Source of the DNA: Muribaculaceae bacterium
GTDB taxonomy: Bacteria > Bacteroidota > Bacteroidia > Bacteroidales > Muribaculaceae
Length of the DNA stretch: 64,000 nucleotides
Assembly: GCA_017557625.1 (NCBI GenBank)
Contig: JAFYYG010000065.1
Location: forward strand, 1-64,000
Reading direction: 5' to 3'
Shown one piece after another: positions 1-64,000 of this stretch (position 1 is the stretch's first letter; the number at the start of each line of letters is the position of its first letter). The translations under genes and the position numbers were made by a program. The notes under the pieces were generated by a model, which had not been told where the DNA came from, did not search any database, and was given only the letters and a program-made list of their open reading frames with translations.

Positions 1-101
<101 letters not shown>

Positions 102-105
102 TAAG

Positions 106-140
106 GAGACTCAGGAATTCGTTCCTGGGTCTCTTTTTTT
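106..140 (+). terminator. Intrinsic terminator after 5S rRNA
   Basis: GAGACTCAGGAA pairs with TTCCTGGGTCTC across a short TTCG-type loop and is followed by a run of seven T. This ends the rRNA operon. Confidence 0.85.
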
Positions 141-155
141 GTTTCCCGAGGAGAC

Positions 156-237
156 TTCCCGCCGCCGCACAGAGCCCTAAGCCCCGCCGCGCCAATGGTC
201 AGCGACACGGGAAGGCGCAGGTAATCGCCCCCTAAGG
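156..237 (+). pseudogene. Degenerate 5S rRNA copy
   Basis: This 82-base block aligns without gaps to bases 25-106 of the intact 5S gene. It starts with TTCCC, keeps ACAGAG, TAAGCC, CGCC-ATGGT and GTAATCGCCCCCTAAGG at the same offsets, and differs at many positions between them. The conserved core GAACAGAGAAGTTAAG is mutated, so a functional 5S rRNA is unlikely. It also has its own terminator-like hairpin, so the gene and its terminator seem to have been duplicated together and then decayed. Confidence 0.7.
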
Positions 238-274
238 GAGGATTCAGGAGCAATCTTGAGTCCTCTTTTTTTTT
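238..274 (+). terminator. Terminator-like hairpin after the degenerate 5S copy
   Basis: GAGGATTCAGGA and TCTTGAGTCCTC form a stem with a short loop, followed by nine T. It resembles the terminator at 106-140 and appears to have been co-duplicated with the 5S remnant. Confidence 0.7.
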
Positions 275-282
275 CTAAAAAA

Positions 283-349
283 CACCCCGAACGCCGTGCT
301 TACGGCGCAATACTTCAACAATGCCCAGACTGGTAATCGCCCCTTAAGG
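283..349 (+). pseudogene. Second, more decayed 5S-like remnant
   Basis: Only CCCCGAAC near the start and GGTAATCGCCCCTTAAGG at 332-349 match the intact gene clearly; the middle aligns only with gaps. It is in the same orientation and order as the first two copies. It is probably a third tandem 5S copy in advanced decay. From 350 to 446 I see nothing further. Confidence 0.5.
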
Positions 350-446
350 TTATGTTGTTTATTTTAATACGCTCCGTAGGTTTGGGCTATCAGTTATTGT
401 CTTTTTTTGTGCTGACAACACATTTGGTTTGGAATATTTGATGATA

Positions 447-1685
447 TTATTGTATCAATTTCAGTAACATGATTAGTACTTGATTGGTGGCGCGGGCTAT
501 TACTTGCTTGCGGTCGCCTGGAAGATGATGGCACTGGCTCACAACGATGTCGCCCACTTTGGCCGCTATCCACACGGTGCCCACAGGTTTGTCGGGGGTG
601 CCACCGCCAGGTCCTGCCACACCGCTAGTTGCCACGGCGCAGTGAGTGCGGCACAGGTTGCTCACTCCGCACGCCATCTGCTCCACTACGGGCTGACTTA
701 CTGCTCCGCAGGTGTCGAGAGTGGTGCTGTCCACTCCTAACACACGCTCTTTCACATCATTGCTGTAACTCACCACGCTTCCCATGAAGTAGTCGCTGCT
801 GCCAGCAATCTCGGTGATGACGTGCGCCACGTTGCCACCTGTGCAGCTTTCGGCGGTGGAGAGGGTGAGACCTAATTCACGCAGACGTTCGCCAACAATC
901 TGTGCCAGTGGTTTGTCGCCATCGGCGATAATGCTCTTGCCAAGGATTTTATGCAAATTCTTTGACTGCTGCTCCATGTCGTTTTTTATAACATCAGCAT
1001 CGTGGTGCGCGCCAGTGAGCCGCAGGCGGATAATGCCCTGATTGGGCAGATAAGCGAGGTGGATGTAGTCTGGCAGTTGTTGCTCATAGTCTTCGAGCTT
1101 CTCGGCGAGAGCACTTTCAGCATAGTCAACTACGACAAAGGTGCGGTACTCAATGTCAAGGTCGCTGTGGAAATGCTTTATGAGCTGCTGAATGATGGCG
1201 CGCTCCATCATCGTCTGCGTCTCGTGCGGAACGCCAGGCATCGACACCAGCACCTTGCAGTCACGCTCAAACCACATGATGGGTGCTGTGCCCACCTCGT
1301 TCTGTATCACGCGGCATGACGAGGGCACCATAGCTTGAGCTGCGGTAAGTCGGTTCATAGGGATGCCGCGACGCTCAAACTGTGCCTCAACGTTGCGTTT
1401 CACATCCTCATTTAGAACCATTTTGCCACCGAAGTATCGGCACAATGTGGCTTTGGTGATGTCATCTTTGGTGGGTCCGAGGCCACCGGTCATCAGCACC
1501 ACGTCTGTTACGGCAAAGGCCTCGTCAATGGCACGGAAAATTTCCTCGGCATCATCGGCGATAACTTTCACGCTCTTGGCTTCCCATCCCAATGGGGACA
1601 GATGGCGGGCAATCCAGCCCGAATTGGTGTCGGTGACCTGACCTATCAGCAGTTCGTCACCTATTACTATAGTGGAATAGTTCAT
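447..1685 (-). CDS. cinA: CinA family protein (nicotinamide-nucleotide amidase / damage-inducible)
   Basis: The 412-residue protein has the usual two-part CinA layout. An N-terminal MoaB/MogA-like domain (about 1-170) carries GDELLIGQ and the TGGLGPTKDD motif. A C-terminal amidase domain (about 255-412) carries the STAESCTGG and TSGVAGPGGGTPDKPVGTVW blocks. CinA family members hydrolyse NMN to nicotinate mononucleotide or act as pyrophosphatases on related nucleotides in NAD recycling; which activities this one has cannot be read from sequence. Length is normal for full-length CinA. It is the last gene of a minus-strand run after the M48 protease gene, with an 11-base gap. Confidence 0.93.
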   Translation of the reverse strand: MNYSTIVIGDELLIGQVTDTNSGWIARHLSPLGWEAKSVKVIADDAEEIFRAIDEAFAVTDVVLMTGGLGPTKDDITKATLCRYFGGKMVLNEDVKRNVEAQFERRGIPMNRLTAAQAMVPSSCRVIQNEVGTAPIMWFERDCKVLVSMPGVPHETQTMMERAIIQQLIKHFHSDLDIEYRTFVVVDYAESALAEKLEDYEQQLPDYIHLAYLPNQGIIRLRLTGAHHDADVIKNDMEQQSKNLHKILGKSIIADGDKPLAQIVGERLRELGLTLSTAESCTGGNVAHVITEIAGSSDYFMGSVVSYSNDVKERVLGVDSTTLDTCGAVSQPVVEQMACGVSNLCRTHCAVATSGVAGPGGGTPDKPVGTVWIAAKVGDIVVSQCHHLPGDRKQVIARATNQVLIMLLKLIQ

Positions 1686-1696
1686 TTTTTTAAGTT

Positions 1697-2971
1697 TTAA
1701 GGGTTAAGTGAACCTCCCCGTTCCTCGTTCCACCTTCCTCGATCCCCGATTATTGCTTCTATGCGTTGCGCAAGGGTGGGGTGGCTGTAGTCCATCCAGA
1801 CTACGGCAGGGTGGGGAGTGAGGTTGGAGAGCGTGTTTGCGCTCAATTTTTTGAGGCCTGAAATGAGGTGCTCGCCGTGACCATATTTCGTGGCAAAGGC
1901 ATCGGCGGAATATTCGCAGCGTCTCGACACACCGTTGATGATGGGATCAAGGATGAGGTCAATGGGCGAGAACAGCAGCGAGAAGGCCACCAGAGCCAGG
2001 GCAAACGAGTGGTCGCGTGTTCCGCCGAGGGCGTGCGAGAGTTCAGGGTTGTCGGCAAGCAGCGAGAACACGAAGAGGTTTACCGCCACCATCACGATGC
2101 TCATAATCATAGTTTTAATGGTATCGTGATGCTTGTTGTGCCCCAACTCATGCGCCAGCACAGCCACAATCTCCTCGGAGGTGAGCTGCTCGATGAGGGT
2201 GTCATAGAGCACCACTCGCTTTTTCATGCCAAAGCCAGTGAAATAGGCGTTAGCCTTGTTGCTGCGTTTAGAGCCATTGATGACATAAATATCCTTGATT
2301 GAGAATCCCATCTCGCGGGCGGCATTCTCAATGGCGGTTCTCAGCTCTCCTTCCTCTAATGGTTTCTGCTTATTGAAAAGTGGCACTATCAAGTTGCTGT
2401 AAAATAGCGAGAAAAATATGATGAATGCGGCACACACTAATGTTGCCCAAATCCAGAACGTCTGCCGTAGCTCGTCATAAAGGATAAAGATAACACTGAG
2501 CAATATACCGCCGAGCACAAGGGTGAGCAGGGCGCTTTTGAGGGTATCGAGCCAGAAGGTGGTTTTTGTGGTCTTGTTGAAACCAAACCTCTCCTCTATG
2601 ACGAAGGTGTCATAGTAGCTGAATGGGATGCTGATGATTGTCGATACTGCCATGTAGATTGCAAAGAAGATAAGCAGTTGCAGCAGTAGACTGTGAGTCC
2701 ACTGTGTAGTTAGAGTGTCGAGCCAGCCCAGCACGCCAGGAATGAGTATTGCGAGGGTGATGGCGAGGCTCACGCAGCGCTCTATCCACCCCATGCGTTT
2801 GTTGGCGCGCATGTAGGCTTGTTGTTTTTTGTATTTCTCCTCATCGTAGAGACCTTCAAGCACTTTGGGAATGGGATGTGTCATCCACTTGCCGTTGAGC
2901 CATGACAACACGCTGCTCACGGCAAACTCAAAGAGCGCGATGACGATGATGATTATGAGTAAAGGATGCAT
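1697..2971 (-). CDS. M48 family membrane metalloprotease (Ste24 / CAAX-protease type)
   Basis: The 424-residue integral membrane protein has the zinc motif HELGH at about 274-278 and a downstream EYSAD segment (about 352) that supplies the third ligand, as in Ste24/HtpX-type M48 peptidases. Hydrophobic segments lie near 3-22, 66-84, 95-115, 147-165, 172-192 and 286-345. Length and multi-TM topology fit the Ste24 branch better than the shorter HtpX. Bacterial members are thought to act in membrane protein quality control; prenylated substrates are not expected here. It lies between tsaD and cinA in a co-oriented run. The upstream gap carries TTAAGTGTAAAGT-like repeats. Confidence 0.9.
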   Translation of the reverse strand: MHPLLIIIIVIALFEFAVSSVLSWLNGKWMTHPIPKVLEGLYDEEKYKKQQAYMRANKRMGWIERCVSLAITLAILIPGVLGWLDTLTTQWTHSLLLQLLIFFAIYMAVSTIISIPFSYYDTFVIEERFGFNKTTKTTFWLDTLKSALLTLVLGGILLSVIFILYDELRQTFWIWATLVCAAFIIFFSLFYSNLIVPLFNKQKPLEEGELRTAIENAAREMGFSIKDIYVINGSKRSNKANAYFTGFGMKKRVVLYDTLIEQLTSEEIVAVLAHELGHNKHHDTIKTMIMSIVMVAVNLFVFSLLADNPELSHALGGTRDHSFALALVAFSLLFSPIDLILDPIINGVSRRCEYSADAFATKYGHGEHLISGLKKLSANTLSNLTPHPAVVWMDYSHPTLAQRIEAIIGDRGRWNEERGGSLNP

Positions 2972-3074
2972 TTATTAAAGTGATAAGTTTTAAGTGTAAA
3001 GTTATAAGTGGGCTGCTACGGAATCGCAGCATGGTGAACCTCCGATTCCCGATTTCCTATCTCCGATCCTCGAA

Positions 3075-4085
3075 TTAAATCACCACTCTTGCGAAGGGTG
3101 GGGCAGTGATGGGGCAGGTCTCGCCTCGCAGGAATTTATAATATCCTGCCACGGCAATCATGGCGGCATTGTCGGTGGTGAATGTACGCTTGGGGATGAA
3201 TGCCTTGATGCCTCGGCGGTCGCAGTACTGCTGCACCGCGGCACGCACGCCACTGTTGGCACTCACGCCACCACCTATAGCCACCGTTTTGATGCCAGTG
3301 TCTTTTATCGCCTTGCCAAACTTGTCCATCAGGATGTCGATGATGGTCTTCTGTAACGATGCGGCGAGGTCGGCTTTGTACTCCTCAATGAAATTGGGGT
3401 TGAACTTCATCTCATCGCGAAGGGTGTAGAGGAACGATGTCTTCAGTCCGCTGAAACTGTAGTCATATCCTGGAATATGTGGGCGGGCAAACTTAAAACG
3501 CTTGGGGTCGCCTTCTTGTGCCAATTTGTCAATGAGCGGTCCACCAGGGTAAGCAAGTCCCATAACCTTTGCGCATTTGTCGAAGGCTTCGCCGGCAGCA
3601 TCATCGATGGTCTGACCCATGATTTCCATGTCGTAAGGAGACTCCACCTTGATAATCTGTGAGTTGCCACCGCTGATTAGAAGGCACAGGAATGGAAACT
3701 CAGGCACCTCGGTGTTCTCGTCTTCCTTGATGAAATGTGCAAGCACATGGCCGTGAAGGTGGTTCACATCCACAAGAGGAATGTTAAGAGCCAGCGCCAA
3801 CCCTTTGCTGAATGCGGTGCCCACATGGAGCGAGCCGGGCAGACCGGGACCACGCGTGAAGGCGATGGCATCGATTTCTTTTTTATTGATACCAGCCTGG
3901 CGTATAGCCTCACTTACCACAGGCACGATGTTCTGCTGATGTGCACGCGATGCCAGCTCTGGCACCACTCCACCGTAGGCCTCATGCACCTTCTGGCTGG
4001 CGATGACGTTGCTCAACAAAACGCAGTCCTTAATGACCGCTGCACTGGTGTCGTCGCACGACGACTCAATTCCAAGTATTATCAT
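3075..4085 (-). CDS. tsaD: tRNA N6-adenosine threonylcarbamoyltransferase TsaD
   Basis: The 336-residue ASKHA-fold protein transfers threonylcarbamoyl from TC-AMP to A37 of ANN-decoding tRNAs together with TsaB and TsaE. It starts with the family signature ILGIESSCDDTSAAV and carries the metal-binding HLHGH motif, the SGGNSQI segment, the FDKCAKVMGLAYPGGP block and VAIGGGVSANSGVR near the C-terminus. Length is typical. It is essential in most bacteria. Its neighbours, the SDR gene upstream and the M48 gene downstream, are on the same strand. Confidence 0.96.
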   Translation of the reverse strand: MIILGIESSCDDTSAAVIKDCVLLSNVIASQKVHEAYGGVVPELASRAHQQNIVPVVSEAIRQAGINKKEIDAIAFTRGPGLPGSLHVGTAFSKGLALALNIPLVDVNHLHGHVLAHFIKEDENTEVPEFPFLCLLISGGNSQIIKVESPYDMEIMGQTIDDAAGEAFDKCAKVMGLAYPGGPLIDKLAQEGDPKRFKFARPHIPGYDYSFSGLKTSFLYTLRDEMKFNPNFIEEYKADLAASLQKTIIDILMDKFGKAIKDTGIKTVAIGGGVSANSGVRAAVQQYCDRRGIKAFIPKRTFTTDNAAMIAVAGYYKFLRGETCPITAPPFARVVI

Positions 4086-4140
4086 TTGTATATTTTAAAA
4101 AAGTTTTTGGCTAATTGTGCATTATTAATTATGCATTGAA

Positions 4141-5151
4141 TTATAGCCACTTGGCACTTTTGTACCACTCAATGGCTTCGTGGATGCCTTGTTTGAGGTC
4201 GTAGCTGGCTTTGAAGCCGAAGTCGCGTTCCGCATCGGTGGTGTCGCACAGCCAGTTGCGTTGCTTGAGGATGCGGTACTTGTCGGAGTTGAGTGTACTG
4301 GCTTTTCCAGTAAATTTGCTCAAGAATTCCGACACGTGACACACAATCTTCACCACCCATAGTGGACATATGATTGGAATAACAAACTTTTTGCCTAACT
4401 CGTCGCACACTATCTTGCGGAACTCTTGCTGTGTGTAGCTGCGGTCTTCGCTTATTAAGTAGGCCTTGCGCTTAGGACCTGCCTCGAGTGCGTCCATCAC
4501 GCCACGAACAAGATCTTTCACATAGATGAAGGTGAGCATCTGCTTCTTAAAGCCCACGCTGAAGTCGAAGCCACGCTTTATGAGTTTTATCATCAAGAAG
4601 TAGTCGCGCTCGTGAGGACCATACACTCCAGTGCAGCGGAATATTGTGTAAGGGAAATCGCTCTGCATCTGCAGATAGGTTTCGCCCTTGAGTTTTGAAG
4701 TGCCGTAACGAGTGTTGGGGGCGGGGATGTCGGTGTTCTTGAATGGGGTATAGTTCACATCGTCGCCAGGTCCCATCACGCTCATGCTGCTCATCATCAG
4801 GAACACTTCGGGTACCGCGTCAAGTTCTTTCAGTTCATCGACGATTGACCGCAGGCAACCATAGTTCACAGTCTCAAAATCGAGATAGTTGGTAGCTTTG
4901 GTAAGCCCTAGATTGTGAACCACATAGTCCCACTTTCCATGCTGGTCGATGTGTTCTTTGAGGGTATTATGCAGTGCTTCGTCATCGGTGAAATCAAGTT
5001 CAAGGAAGTTGATTCTCTCGTCAGTCAAGAACTTGCGGCTTGTGGTCTTGCGAACCGCTGCCCATGTCTCGTGGCCTCGCTTGAGCGCTTCCTCCACGAG
5101 GAATCCACCAATGAAGCCTCCAGCTCCTGTTATCAATATCTTTTTACTCAT
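4141..5151 (-). CDS. NAD(P)-dependent epimerase/dehydratase (extended SDR)
   Basis: The 336-residue protein has an N-terminal Rossmann fold with the GAGGFIGG dinucleotide motif (9-16), a catalytic Ser region at MMSSMS (about 119-124) and the YGTSK catalytic pair Tyr149/Lys153. This places it in the extended SDR family that acts on nucleotide sugars or similar substrates; the substrate cannot be deduced. Its start codon lies inside the 3' end of the GT9 gene (8-base overlap), so the two are very likely translated together and used in the same surface-glycan or lipid-sugar pathway. Confidence 0.88.
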   Translation of the reverse strand: MSKKILITGAGGFIGGFLVEEALKRGHETWAAVRKTTSRKFLTDERINFLELDFTDDEALHNTLKEHIDQHGKWDYVVHNLGLTKATNYLDFETVNYGCLRSIVDELKELDAVPEVFLMMSSMSVMGPGDDVNYTPFKNTDIPAPNTRYGTSKLKGETYLQMQSDFPYTIFRCTGVYGPHERDYFLMIKLIKRGFDFSVGFKKQMLTFIYVKDLVRGVMDALEAGPKRKAYLISEDRSYTQQEFRKIVCDELGKKFVIPIICPLWVVKIVCHVSEFLSKFTGKASTLNSDKYRILKQRNWLCDTTDAERDFGFKASYDLKQGIHEAIEWYKSAKWL

Positions 5152-6265
5152 CGCTTTTAATGTCTTGCCCTTTAGTCTCTTCGTCCTCTTGGTTGCTCAG
5201 TTCCTCGTCGGCTCTTTCAAGCACTCTTTTCACTTTTTTGATAATCATCTCTGGACTGATGTCATGGAGACAGTGGTAGTCGCCAAAGCGACAACGCTTA
5301 TTGCCAGTCATAGAGCATGGCCGGCAGTCGAGGTCGAGCTGCACAGTGTCTTTTAACGCTTGGTGCCATCCCATTTCACCGCACCAGGGGTGAGTGGCAC
5401 CCCACACGCTCACCACAGGTGTCTCCACAAGCGACGCGAGGTGCATATTGGCCGAGTCAAGGGTAAGCATCACGTCGCAGTGGCGCATCAGTTCATATTC
5501 GTCGGCAAAGGTTCGGTCGTCGATATGCGGCACAGAAGTTACATTCTTGTGACGTCGCATGATAGGGTCGAGTATGGCGCGTTCATTCTTTCCGCCGCCA
5601 AAGAGAAATATGTGGATGTTGTCCCATCGTGCCAGCTCGGCAATAATCATCTGCATTTGCTCAATGGGGTATGCCTTGCCCTTGTGTTCCGTGAATGGCG
5701 CAATGGCAATCCATTTCTCCTCTTCTCCCTTTTCAGGCACTATTTTGCTGTTGATGGGTTCTCCATAGTTGATTATAGATACAAACTCGTCGCCTGTGTC
5801 GAGTCCGATATTAGACATCACATCACGCATACGCTCTTGTATTGGAGTTATCGCATTGCGAATTTTGCCGCTGGTAAGTTTGCGACAATACTTGCGGCAT
5901 CGGTCAACAGTTACCACTGTCACTTTTTTGTACCTGAAATACTTGTCTATGCACCATGTGTAGGCCGATCCTTGCAGGTCGGCAACAGCATCAAAATTAT
6001 ATCGCATAAGCAGGTTTTTTGCAAGTTTGAAGGCACCCGCAAATGTTCGATACTTTGTCATTTCAATACCCACAACGGTAAGGTTGGCTGGTTTGTTGAC
6101 AAAAAGGTTTTCGTTTCCCTTTCGGGTAGTAAGCGTGAAAGAGACATTAGGATTGGCAAGGCACACTGGATAGACGATAGGAATGGTCATCGCCACATTT
6201 CCCAAAGAGGAAAAACCCGTGAGCATCACGTTCCTTAAAGTTGGATTTAAATCATTTTTTGCCAT
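5144..6265 (-). CDS. Glycosyltransferase family 9 (heptosyltransferase-like)
   Basis: The 373-residue protein has the two Rossmann-like halves of GT-B enzymes and the GT9 signature DSANMHLA at about 270-277, followed by VSVWGATHPW. GT9 enzymes typically add heptose or related sugars to the LPS core from ADP-heptose on the inner face of the cytoplasmic membrane. An N-terminal segment, TGFSSLGNVAMTIP, matches the family's substrate-binding start. The C-terminal tail (about 350-373) is charged and low complexity. It is first in a short operon with the SDR gene and has a plausible promoter just upstream (6288-6295). Confidence 0.88.
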   Translation of the reverse strand: MAKNDLNPTLRNVMLTGFSSLGNVAMTIPIVYPVCLANPNVSFTLTTRKGNENLFVNKPANLTVVGIEMTKYRTFAGAFKLAKNLLMRYNFDAVADLQGSAYTWCIDKYFRYKKVTVVTVDRCRKYCRKLTSGKIRNAITPIQERMRDVMSNIGLDTGDEFVSIINYGEPINSKIVPEKGEEEKWIAIAPFTEHKGKAYPIEQMQMIIAELARWDNIHIFLFGGGKNERAILDPIMRRHKNVTSVPHIDDRTFADEYELMRHCDVMLTLDSANMHLASLVETPVVSVWGATHPWCGEMGWHQALKDTVQLDLDCRPCSMTGNKRCRFGDYHCLHDISPEMIIKKVKRVLERADEELSNQEDEETKGQDIKSDE

Positions 6266-6287
6266 ATCGCGCGGAATTTAATTACTG

Positions 6288-6312
6288 CAAAATTAGTGCA
6301 AGCCGAGAGAAA
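6288..6312 (-). promoter_or_regulatory. Putative promoter of the GT9/SDR operon (-7 box TAATTTTG)
   Basis: On the minus strand, CGGCTTGCAC is followed by TAATTTTG (6295-6288), which fits the Bacteroidetes -7 consensus TAnnTTTG. The ATG at 6265 follows closely. The same 22-base sequence occurs again at 6360-6381, where the -7 box is changed to TAATTGTG. Confidence 0.5.
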
Positions 6313-6381
6313 AACCAAATTTATTTGAGTTTTTCCGAGGCGCAGCTTAATTTATTCACAATTAGTGCAAGCCGAGAGAAA
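6291..6381. repeat. 22-bp direct repeat (6291-6312 and 6360-6381)
   Basis: Two identical 22-base copies, beginning AATTAGTGCAAGCCGAGAG, lie 47 bases apart in the gap upstream of the GT9 gene. The proximal copy overlaps the likely promoter. The rest of the 6266-6537 gap is AT-rich and I see no gene in it. Confidence 0.85.
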
Positions 6382-6537
6382 TACAAAATGAAAAGCAAAG
6401 TTTTTCATTTTTATTTGAATAAAATGCTCACGCTCGCAAGGCTTAGAGTAAGCATTCATGTTCTAATAAGTTCCTGTGGTCAGAAAATATTGTCTTTTGC
6501 GGTCTTACAAAAATCCTAATGACCGATTTGGGTTAAA

Positions 6538-7404
6538 TTATTTGTATTTCACTATATTCAGTGATGTGCGGCGCACTTGCTTGCGCAAGCGTCGGGTGCT
6601 GCAATGTTTGACCCGCGCAATGGTTTTGAGCACTTGGTTGATGCTGGCAGATGGTTCATCGTCGGTTTCCACCAGCAGGTGGTCGAGGGGTGTGGCAGCA
6701 ACCGCCTGCTCGTTGTGCTTGCTGCCGAAGGAGAGGTAGAATCCCGCGTCGAGGAGTTCGCGCGCCACGTTCTCGTTGCCACGGAATCCGTGAATCACCC
6801 ACGCCACATTGTGGGCAGCGGGGTTGTCGCGCCACATTTTTAGGATTTGCTGTGATGTGCGCACGCAGTGGATGATAAGTGGCTTGCCCGAGGCGGCGGC
6901 AATGTCGATGTGTGCCTGCATCACCTGCTCCTGCATCTCAAGCGGGGCTCCTTTGAGCGAGTCAAGCCCCGTTTCACCTATCGCCACCACCAGATGATGC
7001 TGCGCTGCCTCGCTGAGTCGTTCCACCTTCTGTTGCCAGTCGTCGCCGATGTGCCAGGGGTGAATGCCCACCGAATAATTCTTGCCGTATTGTGGCTTGA
7101 AATCGTTGACGTCCATGCTTATAATGGCTTGCTGCGCTTCGGTGTCGTGGCAGTGGAAGTTGGTGATGACGGGTGGCACGGGGTCGTAGCCGTATCCTCC
7201 CCACGGGTTGCAGCTGATAATGCGATTGATGCCCATCCACATGCCTTTAAAGGGCCCGTAGGCCTGGATAGCCTCCACGGCATAGTGGCTGCATGTGGGG
7301 GTGTAGCGACACGCTGGCGGTAGCAGCGGCGAGATACACCGCTGGTAGAACTTGATGGGCAGGATAAAAATCTGTTTAGCTATGTTGCCTGGAGTCAGTT
7401 TCAT
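6538..7404 (-). CDS. YidD–TatD fusion protein (membrane-insertion factor fused to TatD-like metal hydrolase)
   Basis: The 288-residue protein combines two families normally encoded separately. Residues 1-75 are a complete Yid[28 protein letters not shown] split over 17-42, then [20 protein letters not shown]. YidD assists YidC-dependent membrane protein insertion. Residues 80-288 are a TatD-family hydrolase with the expected metal ligands: His84 and His86 (HCH), Glu144 in GETGLD, His179 (IIHC), His205 (IHGF) and Asp248 (ETDD). The hydrolase part, about 210 residues, is shorter than the usual 255-265. It overlaps the rnpA stop codon by one base (TAATG), the position yidD holds in many genomes. 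The C-terminal 20 residues are very basic. Confidence 0.9.
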
Positions 7405-7799
7405 TACTCGCTGGTTATTGTAGTCGCTATCTTTCCGAGCAAGTCGCGCATGCTGCGCTCAATGGTGGCGTAGTCGCGCTCGTCGTTTGCCACCCAGTTG
7501 AAACCTATCAGCACTGTTTTGCCTTGTGATGCTACAGGAGCCAAAAGTTCTCGGTTAAGGCGGTAGGCCTCTCGTGTGCGACGGCGCAGCAGCACACGTC
7601 CCACGGCATGGCGTATTCGCTTCTTTGGGATGGAGATAAGGAATCGGGCTGCCACCGGGTGAGTGTTGTCGTCGGCTGGCACAGCGAGATACACCCCCCT
7701 CAGCGGATAGGCGATTATCGATGTGCCCTTCGCATAAAGCCTCTCAATCTCAATTTTGCTGCACAGCTTTTCGCTCTTAAATAACTTGAAATTCGCCAT
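7404..7799 (-). CDS. rnpA: Ribonuclease P protein component
   Basis: The 131-residue basic protein binds the RNase P RNA and helps tRNA 5' processing. It starts [15 protein letters not shown], has the family's RLYAKG segment, and carries the RNR-type motif region as [23 protein letters not shown] place the start at 7799 rather than at an in-frame ATG at 7835 because a promoter-like -7 box (TATCTTCG) lies between them and the homologous region begins after 7799. It is translationally coupled to the yidD-tatD fusion by a 1-base overlap. rpmH is not adjacent. Confidence 0.9.
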
Positions 7800-7817
7800 T
7801 GGTTGTCTTTTAGACTG

Positions 7818-7825
7818 CGAAGATA
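7818..7825 (-). promoter_or_regulatory. Putative -7 box of the rnpA promoter
   Basis: On the minus strand the sequence reads TATCTTCG followed by CAG, one base off the TAnnTTTG consensus. It stands about 19 bases upstream of the rnpA ATG. No clear -33 TTTG is seen at the ideal distance. Confidence 0.45.
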
Positions 7826-7988
7826 CAAAAAACATCGCATCGACACTTAAAAAACAATTGAAAAAATGGTGTCAACCAATTTTTACGTTGACTACGAATG
7901 AGTAATAAACAACACGTTTCCTCTAAAGTTAGTTCGCACTTGAACCAAAATCTGCTCAAAAAGCTGAAACAATCAGACTCTTAACATT

Positions 7989-8046
7989 GAGTATTATATA
8001 TTTTATAATAATGTACGGAGTATTATATATTTTATAATAATGTACG
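7989..8046. repeat. Perfect 29-bp tandem duplication
   Basis: Two identical 29-base units (7989-8017 and 8018-8046) each contain the near-palindrome TATTATATATTTTATAATA and end in ATGTACG. No coding frame runs through them. Confidence 0.95.
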
Positions 8047-8318
8047 CGCGTAAGGGTAGAAAGTAATACGGATTGGTAAATATGCATCATAAAAAGAATG
8101 CATGTTACAACTGATTTCAGAAAAAACAATTACCCGCATTAGCAAAATTTTAATAATGTGAAGTAAGATAAATTTGGTTGCACTCAAACATCAAACGCAA
8201 TCTGAAAAAATGTATATAGTATTTTCAAAAAATGGAAAAAAACTAAAAACCAAGCACCAAAAACTAATAACTAAAAACTTTTTACTAATTTTGCAGTTCA
8301 ATAATTGCACATGAGTAT

Positions 8319-9347
8319 ATGAATGAAGATTTCGACATCCGTCAGGAGCGCTCTCAAGGCGACCGCGATTTTGAGAAGGCGCTGCGTCCGGTGAGGTTTG
8401 ACGACTTTGCTGGTCAGGAGGGTATCATCAACAACCTCAGGGTGTTTGTGGCCGCTGCTCGTCAGCGTGGCGAGGCTTTGGACCACACCTTGTTTTATGG
8501 CCCTCCCGGACTTGGCAAGACCACTTTGTCGAGCATTATTGCCAACGAGATGGGTGTAGGCTTCAAGGTTACCAGCGGTCCCGTGCTCGACAAGCCCGGC
8601 GATTTGGCAGGCCTGCTCACATCGCTTGAGGAGAATGATGTGCTGTTCATTGATGAAATACATCGCCTGAGTCCTGTGGTGGAGGAGTATCTTTACTCGG
8701 CGATGGAGGATTACCGCATTGACATTATGATAGATAAGGGGCCTGGTGCCCGCTCGGTGCAGTTGACGCTGTCGCCGTTCACATTGATTGGTGCCACTAC
8801 CCGTAGCGGTCTGCTCACCGCTCCATTGCGAGCTCGTTTTGGCATCAATTGTCACTTAGAGTATTACGGTCACGAGGTACTTGAAGGCATCATCAAGCGC
8901 TCGGCACGATTGCTGTCGGTGCCCATCTACGACGACGCTGCCCGCGAGATTGCGTTGCGCAGCCGTGGCACGCCACGTGTTGCCAACTCTCTGCTGCGTC
9001 GCGTTCGTGACTTTGCGCAGGTGAAGGGCAGTGGCAAGATCGACAGTGATATAGCAAAATATGCCCTTGAGGCGCTGAATATCGACACCTACGGCCTTGA
9101 TGAGGTTGACCACAAGCTGCTGACCACCATCATCGACAAATTTGGTGGAGGTCCCGTGGGACTTTCAACCCTTGCTGCCGCCCTCAACGAGGATGCCGGC
9201 TCGATAGAGGAGGTGTATGAGCCATTCTTGATAAAAGAAGGTTTCATCAAGCGCACTCCGCGCGGCAGGGTGGCTACCGACTTGGCGTTTAGCCACTTGA
9301 AACTTGATCGTCCGCAGCGCAAGGATGGTCAGCAATCGCTTTTCTAG
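8319..9347 (+). CDS. ruvB: Holliday junction branch-migration DNA helicase RuvB
   Basis: The 342-residue AAA+ ATPase drives branch migration of Holliday junctions with RuvA. Walker [10 protein letters not shown] is at 61-69, Walker B LFIDEIHR at 109-116, sensor 1 in IGATTRSG and the arginine-finger region in APLRARFG. The C-terminal winged helix (about 265-335) includes [14 protein letters not shown]. Length is normal. The start ATG at 8319 gives [11 protein letters not shown], as expected for the family. The flippase gene follows after 46 bases. Confidence 0.97.
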
Positions 9348-9393
9348 TTCACAGTTAACAGTTATAACTGAGAAATCAAAAAGAGAATAGTTT

Positions 9394-10887
9394 ATGGCAA
9401 ACTTAAAGTCTTTAGCCAAAGACACGATGATATATGGCATGACGGGAATGTTGGGACGTTTTCTCAACTATCTGTTAGTGCCACTTTACACTGCCAGAAT
9501 CAGTGCGGCGTCGGGTGATTATGGCATTATTATCGATATCTATGCTTATGTCGCGTTGATAATTATCATACTGACCTTTGGCATGGAGACCACATTCTTC
9601 AGGTTTGCCAATAAGGAGAATGAGAATCCCAAGACGGTGATTTCCACGTCGTTGCTGGCAGTGACTGGCGTCTCGGCAATCTTTGTGCTGCTGGTATTCT
9701 TGCTGCTGCCCTGGCTGGCGCCGTGGATGCACTATGGCGACCACCCGAGCTACATTTGGGTGATGGCAGTGGTGGTGGCTCTCGATGCCGTGCAGTCGAT
9801 ACTCTATGCCTACCTGCGCTATCAACACAAGGCCATCAAGTTTGCCTCCTTGAAATTTGCCTTTATATTCCTCAACATCTTCCTTAACCTCATCTACTTC
9901 TGGCTGTTGCCGAGCATCTATGAGTCGCATCCGGGGTGGGTGAGTGCTATCTACGACCCCAGCATTGGCGTGGGCTACGCGTTCTACCTCAACCTGGTGT
10001 GCACTGGCCTGGTGACGCTGCTCTTCTGGAGAGAGTTCACAAGCATTGAATACAAGATGGACTGGAAGTTGCTGAAAAAGATGCTTGAATATACGTGGCC
10101 TCTGTTGGTCCTTGGCATTGTGGGCGTCTTGAACCAGACTATTGACAAGATTCTTTATACTAAAATTGACGAAAGCGCCAATGGCCGCATTCAGCTGGGA
10201 ATCTATGGCGCAGCGTGCAAGATAGCGATGATTATGGCGATTATCACCAACGCTTTCCGCTGGGCATACGAGCCGTTTGTCTTCGGCAAGAGCCGCGACA
10301 AGGACAACCGCGAGGCCTACGCCGCCGCGATGAAATACTTCATCATCTTTACGCTGCTGGCATTCTTGATGGTGGTGGCGTGGATCGACCTGCTCAAGTA
10401 TATAATCGGTCCCGACTACTGGGAGGGTCTGAAGGTGGTGCCCATAGTTATGGCTGCCGAGATTATGATGGGAGTGTATTTCAACCTCTCGTTCTGGTAT
10501 AAGCTCACCGACAAGACCATTTGGGGCGCAATATTCTCGTTCATAGGCTGCGCCGTGATGGTGATAATCAACTATAAGTTTGTTCCGATTGTGGGCTACA
10601 TGGCGTGCGCCTGGGGCGGCTTCACGGGCTATGGCGTTATGATGGTGCTTTGCTACATCGTGGGCAAGAAATATTATCCCATTGATTACCCCCTCAAGGA
10701 CATTGGATTCTACACTGGTTTGGCGGCATTGCTCTATGTGGCGAGCGTGCTGGTTGATTGGCACAGCAGTTTCGATAATGTGATTTATCGCACACTGCTG
10801 CTGTTGGTGTTTGTATCAGTACTGATGGAGCGGGAGAAAATCTCTGATAAGATAATGAAAATCAAGAGCCGCCATCAGCAAAACTGA
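9394..10887 (+). CDS. Polysaccharide/oligosaccharide flippase (Wzx-like, MOP superfamily)
   Basis: The 497-residue protein has about 14 hydrophobic segments spread over its length and the MOP-type start DTMIYGMTGMLGRFLNYLLVPLYT (split over 10-33). Family members flip lipid-linked oligosaccharides across the inner membrane for capsule, O-antigen or exopolysaccharide. It is a single gene downstream of ruvB without other glycan genes next to it, as often seen for a widespread Bacteroidetes flippase. The cargo is unknown. A bidirectional terminator follows. Confidence 0.88.
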   Translation: MANLKSLAKDTMIYGMTGMLGRFLNYLLVPLYTARISAASGDYGIIIDIYAYVALIIIILTFGMETTFFRFANKENENPKTVISTSLLAVTGVSAIFVLLVFLLLPWLAPWMHYGDHPSYIWVMAVVVALDAVQSILYAYLRYQHKAIKFASLKFAFIFLNIFLNLIYFWLLPSIYESHPGWVSAIYDPSIGVGYAFYLNLVCTGLVTLLFWREFTSIEYKMDWKLLKKMLEYTWPLLVLGIVGVLNQTIDKILYTKIDESANGRIQLGIYGAACKIAMIMAIITNAFRWAYEPFVFGKSRDKDNREAYAAAMKYFIIFTLLAFLMVVAWIDLLKYIIGPDYWEGLKVVPIVMAAEIMMGVYFNLSFWYKLTDKTIWGAIFSFIGCAVMVIINYKFVPIVGYMACAWGGFTGYGVMMVLCYIVGKKYYPIDYPLKDIGFYTGLAALLYVASVLVDWHSSFDNVIYRTLLLLVFVSVLMEREKISDKIMKIKSRHQQN

Positions 10888-10930
10888 CCGATTTATTGTT
10901 GCGATGGCATCGCAGCATACGTGACAAAAA

Positions 10931-10967
10931 AGAGACTCGAGGTTTAGTGTCCTCGAGTCTCTTTTTA
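10931..10967. terminator. Bidirectional intrinsic terminator between convergent genes
   Basis: AGAGACTCGAGG pairs perfectly with CCTCGAGTCTCT across an 8-base loop. T runs follow on the plus strand and, read in reverse, on the minus strand, so it can end both the flippase and the C10 protease transcripts. Confidence 0.9.
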
Positions 10968-10982
10968 ATTTGTGGTTTGGGA

Positions 10983-13900
10983 TTATAGTCCGAGCAGGAT
11001 GTTATAGACAATTGTTATGTCGTTGGTGGTGATTGAGCCGTCGCCGTTTTGGTCGCCGTTCACCATGTCGCTGTCGTCATTGTCGAGCAGGAAGTTGTAA
11101 AGCACTGTCACGTCAACGCTGGTTACCTCGCCATCACCGTTCACGTCGCCAGGAATGCTTTGCTGTTGCTGTGCCTCGCCAGGCAGCAGGATGCTGTCGT
11201 GGCTGTCGAGAGCGGCAAGCTCCTTGAAGTAGGCGCGGAATGGCGCAACAGTGCCGTTGCCCCACTGTGCCACTGCGCCGGTGGCGTCAACGTTATAAAT
11301 GTTCTCAAGACTTTGCTCAATAAATGTTCCTGCCATGAGATAGGTCTCGCCGCTGGTATAGGCGATAGGCTCGGCCTTGAGCAGTATGTTGGTAGCGGTC
11401 CAGGTGATAGGAGTGCCGGTGAGGTTGGCAGCCTTGTCGATGGCGATGATGTAAGGCACGTTGGCCTCTATGTTTTCCACCTCATTAAATACTACCACGC
11501 CGTCGGCTTCTTGTGCGAATCGCTCAATCCACATATCGCTGCCGCTTGCCGAGCAAGTGGCGGGAGTGAACGGCAGCACGATAGTGCTCCAATTTTCGGC
11601 AATGCCGTCCTGGCGAGCCTTGTCGAAGGTGCGCTCGTAGCTGATTGTCTGGGCGGTGAAGCTCTGTGGAGTGAAATATGGATAACCGTCGGTTAGAGCA
11701 ACGCTCGAAGCAGTTGTGCCAATCACAATGTTACATCCGTTAAGGCTTGCTGGTGCCGATGCGCCCTCGTCAAGGAAGTAGAGGGTATTGGGGTTGTTGT
11801 TGGGCAGAACACTGTTCAGGGTAAGGCCTTCGAGGCTCACTGCGGCAACATCTTCAGCCACTTGGAATCCCTCAACAGGCATGTAGCCAGTGCGTACACC
11901 CTCTGCTGTCCATGTGATGACACCAGGAAGGATGTCGTAGTAAACCGACTGTCCAGGTTGTACAATGTTCTCAACATGAGAACCCTCTTCGTTGTCGGGG
12001 AGATAGTTGCGGGCATATATGTTCATGGCGTATGTCGAGCCGTAGGCCAGGTTGTCGAAGTCGAAGTAGAGAGTCTTGCTCTCGCCTGCAGCGAGCGACA
12101 AAGCGCTCTGCTTGTAGGTCACCATAGAGCCGCCAGCTACTGTGCCGTCAGGGTTCTTGTGTATGATGAACAGTGGAGCGAGCACATACTTGCTGTAGTC
12201 CCCGTTGCTGTGGTTGGTGATGGTTGCGCTGAAGCGTGCGTGGCTATCGTAGATTTCACCGTATATGTTAGAGGCGCTGGGCTGTGTAGTCGCATTCTCA
12301 GCTTGGATAACTACCGAGAGGTTGAGCTCTTGAGCCTCAGAGCTTTGAGCGATGGTGACTGAACCTGTGCCAATGGTAACTAAGCTGCCATAAGCATCAA
12401 GACGCATGAGTTTGACGGTTTTAGTTCCCGATGATGTTGGAGTTACATTGAAGGTGATAACCGCTTCCTCGCCAGGCATAACCTCACCGGTAACAACGGT
12501 GGTGTATTGTGAATATTCATCAATTTGCTGTCCACCGAAGTCAAGATAGAGGTCACCATAGAAGCGGTCAACGCTGTTGTTCTTGACAGTTACATTAATC
12601 TGCTCCTTAACGCCAACCTTCTCACCGCCGGTGAACTCCCAGTTTGTGGTCTGGAGGTTGATGACGGGATGTGCGCTGGCTGTTGCAGAATAGTTTGTCA
12701 TTACAACTTCAAGATAGTGACGGTCGCTCTCCTTCATGAGTTTCCACTCGCTTGAGCCCTGCACTTGATAAGCACCCACGAGGTGGTAAGTGCCAGTTAA
12801 GCCAGCACCGAATTTGATGACGTTGCTGGCATTGGACAGGATGCCCGAACCGAACTGGCGAGTTTCACCAAGAGCCGAGGTGGTAACAGTGAAGTAGCCG
12901 TTGCCCTCGGAGTTTTCGCAAATAGTGAACGAGTCGGTATTAGGATCATAGAGAGCGAGGGCTGTCTTGAACTTCTTGCCTGAGTTGGCGTGGTCGCTGT
13001 AGCTCACCTTCACAATCTTGCTCTTGTAAATCTTGAATGGGTAGGATAGTCCGTCGCGGTCCCATCCACTAGGTCCACTGACTGCAGTACAGGTGAGAAC
13101 GGGATCTTCTTCGTCACCGCCACCTCCTCCAGGAGTGGTTCCATCGGGAATGACGTTATAGACGATATTCTGCTTCATGTTGTAGCCCTCGGCACTGCTT
13201 GAGCCACCGATGCCGCTGGCATAGGGGTTCATGATTGCGAGCTGGAAATAACCATTTCCCATGCCACTCCAACCCCAGTTGATGTGGAAGTAGTTGCCAT
13301 ATTCGTAACCATCGCAAATGAACGAATGTCCGCCACCAGAGCCTGCTGTGCCGTTGTAAATCATGGGACGTCCGGCGGCGAGTTCCTGATAAACCATCTC
13401 ATCCCACACATCCTGTGTGTAGTCATTGCGGTAGGCAAGACTTGAGCTGTAACCAAAAAGGGCGAAACCATTAGGAATGTCGTCGGTATAGGCACCAGTT
13501 GACGAGATTCCATACTGCGACTTGACGGCGCATCCCACGTAGTACATAAGGTGAGCCACAGCTGAAGTGTATATCTCATCCTCAGCACCTGTGTAGGTGT
13601 CCTTCATGTGGGCCCAGTCGAAAGTGGTGACAGGCAGTTCTTCCATTTGAACGGTAGAGTAGTTGTAGTTGCCATCACTATAGACGAAGGTGTAGGACGG
13701 AATCGCCTGTGCAGTCTGGGTAGGATAGTTGTAGTATTTCATCAGCTGTGACATTGAAGTTGCCACGCAGCCAGTGTAGGCGAGCTCGTAGCCATCCTCT
13801 TCGTTGTCGGAGTTCATGAATTGTGGACACTCGTTCCAGTAGGGTGTTGCCTGGTCCCACTTGGTGGTGAGCATTGGAGCGATGGAGTTGCGGGTGTCAA

Positions 13901-14327
13901 CCACGTTCTCGGCCTTTGGGGCTGCTATCGCTTTGTCCATTTTGTCGGCAGGAATCTTGTCGAGCATCGCGATTTGCTGCGCGTACTCGTCGAGCCAGGC
14001 CTTCATGTTGGCTGGAATTTTATTCTCGTCGAAGTAACCCTCGTCGCTGAAGCCCAAGACAGGGTTGATGCGGTCATCGCCAGCTACGATTACGAATCCC
14101 TGGTTGTCGCCAATATTGAACACGTAGTAGGCGGCGTCGCTTGTAGCGGCGGCCTCGATACTTCTGTTGCCTCTGGCTGCAAACTTAAGGTTGCTTGTTT
14201 TCTGCTTGTTTAGTAGGAAGCGTGCAGCTTCTTGTTGTGCTTGCTCTTGGGTAATTGGAGCTGCTTGCGCAAGCAATCCAAGACTCATGCAGAGCAAAAG
14301 CAGGACAAATAGTCTGTTTCTTGCCAT
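10983..14327 (-). CDS. Secreted C10 family (streptopain-like) cysteine protease with dockerin-like tail
   Basis: The 1114-residue protein has a signal peptide (1-22, ending near QAA). A propeptide/inhibitor-like region (about 25-125) contains VFNIGDNQGFVIVAGDDR. The papain-fold catalytic domain (about 150-395) has the nucleophile Cys187 in TGCVATSMSQ and His334 in GGGHSFICDGY, followed by NWGWSG. The middle (about 400-1050) is beta-rich with several Ig- or jelly-roll-like repeats. The end (about 1060-1114) has two EF-hand-like dockerin repeats, GDVNGDGEVTSVDV and GDQNGDGSITTNDI. C10 proteases include SpeB, interpain and Bfp proteases. Export through the Sec pathway is clear; the final location is not. 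The two CotH proteins at 52-55 kb end in similar repeats. Confidence 0.92.
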   Translation of the reverse strand: MARNRLFVLLLLCMSLGLLAQAAPITQEQAQQEAARFLLNKQKTSNLKFAARGNRSIEAAATSDAAYYVFNIGDNQGFVIVAGDDRINPVLGFSDEGYFDENKIPANMKAWLDEYAQQIAMLDKIPADKMDKAIAAPKAENVVDTRNSIAPMLTTKWDQATPYWNECPQFMNSDNEEDGYELAYTGCVATSMSQLMKYYNYPTQTAQAIPSYTFVYSDGNYNYSTVQMEELPVTTFDWAHMKDTYTGAEDEIYTSAVAHLMYYVGCAVKSQYGISSTGAYTDDIPNGFALFGYSSSLAYRNDYTQDVWDEMVYQELAAGRPMIYNGTAGSGGGHSFICDGYEYGNYFHINWGWSGMGNGYFQLAIMNPYASGIGGSSSAEGYNMKQNIVYNVIPDGTTPGGGGGDEEDPVLTCTAVSGPSGWDRDGLSYPFKIYKSKIVKVSYSDHANSGKKFKTALALYDPNTDSFTICENSEGNGYFTVTTSALGETRQFGSGILSNASNVIKFGAGLTGTYHLVGAYQVQGSSEWKLMKESDRHYLEVVMTNYSATASAHPVINLQTTNWEFTGGEKVGVKEQINVTVKNNSVDRFYGDLYLDFGGQQIDEYSQYTTVVTGEVMPGEEAVITFNVTPTSSGTKTVKLMRLDAYGSLVTIGTGSVTIAQSSEAQELNLSVVIQAENATTQPSASNIYGEIYDSHARFSATITNHSNGDYSKYVLAPLFIIHKNPDGTVAGGSMVTYKQSALSLAAGESKTLYFDFDNLAYGSTYAMNIYARNYLPDNEEGSHVENIVQPGQSVYYDILPGVITWTAEGVRTGYMPVEGFQVAEDVAAVSLEGLTLNSVLPNNNPNTLYFLDEGASAPASLNGCNIVIGTTASSVALTDGYPYFTPQSFTAQTISYERTFDKARQDGIAENWSTIVLPFTPATCSASGSDMWIERFAQEADGVVVFNEVENIEANVPYIIAIDKAANLTGTPITWTATNILLKAEPIAYTSGETYLMAGTFIEQSLENIYNVDATGAVAQWGNGTVAPFRAYFKELAALDSHDSILLPGEAQQQQSIPGDVNGDGEVTSVDVTVLYNFLLDNDDSDMVNGDQNGDGSITTNDITIVYNILLGL

Positions 14328-14738
14328 AAAAATGGTGGTTTAAAATGTTAATGAATAAATGTTTATAAAAAAGTTTGGTTTGTGGTTCTTTAAAAATCGA
14401 GCAAATATAAGCTAAATATTTTAATTGCGAAAATTTATTCAGTATTATTATGCAAAAATCGCACAAAGCGAAGTAAAAGCGAGGTGAAAGTATAGAATTT
14501 GTGTCTATTATAATTTGGTTGAATACAAATGTGAATTTGTTTACAATGACAAATATTGGGGTGTTGGTGCTAAAATACTGATAATATGGTATTTAAAAAC
14601 TTATTCACAAGGTTGTTAATAACTTTTTAGTAAATAAATGAAAATTCTTTCGTTTGGATTTGTAAATTTCGGTTTTTATTTTGTAATTTTACACCCTGAA
14701 AGCGAAAACGTCGAAATTGCTACAAAAAAACGAGTAAA
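14328..14738. other. AT-rich divergent intergenic region before the dcw cluster
   Basis: The gap is 411 bases between the C10 protease gene and rsmH. No mraZ gene is present here, although mraZ precedes rsmH in many bacteria. Promoters for both flanking genes must lie here. CGTTTGG near 14650 and TTGTAATTTTA near 14680 could form a weak rsmH promoter. I see no RNA gene. Confidence 0.5.
14402..14409 (-). promoter_or_regulatory. Putative -7 box of the C10 protease promoter
   Basis: On the minus strand the sequence reads TATATTTG, a full match to TAnnTTTG, about 75 bases upstream of the start codon. No convincing -33 element is visible. Confidence 0.35.
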
Positions 14739-15656
14739 ATGACCACACCCGAGTATCATATTCCCGCTCTCCTTGAGGAGAGTATTAATGGGTTGAATAT
14801 CAATCCTGAAGGCATCTATGTTGATGTTACTTTCGGGGGTGGTGGCCATAGCCGTGCAATCATGGAGAAGTTGGGTGATAAAGGTCGTCTTTTCTCGTTT
14901 GACCAGGATATGGATGCATGGGCTAATAGGCTGGACGACAACCGATTTACTTTTGTACACAGCAACTTCTCTTTTTTGAGGAATTTTCTGCGTTATCATG
15001 GCATTGAGACCGTTGATGGCATTATAGCAGACTTGGGCGTGTCGTTTCACCACTTCGATACCAGTGAGCGCGGTTTCTCGTTCAGGCAGGACAGCCGCCT
15101 CGACATGCGCATGAATCGCGCCAGCAAAATCGATGCCGCAACGATAGTCAACACCTATGATGAGGAACAACTTGCCACAGTGCTTTACCTCTATGGCGAG
15201 CTCAAACAATCTCGACGCGTGGCCAGCGCGATAGTTAAAGCTCGCAATAGTGGCGAGATAACGACAACTTCTCGCTTGGTCGAGGTGGTGTCGCCTTTCA
15301 TCCGCAAGAGTCAGGAGAAGAAAGAACTGGCACAGGTTTTCCAGGCTCTGCGCATAGAGGTCAACCACGAGATTGACGTGCTCAAGAAGCTGCTCAACCA
15401 ATCGCTGCAAGTGCTCAAGCCCAGTGGCCGCCTCGTGATAATTACCTACCACTCGCTTGAGGACCGCTTGGTGAAGAACTTCATGCGCAGTGGCAACGTG
15501 GAGGGGAAAGTAGAAAAAGACTTCTATGGCAAGGTCAACACGCCGTGGAGACTCATCAACAACAAGGTCATCACCGCTAGCGATGTCGAGGTGGAGCGCA
15601 ATCCCCGCTCGCGCAGCGCTAAACTGAGAATAGCAGAGAAGGTTCACAGTTTATAG
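14739..15656 (+). CDS. rsmH: 16S rRNA (cytosine(1402)-N4)-methyltransferase RsmH
   Basis: The 305-residue SAM-dependent enzyme (MraW) methylates C1402 of 16S rRNA. Family features are HIPALLEESINGL at the N-terminus, the SAM-binding YVDVTFGGGGHSRAI, DGIIADLGVSFHHFD, GFSFRQDSRLDMRM, and TYHSLEDRLVKNF near the C-terminus. Length is normal. It is the first gene of the division and cell-wall cluster, with the ftsL-like gene 57 bases downstream. Confidence 0.97.
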   Translation: MTTPEYHIPALLEESINGLNINPEGIYVDVTFGGGGHSRAIMEKLGDKGRLFSFDQDMDAWANRLDDNRFTFVHSNFSFLRNFLRYHGIETVDGIIADLGVSFHHFDTSERGFSFRQDSRLDMRMNRASKIDAATIVNTYDEEQLATVLYLYGELKQSRRVASAIVKARNSGEITTTSRLVEVVSPFIRKSQEKKELAQVFQALRIEVNHEIDVLKKLLNQSLQVLKPSGRLVIITYHSLEDRLVKNFMRSGNVEGKVEKDFYGKVNTPWRLINNKVITASDVEVERNPRSRSAKLRIAEKVHSL

Positions 15657-15713
15657 TGGAATAATTGTTCCTGAATTTAGGATTGTAAATTATATGTAAT
15701 AGACATCACCGTT

Positions 15714-16094
15714 ATGGCAAAAAACAGTAAGAAAATACAGAAAGAAGAGAAAGACGAGTATGGTTTCACGCTCAACCCCATTGTGCTGATACAACGCTTG
15801 TTGCAGGGACGTTCCTTCCTCTCGCTTGGCTTCTTCAAGCGTTACTGGATTTATGTCGTTGCTGGCACGGTGATGATGCTGATGTATATCTCAAACAAAT
15901 ATGTTTACCAGAGCGACAAGGCTAAGCTAGGCACCATGAAGGTGATGCTCAACAATGCACGCACCGACTATGTGGATGCCAGTTCTCGCTACAACTCTCG
16001 CATCCTCGAAAGCCAGATGAAGAGTTACGTTGATTCGATGGGAATAGATCTTAATTTATCTACAGAACCACCTTATAAACTCACGGAAAAATGA
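15714..16094 (+). CDS. ftsL: FtsL-like division protein
   Basis: The 126-residue single-pass protein has a cytoplasmic N-terminus (1-45), a TM helix at about 46-62 (YWIYVVAGTVMMLMYI) and a periplasmic part of about 60 residues with heptad-like character. It is small and weakly conserved, as FtsL proteins are. The assignment rests on topology and on its place between rsmH and the division transpeptidase. Its TGA overlaps the next ATG (ATGA), a sign of coupled translation. Confidence 0.75.
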   Translation: MAKNSKKIQKEEKDEYGFTLNPIVLIQRLLQGRSFLSLGFFKRYWIYVVAGTVMMLMYISNKYVYQSDKAKLGTMKVMLNNARTDYVDASSRYNSRILESQMKSYVDSMGIDLNLSTEPPYKLTEK

Positions 16095-18190
16095 AGACAT
16101 CCAACAAACAACACATCCTGTTTCGATATCTTTTTGTGATATCGGTTATTTTGCTTTTTACTGGAGCGATTATCTACAACATGTTCAAGACTTCGGTTGT
16201 AGAGGCCAAGGAATGGAACAACAAGGCCGACAGCATTCTCACTAAGGAGACAGTCCTGCCTCCCGAGAGAGGACGTCTGCTCTCTGACAACGGTAGTGTG
16301 CTTGCCGCCAATCTCAATTATTACACAGCACGCATCGACTGGACCTGCGAGGGGTTCTCGAGCAGTGACTTCAGGGCTAATGTCAAAGCGTTAAGCGACA
16401 GTCTTCAGGTGTTCTGTGAGAATAAGAAAAGTGCTAGCGAGTGGGAGAAAGAATTAATGGCTCAGTTTGAAGCCCACAACAATAAAGCATATCCTTTGTT
16501 TAAAGGATTAACACATTCACAGTTTTTACGCCTTAAATCATTCCCGTTCCTCAGCTTGCCAAAGAATAAGAACGGCTTCTATTCTGACCCAATAGTAAAG
16601 CGAGTTAAACCTTATGGGCAGATGGCATCACGAAGCATTGGTTTTGTAGGTGAGGTAAAGGACATGGAAGGCCAGCATGGCCGGTCGGGACTTGAGATGG
16701 CCCTTGACTCACTGCTCTACGGTGTGCCTGGCGTGAAACGCCGCATCCAGCTCACCAATCGTATTGTTGACTGGGAGAGCACACCGGCAGTGCCCGGCTA
16801 TGACATCACCACGACCATAAATGTGCAGTTGCAGGACATCGTGGAAACCGAACTTTACAAAGTGTGCAAAGAGACCGATGCAGTGTGGGGCACCTGTGTG
16901 CTGATGGAGGTGCAGACCGGCGAAATCAAGGCAATCTCCAACTTGGAGTGGAGCGACGACCTTCAGGACTACTACGAGGGCCGCAACAATGCCGTGCTGG
17001 GCTATGAGCCAGGTTCGGTAATGAAGCCCATTTCGATGATGGTGGCCCTGGAAGACGGCATCATTAGCGATATCGACGCGCCTTTTGCCGATGGCCGTGC
17101 TGTGATGGAATATGGCGAGAGCATCATCAAAGACTCTCATAGTGGTGCCGTGACTCCACGCCAAATTATAGAGATGTCGAGCAATGTGGGTATGTCGAAG
17201 ATTATCCTCAAGAAATATGAGAAAAACCCTGATGGCTTCAGACAGAGGCTGGAGGAGATGGGGTTCTTCGAGCCTTTCAACTCGGGCATCGGCGGTGAGC
17301 AGCAGCCTAAGATAGCAAAATTGGGGCATGCCAACAGGGACCGTGTGGCACTAACGCGCATGGCCTACGGCTATGCTACCCTCATTCCGCCGTTGCACAC
17401 TCTTGCCATGTACAATGCCATTGCCAACGATGGCAAGTATGTGCGCCCCCACTTGGTTAAGAAGCTCACCCGTCCCGGCAGTGACCACGACTCTATAGTC
17501 CCCATCACATACGTGCGTCAGCAGGTGTGCAGTCCTGAGAATGCCAAGAAACTGCGCATTATGTTGCACGACGTGGTGTGGGGCAAATCCGGCACAGCCC
17601 GCCGATGGGTACAGGACGAAAATGTGGAGATTGCCGGCAAAACAGGCACTGCCTTCACTGTGAATGAGAACGATGGCACCTACACCGATGAGAAGCGCTT
17701 GGCGTTCTGCGGCTTCTTCCCCTATGAGGCTCCCAAATACAGCTGCATCGTGCTGATGCGTCGCGCCAACCGCGGTGCTGCAGCCAGCAGTGGTCTTGTG
17801 GTTCGCAACATCGCAGCTAAGATGTATGCCTGCGGCTTGCTTGGTACCAACGACAACTATGATACCTCCAGCGGTTCCAAGCGCAACACGTTGACCAATA
17901 CTCCGTACAAGAAGAGTCCAAATTTGTTCTATCAGAGCAACTCCTCACAGATTGGCAACTTGCGCACATTCTTAGGTTTGGGTGAGACATTGATGTATAA
18001 TGCCCCTTCAAGTTCTGTTTCGGGAGTGCCCAATGTGTGCGGCATGACTATCCGTGAGGCGGTGGTGTGCTTAGAGAAAGTGGGACTTAATGTGCGCTTC
18101 AACGGCGCAGGTCGGGTAGTTAGCCAAAGTCTGGCTGCTGGTTCTGAATTCAAAAAAGGCGCTATTATTAATTTGACTCTTGAAATATAA
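16091..18190 (+). CDS. ftsI: Division-specific penicillin-binding protein (FtsI/PBP3-type) with C-terminal PASTA domain
   Basis: The 699-residue protein has an N-terminal TM anchor (12-30), a PBP dimerisation domain (about 50-230) and a transpeptidase domain with the three active-site motifs. These are SVMK with nucleophile Ser309, SSN at about 363-365, and KTGTA at about 517. The last 60 residues, VPNVCGMTIREAVVCLEK onward, form a PASTA domain. It cross-links septal peptidoglycan with FtsW, encoded downstream. It overlaps ftsL by 4 bases. Confidence 0.93.
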   Translation: MKTSNKQHILFRYLFVISVILLFTGAIIYNMFKTSVVEAKEWNNKADSILTKETVLPPERGRLLSDNGSVLAANLNYYTARIDWTCEGFSSSDFRANVKALSDSLQVFCENKKSASEWEKELMAQFEAHNNKAYPLFKGLTHSQFLRLKSFPFLSLPKNKNGFYSDPIVKRVKPYGQMASRSIGFVGEVKDMEGQHGRSGLEMALDSLLYGVPGVKRRIQLTNRIVDWESTPAVPGYDITTTINVQLQDIVETELYKVCKETDAVWGTCVLMEVQTGEIKAISNLEWSDDLQDYYEGRNNAVLGYEPGSVMKPISMMVALEDGIISDIDAPFADGRAVMEYGESIIKDSHSGAVTPRQIIEMSSNVGMSKIILKKYEKNPDGFRQRLEEMGFFEPFNSGIGGEQQPKIAKLGHANRDRVALTRMAYGYATLIPPLHTLAMYNAIANDGKYVRPHLVKKLTRPGSDHDSIVPITYVRQQVCSPENAKKLRIMLHDVVWGKSGTARRWVQDENVEIAGKTGTAFTVNENDGTYTDEKRLAFCGFFPYEAPKYSCIVLMRRANRGAAASSGLVVRNIAAKMYACGLLGTNDNYDTSSGSKRNTLTNTPYKKSPNLFYQSNSSQIGNLRTFLGLGETLMYNAPSSSVSGVPNVCGMTIREAVVCLEKVGLNVRFNGAGRVVSQSLAAGSEFKKGAIINLTLEI

Positions 18191-18206
18191 GTGTTTTAAA
18201 AAAGAT

Positions 18207-19673
18207 ATGAAGGCAAAAACAATAGATAAGCTTATAAGTGGTATAGATGTGTTGCATGTAAATGGCGACACTAGCAAGATGATTAGCGACGTGACCTGCG
18301 ACTCAAGGCTGGTGACCGAGGGCAGTCTCTTTGTGGCGGTGCGTGGAGTGGCAGTCGATGCCCATCAGTTCCTAGGACAAGTGGCGCAGAAAGGTGCCGC
18401 AGCTGTGGTGTGCGAGGCCTTTCCCGAGGAAATGTCGCCTCAAGTGACCTATATCCAGGTTGCTGACAGCACCGTGGCTCTGGCTCATCTCGCCAGCGCG
18501 TGGTATGACTATCCGTCGTCAAAGCTGCGCCTAGTGGGCGTGACAGGTACCAATGGCAAGACTACTATCGCCACCCTGCTCTATGAGCTTGCCCGCCTAT
18601 TGGGTTATAAAGCCGGTCTTCTGTCAACCGTTCAGAATATAATTGACGAGAGAGTGGAACCTGCCAAGCAGACCACCCCCGACCACCTTACCCTCAACCG
18701 CTTGCTTCATGACATGGTGGAGGCAGGTTGCGACTATGCCTTCATGGAGGTGAGCTCCCATGCATGTTCTCAGCACCGCATCGACGGCTTGAAATTTGCT
18801 GGTGGCATCTTCACCAATCTCACCCGTGACCACCTTGACTATCACGGTACTGTTGATAAATACATCGCCGCCAAGAAGATGTTCTTTGACTCATTAAGCA
18901 GCGACGCCTTTGCCGTGGTGAATGTTGATGACAAAGTGGGAAACGTGATGGTGCAGAACACCAAGGCCAAGAAATATACCTACTCGCTGCGGTCGCTTGC
19001 CGACTTCAAGTGCCGAGTAGTGGAAGACCGCCTTGATGGCACCTCGCTCATTATCAACGACACCGAGCTTGAAGTGATGTTCACAGGCAGGTTTAATGCT
19101 TATAACCTCACTGCCGTCTATGCCGCAGGGCTGCTGCTGGGATGGAACAGCGACGAGGTGCTTGTGGCAATGAGCAAACTTGTGCCAGTGGCTGGACGAT
19201 TCCAGACCCTGCGCTCGCCACGAGGCTACACCGCCATAGTAGATTATGCCCACACCCCCGATGCCCTCATCAATGTGCTTGACGCGGTAAATGAGGTGCG
19301 CAAGGGTAAAGGGCAACTCATTACGGTGTGTGGCTGCGGCGGCAACCGCGACAAGGGAAAGCGTCCTATCATGGCACACGAGGCCGTTATGCGCAGCGAT
19401 AAAGTAATACTGACAAGTGACAATCCGCGCGATGAGGACCCCGACGAGATACTTCGCGAGATGGAGGCGGGCGTTCCTGCCGAGAAGTTGCCAATCACTC
19501 TCACTATCACCGACCGCCGTCAAGCCATCAAGACGGCGTGCCAGCTTGCCCAGAGTGGCGACGTGGTGATGGTTGCCGGCAAAGGCCATGAGGATTATCA
19601 GGAAATCAAGGGCGTGAAGCACCACTTCGACGACCGCGAGGAGATAATTAAGATTTTTGAAACTGAGAAGTAG
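18207..19673 (+). CDS. murE: UDP-N-acetylmuramoyl-tripeptide synthetase MurE (meso-DAP type)
   Basis: The Mur ligase adds the third amino acid to UDP-MurNAc-L-Ala-D-Glu. The ATP loop GVTGTNGKTT and the carbamylated-lysine region are present. The substrate motif DNPR in TSDNPRDEDP is the known marker for meso-diaminopimelate specificity. I place the start at 18207 (MKAKTIDKLI), because an in-frame ATG at 18180 would overlap the ftsI end and add a non-homologous leader. That gives 488 residues. Five tandem 14-bp repeats follow its stop codon. Confidence 0.94.
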   Translation: MKAKTIDKLISGIDVLHVNGDTSKMISDVTCDSRLVTEGSLFVAVRGVAVDAHQFLGQVAQKGAAAVVCEAFPEEMSPQVTYIQVADSTVALAHLASAWYDYPSSKLRLVGVTGTNGKTTIATLLYELARLLGYKAGLLSTVQNIIDERVEPAKQTTPDHLTLNRLLHDMVEAGCDYAFMEVSSHACSQHRIDGLKFAGGIFTNLTRDHLDYHGTVDKYIAAKKMFFDSLSSDAFAVVNVDDKVGNVMVQNTKAKKYTYSLRSLADFKCRVVEDRLDGTSLIINDTELEVMFTGRFNAYNLTAVYAAGLLLGWNSDEVLVAMSKLVPVAGRFQTLRSPRGYTAIVDYAHTPDALINVLDAVNEVRKGKGQLITVCGCGGNRDKGKRPIMAHEAVMRSDKVILTSDNPRDEDPDEILREMEAGVPAEKLPITLTITDRRQAIKTACQLAQSGDVVMVAGKGHEDYQEIKGVKHHFDDREEIIKIFETEK

Positions 19674-19743
19674 AGATGTCAGAAATCAGATGTCAGAAAT
19701 CAGATGTCAGAAATCAGATGTCAGAAATCAGATGTCAGAAATC
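19674..19743. repeat. Five perfect tandem copies of a 14-bp unit between murE and mraY
   Basis: AGATGTCAGAAATC is repeated five times without interruption, starting at the base after the murE stop codon. The unit length is not a multiple of three and no frame runs through it. It resembles the other short tandem repeats in gaps of this window. Confidence 0.97.
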
Positions 19744-19794
19744 AGTAAGTTTTTAAGGGTTTATAAAGAACTAAAAACTAAAAAACAATAAGTT

Positions 19795-21144
19795 ATGCTA
19801 TACTACCTTTTTAGATTTTTAGAACAATACAATATTCCTGGGGCGCACATGTGGCAGTACATCTCGTTTCGTGCACTGCTCACTCTCATCCTGTCATTAA
19901 TCCTCTCGGCATGGTTGGGAGAGAAGTTTATCCACTATATGCGCAAGCGCAAGATAGGGGAGACGCAGCGTGACGCCTCGATTGACCCATTTGGCGAGAA
20001 GAAGGTGGGCACTCCGTCGATGGGTGGCATTGTGATTATCGCCGCCATCCTATTGCCCGTGCTGCTGCTGGGACGCATGCGCAACATCTACATTATCCTG
20101 ATGATTATCACCACGTTGTGGTTAGGATTTTTGGGCTTCTGCGACGACTACATCAAGATTTACCGCAAGCACAAAGAAGGCTTGAAGGGCAAGTACAAGA
20201 TTGTGGGTCAAGTGAGTATAGGACTGATTGTGGGCCTTGTGCTTTGGCTCAGTCCCGATGCTGTGATACACGAGAACATTGAGCGGGTTACTGTCCCCGC
20301 CCAAGAGACCGTGATGACAAATACCCCGCAAGAGGGTGCCGAAACAGCGTCAAGCACTCAAGATGGTACCCAAGTGGAGAAGAAAATCGTTGTACATAAA
20401 GACAAAGCAGAGAAGTCGTTAAAGACTACCATTCCATTTGTCAAGAATCACAATCTTGATTATGGCTACTTCACCAAGTGGATGGGCAAGTGGGGTGGTG
20501 CCGCTGGATGGGCTCTGTTTGTGCTCATGGTAATATTGGTGGTAACCGCAGTGAGCAATGGCGCCAACCTTAATGACGGTATGGACGGCATGTGTGCCGG
20601 CAATTCGGCGATAATCGGTGTGGCACTGGGCATACTCGCTTATGTGAGTTCAAACTTTGAGTATGCCTCCTACCTCAACATCATGTATATTCCCGATAGC
20701 CAGGAACTTGTGGTGTTTATGTGCGCCTTCATTGGTGCGTTGATAGGTTTCTTGTGGTATAATGCCTACCCAGCACAGATGTTTATGGGTGATACTGGTT
20801 CGCTGACCATTGGCGGTATCATTGGTGTGTGTGCCGTGATTATCCACAAGGAGTTGCTGGTGCCCATCTTGTGTGGTGTGTTCCTGATGGAGAGCCTCAC
20901 TGTCATCATCCAGACCCAGGTGTTCAAGTACTATAAGCACAAGGGCAAGAAGGTGAGGGTGTTCCGTTCAACGCCCATCCACGACAACTTCCGCAAGCTC
21001 GACAAGGACTTGGATCCTGAGTGCAAGTATGTGTTCCGCAACTGGCCCCACCACCGGTTCCACGAGTCGAAAATCACGCTGCGTTTCTGGATTTTCACCA
21101 TTGTCCTGGCGGCGTTGACGATAATAACCCTGAAAATCAGATAA
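19795..21144 (+). CDS. mraY: Phospho-N-acetylmuramoyl-pentapeptide-transferase MraY
   Basis: The 449-residue multi-TM enzyme makes lipid I from UDP-MurNAc-pentapeptide and undecaprenyl phosphate. Signature segments are KVGTPSMGGI, the catalytic DD in FCDDYIK, NGANLNDGMDGM and FMGDTGSL, with the C-terminal RSTPIHDNF replacing the HHH motif, as in other Bacteroidetes. It is longer than the usual 360. A hydrophilic insert at about 163-205, rich in T, E, Q and K (from VPAQETV to DKAEKS), accounts for much of this. Confidence 0.95.
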   Translation: MLYYLFRFLEQYNIPGAHMWQYISFRALLTLILSLILSAWLGEKFIHYMRKRKIGETQRDASIDPFGEKKVGTPSMGGIVIIAAILLPVLLLGRMRNIYIILMIITTLWLGFLGFCDDYIKIYRKHKEGLKGKYKIVGQVSIGLIVGLVLWLSPDAVIHENIERVTVPAQETVMTNTPQEGAETASSTQDGTQVEKKIVVHKDKAEKSLKTTIPFVKNHNLDYGYFTKWMGKWGGAAGWALFVLMVILVVTAVSNGANLNDGMDGMCAGNSAIIGVALGILAYVSSNFEYASYLNIMYIPDSQELVVFMCAFIGALIGFLWYNAYPAQMFMGDTGSLTIGGIIGVCAVIIHKELLVPILCGVFLMESLTVIIQTQVFKYYKHKGKKVRVFRSTPIHDNFRKLDKDLDPECKYVFRNWPHHRFHESKITLRFWIFTIVLAALTIITLKIR

Positions 21145-21276
21145 TTTCATTCAAGTTTGCCAACTTGAAGTTTAGGGTTTAGAGAAGAAGATTTCTTCTA
21201 GATTAGAGAGAAACATTTAAAATTTTGAGTCATCATAGAAAAACGAGTATTGGTATTTTAAAACAGACTAAAGGAA

Positions 21277-22614
21277 ATGAAAAGTTTAGTAGTTATAGGA
21301 GGCGGAGAGAGCGGCGTTGGAGCTGCTGTGCTAGGCAAAGTTAAGGGTATGGATGTGTGGCTCACCGATATGGGAACCATAGCTCCACGCTACAAGGAAA
21401 TTCTCGACAAGTGGGAAATCGCTTGGGAAGAAGGCCACCACACCGAGGAGAAGGTGCTTGGTGCCGACGAGATAGTGAAAAGTCCTGGAGTGCCCCTTAC
21501 AGCGCCGCTTATCGCCAAAGCGATGGCCAAAAACATTCCTGTGATCTCTGAGATAGAGTTTGCAGGCCGTTATACCGATGCTAAAATGGTGTGTATTACC
21601 GGCAGTAACGGCAAGACCACCACAACCTTGCTCACCTATCACATCTTGAAGGAAGCAGGGCTGAATGTGGGTCTTGCCGGTAATGTCGGCAAGAGTCTTG
21701 CGATGCAGGTGGCAACCGAGAAGCACGACGTGTATGTAATTGAGCTTAGCAGTTTCCAGCTCGACAACATGTATGACTTCCGTGCCAATATTGCTGTGAT
21801 GCTCAATATCACTCCCGACCACCTCGACCGCTACGACTACAAGATGGAGAACTACGCCGCTGCCAAGTTCCGCATCATGCAGAACCAGACCAGCGAAGAC
21901 GCTTTTATCTATTGGGAGGATGACCCCGTCATTTCGGCTCAGCTCAAGAGCATTAAGAGCGAGGCGCGCTTCTTCCCCTTCAGTGCCCGCGACGACAAGT
22001 CGTGCACTGCCTATTTGAGCAACGGCACGCTGTGCTTCAATGTGGAGGGCGATGAGTGGGATATGCCCAGCAGTGAGTTAGCACTGAAGGGCCTTCATAA
22101 CATCTACAACTCAATGGCGGCAGGTATCAGTGCCACCTTGCTCGATATCAAGAAAGAAAATATCCGTAAAGCGCTCGCCAACTTCGAGGCCGTGGAGCAC
22201 CGTCTCGAGTTTGTGCGCTCGCTGCACGGAGTGAGATATATCAACGACTCCAAAGCCACCAATGTCAATTCCACCTGGTATGCTCTTGAGAGCATGACCG
22301 ACCCCGTGGTGCTAATCCTCGGCGGCAAGGACAAAGGTAACGACTACAGCGAGATAGAGGAGTTTGTAAAAGAGAAAGTTGTAGCATTGGTTTGTCTAGG
22401 AGTTGACAATACTAAGTTGCATGCTTTCTTCAACGGCAAAGTGCCAGTGATAGAGGATGCACGCAGCATGGCTGAGTGTGTTGAGAAATGCCACGCACTT
22501 GCCAAGGACGGCAGCACAGTGCTTTTGTCGCCCTGCTGCGCCAGCTTCGACCTGTTTAAGAGCTACGAGGACCGTGGCGAGCAATTCAAGGAGTGTGTAA
22601 ACAATTTAAAGTAA
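21277..22614 (+). CDS. murD: UDP-N-acetylmuramoylalanine–D-glutamate ligase MurD
   Basis: The 445-residue Mur ligase adds D-glutamate to UDP-MurNAc-L-Ala. Residues 1-95 form the UDP-binding Rossmann domain (IGGGESGVGAAVLG). The ATP loop is CITGSNGKTTT at about 106-116. Central motifs are ELSSFQLD and NITPDHLDRYD. The C-terminal domain has NDSKATNVNSTW and ILGGKDKGNDY. Length is normal. It lies between mraY and ftsW. Confidence 0.96.
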   Translation: MKSLVVIGGGESGVGAAVLGKVKGMDVWLTDMGTIAPRYKEILDKWEIAWEEGHHTEEKVLGADEIVKSPGVPLTAPLIAKAMAKNIPVISEIEFAGRYTDAKMVCITGSNGKTTTTLLTYHILKEAGLNVGLAGNVGKSLAMQVATEKHDVYVIELSSFQLDNMYDFRANIAVMLNITPDHLDRYDYKMENYAAAKFRIMQNQTSEDAFIYWEDDPVISAQLKSIKSEARFFPFSARDDKSCTAYLSNGTLCFNVEGDEWDMPSSELALKGLHNIYNSMAAGISATLLDIKKENIRKALANFEAVEHRLEFVRSLHGVRYINDSKATNVNSTWYALESMTDPVVLILGGKDKGNDYSEIEEFVKEKVVALVCLGVDNTKLHAFFNGKVPVIEDARSMAECVEKCHALAKDGSTVLLSPCCASFDLFKSYEDRGEQFKECVNNLK

Positions 22615-22639
22615 AAAGTCGCATTATACGAGAGCTGAT

Positions 22640-23968
22640 ATGAGCGAGAAAGTATCAAGATATAGGGAAATGACAATTCGCTATGGCGATCCCTGGATTT
22701 GGGGTATCTACCTGACGCTGGTGGTGTTGTCGATAGTGGAGTCTTACTCGGCGTCGAGCCGCGATGTGGCTCTGATGGGAGTGTATGAACCCATCATAAA
22801 GCAGGTGGTGTATTTGGTCATTGGCGGCTTTTTTGTCGTGATTTTGAGTCGCATCAATTACAACAACAAGATGCTGCTGCTGGTGCTCATCCCCCTGCTG
22901 TGGATTTTCACTGTGGTGGCGCTTATCTATGTGCTGGTGGCTGGTGAGGTGGTGAATGGTGCGCAGCGCGCGTTCACAATCCCGATAATCGGTCTGTCGG
23001 TACAGCCGTCGGAGTTGGCGAAACTTTCGGCAGTTACTGCCCTCGCTTATATTATGGCTAAGAACCAGGAAGACCGTGATGTCTCAACTAAGGGCGTTAC
23101 GGTGTCGGCTGCTGTAGTGGCTCTCTTTGGCGCTTTGATGATCAACAGCGGCTTGACCAACACTTTGCTGCTCATGTGCATCAGTGGTGCGATGTTTGTA
23201 GTGGGCGGTGCGCGTTATAAGAAGCTGTTTGCAGTTCTGATAATATATGCTATAGTTGGCGGATTGTTCTGGGTGTGGAAAGACCTTAGCGACAAGCGCG
23301 AGGAAAATATGCGTCAAGTAACAGCTGTAGAAGTGGGTCAAACCGCGGCTGTTGACAAGAACAAGACTGTGGATCGCCACAATATGCGCAAAGGCCGCAT
23401 TAACAACTATTTTCATCGCGACAAGCTGATTAATGACTCAGTCACCAGTGAAAATGCTCAAGAGATGTTCTCTATCATGGCACAGGCTCATGGCGGGGTA
23501 TGGGGCGTGGGCATCGGTAACTCACGCGAGTGCAGTCGCCTGCCGCTAGCCTTCAGCGACTATATTTTCTCAATTATTATGGAGGAGATAGGACTGGTGG
23601 GCGGCATATTTGTGATAATCCTGTACTTGTGGCTGCTGTCGCGAGCGGCAATGATAGCGCGGCGATGTCATCGTGTGTTGCCGGCGCTGCTAATCATTGG
23701 TATGGCTTCTATGATCACCTTCCAGGCGTTGTTCCACATGGCCATCAACACTGGAGTGTTCCCTGTGTCGGGTCAACCGTTGCCGCTCATCTCTAAAGGT
23801 GGCACATCGATACTCGTGACCAGTGTCGCTCTGGGTGTAATGCTCAGTGTGAGCCGCACTATCGCTAATAATGTAAATGGAAAGAACAAGGATGACGGCA
23901 ACAAGCTGCCTAGTGGTCTTGATGCCCGTAATCCATCAGAAATACCTGTCAAAAATGAGTGGAAATAA
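22640..23968 (+). CDS. ftsW: Septal peptidoglycan glycosyltransferase FtsW (SEDS family)
   Basis: The 442-residue SEDS protein has about ten TM segments. It polymerises lipid II at the septum with its partner transpeptidase, probably the PBP at 16091. Family features are SVQPSELAKLS, the large periplasmic loop between about 225 and 285, QAHGGVWGVGIGNS, and FPVSGQPLPLISKGGTS near the end. The last 14 bases overlap murG. Confidence 0.94.
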   Translation: MSEKVSRYREMTIRYGDPWIWGIYLTLVVLSIVESYSASSRDVALMGVYEPIIKQVVYLVIGGFFVVILSRINYNNKMLLLVLIPLLWIFTVVALIYVLVAGEVVNGAQRAFTIPIIGLSVQPSELAKLSAVTALAYIMAKNQEDRDVSTKGVTVSAAVVALFGALMINSGLTNTLLLMCISGAMFVVGGARYKKLFAVLIIYAIVGGLFWVWKDLSDKREENMRQVTAVEVGQTAAVDKNKTVDRHNMRKGRINNYFHRDKLINDSVTSENAQEMFSIMAQAHGGVWGVGIGNSRECSRLPLAFSDYIFSIIMEEIGLVGGIFVIILYLWLLSRAAMIARRCHRVLPALLIIGMASMITFQALFHMAINTGVFPVSGQPLPLISKGGTSILVTSVALGVMLSVSRTIANNVNGKNKDDGNKLPSGLDARNPSEIPVKNEWK

Positions 23969-25070
23969 CAACAAATTAAGCGTGTTGATAAGTGGTGGCG
24001 GCACAGGTGGACACATCTTCCCGGCCTTGTCGATAGCCAACGAAATCAAGCGCAGGGTGCCGCAGGCAAATATATTGTTTGTGGGTGCCGAGGGACGCAT
24101 GGAGATGGAACGCGTTCCGGCAGCGGGATATGAGATTAAGGGGCTGCCTGTCGTGGGCTTTGAGCGCAAGCGTCTGTGGCGCAATTTCAAGGTGCTCTAT
24201 CAGCTCAAGAAGAGCATGACGATGGCTCGCACCATCCTTGAACAGTTTCAACCCAATGTGGCAGTGGGCGTTGGAGGATATGCTAGCGGTCCAATGCTGC
24301 GCGAGTGCCAGAAACACGACATCCCCACTTTGCTTCAGGAGCAGAACTCCTATGCCGGTGTTGCCAACAAACTCCTTGCCAAGAAGGCGAAGTACATCTG
24401 TGTGGCTTATGATGGCATGGAGCGCTACTTCCCTGCCGAGAAGATAGTGGTCACGGGAAATCCTGTGCGCCGCTCGTTGCTGGAGTGTGAAGCCACACCC
24501 GAGGCTGCCCGTGAGGCATTCGGGCTGGATGCTCACAAGCGCACCATCTTGATAGTAGGAGGCAGCTTGGGTGCCCGCACCATTAACGACAGCATCATTG
24601 CTGGGTTGCGCACCATAGGCAAGCACGATGACATTCAGGTGATATGGCAGTCAGGGCGTATCTATGACGAGCGTTGCCGTGAAGCCCTCATCTCATCGCA
24701 GGTCACCAATATCAAGCAGATGCCGTTCATCAGCAATATGGACTTGGCCTATCGAGCTGCCGACCTGGTGATTTCGCGTGCTGGAGCCAGTTCTATCAGC
24801 GAACTCCAGCTTCTTGGTAAGGCATCGTTGCTGGTGCCCTCGCCTAATGTTGCCGAGGATCATCAGACAAAGAATGCTATGGCACTTGTCACTCGCAACG
24901 CTGCGTTGATGATTCCCGACAGCGATGCTGGCTTCAAACTTGTTGACGTGATGCTTACCACAATAGAGGAAGACCGCATCCTCAAGATGCTTAGTGAGAA
25001 CGTTTCGAAGATGGCTCTTCACGACTCAGCCGAGAACATCGTTGATAGAGTGTTGCAAATAGCGAAATAA
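23955..25070 (+). CDS. murG: UDP-GlcNAc:lipid I N-acetylglucosaminyltransferase MurG
   Basis: The GT-B enzyme (GT28) makes lipid II from lipid I. The glycine-rich GGGTGGHIFPAL is near the N-terminus, and VGVGGYASGP, LLQEQNSYAGVANK and VISRAGASSISEL follow. I choose ATG 23955 (MSGNNNKLSVLISGG), which gives 371 residues. An in-frame ATG at 23877 would add 26 unrelated residues deep inside ftsW. The overlap with ftsW suggests coupled translation. Confidence 0.95.
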   Translation: MSGNNNKLSVLISGGGTGGHIFPALSIANEIKRRVPQANILFVGAEGRMEMERVPAAGYEIKGLPVVGFERKRLWRNFKVLYQLKKSMTMARTILEQFQPNVAVGVGGYASGPMLRECQKHDIPTLLQEQNSYAGVANKLLAKKAKYICVAYDGMERYFPAEKIVVTGNPVRRSLLECEATPEAAREAFGLDAHKRTILIVGGSLGARTINDSIIAGLRTIGKHDDIQVIWQSGRIYDERCREALISSQVTNIKQMPFISNMDLAYRAADLVISRAGASSISELQLLGKASLLVPSPNVAEDHQTKNAMALVTRNAALMIPDSDAGFKLVDVMLTTIEEDRILKMLSENVSKMALHDSAENIVDRVLQIAK

Positions 25071-25128
25071 CTATTAAGTGTTAAGATTAAAGTGTTAAGT
25101 GATAAGTGACTCTGAACTCTGAACTATT
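25071..25128. repeat. Short word-like repeats between murG and murC
   Basis: Variants of TTAAGTGTTAAG and TCTGAACTCTGAAC fill this 58-base gap. They match the style of repeats in other gaps of the window. Confidence 0.7.
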
Positions 25129-26511
25129 ATGAAAGATTATAAGTCATTATTTTTTGTGGGCGCTGGAGGTATCGGGATGGCTGCTTTGGAGCGCTATTTC
25201 CTCGCTCAAGGCAAGAAGGTGGCGGGTTATGATCGCACACCCAGCGAGTTGATTCACGCTCTTGTTGATGAGGGCGTGGAAATCGTCTTTGACGAGAATC
25301 CCGACCTGATTCCCGATTACTGCCGTGACCCAGAGACTACACTGGTGGTTTATACCCCTGCCGTCCCCGATAGCCATGCTGGTCTCAAGTATTTCCGTGA
25401 CAACGGTTTTGATGTGGTTAAGCGCGCTAAAGTGCTGGGATTAGTCACTGAGAGCAGCAAGGGTCTGTGTTTTGCCGGCACTCACGGCAAGACCACGACA
25501 TCGAGTATGGCGGCTCACATTCTCACTGTTGCTGGCGTGGGATGCAACGCCTTTCTGGGAGGTGTGCTGCGCAACTACAACAGCAACTTTCTGCTGGCTC
25601 CCGACAGTCCCTATTCGGTTATTGAGGCCGATGAGTTTGACCGCTCATTTCATCACTTAAAACCCTATATAGCAGTTGTTACCAGCACCGACCCCGACCA
25701 TCTCGACATCTATGGCAACTATGAGAACTATCTTGAGGGTTTTGCCCATTTTACTGAGTTGGTGCGCAGCGACGGAGCCTTGATAGTGCATTTTGGTCTT
25801 GCTCTGAAACCTCGTGTAGCACAAGGGGTTAAGGTTTACACATATTCTAAAGACGAAGGCGATTTCCATGCAGTAAATGTACACAAAGGCAATGGTGAAA
25901 TAGTCTTTGATTTGGTGACTCCTTGGGAGACAATCGCCAACATCAAACTCGGAGTTCCTGTGGAAATCAACATTGAGAACGCAATAGCTGCTATGGCAGC
26001 ATGCCGCCTTGAGGGCATCTCGCCCGAAGCGATGCGCGAGGCTATCGCCACGTTCCAGGGTGCCAAGCGCCGCTTTGAGTTCTGGCTTAAGGAACCTGGT
26101 GAGCATGGCAAGGTGGTGATTGACGACTATGCCCATCATCCCAGCGAGCTATTGGCGAGCATAAAGAGTGTTCGTGACCTCTATGAAGGCCGTCGCCTCA
26201 CGGTGATGTTCCAGCCGCATCTTTACTCCCGCACACGCGATTTCGCACTAGAATTTGCGTCTGCGCTCTCTCATGCCGACGAGGTGATATTATTGCCCAT
26301 TTATCCCGCCCGGGAGCTCCCAATAGAGGGAATTACGAGCGAAATTATATTAAAAGATGTGAAATGTGCGAAAAAATCAATTTATTCTAAAGAAAATTTG
26401 ATTAAGTCGATACATTTGCTTAATTTTGATATTTTATTAGTATTGGGGGCTGGCGACATCGTTGATTTGCTACCCCAGATTTGTGAAGAAATAAAGAAAC
26501 AGGCACGTTGA
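25129..26511 (+). CDS. murC: UDP-N-acetylmuramate–L-alanine ligase MurC (Mpl not excluded)
   Basis: The 460-residue Mur ligase has FVGAGGIGMAALERYF at the N-terminus, the ATP loop AGTHGKTTTSSM, EADEFDRSFHHLKP, TSTDPDHLDIYGNY, and DDYAHHPSEL in the C-terminal domain. It adds L-alanine to UDP-MurNAc. Mpl, the murein peptide ligase, is a close relative, but the place in the dcw cluster supports MurC. Its TGA overlaps the TTG start of ftsQ. Confidence 0.93.
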   Translation: MKDYKSLFFVGAGGIGMAALERYFLAQGKKVAGYDRTPSELIHALVDEGVEIVFDENPDLIPDYCRDPETTLVVYTPAVPDSHAGLKYFRDNGFDVVKRAKVLGLVTESSKGLCFAGTHGKTTTSSMAAHILTVAGVGCNAFLGGVLRNYNSNFLLAPDSPYSVIEADEFDRSFHHLKPYIAVVTSTDPDHLDIYGNYENYLEGFAHFTELVRSDGALIVHFGLALKPRVAQGVKVYTYSKDEGDFHAVNVHKGNGEIVFDLVTPWETIANIKLGVPVEINIENAIAAMAACRLEGISPEAMREAIATFQGAKRRFEFWLKEPGEHGKVVIDDYAHHPSELLASIKSVRDLYEGRRLTVMFQPHLYSRTRDFALEFASALSHADEVILLPIYPARELPIEGITSEIILKDVKCAKKSIYSKENLIKSIHLLNFDILLVLGAGDIVDLLPQICEEIKKQAR

Positions 26512-27494
26512 AATATGCACGTTACATATTACTGATAGTGCTCTTGGCCCTGCTCATAGGAGGCTCCTACTGGGCAAGGAGCAAGAGTCGTGATGAGGTG
26601 TGCAAAGAAATAAAGGTTGAGATAGAGAACAACGAGGGCGCAACTTTTGTCACAGCGACCTACGTCTTGGAAGAACTTGAACGCAAGCACATTATCGTCA
26701 AGGATAAACCAGTATGGCAGATTAACGTGGAGGAGATAGAGAAAGTGCTCTTGCAGTCGCAATATATAGAGACGGCGGAGTGCATGTTTGTAAATGGCGG
26801 CACCCTTAAGATAAAAGTCTCTCAGATAGTGCCTGTGATGCGTGTCTTCGACGGTGACCAGTCCTACTATGTCAACAAGCAGGGCAAACGTATGACCGCC
26901 GTTGCCAACTGCTATACCGACGTGCCCATTGTTAAAGGACACTTCACCAACAACTTCACACCCATGCGCATGCTGCCCTTGGTGCAGTATGTGGAGAGTG
27001 TCCCCGAGTTGAAGGCTTTGGTGACGATGTATTGCATAAACGATACCAACAATATCATCATTGTGCCTTCGGTAGAAGGTCATGTGATAAACATTGGCAA
27101 CTGCAGCGACTATGAGTCTAAGTTCAAGAAGCTCAAGTTGTTCTACAACAAGGTGATGCCAGTAAAGGGTTGGATGTACTACGACACCATTTCGGTGAAG
27201 TGGGACTATCAGGTTGTTGCCACACGGCGCGATAAATTAGTGGAGGTTCAGAATGTTTATGATCCAGAGCAGGACGAGATTCCCGATGACCCAGGTACCA
27301 TGCGGGTGAGCAGTGATAGCAAGGCTCCAATCAACAAGATGGCTTCAGAGAAAAACATCTCCGCCCCCAAAAGTTCCTCTCCACCAGCTACTGGCGAGAA
27401 CAAGGTCGACACCAAGAAACCTGCCGAGCAGTCGTCGCCTCCTCCCGATAAAAAGAAAGAAAATACTCCAAAAAATAAATCAACAAATGGCTGA
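26508..27494 (+). CDS. ftsQ: FtsQ/DivIB-like division protein
   Basis: The 328-residue single-pass protein has a TM helix at about 6-24 and a periplasmic POTRA/FtsQ-type region (about 35-240). A proline-, lysine- and serine-rich tail (about 260-328) follows, which is unusually long. The reading frame begins with TTG at 26508, overlapping the murC stop as TTGA; no ATG in frame precedes the TM helix. Identification rests on topology, length and position between murC and ftsA. Confidence 0.8.
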   Translation: MKYARYILLIVLLALLIGGSYWARSKSRDEVCKEIKVEIENNEGATFVTATYVLEELERKHIIVKDKPVWQINVEEIEKVLLQSQYIETAECMFVNGGTLKIKVSQIVPVMRVFDGDQSYYVNKQGKRMTAVANCYTDVPIVKGHFTNNFTPMRMLPLVQYVESVPELKALVTMYCINDTNNIIIVPSVEGHVINIGNCSDYESKFKKLKLFYNKVMPVKGWMYYDTISVKWDYQVVATRRDKLVEVQNVYDPEQDEIPDDPGTMRVSSDSKAPINKMASEKNISAPKSSSPPATGENKVDTKKPAEQSSPPPDKKKENTPKNKSTNG

Positions 27495-27557
27495 CAAGGT
27501 ACATCCTTTCCCTACTTATTAATTGAAACTTAACACTTAATACATATTTTCACACTC

Positions 27558-28937
27558 ATGAGCAATTCACAATACATAGCAGCTTTAGAGATTGGCAGTT
27601 CGAAGATTGTGGGTGCCATAGCCGAGAAGACTTCTGCCGGATATGTGCAAATCAACCATCTCGAAATGGAGAAACTCACCAACAGCGTTAGGCATGGATG
27701 CGTGCAGAACGTGGAAAACACCAAGGGATGCATCAACAGCATCATCAAGAAACTGGAAAACCGAGTGGATGGCACTATCGACGAGGTGTTTGTGGGACTA
27801 AGCGGACGCTCACTGCACAGCGAGCCCACCGAAGTCAACCATAACCTTGACGCCACCGTCCCCATTACCGAAGAAGTCCTCGACAGCATCGTGAATGAGG
27901 CCGGACGGGATCCTATCAAGAACTATGAGACCATCAAGGTTGTGCCTCGCACCTATTATGTGGACAAGAATGAAACCAAGAGTCCGCGAGGGCAGTTTGG
28001 CTCAAACATCAACATTAAGCTCAACTTGATTGTTGCCCGTCAAAACCTGAAACTCAACCTCGACCGAGTGATGAACGGTGCCGTGCGGGTTCGCGAGTAT
28101 CTTGTCACACCACTTGTCGTCGCCGACGAGATTCTGGAGCCATCAGAAAAATCGTTAGGCTGCATGTTAATAGATTTGGGTGCCGAGACTACCACGGTGT
28201 CGTTCTACAAAAACGACTCGCTGGTCTATCTCACCACTCTGCCATTGGGTGGCCGCAACATCACGCGCGACATCACAGTGGGCCTTAATGTGCTGGAAGA
28301 CACTGCCGAGCGTGTGAAGAAAAATATCAGCAACCCACTTGAAAAGAACGTGGACCACATCTCGATAGAAGGCGTGAACTCCACCGATGCCGCCAACTAT
28401 ATCGCAGCTCGCACCGGAGAGATAATCGCAAACATCAAGCAGCAGATTTCATACGCCGGGGTGAAGACGGTTGACCTGCACAACATCGTGCTTATAGGCG
28501 GTGGCGCTCAGCTACAGGGTATAGCACGCCGCATCGAGGACGAGATAAAGCTCAAGGTGCGCATGGGTTCCTATCCCAAAACACTCAACATCCTCGACCA
28601 CAACATCAACCGAGCAGAGTATGTGCAGATTTTCTCGCTACTCTCGAATGCTGCAGCCAAGATGCCCTACAACCAGTCGTGCGTGCGCCTGAACACCTAC
28701 GGCGACACCGACCAAGACTTTGTGACCCCCGATTATAGCAGCAACCGCAGCTATGATGACGATGACGACTACAGCTACGGCCGATTCAGAGAGGAGCCGA
28801 CACGTCCCGGCAAGCCCTCAAGGACGAGTAATTCCCGTGAACGAACCGAGCCTAAGCGCCAAAAGCGCAGGACCTGGCTCGACAAGGCTCGCGAAAAGAT
28901 GGAGAAGTTGATGAACGAACCCGAAGACGAAGAGTAA
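27558..28937 (+). CDS. ftsA: Cell division protein FtsA
   Basis: The 459-residue actin-like ATPase tethers FtsZ to the membrane. It has AALEIGSSKIVGAIAE (phosphate 1), MLIDLGAETTTVSFY (phosphate 2) and VLIGGGAQLQGIARRIE (adenosine motif), with the inserted 1C subdomain at about 80-165. The C-terminal 70 residues are hydrophilic and basic. They end in a helix, RTWLDKAREKMEKLMNEPEDEE split over the last 22 residues, that may serve as the membrane-targeting segment. It is followed by ftsZ. Confidence 0.95.
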   Translation: MSNSQYIAALEIGSSKIVGAIAEKTSAGYVQINHLEMEKLTNSVRHGCVQNVENTKGCINSIIKKLENRVDGTIDEVFVGLSGRSLHSEPTEVNHNLDATVPITEEVLDSIVNEAGRDPIKNYETIKVVPRTYYVDKNETKSPRGQFGSNINIKLNLIVARQNLKLNLDRVMNGAVRVREYLVTPLVVADEILEPSEKSLGCMLIDLGAETTTVSFYKNDSLVYLTTLPLGGRNITRDITVGLNVLEDTAERVKKNISNPLEKNVDHISIEGVNSTDAANYIAARTGEIIANIKQQISYAGVKTVDLHNIVLIGGGAQLQGIARRIEDEIKLKVRMGSYPKTLNILDHNINRAEYVQIFSLLSNAAAKMPYNQSCVRLNTYGDTDQDFVTPDYSSNRSYDDDDDYSYGRFREEPTRPGKPSRTSNSRERTEPKRQKRRTWLDKAREKMEKLMNEPEDEE

Positions 28938-29000
28938 ACAATGATTCTACTAGGCAAACTCATCACAAGATTTTTTCACCAGTAAACAACATCAACACAT

Positions 29001-30425
29001 ATGCAAAACATTGTTAAAGACGACGTAGCAGGCAATAGCAAGGCTAACGAGAACAAGACACCAGCGATGCCCGAGCAGAAAGACATCTTTGGAGAGATTG
29101 ACCAAGACCCCGGGTTTGGCAATCCCGAAGCACCCGAAGGCAGCAACGAGCCTTGCCTGATAAAGGTGATAGGAATTGGTGGTGGTGGCAACAATGCCAT
29201 CAACCACATGTATAAACAGAACATAAACGGCGTGTCGTTTGTGGTGATGAACACCGACCGGCAGGCCTTGAACAACTCGCCAGTGCCTAACCGTGTGCTG
29301 ATAGGCCCCAACACCACCTTTGGTTTAGGAGCAGGCAACAAGCCCGAGCTGGCAAAGCTGGCCGCCGAGGAGAGCCATGACGATATCGCAGCACTCTTCA
29401 ACGACGAGACCAAGATGGTGTTTATCACCGCTGGTATGGGTGGCGGCACTGGTACCGGCGCTGCTCCCGTGGTGGCACGTATCGCCCACGAGATGGGTGT
29501 GCTCACCATTGGTATCGTCACCATCCCCTTCCTCTTCGAGGGCAAGAAGAAGATCATCAAGGCGCTCAGCGGTGCCGACGAGATGCAGAAGTATGTTGAT
29601 GCCCTGCTCATCATCAACAATGAGCGGTTGAGCGAGATTTACCCCGACCTGAACTTCATGAACGCCTTTGGCAAGGCCGATGATACCCTGTCGGTCGCTG
29701 CCCGCAGCATCAGCGACTTGATTAACGTTGACGGATACATCAATCTTGACTTCAACGACGTGAACACCACCCTGCGTGAAGGTGGAGTGGCAATCATCAG
29801 TTCGGGATATGGTGAGGGCGAGCAGCGCGTGACCAAGGCCATTCAGGACGCTCTCAATTCGCCGTTGCTCAAGAACCGCGACATCTATGGCTCTCAGAAG
29901 ATATTGATGAATATCTACTATTCCCGCAATGCTAAGGATGAGTTCAAGATGAGCGAGATTGACGAGATGAAGAACTTCATGGCTCAGTTCTCTCTCGACC
30001 ACGACATGATTTGGGGTGTGGCCTACGACGAGACCTTAGGGGAGAAAATCAAGATTACTATGCTCGCATCGGGGTTCAATGTGTCGCTCGACACCGAGAC
30101 AGCAATGGTCGAGGGCGAGAAGAAGGGCGAATCGAAGATTGTTGCCGATACTAGCCGCATAGAGCGGGAATATGGTGAGAAGTTTAACGAGCTTGACATT
30201 GACCGTGCCAAGGCGCAGTATATAGTGCTGCGTCCTGAGGATATCGACAACGACGAGATAGTTGACCTGCTTGAGAAGAACCCTGCATTCAAGCGTGACC
30301 AGCAGGTTAAGAACGCAGTCAACGAGTTGCAGAGTGCATCCGCCAAGCCCAAGCCCGCCAAACCTGTTTCGCCCATAAGTAAAAAGATAGGCAGCACTAC
30401 TGGCACAATAACCTTTGATGTTTAA
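29001..30425 (+). CDS. ftsZ: Cell division protein FtsZ
   Basis: The 474-residue tubulin-family GTPase forms the Z ring. The tubulin signature GGGTGTG is at about 147-153 in FITAGMGGGTGTGAAP, preceded by VIGIGGGGNNAINHM. An N-terminal extension of about 50 polar residues precedes the GTPase fold, longer than in E. coli. The tail ends in PVSPISKKIGSTTGTITFDV, a linker plus a possible FtsA-binding tip. It is the last dcw gene; serS follows after 31 bases. Confidence 0.97.
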   Translation: MQNIVKDDVAGNSKANENKTPAMPEQKDIFGEIDQDPGFGNPEAPEGSNEPCLIKVIGIGGGGNNAINHMYKQNINGVSFVVMNTDRQALNNSPVPNRVLIGPNTTFGLGAGNKPELAKLAAEESHDDIAALFNDETKMVFITAGMGGGTGTGAAPVVARIAHEMGVLTIGIVTIPFLFEGKKKIIKALSGADEMQKYVDALLIINNERLSEIYPDLNFMNAFGKADDTLSVAARSISDLINVDGYINLDFNDVNTTLREGGVAIISSGYGEGEQRVTKAIQDALNSPLLKNRDIYGSQKILMNIYYSRNAKDEFKMSEIDEMKNFMAQFSLDHDMIWGVAYDETLGEKIKITMLASGFNVSLDTETAMVEGEKKGESKIVADTSRIEREYGEKFNELDIDRAKAQYIVLRPEDIDNDEIVDLLEKNPAFKRDQQVKNAVNELQSASAKPKPAKPVSPISKKIGSTTGTITFDV

Positions 30426-30456
30426 CTATAGCTACCTCAAAAAATAAAGAATAACA

Positions 30457-31728
30457 ATGCTTACATTACAAGTAATCAACGAGAATCCCGAGCATGTAAT
30501 AGAAAGGCTCGCAGTGAAGCACTTTGATGCCCGAGAGCCAATAATGAGAATTGTAGAACTCGACAAGCAACGCCGCACTGCACAGAAACAGCGCGATGAC
30601 AATGCTTCGCAACTCAACAAAATGGCGGCACAGATTGGTGCCCTCATGAAGCAGGGCAAGCGCGATGAGGCCGAGCAAGCCAAGGCCGCCGTGGCACAGC
30701 TCAAGGCCACCAACAAAGAGATTGACGACACTATGACCGCCGCCGCCAACGAGATTACCGAGATATTGCTCACCATCCCCAATATGCCTTATGAGGGTGT
30801 GCCCGAGGGCAGCACTGCCGAGGACAACGTGGTGGAGAAGAGCGGTGGTCCAGAGCCACACTTGGGCGAGGATGCCCTGCCACACTGGGAACTCGCCAAG
30901 AAATACAACCTCATCGACTTTGACCTGGGTGTGAAAATCACGGGTGCTGGCTTCCCCGTCTATGTGGGCAAGGGAGCCAAGCTTCAGCGCGCCCTCATCC
31001 AGTTCTTCCTTGACGAGGCGGGCAAGGCGGGCTATGTGGAGATAGAGCCCCCATTGGTGGTTAACGAAGCATCGGGACTAGGCACAGGCCAACTTCCCGA
31101 CAAGGAAGGCCAGATGTATCACTGTCAGGTGGATAATTTCTATCTCATCCCCACCGCCGAGGTGCCTGTAACCAATATCTATCGCGATGTCATTCTTAGT
31201 CCTGAAGACCTCCCCAAGAAAAATTGCGCCTACAGCGCCTGCTTCCGCCGTGAGGCTGGCTCCTACGGCAAGGACGTGCGTGGCCTCAACCGTCTGCACC
31301 AGTTCGACAAGGTGGAGATAGTCCGCATTGAGCGCCCTGAGAACAGCTACGCCGCACTCGAGGAGATGAAAGACCATGTGCAGGGATTGCTTGAGAAACT
31401 TGAGCTGCCCTGGCACATCCTAAGGCTGTGCGGTGGCGACATGAGCTTCACCAGCGCCATCACTTTCGACTTCGAGGTGTGGAGTGCAGCACAGAAGCGT
31501 TGGTTAGAGGTTAGTTCGGTATCCAACTTCGAGACCTATCAGGCTAACCGCCTCAAGTGCCGCTATCGTGGCGATGACAAGAAGACCCACCTGTGCCACA
31601 CTCTCAATGGTTCGGCTCTGGCATTGCCACGCATTGTTGCCGCCCTGCTTGAGAACAACCAGACCCCTGAGGGTATCCGCATCCCCAAAGCGTTACAACG
31701 TTACACTGGCTTTGAGATTATAGATTAA
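30457..31728 (+). CDS. serS: Seryl-tRNA synthetase
   Basis: The 423-residue class II synthetase has the N-terminal long coiled-coil arm (about 30-110) that binds the tRNA-Ser variable arm. The catalytic core carries TAEVPVTNIYRD, motif 2 in CFRREAGSYGKDVRG and motif 3 in LNGSALALPRIVAALLE. Length is normal. It is co-directional with ftsZ and may be read from the same transcript. Confidence 0.97.
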   Translation: MLTLQVINENPEHVIERLAVKHFDAREPIMRIVELDKQRRTAQKQRDDNASQLNKMAAQIGALMKQGKRDEAEQAKAAVAQLKATNKEIDDTMTAAANEITEILLTIPNMPYEGVPEGSTAEDNVVEKSGGPEPHLGEDALPHWELAKKYNLIDFDLGVKITGAGFPVYVGKGAKLQRALIQFFLDEAGKAGYVEIEPPLVVNEASGLGTGQLPDKEGQMYHCQVDNFYLIPTAEVPVTNIYRDVILSPEDLPKKNCAYSACFRREAGSYGKDVRGLNRLHQFDKVEIVRIERPENSYAALEEMKDHVQGLLEKLELPWHILRLCGGDMSFTSAITFDFEVWSAAQKRWLEVSSVSNFETYQANRLKCRYRGDDKKTHLCHTLNGSALALPRIVAALLENNQTPEGIRIPKALQRYTGFEIID

Positions 31729-31784
31729 ACAGCAGTTTAAAGATAAGACTGATAGATTTTGGGTAACATAAAAAATAGAAGATA

Positions 31785-32216
31785 ATGATAATAAGGTCTA
31801 TATTGTGTTTAATAAATAAGGACTATGAAGAATTCTCGGAGTATATATCTTATACTTTAGGGGTGTTACTTGTGGTGGGTCCTGCCCTTCTTATAGGTTA
31901 TGCTCTGTTGTTATATATAGTAGGTGATACCACATCCAATAAAAGTTTATATGGTTTTGAAGGTGTAGTCACCATAACTGCTGCTGTATTTTTAATCATT
32001 TTGGGTATTGGGCTATTCAAGAGGAATTTGATTGCCTATATCATCGCTATGGTTCTGCTCTTTGTGGGTATTATTGTGTGCATTCATTACTTAATAGGTA
32101 CGATTGGCACTAATGAACATGTGGTGATAGGTGTGAGCAGCGGTGTAGGTGCTTTATTGATTTATCTGTTTATTGGTTTTATAATCAGTATTAAACATAA
32201 GTGCTATAACAAATGA
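31785..32216 (+). CDS. Small four-TM membrane protein of unknown function
   Basis: The 143-residue protein has hydrophobic segments at about 24-44, 63-80, 85-107 and 115-138 and few charged residues between them. I do not recognise a family. It is lower in GC than its neighbours and has no obvious partner gene. The gap from 32217 to 32335 shows nothing clear. Confidence 0.6.
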   Translation: MIIRSILCLINKDYEEFSEYISYTLGVLLVVGPALLIGYALLLYIVGDTTSNKSLYGFEGVVTITAAVFLIILGIGLFKRNLIAYIIAMVLLFVGIIVCIHYLIGTIGTNEHVVIGVSSGVGALLIYLFIGFIISIKHKCYNK

Positions 32217-32335
32217 AGTGGTACGTCCTGATGGATAAGCATTAGAAATGCGAGTACAGGCTGCCCACTGTGCAATCGGCTCTATCAAGCAATGTGATCA
32301 GTTGACACATGCCTTGACAGATATTTAGACTGAAA

Positions 32336-32365
32336 AACCATCCCTTGCTTGTTCTAGGGATGGTT
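32336..32365 (-). terminator. Terminator of the LuxR-type gene
   Basis: AACCATCCCT and AGGGATGGTT form a perfect 10-bp stem with a 10-base loop. On the minus strand it is followed by TTTTTCA, so it fits the end of the 32406-32621 transcript. Confidence 0.7.
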
Positions 32366-32405
32366 AAAAGTTAGTATACCTTGATGACTCTTTTGTGAGT
32401 GTTCA

Positions 32406-32621
32406 TCAATCCAGGTCAATTAGTTTTAATCTGTAAGCCTTACCTATAAGCTCGGCAACGTTGCGCGAGTCAGTCTTGTGCAACAATTGCTTGCGGTGAT
32501 ACTGAACAGTATTGATTGAGATATACAACCTTTCGGCAATCTCACGGCTGCTCAAACCCTCGACAAGGAACCTTAGAACTTCACGTTCTCGCACCGTTAA
32601 ATCTTTAGTGGTGTTAGTCAT
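32406..32621 (-). CDS. HTH-only LuxR/GerE-type DNA-binding protein
   Basis: The 71-residue protein consists only of a LuxR C-terminal helix-turn-helix: LTVREREVLRFLVEGLSSREIA, split over 8-29, then the recognition helix ISINTVQYHRKQLLHK. There is no receiver or sensor domain. The stop upstream in frame and the ATG at 32621 suggest that it is complete, not a fragment, although loss of an N-terminal domain cannot be excluded. Stand-alone GerE domains can act as constitutive regulators, or as dimers controlled by expression level. It has its own terminator. Confidence 0.85.
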   Translation of the reverse strand: MTNTTKDLTVREREVLRFLVEGLSSREIAERLYISINTVQYHRKQLLHKTDSRNVAELIGKAYRLKLIDLD

Positions 32622-32933
32622 TTGATTGTCATGTATTAAATTTCAATAATTTGCATCGCAAAATAAAAACAGAATGATATAATTTCCAAATAATTATATT
32701 CTTTTTTGTCGTTTTTTGGATAAAACTACCCCTTTTAGTAGCAAAAATGTGATAGTATAGTCATTTAAACATATAAATATGGATTTTTTTGTATAAATAT
32801 GGCCTATGGTTTATAATAGTTAGGGCATAAACCACACCGAAACCACACCGAAATGCATTTTTTTTAAAAAAAAGTTCAGAAAAAATTTGCCAGTTCAAAA
32901 AATGTGTGTAACTTTGCACCGCAATTCCAAACT
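32622..32933. other. AT-rich intergenic region before tRNA-Asp
   Basis: This gap of 312 bases must hold promoters for the minus-strand LuxR-type gene and the plus-strand tRNA. It contains an 11-bp tandem duplication of AACCACACCGA at 32830-32851 and ends in the clear tRNA promoter. No gene is seen. Confidence 0.6.
32886..32928 (+). promoter_or_regulatory. Promoter of tRNA-Asp
   Basis: TTTG (32886-32889), 19 bases, then TAACTTTG (32909-32916) matches the Bacteroidetes promoter TTTG-N19-21-TAnnTTTG very well. The 17 bases CTTTGCACCGCAATTCC at 32912-32928 recur exactly in the rimP promoter. Confidence 0.75.
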
Positions 32934-33007
32934 GGTGCGTTAGTTCAGTTGGTTAGAATGCCTGCCTGTCACGCAGGAGGTCGCTGGTTCGAGTCCTGTA
33001 CGCACCG
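32934..33007 (+). tRNA. tRNA-Asp (anticodon GTC)
   Basis: The acceptor stem GGTGCGT pairs with ACGCACC, the D arm is GTTCAGTTGGTTAGAAT, the anticodon loop is CTGTCAC within CCTGC-GCAGG, and the T arm has GGTTCGAGTCC. The discriminator is G and the CCA end is not encoded. Confidence 0.96.
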
Positions 33008-33022
33008 CAGTGGAGAGAGGAG

Positions 33023-33065
33023 AAGAGCGAAGATGTGCTTCGGCACTATTCGCTCTTTCTTTTTG
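33023..33065 (+). terminator. Terminator after tRNA-Asp
   Basis: AAGAGCGAA pairs with TTCGCTCTT, with an inner GTGC-TTCG-GCAC tetraloop hairpin. TTTCTTTTTG follows. Confidence 0.85.
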
Positions 33066-33157
33066 TTACAACAGTGCGCTCCAGCTCCTTGGTCTTATGC
33101 ATCAAAGTGTCATAAGCAATGCCGCTACTAATGCCAGTGTCAACACTATCGCCAGCG

Positions 33158-34555
33158 TTACATGTCGTTTTGTTTTTTATGGCTCTTCGGGAAGTAGAGC
33201 CGTGCTGCTTCTTTCACCTTGGGCGAGAGCAGCAGGATGGCTGTCATAGTGCAGCATGCCATAAGGAAGAATGCGATGTCCATGAATCCCACCACCACTT
33301 TCAGGGGAACGACGGCAGCCACCACAATCATCGCCAGATAGTAGTAGTTGTAGTACTTGGCGTTCTTTGCGCCAAAGAGGAAATTGGTGCATTTGAGCCC
33401 ATAGTAGCTATAGGTGAACATGGTGGAGAAGGCGAAGAAGAACACGATAATCATGAGCAGGTAGTGGCCGATGTTGGGTATCAGCTGCTGCCATGCCCCT
33501 AGGGCTATCGCTAGACCTTTGGGGTCGTTGCCCGCGCCTATATAGTTGCCGGCGATGATGATGGGAATTGCGGTGAGAGTGCATATCAGTCCTGAGTCAA
33601 TTGCTGGTCCGAGCATGGCGATGAGGCCCTCGCGCACTGGCTCGGTATTTTTGCTGGCTCCGTGCATCATCGAGGCGGTACCTATACCAGCCTCATTGAC
33701 GTAGGCGGCTCGCCTTGCACCTATGAGCGCCACATAGGCAAATCCTCCTAGTCCTGCCTCAAAAGTAAATGCCCCTTTGAAGATCGATGAGAATACCCCA
33801 GGAATCTTGTCATAATTCATTACCATGATCACCAGCACCATGATGAGGTAGAGCGCCACCATCAGCGGTACCATTTTTGACGCTATGGCAGCAATGCTCT
33901 TGATACCTCTCAGAATCACAGCCGCTACAATTGCTACCATGATAATTCCCATGATAAACCTTAGCCAGGGGGTGTTTTCTATGCCCATAGGAGTGGTGAA
34001 TACTGTCGTCACCGACTCCACAAGCTGGTTGGCCTGCCACACGCACAGTGTGCCCACAAGTCCGAAGATGGCGAACGCCACAGCGAGGGGTTTCCATTTC
34101 TCGCCCAGTCCTTTAGTGATAATGTACATGGGTCCTCCCTGCACCTCGCCGGCGGTGTCTTTGCCCTTGTACATGATGGCGAGTGTGCCTTCAAAGAACT
34201 TGGTGGTCATTCCCACGAGTGCGCTCACCCACATCCAGAATATCACGCCTGGGTTGCCGTTGCCCACGGTTAGTGCCACAGCCACACCAGCGATATTGCC
34301 CATTCCCACCGTTGCTGCTATGGCACTTAGCAGAGCCTGCACCGAGCTGATTTGTCCTGTCTGCTTACCGCTGTCGGCAGCTTGTTTCTGTCGCAGCACA
34401 CCGATAGCCTGAGGCAACCTTCTAATTGATACGCATCCTGAATATATAAACAAGAACAGCCCTCCGCCAATTAGCAGCAGGAATTCAGGATATTCGCACA
34501 GCATATCGGCTGTGGAGATAATGGCATTTCCTATATTGTTGAAAAAATCAGACAT
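33158..34555 (-). CDS. Sodium:alanine/glycine symporter, AGCS family
   Basis: The 465-residue membrane protein has about 11 hydrophobic segments and the AGCS family blocks SSVQALLSAIAATVGMGNIAGVA (split over 69-91), TKFFEGTLAIMYKGKD, GGPMYII, NEAGIGTASMMHGASK and FAFSTMFTYSYYG. Members import alanine or glycine with Na+. Which amino acid is preferred cannot be told. It is a single-gene unit upstream of the LemA/TPM array on the same strand; the gap to the next gene's end is about 70 bases. Confidence 0.93.
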   Translation of the reverse strand: MSDFFNNIGNAIISTADMLCEYPEFLLLIGGGLFLFIYSGCVSIRRLPQAIGVLRQKQAADSGKQTGQISSVQALLSAIAATVGMGNIAGVAVALTVGNGNPGVIFWMWVSALVGMTTKFFEGTLAIMYKGKDTAGEVQGGPMYIITKGLGEKWKPLAVAFAIFGLVGTLCVWQANQLVESVTTVFTTPMGIENTPWLRFIMGIIMVAIVAAVILRGIKSIAAIASKMVPLMVALYLIMVLVIMVMNYDKIPGVFSSIFKGAFTFEAGLGGFAYVALIGARRAAYVNEAGIGTASMMHGASKNTEPVREGLIAMLGPAIDSGLICTLTAIPIIIAGNYIGAGNDPKGLAIALGAWQQLIPNIGHYLLMIIVFFFAFSTMFTYSYYGLKCTNFLFGAKNAKYYNYYYLAMIVVAAVVPLKVVVGFMDIAFFLMACCTMTAILLLSPKVKEAARLYFPKSHKKQNDM

Positions 34556-34624
34556 ATTTTGAAATACATTAATCTTGATTAGTCTTAGTTCTTCTTTTGT
34601 TTAAAAACTGTTTTTGTGAGAGCA

Positions 34625-35500
34625 TCACCATTTAGAGCCAGCGCCGGCACCGCTAAAGTCTCCTCCTCCGTATTTGTACTTGTAGGGCTCGGGCTCGAAT
34701 GATTTAGTCTCGTCGTCATTATCATCATCCTTGTCTTGATGCTCTTCTTCCTCGTCTTCTTGCTCTTCCTGTTCTTCCTGTTGTGTGCTGGCTGCGAGTG
34801 CCGAGGCTGCACCAGTTACTGCCATTTCGCCAGTTGCGGTGTCGATGTCGTTAGTTGCTTGTTGTGGCATATTCTTTTTGTTACGCTTTCTCAAGAACAG
34901 AAAAAGTGCTATAACACCTATTATGACAGCCAGAATAATCCATCCCTTGCCACCGCCTTTTTTCTCTGTTTCGTTTTTAGGGGCTTGCTCCTGCTGGAAT
35001 TCTTTCAAAACGATTGGTTCGATGTGGTTGATGGCTTCTTCAATGCCTTTGGCATAGTCACCCTCTTTGAAATGCGGCACCATGAGAGAGTCAATGATGT
35101 GCGCGCACTCGACATCGGGCAGAGCGCCTTCCAGACCTGGACCTGGCTCAATAAACACGTCACCGTTGCCCTTGTCGTTTTTAGGCTTGACGAGAATTAC
35201 CACACCATTGTTAAGTTTCTTGTCGCCGATGCCCCACTTCTTTCCAAGCTGGGTGGCAAATTGGTTGGCGTCAAGTTTTCCCAAGTCATTGACGGTGACC
35301 ACCACAATCTGGTTGGTGGTGCGACGTGACAGCGAGTCAAGCCTGGTGTTGAGGGCATTAACAAGAGAGTCATTCTTGATTATCCCCGCCAGGTCAACGA
35401 TGGGCGACATGATGGCGGGTTTACTAGGCACCTGCGCCACTCCCATGTCGCACACCATTGCAACAAGAGCAATCAATAATCCTTTATAAAACAATTTCAT
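34625..35500 (-). CDS. TPM-domain membrane protein (YgcG-like) with acidic tail
   Basis: The 291-residue protein has a signal peptide (1-22, ALVAMVCDMGVAQ). A TPM domain (about 30-170) has the family motifs VVTVNDLG, FATQLGKKWGIGDKKLNNGVVILV and EPGPGLEGALPD. A TM helix follows at about 200-217. The cytoplasmic tail is extremely acidic (EEQEEQEDEEEEH) and ends in glycine-rich KYGGGDFSGAGAGSKW. Start 35500 is chosen because the signal peptide begins there. TPM proteins are often encoded with LemA; their molecular role is unclear. It is the last gene of the array. Confidence 0.85.
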   Translation of the reverse strand: MKLFYKGLLIALVAMVCDMGVAQVPSKPAIMSPIVDLAGIIKNDSLVNALNTRLDSLSRRTTNQIVVVTVNDLGKLDANQFATQLGKKWGIGDKKLNNGVVILVKPKNDKGNGDVFIEPGPGLEGALPDVECAHIIDSLMVPHFKEGDYAKGIEEAINHIEPIVLKEFQQEQAPKNETEKKGGGKGWIILAVIIGVIALFLFLRKRNKKNMPQQATNDIDTATGEMAVTGAASALAASTQQEEQEEQEDEEEEHQDKDDDNDDETKSFEPEPYKYKYGGGDFSGAGAGSKW

Positions 35501-35533
35501 TTCTTTTGTGCAAGTAATGAAAAAAAGACTCAA

Positions 35534-35575
35534 ACTATGAACTGTGAACTATGAACTATGAACTATGAACTGTGA
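35534..35575. repeat. Six tandem 7-bp units between two TPM genes
   Basis: The unit ACTATGA, with ACTGTGA as variant in the second and sixth positions, is repeated six times and ends exactly at the stop codon of the next minus-strand gene. Confidence 0.9.
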
Positions 35576-36397
35576 TTACCAGCTTCCTCCAGCTCCGCCG
35601 CCGCCGAAGCTGCCGCCGCCAAAGCCGCCCCAGCCGCCGCTGGAACTGCCGCCTCCCCAACTGCTACCGCTGCTGCGTGAACTGCCTGGGAATATTATTG
35701 GGCCACCAGTGTAGGTGCGGGTGTTGGTGCCTGTATCGGTGCCCATTCCGCCTTTCTTCATTGCTACCACAATGAGGCATATTATGACAATCAACACTAT
35801 GATTCCGAGTATGGCTTCACCCGTGTCGTCCATATATTCCTCTTGGTCAAATTCCCCCTTCATGGCGGGCATGACGATATCAAGTGCTGCCCACACTCCA
35901 CCGGCATAATCTTCCTTCTTGAAATGTGGAATCATTTCCTTCTCGACAATGCGCTTGCACAATATGTCGGGAAGAGCTCCTTCTACTCCGTAGCCAGGGG
36001 CGATGAAGGCTTTTCCTCCCTCGTCCTTGGTCTTAGTCTTGATGAGTATTACCACGCCATTGTTGTCACCTTCGTGACCAACGCCCCACTTACGTCCTAG
36101 TTCGGTGGCAAATTCTGCTGGCTCAAAATTGCCTAACGAGGTTATTGTCATCACCAGGATTTGGTTGCTTGTATGTCGTGAGAATGATTCCAGTGTGTCT
36201 TCGAGTGCCTTCTCTTGTTGGGCATCTATTACACCAGCAAAGTCCCACACCAACTTTTTCTCAGTAGGTTTATCGGGAATCCTGCCGTCAGTGCCGATGG
36301 CACGCGCTGGGGTTGATGACGAAGAGTCATCGCAGGCGGGCAATGCCATCACAAGTAGCATCGCCGCGACGATGAATAATGATATTTTATTCTTCAT
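35576..36397 (-). CDS. TPM-domain lipoprotein with TM helix and Gly/Ser-rich tail
   Basis: The 273-residue paralogue has a lipobox (VMALPAC, about residue 22). A TPM domain (about 45-185) has the core GRKWGVGHEGDNNGVVILI, AFIAPGYGVEGALPD and MIPHFKKEDYAGG. A TM helix lies at about 200-220, and the tail is almost only Gly, Ser and Trp, ending GGSW. The tail type is known from YgcG proteins. Start 36397 gives MKNKISLFIV, the same N-terminus as the next two paralogues. Confidence 0.85.
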   Translation of the reverse strand: MKNKISLFIVAAMLLVMALPACDDSSSSTPARAIGTDGRIPDKPTEKKLVWDFAGVIDAQQEKALEDTLESFSRHTSNQILVMTITSLGNFEPAEFATELGRKWGVGHEGDNNGVVILIKTKTKDEGGKAFIAPGYGVEGALPDILCKRIVEKEMIPHFKKEDYAGGVWAALDIVMPAMKGEFDQEEYMDDTGEAILGIIVLIVIICLIVVAMKKGGMGTDTGTNTRTYTGGPIIFPGSSRSSGSSWGGGSSSGGWGGFGGGSFGGGGAGGSW

Positions 36398-36425
36398 AAG
36401 AAATCTCATTGCAAACAAAAGTTTG

Positions 36426-36995
36426 TTATTCTCTTAATAAGGCATTCATAATGCTGTTGATGCCCGCTTTAATGCCATCACTGTATTTTTCCTCCTTGAA
36501 ATGCGGTATCATTTCCTTCTCGATGATGTGCTTGCACAACCAGTTGGGAAGTGCTTTTTCCACACCGTAGCCCGGAGCGATGTATGCTTTTCCGTTTTCA
36601 CTCTCGGTCTTTACCTTGATAAGTAGCACCACTCCGTTGTTGTCACCTTCTTGGCCGACGCCCCACTTGCGTCCCAGATCCACGGCATAATGAGCTAAGT
36701 CATTATTGCCTATTGATGATGTCGTCATCACAAGAATCTGGTTGCCAGTTTGGTTGCAAAACGACTCCAGCGAGTCTTCGATTTCCTTCTCTTGTTGAGC
36801 GTCAATTACACCCGCTAAGTCGTACACCAACTTATCCTCGGTGGGTTTGTCGGGTATCTGGATTCTGCTGTCATTATCGCTTATTATATCTTCCGATTCT
36901 TTGTCTTTGGAGGGTGGAGCGGATTTATGGCATGATGGCAATGCCATCACAAGTAGCATCGCAGTAACGATGAATAATGATATTTTATTCTTCAT
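36426..36995 (-). CDS. TPM-domain lipoprotein, short form without TM helix or tail
   Basis: The 189-residue paralogue has the MKNKISLFIV start and lipobox VMALPSC. Its TPM domain keeps GRKWGVGQEGDNNGVVLLI and AYIAPGYGVEKALP. It stops right after the domain (NSIMNALLRE), so the membrane helix and Gly-rich tail of its neighbour are absent. Its ATG lies inside the 3' end of the preceding gene in an 11-base overlap (ATGAAGAATAA). Confidence 0.83.
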   Translation of the reverse strand: MKNKISLFIVTAMLLVMALPSCHKSAPPSKDKESEDIISDNDSRIQIPDKPTEDKLVYDLAGVIDAQQEKEIEDSLESFCNQTGNQILVMTTSSIGNNDLAHYAVDLGRKWGVGQEGDNNGVVLLIKVKTESENGKAYIAPGYGVEKALPNWLCKHIIEKEMIPHFKEEKYSDGIKAGINSIMNALLRE

Positions 36996-37599
36996 AAGAA
37001 ATCCTATTGCTAACGGAATTCGTTTTCTCCTTTCTAAGGAATTCATGATGTTCTTCTAAGGAATTCATGATGTTCTTGAGACCGGCTTTGATGCCACCAG
37101 CATAGTCATTCTCCTTGAAACGTGGAATCATATCCTTCTCGATGATGTGCTTGTTTAACATGTCGGGAAGAGCTCCTTCCACACCGTAGCCAGGAACGAT
37201 AAAGACTTTTCCATCCTCATTCTCGGTTTTTACCTTGATGAGAACTACTGCGCTCAAAGTGTCGCTTTGCTCCACACTCCAATTATGCAAAAACTCTAAG
37301 CCATACTCTGCTATATTATAATTGCCTATCGATTTCACTGTCACAACCAAAATTTTGTTGCCTGTGTGTTGCAAAAAAGACTGCAGTGACTCCTCGATTT
37401 CTTTAGCTTTAACATCGTCAATGACATCGGCCGAGTCCAACAGCAACTTTTTGTCTGAAGGCTTGTTGGTGTTTTGGGGTGAGCTCTCATTTTCGCTTAC
37501 AATATCTGATGATATTTGATGCTTCTCTTTGTGGCAGGCTGGTAATGCCACCATTAGCATCATTGCCACAGCAATGAATAATGTGATTTTATTCTTCAT
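36985..37599 (-). CDS. TPM-domain lipoprotein, diverged paralogue
   Basis: The 204-residue protein has lipobox MVALPAC and a TPM domain with IVPGYGVEGALPDML and MIPRFKENDYAGG. The usually conserved GRKWGVG..NNGVV segment is changed to LEFLHNWSVEQSDTLSAVV, so part of the putative active or metal site may be lost. It ends in RISYEE, read from the same DNA that begins the next gene. Its own ATG overlaps the preceding gene in the same 11-base way. Confidence 0.82.
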   Translation of the reverse strand: MKNKITLFIAVAMMLMVALPACHKEKHQISSDIVSENESSPQNTNKPSDKKLLLDSADVIDDVKAKEIEESLQSFLQHTGNKILVVTVKSIGNYNIAEYGLEFLHNWSVEQSDTLSAVVLIKVKTENEDGKVFIVPGYGVEGALPDMLNKHIIEKDMIPRFKENDYAGGIKAGLKNIMNSLEEHHEFLRKEKTNSVSNRISYEE

Positions 37600-38026
37600 A
37601 AGAAATATCGTTAGTTAGTTCGTTAACGTCGTCATCTTCGATGGGGAAGTAGCCCTTCAACTTTGCGCCTACGCGCGCTATTACGCTGCAGAGACCTGTA
37701 GCAGGGTCATTGTTCTTGAAGTAAGTGAGAAGTAACTCTTTTTCTTCATCCCAATAACTAGGGGAAACCACTTCATCGATGCCGCTGTCACCAATGATGG
37801 CAAATTTGCGGCTCTCAAATGCCACGAAGATGAGCACGCCATTACGGTGGCGGGTTTTGTACATGCCCAGGCGGTTGAAGGTTCTGATGGCATCGCGCAT
37901 TACGTCATCACCACACTTAGGAGTGAGGTGCACGCGAATCTCGCCCGATGTCATCTTCTCGGCTTCGCCAATTGCCGCCACCACGCGTCCCTGGTTATGT
38001 TTGCTAATAAAGTTGTCAAGTTGCAT
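37589..38026 (-). CDS. TPM-domain protein, cytoplasmic type
   Basis: The 145-residue protein starts MQLDNFISKHNQ without a signal peptide. It contains a second type of TPM domain: AIGEAEKMTSGEIRVHL, then RHRNGVLIFVAFESRKFAIIGDSGIDEVV and YWDEEKELLLTYFKN, all in the expected order. A longer reading from 38098 would add a leader without homology. Proteins of this type are commonly next to LemA and YgcG-like genes. Its 3' end overlaps the next gene by 11 bases. Confidence 0.82.
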   Translation of the reverse strand: MQLDNFISKHNQGRVVAAIGEAEKMTSGEIRVHLTPKCGDDVMRDAIRTFNRLGMYKTRHRNGVLIFVAFESRKFAIIGDSGIDEVVSPSYWDEEKELLLTYFKNNDPATGLCSVIARVGAKLKGYFPIEDDDVNELTNDISYEE

Positions 38027-38094
38027 AGTTTTGTTTTTGGTGAACGAATAAACAAAGAGATAACGAAGTATAAACCTGTCTTTAACTTTGTTAA

Positions 38095-38688
38095 TCAAAA
38101 TGTTCTTTCAGGGATATAATACCATTCTTTAAATCCTGAATTAGCGGCCCGCTCTTTGTCATATTCCTGGAGGGTATTGTTATATTCTTTTACTACAATG
38201 TTATAATCGTGTGATGCTACAGCAATACGATTTATGGAACCTTCCATTTCTAATAACAAACTCTGGAAGTTTTCATCACCCTTCAAATTTGGAAGAGTCT
38301 CTTTTGCCAAACTGATGGCGCTATTCATTTGTTCCCTCAATCGATTATGAGTATGAAGATATTGGTTTAATGCAGCCTTATCATTTGGATCAATCTTGAC
38401 GCTTTTCAGAGAATCGACACTGTGTTTGATAGCTTGCATTGACTTTATTATTTCAGCGTTGGAAGTCGCTCTTTCATTTTCGGCAATTTTGATTACCGAT
38501 GAAGCGATGTTTTTATAGATATCAATGCATCGATAATATTGATTCTCAACATTCGACCACTTATACTCAACTTCTGTCAATTGTTTAGTAAGCTTTTTTT
38601 TCTCTAAGCCTATTAATTTTTTGCAGGACGGTAGAGCCACAATCAAGAGCATGGCAAAGGCTAAAGCCAATGGCAATTTATACTTCAT
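38095..38688 (-). CDS. LemA-like lipoprotein, diverged
   Basis: The 197-residue protein has a signal peptide with lipobox (IVALPSC). A helical region follows with the LemA pattern WSNVENQYYRCIDIYKNI, LREQMNSAISLAKETLPNLKGDENFQSLLLEMEGSINRIAVASHDYN and so on. It is parallel to the LemA protein encoded upstream but keeps only part of the identity. It ends in YYIPERTF instead of the usual LemA C-terminus. It is probably a duplicated LemA turned into a lipoprotein. Confidence 0.8.
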   Translation of the reverse strand: MKYKLPLALAFAMLLIVALPSCKKLIGLEKKKLTKQLTEVEYKWSNVENQYYRCIDIYKNIASSVIKIAENERATSNAEIIKSMQAIKHSVDSLKSVKIDPNDKAALNQYLHTHNRLREQMNSAISLAKETLPNLKGDENFQSLLLEMEGSINRIAVASHDYNIVVKEYNNTLQEYDKERAANSGFKEWYYIPERTF

Positions 38689-38714
38689 AAAAAATGTCAC
38701 CTTTTATACTCATT

Positions 38715-39506
38715 CTATAAATCAATATCTGGTGCTATGTCGGCGCCTTCTTGGGCTTGGAAATAGTCTCTTTCCTTGAAACCGAATATCTTAGCCATTA
38801 TGTTGCCTGGAAATCTCTTGGTAGCTTTGTTGTAATCAGTAGCTGCTTTGATAAAATCGTTTCGAGCTGTCGAAACACGGTTTTCTGTGCTTTCAATTTC
38901 AGTTTGAAATGCTAGGAAGTTCTCATTGGCTTTCAGGTCGGGATAAGCCTCATGCACCACGTTGATGGCAATTTGCATCTGTTCGCTCAACCTCTGCTGT
39001 GCTTTAGCGTAGTCGTTCAGAGCCTTCTCATCTTCGGGGTTGAGTTTTTTACCTACTGCGCTCAATGAATCGGCTGTGGCTTCTACAGCTTGCATCTTTT
39101 GTTGTGCTCTAGCTTGGGTAACGCCTAATTGTGTCTCCTTCTCGTGCGATGCAGCTGCCTTAACGGTTTTAGTGAGATTCTTGAAGAGATCGATGCGGCG
39201 TTGATATTGATTTTGAACTTTTGCCCATGCATTCTCAACATCTTGATCTTTTTCAACAAAGTCGTTGTACTGTCCGCATCCCCACATTCCGAGAACGAGC
39301 AAGGCGATGATGCCGATGATAGCAGCTCTGCTGAGTCCGAAGCAGCCCTTAGCATTTCCCAATGATAGTTTGTTTAATGGGTTCTGATTGTTTGCTCCCA
39401 TGTTGATAGGGTTCTGATTGTCTGCTCCCATGTTGATAGGGTTCTGATTGTCTGCTCCCATGTTGTTGGGTTGTTGCACGGGAGTGTTGTTAACGTTTTG
39501 ATCCAT
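38715..39506 (-). CDS. LemA family protein with N-terminal decapeptide repeats
   Basis: The 263-residue protein has a cytoplasmic N-terminus with three copies of NMGADNQNPI (about 16-45), a TM helix at about 62-80 (IIGIIALLVLGMWGCG), and the helical LemA domain with WAKVQNQYQRRIDLFKNL, LNDYAKAQQRLSEQMQIAI, AYPDLKANENFLAFQTEIESTENRVSTARNDF and FPGNIMAKIFGFKERDYF. LemA proteins are widespread membrane proteins of unclear function, often paired with TPM proteins. It is the first gene of the array. Confidence 0.9.
   Translation of the reverse strand: MDQNVNNTPVQQPNNMGADNQNPINMGADNQNPINMGANNQNPLNKLSLGNAKGCFGLSRAAIIGIIALLVLGMWGCGQYNDFVEKDQDVENAWAKVQNQYQRRIDLFKNLTKTVKAAASHEKETQLGVTQARAQQKMQAVEATADSLSAVGKKLNPEDEKALNDYAKAQQRLSEQMQIAINVVHEAYPDLKANENFLAFQTEIESTENRVSTARNDFIKAATDYNKATKRFPGNIMAKIFGFKERDYFQAQEGADIAPDIDL
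39379..39468 (-). repeat. Three 30-bp repeats inside the LemA gene
   Basis: Three nearly identical 30-base units encode the decapeptide NMG(A)(D/N)NQNP(I/L) three times. They are in frame and so can expand or contract without breaking the protein. Confidence 0.9.
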
Positions 39507-39799
39507 GATTATAATGTATTAAAAGTGTGATTAAAAATTTTTTTGTAAAAGTAGTGCTTTTTCTTGAAATATGAACAAATTTTGAGGCAAAAAGTGTGAT
39601 AAATTACTTTACTTTATCAAATAAGTCATCAAGAAGCACTTCATTTTGAGTTGGATTTGGGGTGTTTGATTTTTGTTAAAAAGGGTAATATTGTTGCATT
39701 AGGGGTTAAAAAAGACACTTTTCTTCCCTTTTGGAACATGCGCATAAAATTTTATGCCTACATTTGCAAAGATTTCAAAAAATAGGTAATAAAAATAAA
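39507..39799. other. Divergent promoter region between LemA array and outer-membrane protein
   Basis: The region is AT-rich and without a gene. TACATTTG at 39759-39766 is a good -7 box for the plus-strand gene; TTTTGG at 39729-39734 upstream is a possible, somewhat distant -33. No clear promoter is assigned for the LemA side. Confidence 0.5.
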
Positions 39800-41248
39800 A
39801 TGGGTAATATGAAGAAACTTTTTTTTGCGCTGTCATTAATGGCAGCAGCGGTGAGCGCCCAGGCTGGCGGCTTGCTGCATAATACCAATCAACACATCGC
39901 TTTCCAGCGCATGATGGCGCGTGGAGCAAGTAACGAAATTGATGCAGTGTTTACCAATCCTGCTGGCATTGCTTTTATGAAGCACGACGGCTGGACTCTG
40001 TCGCTCAACATTCAAAGCGCCTACCAGACCCGCGACATCGACGCTACAGTGATGACTCCTGCTGGGATGGGGCTTTTCCCCAATGACACATATTATAAAA
40101 AGTATGAGGGAAAGACTTCAGCTCCCGTTATCCCCTCGGTTTATGCCGCTTACAAGACTCCCAAGTGGGCCATCTCGGGATTCTTCGGCATCGTGGGTGG
40201 CGGTGGCAAGGCGACCTTTGACTACGGTCTCCCACTCTTTGACGTGGCAGTGATGGCAGGGCTGTATCAAGGCACATCATCGCTGGCACCTTTATTAGGA
40301 GGTCCTATAACCCCCGACCAATACAACATCGACGGCTATATGCGAGGCAAGCAGTACATCTTTGGTGGTCAGTTGGGTTTCTCCTATAAGTTCAATGAGC
40401 ACTTCTCGGGATTTGCGGGATTCCGCGTCAACTATTTTACTGGAAACTATACAGGCCATGTGAACGCCACAGCCAATGAGTCTCTGGTAGCAAAATTGCA
40501 GCAGATTTCACTCGCTGCACCTCAATATGCCAGTGTGTTAACCCCCATGATGGCAGAGAATGGCTTGGCTCACATCGCTATCGACTGCACCCAGACAGGC
40601 TGGGGCGTCACTCCAATCTTAGGTGTGGACTTCAAGTGGAAAGGCCTTACCGTGGCAGCAAAGTATGAGTTCAAGACTAACCTCAACATCGAAAACGACA
40701 CCAAGACACTTGAAGCTCCTGCTGGCTTTGAGGAGAAACTGGAACCATACGCGCACGGTGTGAACACCCCAAGCGACCTTCCGAGCGTGCTCTATGCTGC
40801 TGTGGGCTATGAGTTTATCCCCGACAAGCTGCGTGGCACTGTGGAGTATCACTATTATGACGACAAGCATGCCGACATGGCAGGTGGCAAGAACAAGGAG
40901 CTAAAGCATGGCACCCACGAGTTCCTCGCCGGAGTAGAGTGGGACATCAACAAGACCTTCACCGTGAGCACTGGTTTCCAGCGCACTGACTACGGCCTGA
41001 GCGACAAGTACCAGAGCAACACCTCGTTCTCTTGCGATAGCTACTCCATTGGTCTGGGTGGCGCCATCAACGTGTCGGAAAACGTGAAAATCAACCTGGG
41101 ATACTTCTGGACAACCTACAGCGATTATAAGAAAGAAATGACCGCTGCTGACGGTGGCTACAATGGAGTATCATCAGCCCTCCCAGGAACCGACGTCTAT
41201 AGCCGCACCAACAAAGTCTTCGGCGCGGGAGTAGATATCAAGTTCTAA
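39800..41248 (+). CDS. FadL/OMPP1-family outer-membrane transport protein
   Basis: The 482-residue protein has a signal peptide (MKKLFFALSLMAAAVSAQA). The FadL-type mature N-terminus has NTNQHIAFQRMMARGASNEIDAVFTNPAG split over consecutive segments, followed by alternating beta-strands to a C-terminal aromatic-rich strand (VFGAGVDIKF). It likely forms a 14-stranded barrel that imports hydrophobic molecules. Start 39800, or 39809, is preferred over an in-frame ATG at 39731 because the putative promoter box lies at 39759-39766, inside that longer version. Confidence 0.87.
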   Translation: MGNMKKLFFALSLMAAAVSAQAGGLLHNTNQHIAFQRMMARGASNEIDAVFTNPAGIAFMKHDGWTLSLNIQSAYQTRDIDATVMTPAGMGLFPNDTYYKKYEGKTSAPVIPSVYAAYKTPKWAISGFFGIVGGGGKATFDYGLPLFDVAVMAGLYQGTSSLAPLLGGPITPDQYNIDGYMRGKQYIFGGQLGFSYKFNEHFSGFAGFRVNYFTGNYTGHVNATANESLVAKLQQISLAAPQYASVLTPMMAENGLAHIAIDCTQTGWGVTPILGVDFKWKGLTVAAKYEFKTNLNIENDTKTLEAPAGFEEKLEPYAHGVNTPSDLPSVLYAAVGYEFIPDKLRGTVEYHYYDDKHADMAGGKNKELKHGTHEFLAGVEWDINKTFTVSTGFQRTDYGLSDKYQSNTSFSCDSYSIGLGGAINVSENVKINLGYFWTTYSDYKKEMTAADGGYNGVSSALPGTDVYSRTNKVFGAGVDIKF

Positions 41249-41272
41249 GCCATCAATAACAAGTCCTAAGAG

Positions 41273-41313
41273 AAAATGAGACATTTGGGGTCTGACCCCA
41301 AATGTCTCATTTT
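41273..41313. repeat. Perfect 20-bp inverted repeat (terminator-like or mobile remnant)
   Basis: AAAATGAGACATTTGGGGTC and its exact reverse complement are separated by a single T. The hairpin ends in TTTT on both strands, so it can act as a terminator for the outer-membrane protein gene. The GGGGTCTGACCCC core resembles REP- or transposon-associated palindromes. Confidence 0.9.
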
Positions 41314-41318
41314 ATAGC

Positions 41319-41348
41319 CCCCATAAGTTGGACAATAAACTTATGGGG
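41319..41348. repeat. Second perfect inverted repeat, 11-bp arms
   Basis: CCCCATAAGTT and AACTTATGGGG flank an 8-base loop, directly after the palindrome at 41273-41313. The AGTTGGACAA stretch recalls ends of IS3-like elements, but no transposase is present. Confidence 0.85.
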
Positions 41349-41368
41349 TTCATGATATACCTAACAGG

Positions 41369-41842
41369 TCATTTGTTATAAGTGAGATACTTGAGTGATA
41401 AATATGCTGTACATAGCTCTTCTATTTCCATGTTTTTGATGAGTTTGTTGTACAACTTTTCAATGTTATTTATTGATCCAGAGTTAAACTCACTATATAC
41501 ATTTTCAATAACTTTTTTACATAAAGACGATGCAAGAAAACAAGGCCAAAAATCAGTACATGAACATACATCTAATCGAGTAAAAACACCGTTCTTCAGA
41601 TAAAGATTAATTACTGTCTTATGATTATCATTACCACTTTTTGACCAAATGGTGACAGTCACATAACCATTATGTTCATTGCAGGAGCCGCTTACAAATT
41701 GATTAGTGGGATGTGCGCCCATAAGCAAGATTCTATAGGCCCTATTGTTGTTTGAGCTAAAGAAACTGGTAACGCTTTTGCTGTAGCCTTGTGAAATTCC
41801 CAGTGTAGCAACAAGACAAATTATAGCTAATACTCTTTTCAT
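41369..41842 (-). CDS. Secreted hypothetical protein
   Basis: The 157-residue protein has a signal peptide (1-21) and a cysteine-containing mature part (CSCTDFWPC). I recognise no family. Its base composition is lower in GC than the surrounding genes and it sits next to two inverted repeats, which hints at recent acquisition. It does not appear to be part of the operon upstream: a 212-base gap with a strong hairpin separates them. Confidence 0.6.
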   Translation of the reverse strand: MKRVLAIICLVATLGISQGYSKSVTSFFSSNNNRAYRILLMGAHPTNQFVSGSCNEHNGYVTVTIWSKSGNDNHKTVINLYLKNGVFTRLDVCSCTDFWPCFLASSLCKKVIENVYSEFNSGSINNIEKLYNKLIKNMEIEELCTAYLSLKYLTYNK

Positions 41843-41964
41843 ATTGATGTTGTTTTTAAAATTTGTAATAGTTTTGTTTGATGTTTACACCACAAAGTTA
41901 CAATGTCAAATATGGTAAAAGCAAGTTATTTGTCATATAGATGATAACACATGGGCTTTTAATG

Positions 41965-42008
41965 ACAAACTGCTGGAGTTTGATGATTTTCTGACTCCAG
42001 CAGTTTGT
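41965..42008 (-). terminator. Terminator-like hairpin at the end of the cytoskeletal-type operon
   Basis: ACAAACTGCTGGAGT and ACTCCAGCAGTTTGT form a perfect 15-bp stem with a 14-base loop, about 45 bases after the stop codon at 42055. A T run is lacking, so termination is inferred from position and stem strength. Confidence 0.5.
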
Positions 42009-42054
42009 GTAATGTGAATTCTGGCTTACTGCGCTTCGCTAGCCCTAAGGGATT

Positions 42055-42666
42055 TCAGATATATTTTATCACTAAAATGATAGTGGCGATGATGATGACA
42101 AACATTAGGCATCCTGACAAAGATATTGAGCATGAGCGTGTTTTGAATTGCCGTTCTGGGTTTGGATTGCCGTTTTCGTCATATTCGGCAGTTTTAGGGT
42201 CATATTTTTCTCTTATCGGCATTTTGCTGGGGAGACCCTGATAGTGGTCGATGAGGATTTTGCGAGGGTGCATACCGTCGTAGGGGGAGACCACACCGTT
42301 GTTCTCAAGTTGCTGCATTATTTGCTCGGCGCGTTCGGGGGGAATGTCAAAGTAGCGTTGCAGCATGGGCAGCGTGATGGCGTTGCAAGTGCGAATGTAG
42401 GCCACGGCAGCGTTATACAGCGGGTCAAGGCCTTCTGTCTGGTGGCTGTGTGTCTCATAATATAGGTCGCCTTTGAATTGTGGCGGTTCAGGGTCGGGGT
42501 GCCTTAGTTCATCGGCAGTGGTTTTTTCGTTAGGTATATAAGCAATGCCGTCCACAATTTTTAGCATCGACATGCATTGCGGGCAGGTGATGATATTGTT
42601 GAGCTTGGCGAGTTCCACTTCGCTCTGTATGGTGATGTATCCACATTTAGGACATTCTATTCTCAT
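42055..42666 (-). CDS. Zinc-ribbon / FtsK-gamma-like winged-helix / C-terminal TM protein
   Basis: The 203-residue protein has three parts. A zinc ribbon has Cys5, Cys8, Cys28 and Cys31. A winged helix at about 80-141 starts DPLYNAAVAYI and continues LPMLQRYFDIPPERAEQIMQQLENNGVVSP (split), ending GMHPRKILI; this order and pattern match the gamma domain of FtsK/SpoIIIE, which reads KOPS sequences. A tail-anchor TM helix lies at about 184-202. There is no ATPase motor. The cytoplasmic face should carry both the ribbon and the winged helix. It is the last gene of the seven-gene operon. The family assignment of the winged helix is by eye and should be tested. Confidence 0.75.
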   Translation of the reverse strand: MRIECPKCGYITIQSEVELAKLNNIITCPQCMSMLKIVDGIAYIPNEKTTADELRHPDPEPPQFKGDLYYETHSHQTEGLDPLYNAAVAYIRTCNAITLPMLQRYFDIPPERAEQIMQQLENNGVVSPYDGMHPRKILIDHYQGLPSKMPIREKYDPKTAEYDENGNPNPERQFKTRSCSISLSGCLMFVIIIATIILVIKYI

Positions 42667-42737
42667 AATTAAGGATTTGACAGTTCATAGTTAAGAGTTC
42701 ATAACTCATGGTGTTTTTGCCGCTATTTATACAATCA

Positions 42738-43478
42738 TCATTCTGAGACCATTCCAATGATAACATATATGATGAAGAATAGTGCCACTGCTACTACTGT
42801 AACAGTGATGCATCCTCCGAGGCTTAAGATGTCGAATTTCGAGAGCCAGGAGCTGTTTTTGTTGCTGGATGCAGTGCGGCGTCGGGCACCATTTCTTACT
42901 GAGTTGATGGGGGTGCGTTGTTGTTTCACTGATGCTGCCTGATAGTTAGGTTCTTGTGGTGGTTTGTAGGTGGATTGTTTATTGGCGGGAATGCGTCGAA
43001 CTGGTTGTGTTGTGGCTCTCAACTTTGCTGCCTCCTGTTGTGCCGCCGTCATGGGTTGCTTGAAGCTTGGCGGCGATACTCTCACATATTTTCCGCATTT
43101 AGGGCAGAAGTTCACGCCTTCTTTTAGGAATGTGCCACACTGCTTGCAAAAGCGCATCACGTCGTCGATGTGCGAATTGGCTTGCTCGATAGTTGAGTTG
43201 GCTGTGTTAGTGTACTCAGTTTGATGCGTTTCACCTGTGTGGCTGGCCGATGATATTGCCGACTGTTTGCTATATTTTGGTGGTTCTTGCAGGTCGGGGG
43301 TTATAGTGATGTCATCGTAGTCGCTGGAGGGCATAGCTGGAGCATTGCCGTTGAAGAGGTCCACGTCAACGTCAATCTCGGCGAGGCACTGAGGGCACAC
43401 GAGATGTCCGCTTTGGTTCTCAAGTTCCTCGAGCGACACGTCAATGTGTTTGCCGCATTTGGTACAGAAAATATGCAT
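42738..43478 (-). CDS. Double zinc-ribbon protein with C-terminal TM anchor
   Basis: The 246-residue protein has a first zinc ribbon with Cys5, Cys8, Cys28 and Cys31, at exactly the same positions as in the protein encoded downstream. A second ribbon has Cys111, Cys114, Cys125 and Cys128 (CKQCGTFLKEGVNFCPKCG). A basic, proline- and glutamine-rich linker (about 135-215) and a TM helix at about 222-243 follow. It is probably a cytoplasmic, tail-anchored protein. The function is unknown. It probably works with the other operon products. Confidence 0.72.
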   Translation of the reverse strand: MHIFCTKCGKHIDVSLEELENQSGHLVCPQCLAEIDVDVDLFNGNAPAMPSSDYDDITITPDLQEPPKYSKQSAISSASHTGETHQTEYTNTANSTIEQANSHIDDVMRFCKQCGTFLKEGVNFCPKCGKYVRVSPPSFKQPMTAAQQEAAKLRATTQPVRRIPANKQSTYKPPQEPNYQAASVKQQRTPINSVRNGARRRTASSNKNSSWLSKFDILSLGGCITVTVVAVALFFIIYVIIGMVSE

Positions 43479-43514
43479 TTATTGGTTGATGGTTGAGAGG
43501 GGAAAGTTAAGAAA

Positions 43515-43582
43515 AGTAGAGTAGTGGAGTAGTTAAAGATGGTTTAGTAAAGAGTGCTTTACTATTATTTCACTACTCTACT
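43515..43582. repeat. Inverted repeat between two operon genes
   Basis: AGTAGAGTAGTG (43515-43526) and CACTACTCTACT (43571-43582) can form a 12-bp stem with a 44-base loop inside the gap. It may be an RNA-stability or attenuation structure. The arms are also simple GTAGA-type repeats, so chance expansion is possible. Confidence 0.5.
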
Positions 43583-43604
43583 ACTCTACTATTTAACTGA
43601 AAAA

Positions 43605-44873
43605 TTAAGCGTAATGTATGATGGCTTTAACAACAATGTGCCACTTGCCGTTTTGGAGTTGTGCGCGTCCGGCACGGTCGGTGACGATTTTTGTTTTGCC
43701 AGCAATGGACTGGATGTTGTTGCCAGAGCAAGCCCTTGTTAGTGTGTCGCCAGGCATAAGAAGCGCGAGTTTTTGTGCCTCGCTCTTGCCTATTACGGTG
43801 AATGAGCCGCTCTTGCCATCCATAGTGGTGAGTTCAAAGATAGAGTTCCCGGGTTCGTAGGAAGAAGATGAGCGCGAGAAGTCGTCATTCTCATCGGGCT
43901 TTGCCATGAAAAGTATGCGAGGTTCGCCAAGAACAGTTCTGGGTTCCTCTTTCTTGGGTTCTTCTTTCTTGGGTTCCTCTTTCTTCACTTCTTCTTTCTT
44001 GGGTTCTACTTTTTTCACCTCTTCTTTATTGGGCTCAACCTTCTTCTCGGCAGGTTTTATTGCGTTTTTGTCGGCAGGTTTAGCGTCGAAGTCAATCTTC
44101 TTGGCTTGCGCAAGATTGTCGTTGGTGTTTTTTTGCTCGATTTTGTTTTCGCGTCTTACAGCAACCCTGTGAGCCTCCTCTTGTCCTTTCAGAGTGGCGC
44201 GCATTTTATCGATTTGCTTCTGTAGGTTCTTGATGTCATCGTTGGCATCACGCATGATAATCTGGTTCTCCTTGCGTGCCTGCATAGCGAGGAAAGTGCC
44301 AAGTCCACCCAGCGCGAGTCCTAAAAGCGAGAGGAAATATAGGAATCCGTGTCCTCCATGTCCCTCTTTCTCGCCGTTGGCAGCAGCAGTCTTGGTGGTA
44401 TCGCTTGCTGCAACAACGTTGGTGCCAGAGCTGGTGGTGCTTGTAGTGCTTGCGGGAGTGGCAGCCGCTGCGGCAGTGCTTTGTACCTCGTTGCCTGTGT
44501 GGCTGGCGTTGTACTTTTGAACGTCATTCCTCGTCACGTTACAGATATAACTTATAGATTTTATATTTGCGGCGTTATCTTTGATAACAGATACAAGTTT
44601 GTCGATATCTCCAGTCTCATTCTCATGGGTTTTGAGTTTATCATATACTTTGATCCATTCGCCATTGGCTCCATATAAAACGCGTAAGTCTTCAAGCGTA
44701 TAATTCTCGTTGGGTGCTTTTTTTCCAATAGAAAGCTGATTAGCAATGTGCTGTGCGCCGATAGCAAGACCGTGATTCCACTGTCCTTTCGAGAGGTTTC
44801 CATCTTGAGCTTTAATGCTCATTGTGCCTATAGAGGTGAGAAGGCACACTAAAACTACTAAAATTTTCTTCAT
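43605..44873 (-). CDS. Signal-peptide / TM / coiled-coil protein with KEEP repeats
   Basis: The 422-residue protein has a signal peptide (1-22) and a periplasmic region (23-175) whose stretch VIKDNAANIKSISYICNVTRNDVQKYN (split) is weakly LysM-like. A TM helix follows at 177-197. The cytoplasmic part has a coiled coil (about 203-255), charged KKEEP/KKVEP repeats (about 274-312) and a C-terminal domain (about 315-422) of unknown type. The topology connects periplasm to cytoplasm, so it could couple the cytoplasmic tubulin-like and actin-like proteins to the cell wall. I do not recognise the family. Confidence 0.7.
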   Translation of the reverse strand: MKKILVVLVCLLTSIGTMSIKAQDGNLSKGQWNHGLAIGAQHIANQLSIGKKAPNENYTLEDLRVLYGANGEWIKVYDKLKTHENETGDIDKLVSVIKDNAANIKSISYICNVTRNDVQKYNASHTGNEVQSTAAAAATPASTTSTTSSGTNVVAASDTTKTAAANGEKEGHGGHGFLYFLSLLGLALGGLGTFLAMQARKENQIIMRDANDDIKNLQKQIDKMRATLKGQEEAHRVAVRRENKIEQKNTNDNLAQAKKIDFDAKPADKNAIKPAEKKVEPNKEEVKKVEPKKEEVKKEEPKKEEPKKEEPRTVLGEPRILFMAKPDENDDFSRSSSSYEPGNSIFELTTMDGKSGSFTVIGKSEAQKLALLMPGDTLTRACSGNNIQSIAGKTKIVTDRAGRAQLQNGKWHIVVKAIIHYA

Positions 44874-44910
44874 TTTTTTAATGATTTTAATGGTTATTAT
44901 TATGTTATTT

Positions 44911-47900
44911 TTATGTTGTTCTTGAGATCACCTCGTTGCAGAGGTTCTTGAGCAGATTGTGTCGAATGATGCCGATAACAGGGTAGAAGAATGGCACGTC
45001 CTCGATGGGCTCGTCGCCTTCATATCGTCCCTTGAGATAGTTGTTGATACCTGCTGTGAGGTAGTTGTCGATGTCGTCGCCAAGTACGCTACAGAATATC
45101 TTGAACACCTTGTTGTCAATGCCAAACTCATCTTTAGTGACGTTGTCGCACAGGTTGATGAAGAATTGGTTGTATTGCGCCACCTGCTCGATGAGTTTGT
45201 CGCGGGTTTCGATGTCATAGACCGACTTGATGGTGAGAGGTTGCTTGTCGATCATTGAGAAGCAGTATTTCATAGCGTTGACGTTGCGCGGCGTGAGTTG
45301 CTGCACATCGACATTGCCATCCATGCGCAGGGTTTCGAGCTTGATTCCTCCGCGGCAGGTGATCTGCTTGGGGCTCTTCTGCTCAATCTTGATGAGGAAT
45401 CGCTCAGTGTATTTCTTCTCAAACACACGTTCCAGGATGAGTTGCGTGAACTCGATGACCTGGTCTTTGCTTCCCAGTATGTTGAGTATTTTGGAGCCAG
45501 TGCCGCTGAAGTATATCTGCTTAGGCATCTCGTAGTTGCGCGCTTTCATTGACTGCGCTATGTAGTAGATGATTGCGGCATAGAAGTACATGAAGATGAG
45601 CTTGCGCTGCTGGTCGTTGCGCAGCAATATGTTGTAGCTGTAGATGTTGCGGTCCACCTCACGCAGAGTGCGCAGCTGTTCCACGTTCTCAATTGAGAAG
45701 AGGAAAGCGTTGACGTCTTGCGAGCGCTTGCGCTTGAGCACGTCTTGGAGGATGCTGTTGAGGTAGCCTATGTCGCTGTTTTTTGAGATGAGTCGCTTGA
45801 AGTACTCGCCATAGTGACGTATGAGCGGGTTGTTGTCGGCGTCGCGCTCAGTGAAGGCGTCGCCAAAGATGGCGTCACCGGCAAAGCGGAATGACGATAT
45901 CGCCACCGGAATGGTGTCGAGACGGTTGTTGGTAGGTTGGTAAATGACCGTGTCGGTGGTGCCTCCGCCAATGTCGATGGAGACGAAGCTACCTCCGCTC
46001 ACGTCATCGCCCTTGTAGAAATAAGCTGGTGCGATGCTCTCGGGATAGGCGTGGAGATTGCTGGTGTCGTTGCCAAAGTAGGTGCGGTACAGCTCATTCC
46101 AGGTGTCATCGAGCTTGCGTCGGTCGCTCCCCCCCATGCTCACTGGGAAGAAATATACGATACTTGTGCGGTTGAGGTCACCGTTCTCGAGCAGCACCTT
46201 AGCTTTTATGAGCAGCACCAGCTCACGCAAGAACTCGCGCGAGAGCGTGATGTCGCCCATCCATTTGAGGTTGGTGGTGATATCGTAGCCGTCGAAGTAC
46301 TGACGCTCGTAAAGGAACGGGATGTTGATGTCGCCAAAGAGCTTGTGCCCGCCAGTGCTGATGGCGTTGCGTGCCAAAGCACTTCGCAGAGGGAAACCAT
46401 ACACATTGTCAATGTCGCTTGGCAGGAACTCCACGCGCTGCAGCTGGTCGGCAAAGGTGAGCGTGCCACGCTTGAGCAGCGAGGCGATAAGCACCTGATT
46501 CTCACCGTGAGCAAACTCCAGCGTTTTGGCGTCTTCTCCACGTACTGACCACTCCACATGGCTGTTTGTGGTACCGAAATCGACTGCAAAAATCAGTTCT
46601 TTGCTGCTTGCCATGTAAGGTTTCCAAAGAGGAATGATAAATCCTGTGAATTGTCCCGATGGGGTAGTGATATCGGCTTTCACTATGTCGAATGCTTCTT
46701 CGAGGTCGTAGTAGGAAGTGGTGAAAGTGTTTTGTGAGCGCAGCTTGCAGTTGTACTTTAGGTTGTCGTTGTTCATTCCATCATTGAAGAACGACAGTTG
46801 CACGTCGCCGCCATTTATCATCGAGAACAGCTGCACGGTGTAGTCGTCCTTATAGTTGGTGCGCACAAATGGGAAAATGGCTGCCGACATCACCACATTG
46901 GTGATTATACGTCCTGTGCCACGCTTCTCGTCGAAGTGCCATGATGGGTCGTCGATGGGGTAATAGTTGCGAGTGAGTTCGATGAACCGTTTTTTTAGCG
47001 GTACCCTAAGGGTGACATTCACCGACCCGTCGCTCAGCTCTTCCATCTCAAGCATGTTGCGGCCATGAACCTGCTTTGTCACGTCGCTGGCGTTGAAATA
47101 TTTGAAGAACTCCTCGGTTAAGGGCATCAGGTATCCATTATGGCTTATCATCGCCTTATTGATGATATTGCCATTGAAATAGTGGTCATTGTCGATTGGC
47201 CCACTGAGGCGGATGAGGGTGTCTTGCAAGAAGTCGCCAGTGGTGACGAAGGGATACTCTATGCTGGTGTCGGGGAGCTTGCGCTTCGACACTGGCGTGC
47301 CGTTGGTAAAGACCATTGTGGAGCTGTCCCACTCCTTGTCGATATAGATATAGTGGTCAACGCTGCCGTTGAAGTTGTTGCGCAGCACCAGTGGCAGGGT
47401 GTCGCTAACCTCCCGCGTGGGTGCGATGACGAAGTCGCTGCTGGCGGCTGCGGTGCGTATGTCGCGTGCCCGCTTGTGGTAGAGCCTTGCCCCCAGCACG
47501 GTCACCTCGTTGTCGCCTACAAATGGGTCGAATTCCAGGTCGAGCCTCTCTACCAATCGTGGTGCCAGCTCATAGCTTAGAGCCTCAAGGTTTGGAATCA
47601 CTTGTGTGAGGCGGTTGTAAAGCAATGGTTTCTGCTCCATGATGATGTTCTTGTTTTTGAGCATGTAGTCATACACACCCTTCACGGCGGTGCGCAGTGT
47701 AGGGAAGGCATTGAAGAGCATGAACATGAAGTAGATGAAGTCATCGTCGCGTTGCCACAGGTCGCGGGTGTCGTTGTCGAAGAGAGAGATGCCTTGCTCC
47801 ACCTTGATTGCGCTTATTGGCTTCTCGCTCTCACGAGGCACGGCTATAGTCATCGATGACGGCGAAGTTGCCCCTATTACCTGACTGTTCCATAATAGTA

Positions 47901-48342
47901 TATACCAGTCGGTGAGCAGGTTGAAGTTATACTTGGTGTCGCTGGCGAGGAAGAGCTCGAGTGTCTCGCCGTAGAGACGGTGCTCGGGCTCGCTCTTGAG
48001 ACGTTCAATCTGCTCGTCTCGGTTCCAGCGTACGATGTGCATGTAGTCTTTGTGGTTCTCGAAGTCGAAGAAGAGTTGTGCCACGTCGAGGGCGTTCGAC
48101 ACCAGTCGCTTGTCCATCATCGACCCGCTCAGTCGCGCGTTGCTGGCGAGATGCTCAAAGGCATTCTTCACCAAGTCGAGCTGCGCGAATGGGCTAGGGA
48201 TAGCGGTACGCGGGTTCTCGCTCATGCCACCGTTAGGGTCCTTGATTTTTTTTATGTCATCGTCAACATAGGGAGTTACGGGAATCCAGTCCTGTGCACT
48301 GGTCTTCGTCGTCTTGTTGTTATATGATAGTACTTGACTCAT
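44911..48342 (-). CDS. Giant ASKHA (actin/Hsp70-fold) ATPase-like protein
   Basis: The 1143-residue protein has an unassigned N-terminal part (1-580) and an actin/Hsp70-type nucleotide-binding core. The core carries phosphate 1 FAVDFGTTNS (585-594), connect-1-like YPESIAPAY (766-774), phosphate 2 SIDIGGGTTD (788-797) and adenosine motif IYFSGTGSKI (943-952). The key aspartates Asp588 and Asp790 are present, so ATP binding is likely. No signal peptide or TM helix is seen, so it is cytoplasmic. SrfB-family proteins are large ASKHA proteins too and a relationship is possible but unproven. Its gene lies just after the tubulin-like gene in the same operon. Confidence 0.8.
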   Translation of the reverse strand: MSQVLSYNNKTTKTSAQDWIPVTPYVDDDIKKIKDPNGGMSENPRTAIPSPFAQLDLVKNAFEHLASNARLSGSMMDKRLVSNALDVAQLFFDFENHKDYMHIVRWNRDEQIERLKSEPEHRLYGETLELFLASDTKYNFNLLTDWYILLWNSQVIGATSPSSMTIAVPRESEKPISAIKVEQGISLFDNDTRDLWQRDDDFIYFMFMLFNAFPTLRTAVKGVYDYMLKNKNIIMEQKPLLYNRLTQVIPNLEALSYELAPRLVERLDLEFDPFVGDNEVTVLGARLYHKRARDIRTAAASSDFVIAPTREVSDTLPLVLRNNFNGSVDHYIYIDKEWDSSTMVFTNGTPVSKRKLPDTSIEYPFVTTGDFLQDTLIRLSGPIDNDHYFNGNIINKAMISHNGYLMPLTEEFFKYFNASDVTKQVHGRNMLEMEELSDGSVNVTLRVPLKKRFIELTRNYYPIDDPSWHFDEKRGTGRIITNVVMSAAIFPFVRTNYKDDYTVQLFSMINGGDVQLSFFNDGMNNDNLKYNCKLRSQNTFTTSYYDLEEAFDIVKADITTPSGQFTGFIIPLWKPYMASSKELIFAVDFGTTNSHVEWSVRGEDAKTLEFAHGENQVLIASLLKRGTLTFADQLQRVEFLPSDIDNVYGFPLRSALARNAISTGGHKLFGDINIPFLYERQYFDGYDITTNLKWMGDITLSREFLRELVLLIKAKVLLENGDLNRTSIVYFFPVSMGGSDRRKLDDTWNELYRTYFGNDTSNLHAYPESIAPAYFYKGDDVSGGSFVSIDIGGGTTDTVIYQPTNNRLDTIPVAISSFRFAGDAIFGDAFTERDADNNPLIRHYGEYFKRLISKNSDIGYLNSILQDVLKRKRSQDVNAFLFSIENVEQLRTLREVDRNIYSYNILLRNDQQRKLIFMYFYAAIIYYIAQSMKARNYEMPKQIYFSGTGSKILNILGSKDQVIEFTQLILERVFEKKYTERFLIKIEQKSPKQITCRGGIKLETLRMDGNVDVQQLTPRNVNAMKYCFSMIDKQPLTIKSVYDIETRDKLIEQVAQYNQFFINLCDNVTKDEFGIDNKVFKIFCSVLGDDIDNYLTAGINNYLKGRYEGDEPIEDVPFFYPVIGIIRHNLLKNLCNEVISRTT

Positions 48343-48371
48343 TATAGTTGTCAGTTGTGAGTTGTCAGTTA

Positions 48372-49901
48372 TCAGTTGAGGTTGTTATATCGGTCGGTGA
48401 TAATTTTCTCGGCGGCGGTGTAGAAGAGGTCCATAAGTTTTAGCTCTGGATTGCTGCCGTAGGTGTTGTTGTCGCGGCTGAGGCGGTTCATTTCGGCCTT
48501 GAAAGTGTCGTTGTCAACCTTCTTGCTGCCGAAGAAGCCTTTTTTGGTAAGCACATTGTGTATGGCTTTGTTCATGTCCATCTCCCCCTCGTTGAAGAGG
48601 GTGACATGGCGGCGATTGTGCAGCATCTCGGTAAGCCACTCGATGTAGCTGTCGAAGAACTGCTGGGTGAGCACGCGGTAGAACTGTGTGCCAGTGAACT
48701 CGCGGGTTATCTTTGGGACATCCTCGGTAAATCCCTGACCTATCATGCCATTCAAGCCTGTGCGCAGGAAGATGTATAAAAGATGCAGCTTCACAAGCGG
48801 CCGGTAGATGACAGAGCGCGTCTCTTGTCCGAAAGCCGAGAAATCGACGAAATCGGTATCTTGGTCAAGACCATATTCAAACGCCTTAGTGGGCAACGGT
48901 TCACCTGTTGCGAGGTCGGTGAGTTCGCTGTCGCTCATGCTTAAGAACTTGAATGGAGCCATCGCGCCGACCATCTCTATGAGGTGGGCGGGGTCGTGCT
49001 GGTCTCGCTTATCTCCTGGGTCATAGGCGTAAGGGGCGTTGTGCCCGTGGTCGCCAAGATAAAAAATTGCGTTGACAGCGTTTTTGCCGTCGCCAGTGAG
49101 GGTGTTGTTATAGTATTCGAGTGCACTCTGGGTTTTTACTACGAAATCGGCATTGTCGATGCGCTTGTCTTCCTTGTCGTCGCTCTCCATTAGTGAGAAA
49201 TAGGGCAGCACAGTGAGCCCACCAATGGGTGCTTTCTGCAGATATGCCTTGTTCTTGGCGTCGATGTTCTTGGCTTGTCTAATGTTTTTGACGATAATTG
49301 GGAAGCCCGCCGCACCTGTTCCACCAAAGATGCTGCTGATGAAGAAGATGCGGTCACCGTCGGCAAAGACGTTGGCAAAGGCTTTGAACTCGTTGCTGTC
49401 CTTGATGCCGTTGAGAGCCACGCTGCCAATGTTGGGCGATCCCACGAAACCTATGCTCATCTTGTTCTCAAGCTGATAGTCGGCAAAGAGCAGCGAGGTG
49501 AGCGCCTGGTTAGGTTCATTCATCGTGTTGTAGCTGATGAAATCGCGGAATTTGTAGTTCTCGACAGCAGCGAGGTTGAAGATAAACGAGTCGTCAAGCG
49601 GCACTTGGCTGCTTGATACCACCTCTTTGAGGCTTGATATCTTGGTGGCGAAGAAGCCGTTAGCGTTAGCGTTCTTGCCATAGAGTTTCTCGCGTATAGT
49701 GCTATAGGCGCTGAGCAACCGCTCGGTGCGCTTGAGGTCGGCATTCGACTTGTGTGGGTCGATAATGATGGGCACGATTTCCACGTCTTGCAGTGGACGT
49801 CCGTTGGCATCAACAGGTCTCACGCCAGCGGCGCACAGCATAATCATCGACTTGAGCACGCGTGAACCAGTACCTCCTATAGCAAAGATGAATAGTTTCA
49901 T
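48372..49901 (-). CDS. Tubulin/FtsZ-like protein
   Basis: The 509-residue protein has the N-terminal nucleotide-binding glycine loop FAIGGTGSRV (6-15), a T3-like IIIDPHKSN (45-53), and the tubulin signature region SSIFGGTGAAGFP (189-201), corresponding to GGTGSG in tubulin and FtsZ. It is clearly distinct from the FtsZ at 29001. A conventional T7 catalytic loop is not obvious, so GTP hydrolysis or polymerisation is uncertain. It matches the 'tubulin-like' bacterial families predicted to act in membrane remodelling. No TM helix is present. Its neighbours are the actin-like protein and a small membrane protein. Confidence 0.8.
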   Translation of the reverse strand: MKLFIFAIGGTGSRVLKSMIMLCAAGVRPVDANGRPLQDVEIVPIIIDPHKSNADLKRTERLLSAYSTIREKLYGKNANANGFFATKISSLKEVVSSSQVPLDDSFIFNLAAVENYKFRDFISYNTMNEPNQALTSLLFADYQLENKMSIGFVGSPNIGSVALNGIKDSNEFKAFANVFADGDRIFFISSIFGGTGAAGFPIIVKNIRQAKNIDAKNKAYLQKAPIGGLTVLPYFSLMESDDKEDKRIDNADFVVKTQSALEYYNNTLTGDGKNAVNAIFYLGDHGHNAPYAYDPGDKRDQHDPAHLIEMVGAMAPFKFLSMSDSELTDLATGEPLPTKAFEYGLDQDTDFVDFSAFGQETRSVIYRPLVKLHLLYIFLRTGLNGMIGQGFTEDVPKITREFTGTQFYRVLTQQFFDSYIEWLTEMLHNRRHVTLFNEGEMDMNKAIHNVLTKKGFFGSKKVDNDTFKAEMNRLSRDNNTYGSNPELKLMDLFYTAAEKIITDRYNNLN

Positions 49902-49973
49902 ATTATTTCGGGGATCGGGGATCGAAGATCGTAATCGGGGTTAGTGTATTTATGGATTGTAATTATTAATGCA

Positions 49974-50414
49974 TTATTGCGGTATTGGAGTGTGGCGGCA
50001 GTTGCTGCTCCACCATCGCATCGAGAAGGAGGCGATGACGAATGTGAGTGCAGTGAACAGTATGTTGTAAATTTCAAAAGTGAACTCGGCGGTGGAGTAG
50101 TCAAAACCTTCAAGCGATTGTGACACAGAAATGTAGCATATTATTGGGGTTATCACGCATGTCACGCCCAGCATCGCTAACCAGTGATACCATCGGTCAA
50201 ATTTTACCGAGTTGATAAGGTAGTAGTAGATTGCTGCGATGCCCCAAGCCGTACCTATTGTGATAGCAGCTACCGAGCCATAGGCGCCAGTGTTGTACAT
50301 TTGGTCACTAAAGCCGTTCACGGTGTAAAGGGCCTCATATAGCTCTACCCTGAAAATCCAGAACAGAACACTCGCCACAATTCCAATAATTAAATATACA
50401 ACTTTGTCTCTCAT
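49974..50414 (-). CDS. Four-TM membrane protein of the cytoskeletal-type operon
   Basis: The 146-residue protein has hydrophobic segments at about 4-22, 47-68, 75-97 and 112-132 and short loops. No family is recognised. It could be a membrane receptor for the tubulin-like protein encoded next. It is co-oriented with its neighbours, with gaps of 19 and 72 bases. Confidence 0.65.
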   Translation of the reverse strand: MRDKVVYLIIGIVASVLFWIFRVELYEALYTVNGFSDQMYNTGAYGSVAAITIGTAWGIAAIYYYLINSVKFDRWYHWLAMLGVTCVITPIICYISVSQSLEGFDYSTAEFTFEIYNILFTALTFVIASFSMRWWSSNCRHTPIPQ

Positions 50415-50433
50415 ATAGTTTGCAGTTTATAAT

Positions 50434-51897
50434 TTAGTCTTCAAGTTTGATTGTTATTTTCCCGTAGGTGGCGTTGCCTGGGGCGAAGGCGTCGTAGATG
50501 CCTTGCAGGAAGCGCTCAAGGCCGAAGGTTGTTGTTGCGAAGCCTGGGGCCGAGGGGTTGGTGTCGCTGGTTGTTGACGACTCACTGATCCATGCCGGGA
50601 ACTTGTTGTTGATAGTTATGGAGAGTTCGTCATGTTTCGTCTTAAACTTGCCCCTTGCGGTGATAATATGTGTCATCCCATTGAGATAAGAACGGTTGTT
50701 ATTGTTGATGTCGCCAGAGGTGATGGGTCTAACCGAGATTTGGAATCCCGTCTGTGACTGCACAGCATAGTTGGAGATGTTGGTCAAGAATGCGTCGTCC
50801 TTGCCTAATGGCTTAAAGTTAACAGCTATGGTGAAGCACAAGATACCAGTCTCTCGGTCGCCTTCGCACTTGGTGAGCATCTTCTGGTCGTCGCGTGAGA
50901 TGCGGAACCTCCCCACATTGTCTTTCCAATCGGGGATAATTTTGAAGTTGATGTTTCCTGGAACCTGGTTGAAGCGGTAGGTGTTCTTCACTCCGTCGGG
51001 ATGTAGGAACTTGGCATATTTCTCGTCGTTGGCCATGCGGTCGATTGTTGCCACGTCTCCCACGATGATCAGATAGAAAGGTCGCTGACCGTTGTAGGCC
51101 ACCGGCGCATTGTTGTAGGGATAGTACATGCCGTTATAGTCTCCCATAAGTTGGTTGACGATGATAGACTTGCCCTTATAAGTCTTGAATATTGCTGTTG
51201 CCACGCTGTTCTCTTCGTTGAGAATCTTCTCTACGCTCACGTCGGCGGTGTTCTTAGGCGAATAAATCATGTCGGTTACCAGCACGCTCACGTTGCCTGG
51301 TTTCTGGGCTTGGAAAATCTTCTCGAATATGAGTTTGAAGTCGGTGTAACTGGCATCGCCAGTGCCGCTTGTGCTCTCATAGATGTTGCGGTCTTGCAGG
51401 AAAGAATCTACGGTTCCGTTGTAGGGGTAGATATTGTCGTTCACGATGTTGATTTTCACATTTTCCCGAGTTGGGAAGAAATTGATGAGGTCATTGACTG
51501 CCTTCTTGAGCTGCCCGCCGCCGCTGGTGTGGTCGTAGTGTATCATCGAGCCGCTTCGCTCAAAGTATATGGTGAGCGATAGGTTCTTGAGGCTAAAGAC
51601 CGAGATGTCCCACGACATTGGCGGGCGCAGTTTACTGCCTATCTCGTTGATGTATTTTCCAAGTGCCTCAACGTTTATATCTCCATTCTTGTCGAGATAC
51701 TGGGCATATTTCTTTGGGTCGTTTTTTATGATGGAGCAAATAGAGTCGTAGGTGACCTGTGTGGTGTCGCCGTTGATTAATGCTTTCTTGATGGCCTTTT
51801 CTAAGCCACCGCCTCCGCACGAGGTCATAGCCATGCTAGCGGCAATCGCCACAATCATTACTGCAACTAGAGTGAGTATTCTGTTTATTTTCCTCAT
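50434..51897 (-). CDS. vWA-like lipoprotein
   Basis: The 487-residue protein has a signal peptide with lipobox MAMTSC (Cys27) and, from about 105, a von Willebrand A-like domain. The first MIDAS strand reads LTIYFERSGSM, with Glu113 in place of the usual Asp of DxSxS but Ser115 and Ser117 kept. SVLVTDMIYS (about 204-213) supplies the later Thr/Asp-containing strand. The remaining C-terminal region (about 330-487) is beta-rich and unassigned. ATG 51897 is chosen since the signal peptide starts there; an upstream in-frame ATG at 51936 adds 13 residues. First gene of the operon. Confidence 0.8.
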   Translation of the reverse strand: MRKINRILTLVAVMIVAIAASMAMTSCGGGGLEKAIKKALINGDTTQVTYDSICSIIKNDPKKYAQYLDKNGDINVEALGKYINEIGSKLRPPMSWDISVFSLKNLSLTIYFERSGSMIHYDHTSGGGQLKKAVNDLINFFPTRENVKINIVNDNIYPYNGTVDSFLQDRNIYESTSGTGDASYTDFKLIFEKIFQAQKPGNVSVLVTDMIYSPKNTADVSVEKILNEENSVATAIFKTYKGKSIIVNQLMGDYNGMYYPYNNAPVAYNGQRPFYLIIVGDVATIDRMANDEKYAKFLHPDGVKNTYRFNQVPGNINFKIIPDWKDNVGRFRISRDDQKMLTKCEGDRETGILCFTIAVNFKPLGKDDAFLTNISNYAVQSQTGFQISVRPITSGDINNNNRSYLNGMTHIITARGKFKTKHDELSITINNKFPAWISESSTTSDTNPSAPGFATTTFGLERFLQGIYDAFAPGNATYGKITIKLED

Positions 51898-51969
51898 TGT
51901 CAATATGTTTAAAAACAAAGTTTTTAATAAAGGCATCAGCCATTATTGGCCACTTCACCTTATAACTTG

Positions 51970-51977
51970 CAAAGTTA
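51970..51977 (-). promoter_or_regulatory. Putative -7 box of the cytoskeletal-type operon
   Basis: On the minus strand the sequence reads TAACTTTG, a perfect TAnnTTTG, about 73 bases before the vWA lipoprotein start. The same octamer is used by the tRNA-Asp promoter. No strong -33 TTTG is seen. Confidence 0.5.
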
Positions 51978-52152
51978 CAAAATAATCTTCATTTACACAT
52001 TATTTAGAGGATATTTTATCAAAATTTTATTTTGATTTCATGACGAATTCATGACGTTGATTTGAAAAACAACGCTTTGTATAGTTTTTAGGCATTAATT
52101 TGGGCAATAGATGCTAATGTTGAACGTTTTTATGTTAGGGAAATTAGGCTTT

Positions 52153-53889
52153 ATGACTAAGCACATTTGTCACATATCACGTTTGGCGACATCGTTCCGC
52201 AGCATGGCACTTTTGGTTGTTATGTTGGGGGTGTGCTGGTTTAATGCTGGCTCACAGGTGATTATCAATGGTGTGCGAGCCTTTGCCGATGATGGCAGCA
52301 ATCTGCTCCTCTACAGCCTGCCGCAGTCGGCCTTTGGCAGCGATTTCTCTGCACAGGTTCAGGTCGATACCGCCTCGCATTGGCGCAATATCAGCGTTGC
52401 TGGTCAGCCACTTACGAGCAATCCCATCACCTTTGGCGATGTGAATGGCGACAAGGTGTATATTGTCAGGGCTATGGATAATGGCAATCAGGTGGTTAAA
52501 CGCCTCATGTTCACGTTTTTGCCCATTATTAGCATTGACGGCGACATGGGTTATGACTTTGTTGACACCCATGTTACCCTTATGGACCCCGACGGCACTA
52601 CCGACGAGGCGATGCGCGCCCAGGTGAAATGGCGCGGAGGATATACTAACACCGACGGTCGCCACAAGCGCAATTACAGTATCAAGTTTGTGGACGAGAA
52701 CGGTGAGAAGCAGAACCGCCGCCTGTTGGGGCTACGCCGCGACAACCACTGGAAGCTCGACGCGGGGCAGGTGGACCTCTCGCGCGTGCGCAACCGCTTC
52801 GCCACCGACCTGTGGCTCGACATGGCGCGTGAGCCTTACTACTTTGACCAGGCCCCCGACGTCTTATTAGGAGCGCGTGGCAAGATGGTGGAGGTGTTTG
52901 CTGGCGGCAGGTATATGGGTATCTATTCGCTCATTGAGAGTATTGACCGCAAACAGATGCAAGTGAGGAAGTATGACGAGGAAACCCATCAGATTCACGG
53001 CATGATATGGAATGCCGCCGTTTGGAGCAGAGTGGCCGAGTTCAAGCAATATGTGAACTACAACAATAACAGTCCCAATTATGACACCTTTGTAGTGGAA
53101 TATCCCGATTTTGAGGACGTTCATCCCACTCACCACGAAGACTTGTATAACGCCGTGAAATTTGTCGCCAACAGCAATGTGAGCTCTTATAATTCCCATG
53201 CCCATGAGTATTTCGACATGCCAGTGTTAATAGACTATGCCATTTTAATCCAGTTCCTGATATCGGTAGATAATGGCGTTAACAATATATTCTGGGCAAT
53301 CTATGACAGAGAAGTGGATAAGCGGCTCACACTTGCGGCTTGGGACCTCGACTGGTCGCTAGGCACTAACCGCGACTCGCTCGACTTCAGAGGTGGCAGG
53401 GCAGAGCCTGACCATGACTTCAAGTTTTCGAGCAAGGAGTTCAATATGTTTAAAGATCCGCAGTGCATCTACCACGCCGACATGATTGAACGATACTGGC
53501 AGTTGCGCAAGACGTGGCTTAGTGAAAAGAGCCTTATCAACAGGCTGAATGCTCTCGTCACCCCTCTGGTAGAGAGTGGGGCAGTGGCACGCGAGGAGGC
53601 TCGGTGGAGTGGCGACAGCGATATCAATGGTCTACCTCTTGATATTGTAGGCGAGAAAGAATACATAATCAATTGGATTAGGAGGCGCTTGTCGCATCTC
53701 GACCGCACCCTGATGCGCCACCCCTGTGACGTGAACAGCGATGGTGGTGTCACCGTCTATGACATAGTGCAGCTACAATCCTTTTTGCTTGAAGGCGGTT
53801 TGTATGATAGTAAATTAGACGTTAACGGCGACGGCAGCATCACGTCGTCGGACTTAACCATGCTTTATGATTATCTTTTAGGATATTGA
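52153..53889 (+). CDS. CotH-kinase family secreted protein with dockerin-like tail (copy 1)
   Basis: The 578-residue protein has a signal peptide (hydrophobic stretch SMALLVVMLGVCWFNAG). A small N-terminal beta domain precedes a CotH kinase-like domain with VKWRGGYTNTDGRHKRNYSIKF (split), LGLRRDNHWKLDAGQ, RNRFATDLWLDMA and LAAWDLDWSLG (a DxD-like site). The C-terminus has two dockerin-like repeats, DVNSDGGVTVYDIVQLQ and DVNGDGSITSSDLTMLY. CotH proteins are atypical kinases that phosphorylate other proteins. Start 52153 (MTKHICHI) is preferred; 52111 is an in-frame alternative. The paralogue follows after 4 bases. Confidence 0.85.
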   Translation: MTKHICHISRLATSFRSMALLVVMLGVCWFNAGSQVIINGVRAFADDGSNLLLYSLPQSAFGSDFSAQVQVDTASHWRNISVAGQPLTSNPITFGDVNGDKVYIVRAMDNGNQVVKRLMFTFLPIISIDGDMGYDFVDTHVTLMDPDGTTDEAMRAQVKWRGGYTNTDGRHKRNYSIKFVDENGEKQNRRLLGLRRDNHWKLDAGQVDLSRVRNRFATDLWLDMAREPYYFDQAPDVLLGARGKMVEVFAGGRYMGIYSLIESIDRKQMQVRKYDEETHQIHGMIWNAAVWSRVAEFKQYVNYNNNSPNYDTFVVEYPDFEDVHPTHHEDLYNAVKFVANSNVSSYNSHAHEYFDMPVLIDYAILIQFLISVDNGVNNIFWAIYDREVDKRLTLAAWDLDWSLGTNRDSLDFRGGRAEPDHDFKFSSKEFNMFKDPQCIYHADMIERYWQLRKTWLSEKSLINRLNALVTPLVESGAVAREEARWSGDSDINGLPLDIVGEKEYIINWIRRRLSHLDRTLMRHPCDVNSDGGVTVYDIVQLQSFLLEGGLYDSKLDVNGDGSITSSDLTMLYDYLLGY

Positions 53890-53893
53890 AACT

Positions 53894-55603
53894 ATGACAC
53901 ACCTAGTTAATAAACTCTTGATATTGACGGTTTTGTGGCTTGTGACTGGTGGCAGTGTGAGCGCAACGGTAAAACTCACGGTGAACGACTGTCCAGCATT
54001 CTGCGACAGTGCAGCAAGCACACTGTTAGTGTCGGTGCCGCAGCAGTGGTTTGGGGGAAGTCAAACTGTGACCGTTCAGGGTGCCGGCGGTTGTCAGGTT
54101 GTGAGTATCGATGGCATACCACTTGCCAGTGACGGCATGTTCACTTTTACTGACATCACAGGTAACAGGTCGTGGACTGTGCAGTGCGCCGATGGCAAGG
54201 AATATGCCTTGCAACTCACATATTTACCTATAGTTGGATTGGATGGTGACTTCGGCTATGACTATGCCCCAGGCACTATGATACTTGCCGAGCCAGGTCA
54301 GAGTGACAGTGAGACGATGACAGCCACCATAAAATGGCGTGGAAACACCACCAACACCCCCGAGAAGCACAAGCGCAACTACAGCATAAAATTTGTTGAT
54401 GCCAATGGCGAGAAGCAGAACCGCAAGTTGATGAATATGCGTCGCGACAACCATTGGATTCTCGATGCGGGGCAACCCGACATGGCACGTGTGCGCAACC
54501 GTGTAGCCACCGAGCTGTGGCTCGACATGGCGCGGCCGCCTCACTACTATGATCAGGCTCCCGATGTGCTCACTGGCGTGCGGGGCGAGGTGGTTGAGGT
54601 GTTCCTGGGCAGCGAATATCGTGGCATTTATTCTCTCACCGAGGCTATGGACCGCAAGCAGTTGCAGCTGGTGAAACACGACACTGTCAGCAATGTTTTT
54701 CATGGTGGTCTGTGGAAGACTGATGAGTTTAACTCTCAGACGGGATTCCGTCTGACTGAGCCGTTTAATGACTCCCTCCCCGACTATTGCAGCTTTGCTG
54801 TCAAGTACCCTGACTTTGAGGAGGTGTTCCCCACCAGCTATCAGGTGCTGTATGATGCCATTCACTCGATGGAGGTCAGCGAGAAGATAGAGACTTATAA
54901 TAGGTTGGTTGATAGGCACTTCGATATGCCGCCAATTATTGACTATACAATTTTTTACCTTACCCTTAATGCCAACGATAATTCGGCACGAAACATTTAT
55001 TGGCTGTGCTACGACCGAGCTGTTGACCCGCGGCTCTCGATTGCCGTGTGGGACCTCGACGCTTCGGTGGGGCAGACTTGGTCGCCCGTTGACTGGCGGC
55101 CGCCGCTCACCGCCTACAACTACTTCAAAATACCGTATAACTGGCTCTTTAAGATGCTGTTTCACAACAAGTGCAAATATCGTCAGGCTTTTCTCGACCG
55201 ATACGACGAGCTGCGGGGCTCTTGGCTCAGCACCGAGAGCCTGGTGAACCGATATGCCGCCGCCATCGACCGTCTCATCGACTGTGGAGCTGCAGTACGC
55301 GAGGAGCAGCGATGGAATGGTGACAGCGATCTCTACGGACACCCGCTAAATTTCGTTGAGGAGAAGCAGTACATCACCGAGTGGTTCACTAACCGCTTGC
55401 CGCTGCTCGATGTGTGGATGCATCACCACATCTGTGACGTGAACAACGATGGCAATGTCACTGCTGCCGATATCACTAGGCTATACGACTGTCTGCTGTT
55501 TGGCGACGAGCAGGACTATGACGAGCATCTCGACACCAATTTCGACGGAGCAATCACTTCCAGCGACATCACCAATGTCTATGACGTGCTGCTTGGGAAT
55601 TAG
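53894..55603 (+). CDS. CotH-kinase family secreted protein with dockerin-like tail (copy 2)
   Basis: The 569-residue paralogue of the preceding gene has a signal peptide (LLILTVLWLVTGGSVSA), the CotH blocks IKWRGNTTNTPEKHKRNYSIKF (split), MNMRRDNHWILDAGQ, RNRVATELWLDMARPP, and AVWDLDASVGQTWS with the acidic site. The tail has DVNNDGNVTAADITRLYD and DTNFDGAITSSDITNVYD. The two genes almost abut, so they are one transcript that arose by tandem duplication. The dockerin repeats are like those of the C10 protease, which suggests a shared anchoring or sorting role; no cohesin gene is visible. Confidence 0.87.
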   Translation: MTHLVNKLLILTVLWLVTGGSVSATVKLTVNDCPAFCDSAASTLLVSVPQQWFGGSQTVTVQGAGGCQVVSIDGIPLASDGMFTFTDITGNRSWTVQCADGKEYALQLTYLPIVGLDGDFGYDYAPGTMILAEPGQSDSETMTATIKWRGNTTNTPEKHKRNYSIKFVDANGEKQNRKLMNMRRDNHWILDAGQPDMARVRNRVATELWLDMARPPHYYDQAPDVLTGVRGEVVEVFLGSEYRGIYSLTEAMDRKQLQLVKHDTVSNVFHGGLWKTDEFNSQTGFRLTEPFNDSLPDYCSFAVKYPDFEEVFPTSYQVLYDAIHSMEVSEKIETYNRLVDRHFDMPPIIDYTIFYLTLNANDNSARNIYWLCYDRAVDPRLSIAVWDLDASVGQTWSPVDWRPPLTAYNYFKIPYNWLFKMLFHNKCKYRQAFLDRYDELRGSWLSTESLVNRYAAAIDRLIDCGAAVREEQRWNGDSDLYGHPLNFVEEKQYITEWFTNRLPLLDVWMHHHICDVNNDGNVTAADITRLYDCLLFGDEQDYDEHLDTNFDGAITSSDITNVYDVLLGN

Positions 55604-55970
55604 ACTGGCAACAACGACTCTGGTGAACGCCACGCTTGCGGCTCATTGCGAAAACAGCACCCTAGTCTGCTTGCCGCTTGCTTTCCTGGGTTGTGGTGTT
55701 CACGTTTTATGTGAGAAGCTGAGAAGATTCATTGCTAAAGTTTGTGTGTTATTGATAATTAATATTTCTTAAATTAATCTAAAGTTTAGGCTTATTGTGG
55801 TTGTTTATGTGGTGTTAGGTGTTGTTGTTGTTGCTAATATAGCTGATATTTACTACCTTTGCACCGCAATTCCGTGAGGAGGGGGCTCTGAAGCTTCCTC
55901 TATTTTGTTATAAAATGGGAAACGTGGATGCGATTTGTCAGGTTTCCCCGCATTTAAAGGTAATAAAAGA
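55604..55970. other. Intergenic region with the rimP promoter
   Basis: This 367-base gap has no gene I can support. The first part has a long-range inverted pair (GTGAACGCCAC near 55622 and GTGGTGTTCAC near 55694, one mismatch) that could terminate the CotH transcript. The second part carries the rimP promoter. Confidence 0.5.
55828..55873 (+). promoter_or_regulatory. Promoter of the rimP-nusA-infB operon
   Basis: TTGTTG (55828-55833), 20 bases, then TACCTTTG (55854-55861) matches the Bacteroidetes promoter. CTTTGCACCGCAATTCC at 55857-55873 is identical to the same 17 bases of the tRNA-Asp promoter. A leader of about 100 bases follows before the rimP start. Confidence 0.7.
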
Positions 55971-56435
55971 ATGATAGACAAGAAAGAACTCACATCTGTT
56001 ATAAATGAGGCGCTTGAGGGCAGCAAGATGTTTCTCGTGGACCTCAAGGTGAGCGGTGATAATGTGATTGACGTGCAGCTCGACAGCCTGGAGAGCATCA
56101 CTATCGATGACTGCATTGCAGTGAACGATGCTGTGCACGCGGCATTTGACCAAGACGTGGAGGACTATGAGCTGACTGTTGGCTCTTACAGTCTCACCGA
56201 GCCTTTCAAGGTGCTGAAGCAATATGAGAAAAACGTGGGCGGCGAGGTAGAAGTGCTCACTGCCGACGGCAAGAAACTCAAAGGCATCCTTACCGAGGTC
56301 ACCGATGAGAATTTCACCATTACCGTTGCCACCAAGACCAAGATAGAGGGCAAGAAACGCCCCGAGATGGTTGACGTGCCTCACACCTTTAAATATGACG
56401 AAATAAAATACACTAAAAATATATTACAGTTTTAA
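55971..56435 (+). CDS. rimP: Ribosome maturation factor RimP
   Basis: The 154-residue protein is needed for 30S subunit maturation. The N-terminal alpha/beta domain has FLVDLKVSGDNVIDVQLDS (split) and DDCIAVNDAV. YELTVGSYSLTEPFK and the C-terminal Sm-like fold (about 85-150) follow. ATG 55971 (MIDKKELTSV) is chosen over 55935, because the added 12 residues are not homologous. The gene is in the classical rimP-nusA-infB order. Confidence 0.94.
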   Translation: MIDKKELTSVINEALEGSKMFLVDLKVSGDNVIDVQLDSLESITIDDCIAVNDAVHAAFDQDVEDYELTVGSYSLTEPFKVLKQYEKNVGGEVEVLTADGKKLKGILTEVTDENFTITVATKTKIEGKKRPEMVDVPHTFKYDEIKYTKNILQF

Positions 56436-56441
56436 AGAATT

Positions 56442-57704
56442 ATGGCTAAGAAAGTAGAAATGGTCGATATGGCCGACCAGTTTGCGGAGTTTAAAGAGTT
56501 GAAAAACATCGATAAGACCACTATGATCAGTGTCTTGGAGGAGTCGTTCCGTAGCGTGATTGCCAAGATGTTTGGCAGTGACGAGAATTTCGACGTTATC
56601 ATGAACCCCGACAAGGGTGACTGTGAGATTTATCAGAATCTCGAGGTTGTTCCCGATGGAGAGGTTGAGAATCCCAACCAGCAGATTGGTCTGACCGATG
56701 CCCGCAACGATGAGGAGAGCCCCGACCCCGACTGCGAGATTGGCGAGGAGCACACACGTAAGATTGACTTCGCGAAGTTTGGTCGCCGCGCTATCCTGAA
56801 CCTGCGGCAGACTCTTGCCAGCAAAATCCTTGACTTGCAGAAAGACGCCATCTATAACAAGTTCAAGGATTTGGAAGGTGACTTGGTGAGCGGTGAGGTG
56901 TATCAGACATGGAAGCGCGAGGTGCTATTGCTCGATGATGACAAGAACGAACTAATCCTGCCCAAAGACCAGCAGATTCCCACCGACATCTACCACAAGG
57001 GCGACACCGTGCGCGCCGTCATCCACAAAGTTGACAACCAGAACAACAATCCCAAGATTATCGTTTCCCGCACAAGCGACCTGTTCTTGCGCCGACTCTT
57101 TGAGCTTGAGGTTCCTGAGATTCACGACGGCCTCATCGTGATTCGCGCCGTTGCCCGCAAGCCTGGCGAGCGTGCCAAGATTGCCGTGGAGAGCTATGAC
57201 GACCGCATCGACCCTGTGGGCGCTTGCGTGGGCGTTAAGGGTTCGCGCATTCATGGCATCGTGCGTGAGTTGCGCAACGAGAACATCGACGTGATCAACT
57301 ACACTCCCGACCCGGTAATCTTCATCCAGCGCGCTCTCAGCCCCGCCAAGATAACTACCATTCGCATTGATGAGGAAACCAAGCATGCCGAGGTGTTCCT
57401 GCGTCCTGAGGAGGTGTCTCTCGCCATTGGCCGCGGCGGTTTGAACATCAAGCTTGCCTCGATGCTCTCGGGCTATACCATCGATGTCTATCGTGACCTC
57501 GACAACGATGAGGACGACGTATATCTTGATGGCTTCAACGACGAGATCGACCAGTGGGTAATCGATGCCCTGAAGGCGATAGGCTGTGCCACCGCCAAGG
57601 CCGTTCTCAACACCCCGCGTCAGGAACTCATCGACCGTGCCGACCTTGAGGAAGACACTGTTGATGAAGTGCTTGAGATTCTGAAGGCAGAGTTTGAGGA
57701 TTAG
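56442..57704 (+). CDS. nusA: Transcription termination/antitermination factor NusA
   Basis: The 420-residue protein has an N-terminal RNA polymerase-binding domain (1-135), S1 domain (about 145-210), KH1 with GVKGSRIHGIVRELRNENID split near 265-285, and KH2 with LAIGRGGLNIKLAS. A short helix-hairpin-like end, DEVLEILKAEFED, follows. It binds RNA polymerase and nascent RNA. It lies 6 bases after rimP and is part of the same operon. Confidence 0.96.
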   Translation: MAKKVEMVDMADQFAEFKELKNIDKTTMISVLEESFRSVIAKMFGSDENFDVIMNPDKGDCEIYQNLEVVPDGEVENPNQQIGLTDARNDEESPDPDCEIGEEHTRKIDFAKFGRRAILNLRQTLASKILDLQKDAIYNKFKDLEGDLVSGEVYQTWKREVLLLDDDKNELILPKDQQIPTDIYHKGDTVRAVIHKVDNQNNNPKIIVSRTSDLFLRRLFELEVPEIHDGLIVIRAVARKPGERAKIAVESYDDRIDPVGACVGVKGSRIHGIVRELRNENIDVINYTPDPVIFIQRALSPAKITTIRIDEETKHAEVFLRPEEVSLAIGRGGLNIKLASMLSGYTIDVYRDLDNDEDDVYLDGFNDEIDQWVIDALKAIGCATAKAVLNTPRQELIDRADLEEDTVDEVLEILKAEFED

Positions 57705-57806
57705 TTTATTGTTCATACATAGTTAATCTAGAATTACAAAAAACTCTCTCTTCCCTGCGACTTTATTAAAATTACACAAACTTCTATAACTCGTTATCCA
57801 ATATTT

Positions 57807-60545
57807 ATGCGTGTAAAATTAAGTAAAATAATCAAAGATTTGAACGTTGGCCTACAGACCGTCCAAGACTTCTTTGAAAAGAAGAAGATTGACATAGAGG
57901 TTACCCCCAACACCAAGATTGATGAAGACGTGCTCGACATCCTCATCAAGGAATTCAAGCCCGACATGGAGCAGAAGCTAAAGTCGGAGTACCTGACTAA
58001 TGCCCGTCAAAAAGACAAGGCGAAACCTGCCGAGGAGGCTGAGACGCCCAAGCAGCATGAGGAAATCAAGACCGAGACACAAATCATCAAACCCAAAGTG
58101 GTGGGGAAAATCAATCTTGAGGAGGCTGGTAAGCCGGCAAAAAAAGAGAAGAAAGAAAAGCCTGAAAAAAAGGAACCTGTTAAACCCAAGGCAGAGCCAA
58201 AAACTCAGGCTCCAAAGGCTGAGAAGCCATTGGTTGAAAAGAAAACGGCCACTGAGGTTGCAACAGATGTTGAAGCCACTGCTGTAGAAACTGCTCCAGC
58301 CGAAGAACCAAAGAAAGAGGAAATCTTCACGACCCGCATCCCTGAGTTGAAGACCAACATCAACGTGGTGGGCAAGATAGACCTCTCGGCAATAAACCAA
58401 TCTACACGCCCCAAGAAGAAGACCAAGGAGGAGCGCAAACAAGAGCGCATCGCCAAGGAGAAGGCGCGTCTGGGCGAGGACGGCGTGAAGAAGAAACGCC
58501 GCCGCATAGGAAAAGAGAAGGTAGATATCGAGAAAGCGGCACAGCAAATCAATGCCAGCAGCAAGACGGCTAAGAACAAGGATAACGAGAGCCAGTCGGG
58601 CAAGAAGAAAGATAAGAAGGCTAAACGACCATTGCGTCCGCAAATCAACGAGGAAGACGTTCAGCGTCAGGTGAAAGAGACGTTGGCACGTCTCACTACC
58701 AAGAAGCAGAACATGGGTGCCAAGTGGCGCCGTGAGAAGCGTGAGGCAGTGCGCGAGGAAGAGAGTAAGGAGGCCGCTCTGCAAGCCGCCGAGAGGAAAA
58801 TTCTCAAACTTACAGAGTTTGTGACTGCCAACGACCTAGCCATGATGATGAACGTGCCTATCAATAAGGTGATTGGCACTTGCATGAGCTTGGGTGTGAT
58901 GGTGTCTATCAACCAGCGCCTCGATGCCGAGACCATCAATATCGTGGCCGAGGAGTTTGGCTTTAAGACCGAATATGAGAGCGCCGACGTGGTGGAGGCA
59001 ATACACGAGGAAGAAGACAACCCCGAAGACCTCCAGCAGCGTCCACCAGTGGTAACTGTGATGGGTCACGTGGACCACGGTAAGACCTCGTTGCTCGACT
59101 ACATACGCAAGAGTAACGTGATTGCCGGCGAGGCGGGCGGTATCACTCAGCACATCGGTGCTTATAACGTGAAGCTGCCCAATGGCCGCCGCATCACCTT
59201 CCTTGACACTCCTGGCCACGAGGCGTTTACTGCTATGCGTGCCCGTGGTGCCAAGGTTACCGATATCGTTATCGTGATTGTTGCCGCCGACGACAATGTG
59301 ATGCCTCAAACCAAAGAGGCTCTGAACCATGCTTCGGCAGCTGGTGTGCCCATTATATTTGCTATCAACAAGATAGATAAGGATGGCGCTAATCCCGAGA
59401 AAATCAAGGAAGAGCTTGCCAATCTCAACTACCTTGTAGAGGAATGGGGCGGCAAGTACCAGAGCCAGGATATCTCGGCCAAGAAGGGTATTGGCGTGGA
59501 GGAACTTATGGAGAAAGTGCTCCTTGAAGCCGATATGCTTGACCTCAAGGCTAACCCCGACCGCAAGGCAACTGGCTCAATTATTGAGTCCTCGCTAGAT
59601 AAAGGACGTGGCTACATCGCCACCGTGCTGGTAGATAACGGCACTTTGAGGGTGGGCGACATCGTGCTTGCTGGTACTCATTACGGCAAGGTGAAGGCAA
59701 TGTTCAACGAGCGTAACCAACGCATCCATGAGGCTAAACCTTCATCTCCAGCGTTGATATTGGGATTGAACGGTGCACCTACCGCAGGCGATAAGTTCAA
59801 TGTGATGGATACCGACCAAGAGGCCCGCCAAATCGCAAACCGCCGCGAGCAATTGCAACGTGAGCAGGTTCAGCGCACCCAGCATCGCCGTACTCTCGAG
59901 GATATTGGCCGATTGCGCGCACTGGGTGAGTTCCATGAACTCAACATCATCGTCAAGGGTGACGTGGATGGTTCTATCGAGGCGTTGAGCGACTCTCTCA
60001 TCAAGCTTTCTACTCCCGAGGTTCAGGTCAATGTCATCCACAAGGCTGTGGGCGCCATCAGCGAGAGCGATGTCACTCTGGCTGCTGCCAGTGATGCATA
60101 TATTATTGGCTTCCAGGTGCGTCCTTCGGTTGATGCTAAGCGCTTGGCAGCGCAAGAGGGTGTTGACATCCGCATCTACTCCATCATCTATGATGCTATT
60201 GAGGAGATTAAGAGTGCCATGGAAGGCATGCTCTCTCCCGACATCAAAGAGGAGGTCATCGGCAACGCTGAAATCAAGGAGGTTTACCACATCAGCAAGG
60301 TGGGCACTATTGCCGGTGCCATGGTCAAAGACGGCAAACTCAAACGTGGCTGCAAAGTGCGCGTGATTCGCGACGGTATTGTGCGTCACACAGGTACTTT
60401 GGCTTCGCTCAAGCGCTTCAAGGACGACGCCAAGGAGGTTACCAGCGGCTATGAGTGTGGCTTCAGCATCCAGAGCTACAACGACCTTGTAGTAGGCGAC
60501 ATCGTCGAGGCATTCGAGGAAATCGAGGTGCAGAAGACGCTGTAA
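57807..60545 (+). CDS. infB: Translation initiation factor IF-2
   Basis: The 912-residue GTPase brings fMet-tRNA to the ribosome. It starts with an IF2_N domain (1-50), followed by a long charged Lys/Glu/Ala/Pro-rich linker (about 60-310). The G domain has G1 GHVDHGKT at about 419-426, DTPGHE and NKID, then domains II-IV with the C2 domain at the end (from about 820). Length and linker are typical for Bacteroidetes IF-2. It is the last gene of the rimP-nusA-infB operon. Confidence 0.97.
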
Positions 60546-60697
60546 AATAAGTTATAAGTTAAGGTTTAAGTGTTAAGTATTTATTGGCAACATTTAAGTG
60601 CTTAACACTTTTACTTTACACTTATCACATTGTTACTTAGTACTTTGTACTTAACACATTGTACTTAACACTTTACACTTAACACTTTACACTTAAA
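60546..60697. repeat. Word-like repeats (ACTTAACACTTT family) between infB and folK
   Basis: Most of this 152-base gap consists of variants of TTAAGTGTTAAG and its inverse ACACTTAACACTTT. The repeats run up to the folK start codon. Hairpins can form between the two orientations, so it could also act as a terminator. Confidence 0.8.
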
Positions 60698-61174
60698 TTG
60701 CTTTATTATCTGAACATAGGCTCTAACCTAGACGACCGAGAGGGTAACCTCTGGGCTGCCGACTTGAGGCTGTCTCTCGACCTGGGACTGGTTATGGCGC
60801 GCTCCTCCATCGTTGAGAGCGAGCCTTGGGGATTTGAGAGCGAGAACGGCTTCCTCAATATGGGCATCGCCGTCGAGAGCCGCTTTTCGCCCATCGAGGC
60901 GCTCAACATCATCCACGACATTGAATATGAGCTAAATCACGGTCACAGTCACCGAGATGATGACGGGAACTATGTGGACCGTCTCGTTGATATCGACATC
61001 ATGGCTATCGATGAGTTGGTAATCGACCTGCCCAGTCTGCAAGTGCCTCACCGACACTTGCCTCACCGCGACTTCTTCCTAAAACCCATGGCAGAACTTG
61101 CTCCCGAGTGGCAGCACCCCATCCTCCACCTGACCCCTCAGCAGATGCTGGAAGCGCTAGAGAATAGAGGATAG
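60698..61174 (+). CDS. folK: 2-amino-4-hydroxy-6-hydroxymethyldihydropteridine pyrophosphokinase
   Basis: The 158-residue enzyme (HPPK) transfers pyrophosphate from ATP to 6-hydroxymethyl-7,8-dihydropterin in folate synthesis. It has LNIGSNLDDREGNL, SSIVESEPWGF, a VDRLVDIDIMAIDEL signature with the metal-binding aspartates, and PHRHLPHRDFFLKPMAEL. The frame starts with TTG at 60698 (M-LYYLNIGSN), the only start upstream of the conserved GSN loop. The start follows immediately after the tandem repeats. Confidence 0.93.
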   Translation: MLYYLNIGSNLDDREGNLWAADLRLSLDLGLVMARSSIVESEPWGFESENGFLNMGIAVESRFSPIEALNIIHDIEYELNHGHSHRDDDGNYVDRLVDIDIMAIDELVIDLPSLQVPHRHLPHRDFFLKPMAELAPEWQHPILHLTPQQMLEALENRG

Positions 61175-61214
61175 TGAAAAGTGAATGCGTTTAACCCAAA
61201 TCGGTCATTCGGGA

Positions 61215-62654
61215 TTAATCTTTTTTGTCGCTTTGCTTTAGTTGCTCTACGAAGTCGTCGATGCGTTTCAGTTCTTTTGGTATGTCAATTTCTTGTGGGC
61301 AATGTTTGACGTTCACGCAATGTCGGCAGCTGATGCAGTGGTTGGCTTGGCGCAGTTTGGGCACGCTGCGGTCGTAACCCACGAGGAAGACTTTTCGGGC
61401 TTTCTTGTATTCGCTGTCGTTCTCATCTTTTATGAGGTTGCCTTCTTTTATGCACTTATTATAGTGCTTGAAGATAGCAGGGATGTCAAGACCGTAGGGA
61501 CATGGCATACAGTACTTGCAGTCGTTGCAAGGGACAAGAGGCAGTGCTACAAATTTCTTGGCTATATTTTCAAGAAATTGCTCTTCCTTAGGGGTGATGG
61601 GTCTTAACGGCGAGTAGGTGATGATATTCTCCATCAGGTGATCCATGTAGGTCATGCCGCTGAGCACGGTGAGCACGCCGTCGGGTGTGCCGGCAAAGCG
61701 GAATGCCCAAGACGCCACACTGCTTTTGGGGTCACGGCGTTTCATCTCCGCCACTATGGCATCGGGCAGATTGGCTAGTCGCCCTCCCAGAAGCGGTTCC
61801 ATAATAATAGCTGGGATGTCGCGTTTTTTCAGCTCGTTATAGAGATATTCGGCATTTGTGTTGTCTTTGTTGATTTCATTGGCGTGCTTCCAGTCGATGT
61901 AGTTGAGCTCAATCTGCACAAAGTCCCAGTGGTAGTCACCATCATCATGCCATTCCAGCAGGTTGTTAAACACCGAGATGTCGCCGTGGTAGCTGAATCC
62001 CAGGTTACGGATTTTGCCAGCCTCTTTCTGCTCCACGAGCCAGTCGAGGAGTCCGTTCTCGGCATATCGGTGGTCAAACTCCTCGGGACCGTTCTCTCCC
62101 ATCCCCACGGCGTGGAGTAGCAAATAATCGACATAGTCCACTTGCAGCTCCTTGAGCGAGTTGTAGAACATCTTTTGTCCCTCCTCCAGCGGCCATGTAT
62201 CGGGATCGAAGTTTGAGAGCTTGGTGGCGATGAGATATTTGTCGCGAGGATGGCGGCTGAGGGCTATTCCTGTAGCCCTTTCGCTCCTGCCCTGGCAGTA
62301 AACTGGCGAGGTGTCGATATAGTTCACGCCATGCTCAAGGGCAAAGTCTATCTCCTTGTTCACCAGCTCCTGGTCAATGGGCGCGTCGGGGGGTGCCGAC
62401 TCTCCGCCCTCCACTGGTAGTCGCATCATGCCGTAGCCCAGCAGCGACACACGGTCTCCGGTATTAGGGTTGGTGCGATAGGTCATTTTATCTTTTGGCA
62501 CATCGGCCTCGGAGATTGCGCCTGAGGTATTTACTTCTTCTTTATTGCTGCATGCGGAGAGCATTCCCGATGCTACTCCCGTCGCTATGGCAGCCTCACC
62601 AGCCACCTTAAAAAAGCGGCGTCGGCTTATGTTGTTTTTTAGTTCAGAGTTCAT
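61215..62654 (-). CDS. Tat-exported aldo/keto reductase with 4Fe-4S ferredoxin domain
   Basis: The 479-residue protein has a twin-arginine signal (SRRRFFKVAGEAAIA, about 10-24). The AKR TIM barrel (about 50-360) has LGYGMMRLP and YIDTSPVYCQG with catalytic Asp and Tyr, LIATKLS with Lys, and LLLHAVG with His. A C-terminal ferredoxin-like part has CNDCKYCMPCPYG and CISCRHCVNVKHCP for iron-sulfur clusters. It likely reduces an unknown carbonyl or acts in electron transfer outside the cytoplasm. The neighbouring polyferredoxin gene on the same strand suggests a shared pathway. Confidence 0.88.
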   Translation of the reverse strand: MNSELKNNISRRRFFKVAGEAAIATGVASGMLSACSNKEEVNTSGAISEADVPKDKMTYRTNPNTGDRVSLLGYGMMRLPVEGGESAPPDAPIDQELVNKEIDFALEHGVNYIDTSPVYCQGRSERATGIALSRHPRDKYLIATKLSNFDPDTWPLEEGQKMFYNSLKELQVDYVDYLLLHAVGMGENGPEEFDHRYAENGLLDWLVEQKEAGKIRNLGFSYHGDISVFNNLLEWHDDGDYHWDFVQIELNYIDWKHANEINKDNTNAEYLYNELKKRDIPAIIMEPLLGGRLANLPDAIVAEMKRRDPKSSVASWAFRFAGTPDGVLTVLSGMTYMDHLMENIITYSPLRPITPKEEQFLENIAKKFVALPLVPCNDCKYCMPCPYGLDIPAIFKHYNKCIKEGNLIKDENDSEYKKARKVFLVGYDRSVPKLRQANHCISCRHCVNVKHCPQEIDIPKELKRIDDFVEQLKQSDKKD

Positions 62655-62736
62655 AGTTTATAGTTCATAGTTTTTCGTAAGATGCTTAATGTAAGCGCTG
62701 GCCGCTACTATACACTTACTACTTATCACTTAACAC
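62655..62736. repeat. Short word-like repeats between two redox genes
   Basis: AGTTCATAGTTTATAGTTCATAG near 62642-62669 (split) and CACTTAACACTTAT near 62726 belong to the same type as at 60546-60697. Confidence 0.6.
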
Positions 62737-64000
62737 TTATATCAATCTGTGGTCTTCAAGTCCCTCTACATGTATTGCCGAGACGGGGCGTGCGGGACAC
62801 ACATACTCGCAGTTGCCACAGCCTATGCACTTGTTTTTGTTGATGGACTTAGGAACCATTGGAGAGTTTTCGTCGTTTTCATCAAGTGGCATCATGGTAA
62901 TGGCTTCGGTGGGACAGTGAGCGAAGCAATTGCCGCACGATGTAGGTGAGCCGTCACGATGCTTTTTGGTGACAGGAATACATAGTGTGCTTTCCCACAC
63001 AGCATATCCTATCTTGATGGAAGTCTTCTCTTCGAAGGTGATGGGCTTGATAGCGCCAGTTGGGCACACCTGCGAGCAACGAATGCACTCGGGGCGGCAG
63101 TAGCCGCGTTCGTAGGTCATCGTGGGTTGCATTAGCGTGAGGGTGTCACTCGATGGAACAAGCACCTGATTGGGGCACTCGGCAACGCACAGTTGGCATG
63201 CGGTGCAGTGCTGTCGCATGTGACGGGCATTCCACGATCCTGGCGGTGTGATAGGTTTTTTGCGCTTAGGCACCTTTTTCTCCTCGATAGCCGCAAGTCC
63301 CCCGTCAACCTTTTTCTTGGTCTGTGCCAGAGCTACAGCAGCTACCGCCGTGCCAGCACCAATGAGGAATGCGCGTTTGCCCTTGTCGATTGAATCTTCT
63401 TTGCTCTTATTATCACTTGTCTCAGAGGCAGTCATATTCTCCCCTGCTTCAGCGGATGAGGCAGGCCTCGTCCCTACATTTTCGGACGTTTTACGTGGGC
63501 GGCCGTAGTAGATGGCATCTTTCTTGCACTTGCTGATGCAGTTTCCGCAGGTCACGCAGCGGCTATGGTCAACTGTGCCGTCCTCATGGTTTATGCACGA
63601 CGACTTGCAGTTGCGTGTGCAAAGACCGCACTTGATGCACTTGTCTTTGTCGATGCGCACCTTCAGCAGCGAGAAGCGCGATACGAAGCTAAGCAGCGTG
63701 CCCACAGGGCAGATGGTGTTGCAATAGGTGCGTCCGCCGCGCCACGCCAAGAAGCCTATGACTAAGAAGAATCCTATTGACAGGCCTAATGCTGTTGCGC
63801 TCTTTACCCACACGTCAACGCTATAGAAGGCATAGCTGTCATAATGCTCAGCGATGGCTGCCAGACCATTGTTGGCCCACTGATATAGAGGCTGGAACAG
63901 GTTGGTGGCTATCATTCCGTAGGTACCGTAAGGCTCAAGCAGAGTGAGGATTGAGCCTACACCAGCCACCAGCAAAGCGATGAAAATAACCAGTACTGGA
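62737..64000 (-). CDS. NapH-like membrane 4Fe-4S polyferredoxin (5' end outside window)
   Basis: The reading frame is open to the window edge (…PVLVIFIALLVAG before the visible part), so the N-terminus is missing. Visible are two TM segments and the CNTICPVGTLLSF motif of NapH/NosR-type membrane ferredoxins. Two 4Fe-4S sites follow (CIKCGLCTRNCKSSC and CVTCGNCISKCKK), then a linker with a TM-like segment (AFLIGAGTAVAAVALAQ), and several more cluster motifs: CTACQLCVAECP, CIRCSQVCPTG, CGNCFAHCP and CIGCGNCEYVCP. It probably transfers electrons across or along the membrane. It may feed the aldo/keto reductase encoded downstream. Confidence 0.85.
   Translation of the reverse strand, partial: PVLVIFIALLVAGVGSILTLLEPYGTYGMIATNLFQPLYQWANNGLAAIAEHYDSYAFYSVDVWVKSATALGLSIGFFLVIGFLAWRGGRTYCNTICPVGTLLSFVSRFSLLKVRIDKDKCIKCGLCTRNCKSSCINHEDGTVDHSRCVTCGNCISKCKKDAIYYGRPRKTSENVGTRPASSAEAGENMTASETSDNKSKEDSIDKGKRAFLIGAGTAVAAVALAQTKKKVDGGLAAIEEKKVPKRKKPITPPGSWNARHMRQHCTACQLCVAECPNQVLVPSSDTLTLMQPTMTYERGYCRPECIRCSQVCPTGAIKPITFEEKTSIKIGYAVWESTLCIPVTKKHRDGSPTSCGNCFAHCPTEAITMMPLDENDENSPMVPKSINKNKCIGCGNCEYVCPARPVSAIHVEGLEDHRLI

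Follow-up and report, generated by a model that had tools for sequence, protein, structure and literature searches.

A seven-gene operon in a Muribaculaceae bacterium pairs a tubulin-like protein with an actin/Hsp70-type ATPase and may encode an envelope-associated cytoskeletal machine

In the Muribaculaceae bacterium, seven open reading frames (ORFs) form an operon at positions 42055..51936 of the window, by which we mean the whole 64,000-nucleotide stretch of DNA that was analysed. As the first-pass annotation had claimed, all of them run in one direction, on the minus strand (Table 1). From the VLP end to the ZR1 end, the genes are separated by 19, 72, 29, 37, 126 and 71 bases. Judging from the relatives, VLP more likely starts at 51897 than at 51936. 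The single promoter box proposed for the operon is present at 51977, and we take TAACTTTG to be such a box on the basis of the -7-type consensus, but it is weak evidence of a promoter because TAnnTTTG is found 46 times on the two strands of the window. The strong hairpin after the last gene was confirmed (-36.6 kcal/mol over 121 nt, z -5.37), though it lacks a T tract. The true ftsZ lies at 29001-30425 of the same window, 12 kb from the operon, and this agrees with the proposal of a system separate from FtsZ/FtsA division. With the exception of FtsK_gamma in ZR1, no divisome family was matched in the operon.

Table 1. Features of the operon and its flanks (window coordinates)
Feature	Position	Strand	Basis
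VLP, lipoprotein with vWA-like motifs ExSxSM ... T ... D	50434..51936	-	ORF and alignment
Small multi-TM protein, 146 aa	49974..50414	-	ORF; 41/44 close loci
TUB, tubulin/FtsZ-like protein, 509 aa	48372..49901	-	motifs; Pfam via relatives
ASKHA (actin/Hsp70-type) ATPase, 1143 aa	44911..48342	-	motifs; PDB profile matches
CC, signal/TM protein with KKEEPKKEE repeats	43605..44873	-	34/44 close loci
ZR2, double zinc-ribbon protein, C-terminal TM anchor	42738..43478	-	26/44 close loci
ZR1, zinc-ribbon and FtsK-gamma winged-helix protein, C-terminal TM anchor	42055..42666	-	27/44 close loci
Putative -7-type promoter box TAACTTTG	51970..51977	-	weak
Long hairpin past the last gene	41965..42008	-	folding energy

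TUB carries GGTG near its N-terminus (residues 9-12) and FGGTGA at residues 192-197. Both motifs are invariant in 28 aligned rows, the window row included. The window protein stays under the Pfam cut-offs (PF00091 E 0.0074; PF13809 E 0.026, 14.2 vs 27 bits). When ten relatives were scanned, seven matched at E<=0.001 and three lay above a cut-off. PF00091 reached 37.8 bits (cut-off 33) over residues 4-237 of the L077 protein, and PF13809 (Tubulin_2, cut-off 27) reached 33.6 bits in L081 and 30.8 bits in L083; 16 of the 25 family members match each of the two models at E<=0.01. The assignment of TUB to the FtsZ/tubulin superfamily, by T1 and a GGTG-type T4 at the Pfam level, is therefore made through the relatives and not through the window protein alone, and the tubulin-type protein of the first-pass annotation holds on these terms. 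The Pfam Tubulin model found ftsZ alone in the window genome and missed TUB, and an hhalign comparison of the TUB family with 11 local FtsZ proteins gave probabilities of 0.2% and 1.1%, which are not significant. In PDB profile searches, diverged alignments alone gave informative matches. Single window proteins returned nothing useful (two weak FtsZ rows, E 1 and 1.5), close-relative alignments returned nothing useful either, and the best match of the diverged TUB family profile was 3zid (E 0.013). A conserved xDF motif is a candidate for the catalytic T7, and in all 28 TUB rows its Asp is replaced by K, R or H. Since this is possibly the T7 position, TUB of the window clade may have lost GTP hydrolysis.

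The ASKHA protein consists of about 580 N-terminal residues followed by an ATPase core with the motifs DFGTTN, DIGGGTTD and FSGTGSK at 588, 790 and 945-951, which we take to be phosphate-1, phosphate-2 and adenosine. The motifs are conserved in 25 rows, so the phosphate motifs are intact, as had been proposed, and D588, G590, D790, G792, G793, D797 and G947 are invariant in 22 rows. In the PDB, the ASKHA profile matched an actin family protein (E 7.9e-6), MreB (1.4e-5) and mitochondrial Hsp70 (0.001), each over local, short stretches around the motifs. The ordered motifs and the similarity to solved ASKHA proteins place it in this superfamily at the sequence level. Pfam does not make it an FtsA (PF14450 E 0.14, 12.9 vs 31.8 bits). 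The idea of a SrfB-type ASKHA was dropped: the window protein has no match in Pfam or NCBIfam, and three relatives have none in Pfam. Weak matches of the ASKHA profile stand directly before ftsZ in three genomes (G001, G003 and G004) and are FtsA by position. Because the weak matches elsewhere look like FtsA, the TUB-ASKHA pair resembles a second FtsZ-FtsA couple. This position next to ftsZ also speaks against a chaperone-like device for assembly or transport, in which ASKHA would act on substrates as Hsp70 does and TUB would be a non-polymerising GTP switch. The Hsp70 chains among the PDB matches, the long region ahead of the core and a protease-like ORF near the operon in some relatives (L073, by eye) would fit such a device, but actin and MreB head the PDB matches, and none of the four ASKHA proteins that were scanned matches Pfam HSP70. 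We consider it unlikely.

In an alignment of 23 VLP rows, the lipobox Cys and one Asp are invariant, and the Glu and the second Ser of ExSxSM are nearly so. This motif is not the classic DxSxS, which occurs in two rows only (L047 and L130). The Pfam scan of the window VLP gave no match, VWA_2 was found in one of 23 family members (E 0.052), and a PDB search with VLP gave no relevant match. The protein thus lacks both the MIDAS series DxSxS...T...D and a Pfam VWA domain. Of the proposed vWA-like lipoprotein, the motifs stand and the window protein has no Pfam or PDB support; its vWA identity is at the motif level only. The proposed surface direction is not supported. According to the part of PMC6222051 considered here, the surface export signal of Bacteroides lipoproteins is CS(D/E)2 or K-(D/E)2 after the lipid Cys. 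VLP has GGGGLEK after its lipobox Cys (CGGGGLEK), and we rejected surface exposure because the export signal is absent.

The small membrane protein had been described as a 4-TM protein. Two of its segments exceed a hydropathy of 1.6, but the other two were seen by eye only; in Pfam it matched YibE_F only at E 0.014. CC has hydrophobic segments at 4-22 and 177-195, and its C-terminal domain looks preserved in the proteins that relatives encode at the corresponding position of the operon (alignment by eye). Its match to PD-T4-6 in PADLOC (E 2e-4), the sole PADLOC match in the seven proteins, was judged spurious in view of the lysine/glutamate repeats. ZR2 matches Pfam DZR (37.7 bits vs cut-off 27.3, E 2.3e-9) and ZR1 matches FtsK_gamma (52.9 bits vs cut-off 30.6, E 3.1e-14). 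Hydrophobic segments lie at the C-termini of both (223-241 and 181-199), so the two zinc-ribbon tail anchors and the FtsK-gamma-like anchor of the first-pass annotation were borne out. These anchors are not core parts, as their presence in 26 and 27 of 44 close loci indicates. The FtsK-gamma region of ZR1 aligns in close-relative orthologues (15 rows), and this would suit a DNA-segregation or chromosome-anchoring apparatus, in which a tubulin-like filament would work with a membrane-bound winged helix, by analogy with TubZRC. With ZR1 in 27 of 44 close loci, however, the core often does without it, and we regard such an apparatus as very improbable.

The conserved core consists of four genes (VLP, small TM, TUB and ASKHA) and recurs across Bacteroidota, and the last three genes vary. 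The co-occurrence expected for all seven genes therefore applies to the core but not to the remainder. We compared 33 distant loci, namely 20 of the 24 non-own order places and 13 of the 13 non-own phylum places. The order VLP-TM-TUB-ASKHA was found in 18 of them. In 21, the small TM profile has a match on the upstream side of the tubulin-like gene; one extra predicted ORF separates these two genes in L122, and the L083 match is a weak one within a 514-aa ORF. VLP was matched in 40/44 close loci, and was not seen in a third locus type (n=8; L087-L092, L128, L129). In the order sample of 393 genomes, all 21 genomes with TUB have a strong ASKHA match (E<1e-150), and 21 of the 23 genomes with strong ASKHA have TUB (Fisher p 7e-33, relatedness not corrected for). 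The loss of co-occurrence in related genomes that would have spoken against the operon was not seen in Bacteroidales. In the window genus, TUB and ASKHA are each found in 60/61 genomes and VLP in 59/61; all three are present in 31/31 of the good genomes. Outside the genus TUB is patchy (44/198 family genomes, 21/393 order genomes).

In many relatives, the core is followed by genes for ZorA/MotA-like and ZorB/MotB-OmpA-like stator proteins, which the first-pass annotation did not mention. Among the 33 distant loci, ZorA-like proteins were found in 13 and ZorB-like proteins in 12 (11 by profile scan, and L081); because 7 and 6 of these same loci, respectively, had supplied the sequences for the profiles, the independent finds are only L121-L125 and, for ZorA, L130. 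In L080, PADLOC gave ZorB1 (E 1e-16) and ZorA2 (E 1.7e-11), and in L130 Pfam gave OmpA (E 1.2e-16) and MotA_ExbB at 22.3 bits, under the cut-off of 22.9. The MotB-type Asp and the OmpA-type LSYxRA are invariant in all ten ZorB-like rows. The stator assignment varies in quality between loci: in PADLOC, the ZorA-like protein of L073 matches LeoBC (6e-8) better than ZorA (0.028), and Pfam MotB_plug/OmpA stays under the cut-offs in L073 and L080. ZorA and ZorB are both present in some relatives (L080 and L084, for example), and none of the seven window proteins matches a PADLOC Zor model. We rejected the idea that the window genome encodes a stator at another place as far as the ZorB-like component is concerned, whose profile has no match there. 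Within the genus it gave one weak match in 31 genomes (E 2.4e-4). Of 12 genomes, mostly TUB carriers, that were searched with the ZorB profile, 9 had no match; the stator is therefore not obligatory.

The likeness to Zorya raises the question of a membrane-associated conflict system, in which tubulin and ASKHA would assemble on sensing an invader. The systems of Kaur et al., where tubulin, vWA and HSP70 are put together with DO-GTPases (PMC7159879, in the part considered here), would be its models. The patchy distribution outside the genus also fits. Against it, the TUB-ASKHA pair is near-universal in the genus (60/61), Pfam and NCBIfam scans of the seven proteins gave no above-cut-off match to a family of nucleases, helicases or P-loop GTPases, and the only PADLOC match is the doubtful one to CC. 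Near-universality in a genus is unusual for a defence island. An anti-invader role thus seems improbable to us.

We hold it about evenly balanced that the operon encodes a division-independent, envelope-spanning cytoskeletal machine, derived from a diverged FtsZ-FtsA-like couple, stator-linked in relatives and apparently stator-free here. In this machine, the TUB GTPase would polymerise or switch under GTP on the cytoplasmic side of the inner membrane, and the ASKHA ATPase would bind and remodel the polymer. Attachment of the polymer to the membrane would fall to the small TM protein and the two zinc-ribbon tail anchors, the coiled-coil protein CC would join the cytoplasm to the periplasm, and VLP would be the periplasmic end, probably at the outer membrane. 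Many relatives would add to it a stator of the ZorA/ZorB (MotA/MotB) type, which carries an OmpA-type domain that binds peptidoglycan and is encoded immediately behind the core. This gene order suggests that a common form, perhaps the ancestral one, is probably a machine that spans the envelope and runs on ion power, and that the window genus apparently runs the core without a stator of the ZorA/ZorB family. Polymerisation, localisation and force transmission of this kind might serve envelope growth, shape or remodelling. More tentatively, and with considerable doubt, Bacteroidota may have a second, division-independent FtsZ-FtsA-like couple whose polymer is mechanically joined to the outer membrane via an ion-driven ZorA/ZorB-type stator, peptidoglycan and the lipoprotein, and which would thus be an ion-powered cytoskeletal engine across the envelope; the window genus would have lost the stator, and TUB would perhaps be a hydrolysis-deficient stable scaffold on zinc-ribbon tail anchors. 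The organisation of cells depends centrally on NTPases of the tubulin and actin types, and in bacteria FtsZ-FtsA is the best-known pairing of the two. If the proposal is true, another conserved pair, which belongs to the core of a gut and rumen genus and in relatives is encoded next to an ion-driven stator, would link the cytoskeleton, the ion gradient and the outer membrane within a single machine, and the uncharacterised FtsZl1-type proteins of 2010 would gain a testable set of partners.

Like FtsZ-FtsA, the operon combines a tubulin-type protein with an ASKHA ATPase, whose core is apparently nearest, among ordinary proteins, to FtsA, MreB and actin; unlike that couple, it lies apart from ftsZ, and its ASKHA, at 1143 aa, includes a large N-terminal part. 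TubZRC plasmid segregation also uses a tubulin-like protein with a winged-helix protein, whereas the operon here is genus-core and membrane-anchored and has a large ASKHA partner. With Zorya ZorA/ZorB and MotA/MotB, the relatives share the MotB-type Asp and the OmpA-type domain, but their stator genes stand together with those for tubulin-like, ASKHA and vWA-like proteins. In the part of Kaur et al. 2020 considered here (PMC7159879), the DO-GTPase conflict systems share tubulin, HSP70-type and vWA parts, membrane segments and zinc ribbons with the operon, and their tubulin-bearing forms are from firmicutes and actinobacteria; unlike them, the operon gave no match to a P-loop GTPase family. We found no description in the literature of tubulin-like, ASKHA, envelope and stator proteins in combination. 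Makarova and Koonin (2010) predicted FtsZl1-vWA as a membrane-remodelling system, with P-loop GTPases and kinases (one or the other frequent, not universal) and OmpA proteins reported; neither a P-loop GTPase nor a kinase was found among the seven proteins in Pfam and NCBIfam scans. Most FtsZl1 proteins have a long coiled coil (the type-case protein has 1051 aa), whereas TUB has 509 aa, and the part of that account considered here (PMC2875224) mentions neither an ASKHA partner nor a MotA/ZorA stator. A diverged tubulin-superfamily protein, a vWA-type partner, membrane and OmpA-type proteins and an FtsZ alongside are common to both, which bears out the relation pointed to in the first-pass annotation; two relatives also lie above the Tubulin_2 (PF13809) cut-off. 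The operon extends the FtsZl1-vWA system predicted in 2010.

The operon consists of seven minus-strand open reading frames running from 51936 down to 42055 in the window, which agrees with the first-pass annotation of seven same-direction genes. The intergenic gaps in transcription order are 19, 72, 29, 37, 126 and 71 bases.

Products of the operon in the window
Product	Strand	Length (aa)	Place in transcription order
VLP, lipoprotein	-	500	1st
TM, small membrane protein	-	146	2nd
TUB, tubulin-like	-	509	3rd
ASKHA protein	-	1143	4th
CC, signal/TM coiled-coil protein	-	422	5th
ZR2, double zinc-ribbon tail anchor	-	246	6th
ZR1, zinc-ribbon/FtsK-gamma tail anchor	-	203	7th

A Pfam scan gave a clear DZR domain in ZR2 and a clear FtsK_gamma domain in ZR1; one rival explanation is that the operon is a DNA-segregation device employing FtsK-gamma. 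Between CC and ZR2, 94 bases (window 43505-43598) match their own reverse complement with 74% identity, a possible hairpin within the operon.

The window TUB matched Pfam Tubulin (E 0.0074) and Tubulin_2 (E 0.026), both below threshold. The Pfam Tubulin model, run on the window genome, missed TUB and recovered the ordinary ftsZ alone. Alignment of the TUB family with the local FtsZ by hhalign gave no significance, and the best PDB match of the TUB profile was a Tubulin/FtsZ GTPase (E 0.013). The family assignment that the window proteins by themselves leave unsettled came from diverged relatives, ten of which we scanned singly against Pfam. It turned out that TUB of locus L077 exceeds the PF00091 cut-off (37.8 vs 33 bits), and those of L081 and L083 exceed the PF13809 cut-off (33.6 and 30.8 vs 27 bits); in these scans L078, L080 and L084 gave no tubulin-family match at E 0.001. 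Each of the two models was matched at E<=0.01 by 16 of the 25 TUB members, and the N-terminal GGTG, Asp48 and FGGTGA are invariant over 25 rows. Thus, the relatives and the motifs bear out the claimed tubulin-type protein. Behind the (H)xxEL segment, a conserved xD(F) position carries Asp in 27 of 36 TUB rows; the six window-clade rows have K/R/H there, L083 and L125 have His, and L086 has Asn. All 28 close TUB rows show K/R/H. Since this Asp is replaced in the window clade, GTP hydrolysis is perhaps lost there, and the window TUB may bind GTP without hydrolyzing it, provided that the position corresponds to the T7 loop.

The window ASKHA protein matched Pfam FtsA below threshold (E 0.14). Its family profile matched an actin-family protein (7.9e-6), MreB (1.4e-5) and Hsp70 (0.001) in the PDB. 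These matches are local stretches around the phosphate motifs, whose residues are conserved, and they support the proposed ASKHA assignment. A further rival explanation is a chaperone-like device. The ASKHA profile matched 204 of 393 order genomes, in 181 of them weakly (E ~1e-9 to 1e-3). Among the matches listed, the weak ones cover the phosphate-2 region and fall in ORFs mostly of 420-490 aa. In three genomes checked (G001, G003 and G004) the weak match shares contig and strand with the ftsZ match and directly precedes it, a position that we take to be that of ftsA. Therefore, FtsA is probably the nearest ordinary relative of the ASKHA protein.

In the VLP family alignment, the lipobox Cys is invariant and an ExSxSM-type motif is near-invariant. 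The window protein had no match in Pfam, and the VLP profile searches did not recover a vWA domain, so "vWA-like" stays at the motif level. Surface-exposed Bacteroides lipoproteins carry a CS(D/E)2 signal, according to PMC6222051. In VLP the Cys is followed by GGGGLEK instead. Thus, VLP should face the periplasm, and the predicted surface direction was not upheld.

We then consider distribution. Among 61 genomes of the genus, TUB was found in 60, ASKHA in 60 and VLP in 59; all three are missing from G801 (74% complete), and VLP is missing from G785. Each was present in 31/31 good genomes (>=90% complete, <=5% contaminated). Outside the genus, TUB was found in 44/198 family and 21/393 order genomes, and the wider TUB profile matched 14/395 phylum genomes. 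Thus, the genus has the system as part of its core, and the distribution beyond it is patchy. In addition to the core set, two genus members, G815 (C14:69899-80115; two ASKHA matches) and G835 (C5:70709-77103), have a second, diverged VLP-TUB-ASKHA set. The co-occurrence check called for at first pass was run: strong ASKHA matches, at E<1e-150 and in a few cases truncated or fragmented, occur in 23 of the 393 order genomes, including all 21 with TUB (Fisher p 7e-33, a statistic that ignores relatedness). G016 and G318 have ASKHA without TUB; in G326, G036 and G035 the two matches lie on separate contigs. The ordinary ftsZ occupies 29001-30425 of the same window; its distance to the operon is ~12 kb and that to TUB ~18 kb, in line with the suggested machine apart from FtsZ/FtsA division. 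A conflict system is another rival explanation. Kaur et al. 2020 (PMC7159879) describe conflict systems in which DO-GTPases accompany tubulin, HSP70 and vWA proteins. Against this reading, the operon is core in the genus and no effector family was matched among the seven proteins.

The close relatives are 44 loci from one scan of genome contigs. Most come from Bacteroidales assemblies of rumen or gut origin that bear the label Muribaculaceae, Prevotellaceae, Porphyromonadaceae or plain Bacteroidales; one of the loci, L047, is distant. By tblastn, VLP was found in 40/44, TM in 41/44, ASKHA in 39/44, CC in 34/44, ZR2 in 26/44 and ZR1 in 27/44, counts in which several contigs end early and the ZR1 and ZR2 matches of L035 and L038 share one ORF. 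As for the loci lacking ASKHA, the L019 contig ends within TUB, L031 and L034 lack it over the ~1 kb that remains before their contigs stop, TUB of L039 is followed by 10 kb of other genes, and L021 has a lone TUB amid unrelated genes. This solitary TUB (L021:5574-7109) is 74% identical to the window protein, and 15 kb contains no ASKHA or other operon genes. In L028 an insertion separates TUB from ASKHA. Long runs of other genes follow TUB at L039:11527-20306 (RHS-repeat-like proteins by look) and L028:11915-14943 (AAA-type ATPase by look).

The 33 distant loci comprise 20 of the 24 order places other than the operon's own (G226, G255, the second G010 place and the second fragment of a G077 gene were left out) and all 13 such phylum places. 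Within 11 kb of TUB, ASKHA was found in 27/33, VLP in 20/33 and TM in 21/33, with profiles that include many proteins found at the order loci and none from the phylum loci. After or near the core, 13/33 loci have a ZorA-like gene; a ZorB-like gene is present in 12/33 (L081 included, a weak match to the L128 OmpA protein left out), the profiles having been built from 7 and 6 of those same loci. Independent support came from PADLOC: ZorB1 was matched at E 1e-16 in L080, at E 4e-8 in L084 and at E 2.7e-12 in L073, and ZorA2 at E 1.7e-11 in L080 and at E 9e-8 in L084. The ZorA-like protein of L073, however, matched LeoBC (6e-8) better than ZorA (0.028). In Pfam, MotB_plug and OmpA were under cut-off in L073 and L080, and MotA had no match in L073 and L084. 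The L130 ZorA-like protein reached 22.3 bits with MotA_ExbB (cut-off 22.9), and another protein of that operon exceeded the OmpA cut-off (E 1.2e-16). In all ten ZorB-like rows the MotB-type segment keeps its Asp without exception, and the OmpA-type motif LSYxRA is present. The Zorya proteins ZorA and ZorB assemble into a 5:2 complex (PMC11890865).

The ZorB profile matched three of 12 genomes (G182, G280, G747). The other nine had no match, core carriers G193, G639 (one contig), G759 and G408 among them; G080, also in the twelve, has no TUB match. Thus, the stator is not obligatory. The profile search found no ZorB-like protein in the window genome and one weak match in the 31 genus genomes. 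On the tree of 36 TUB rows, stator presence takes four changes, three forced by starred branches, with seven rows uncounted. The tree places the window clade closest to L119 and L120, at middling support (88/74 and 94/94). Neither of these two operons shows a stator, but the L119 contig stops inside ASKHA. Eight loci (L087-L092, L128, L129) form a third type, in which TUB is of the GGTGMR type, VLP is missing, and TUB adjoins ASKHA in 5/8. An OmpA gene lies nearby in L128, as do TerD genes in L129. In the latter, a locus of the Bacteroidota phylum, the stretches 2256-3463 and 3580-10572 hold a tubulin of FtsZl1 type paired with a 1301-aa ASKHA protein, together with at least two TerD genes. 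This locus links tubulin-ASKHA pairs to Ter-type stress modules. The 1615-aa product of L131:548-5395 matches the TUB profile (E 4.7e-10), and its gene is followed by ORFs that are MotA-like and MotB-like by eye (7271-8827 and 9752-10381). This suggests that the tubulin-stator linkage extends past the TUB family described here.

The simplest reading is a membrane-bound FtsZ-FtsA-like couple, whose polymerisation, localisation and force we infer. The couple would sit on the inner membrane and be tied across the periplasm to VLP; in many relatives it would also be tied to an ion-driven, peptidoglycan-bound stator. In full-text literature searches, no title or abstract beginning among the matches listed describes tubulin-like, ASKHA, VLP and ZorA/B proteins together, preprints and many subscription journals falling outside; this silence is a weak sign of absence. 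A 2023 paper on FtsZ/tubulin evolution sets Tubulin_2 proteins aside (PMC9871819). The FtsZ-like and vWA membrane systems named in the first-pass annotation correspond to the FtsZl1-vWA systems with GTPase and OmpA proteins that Makarova and Koonin 2010 (PMC2875224) proposed. We group the operon with this kind.
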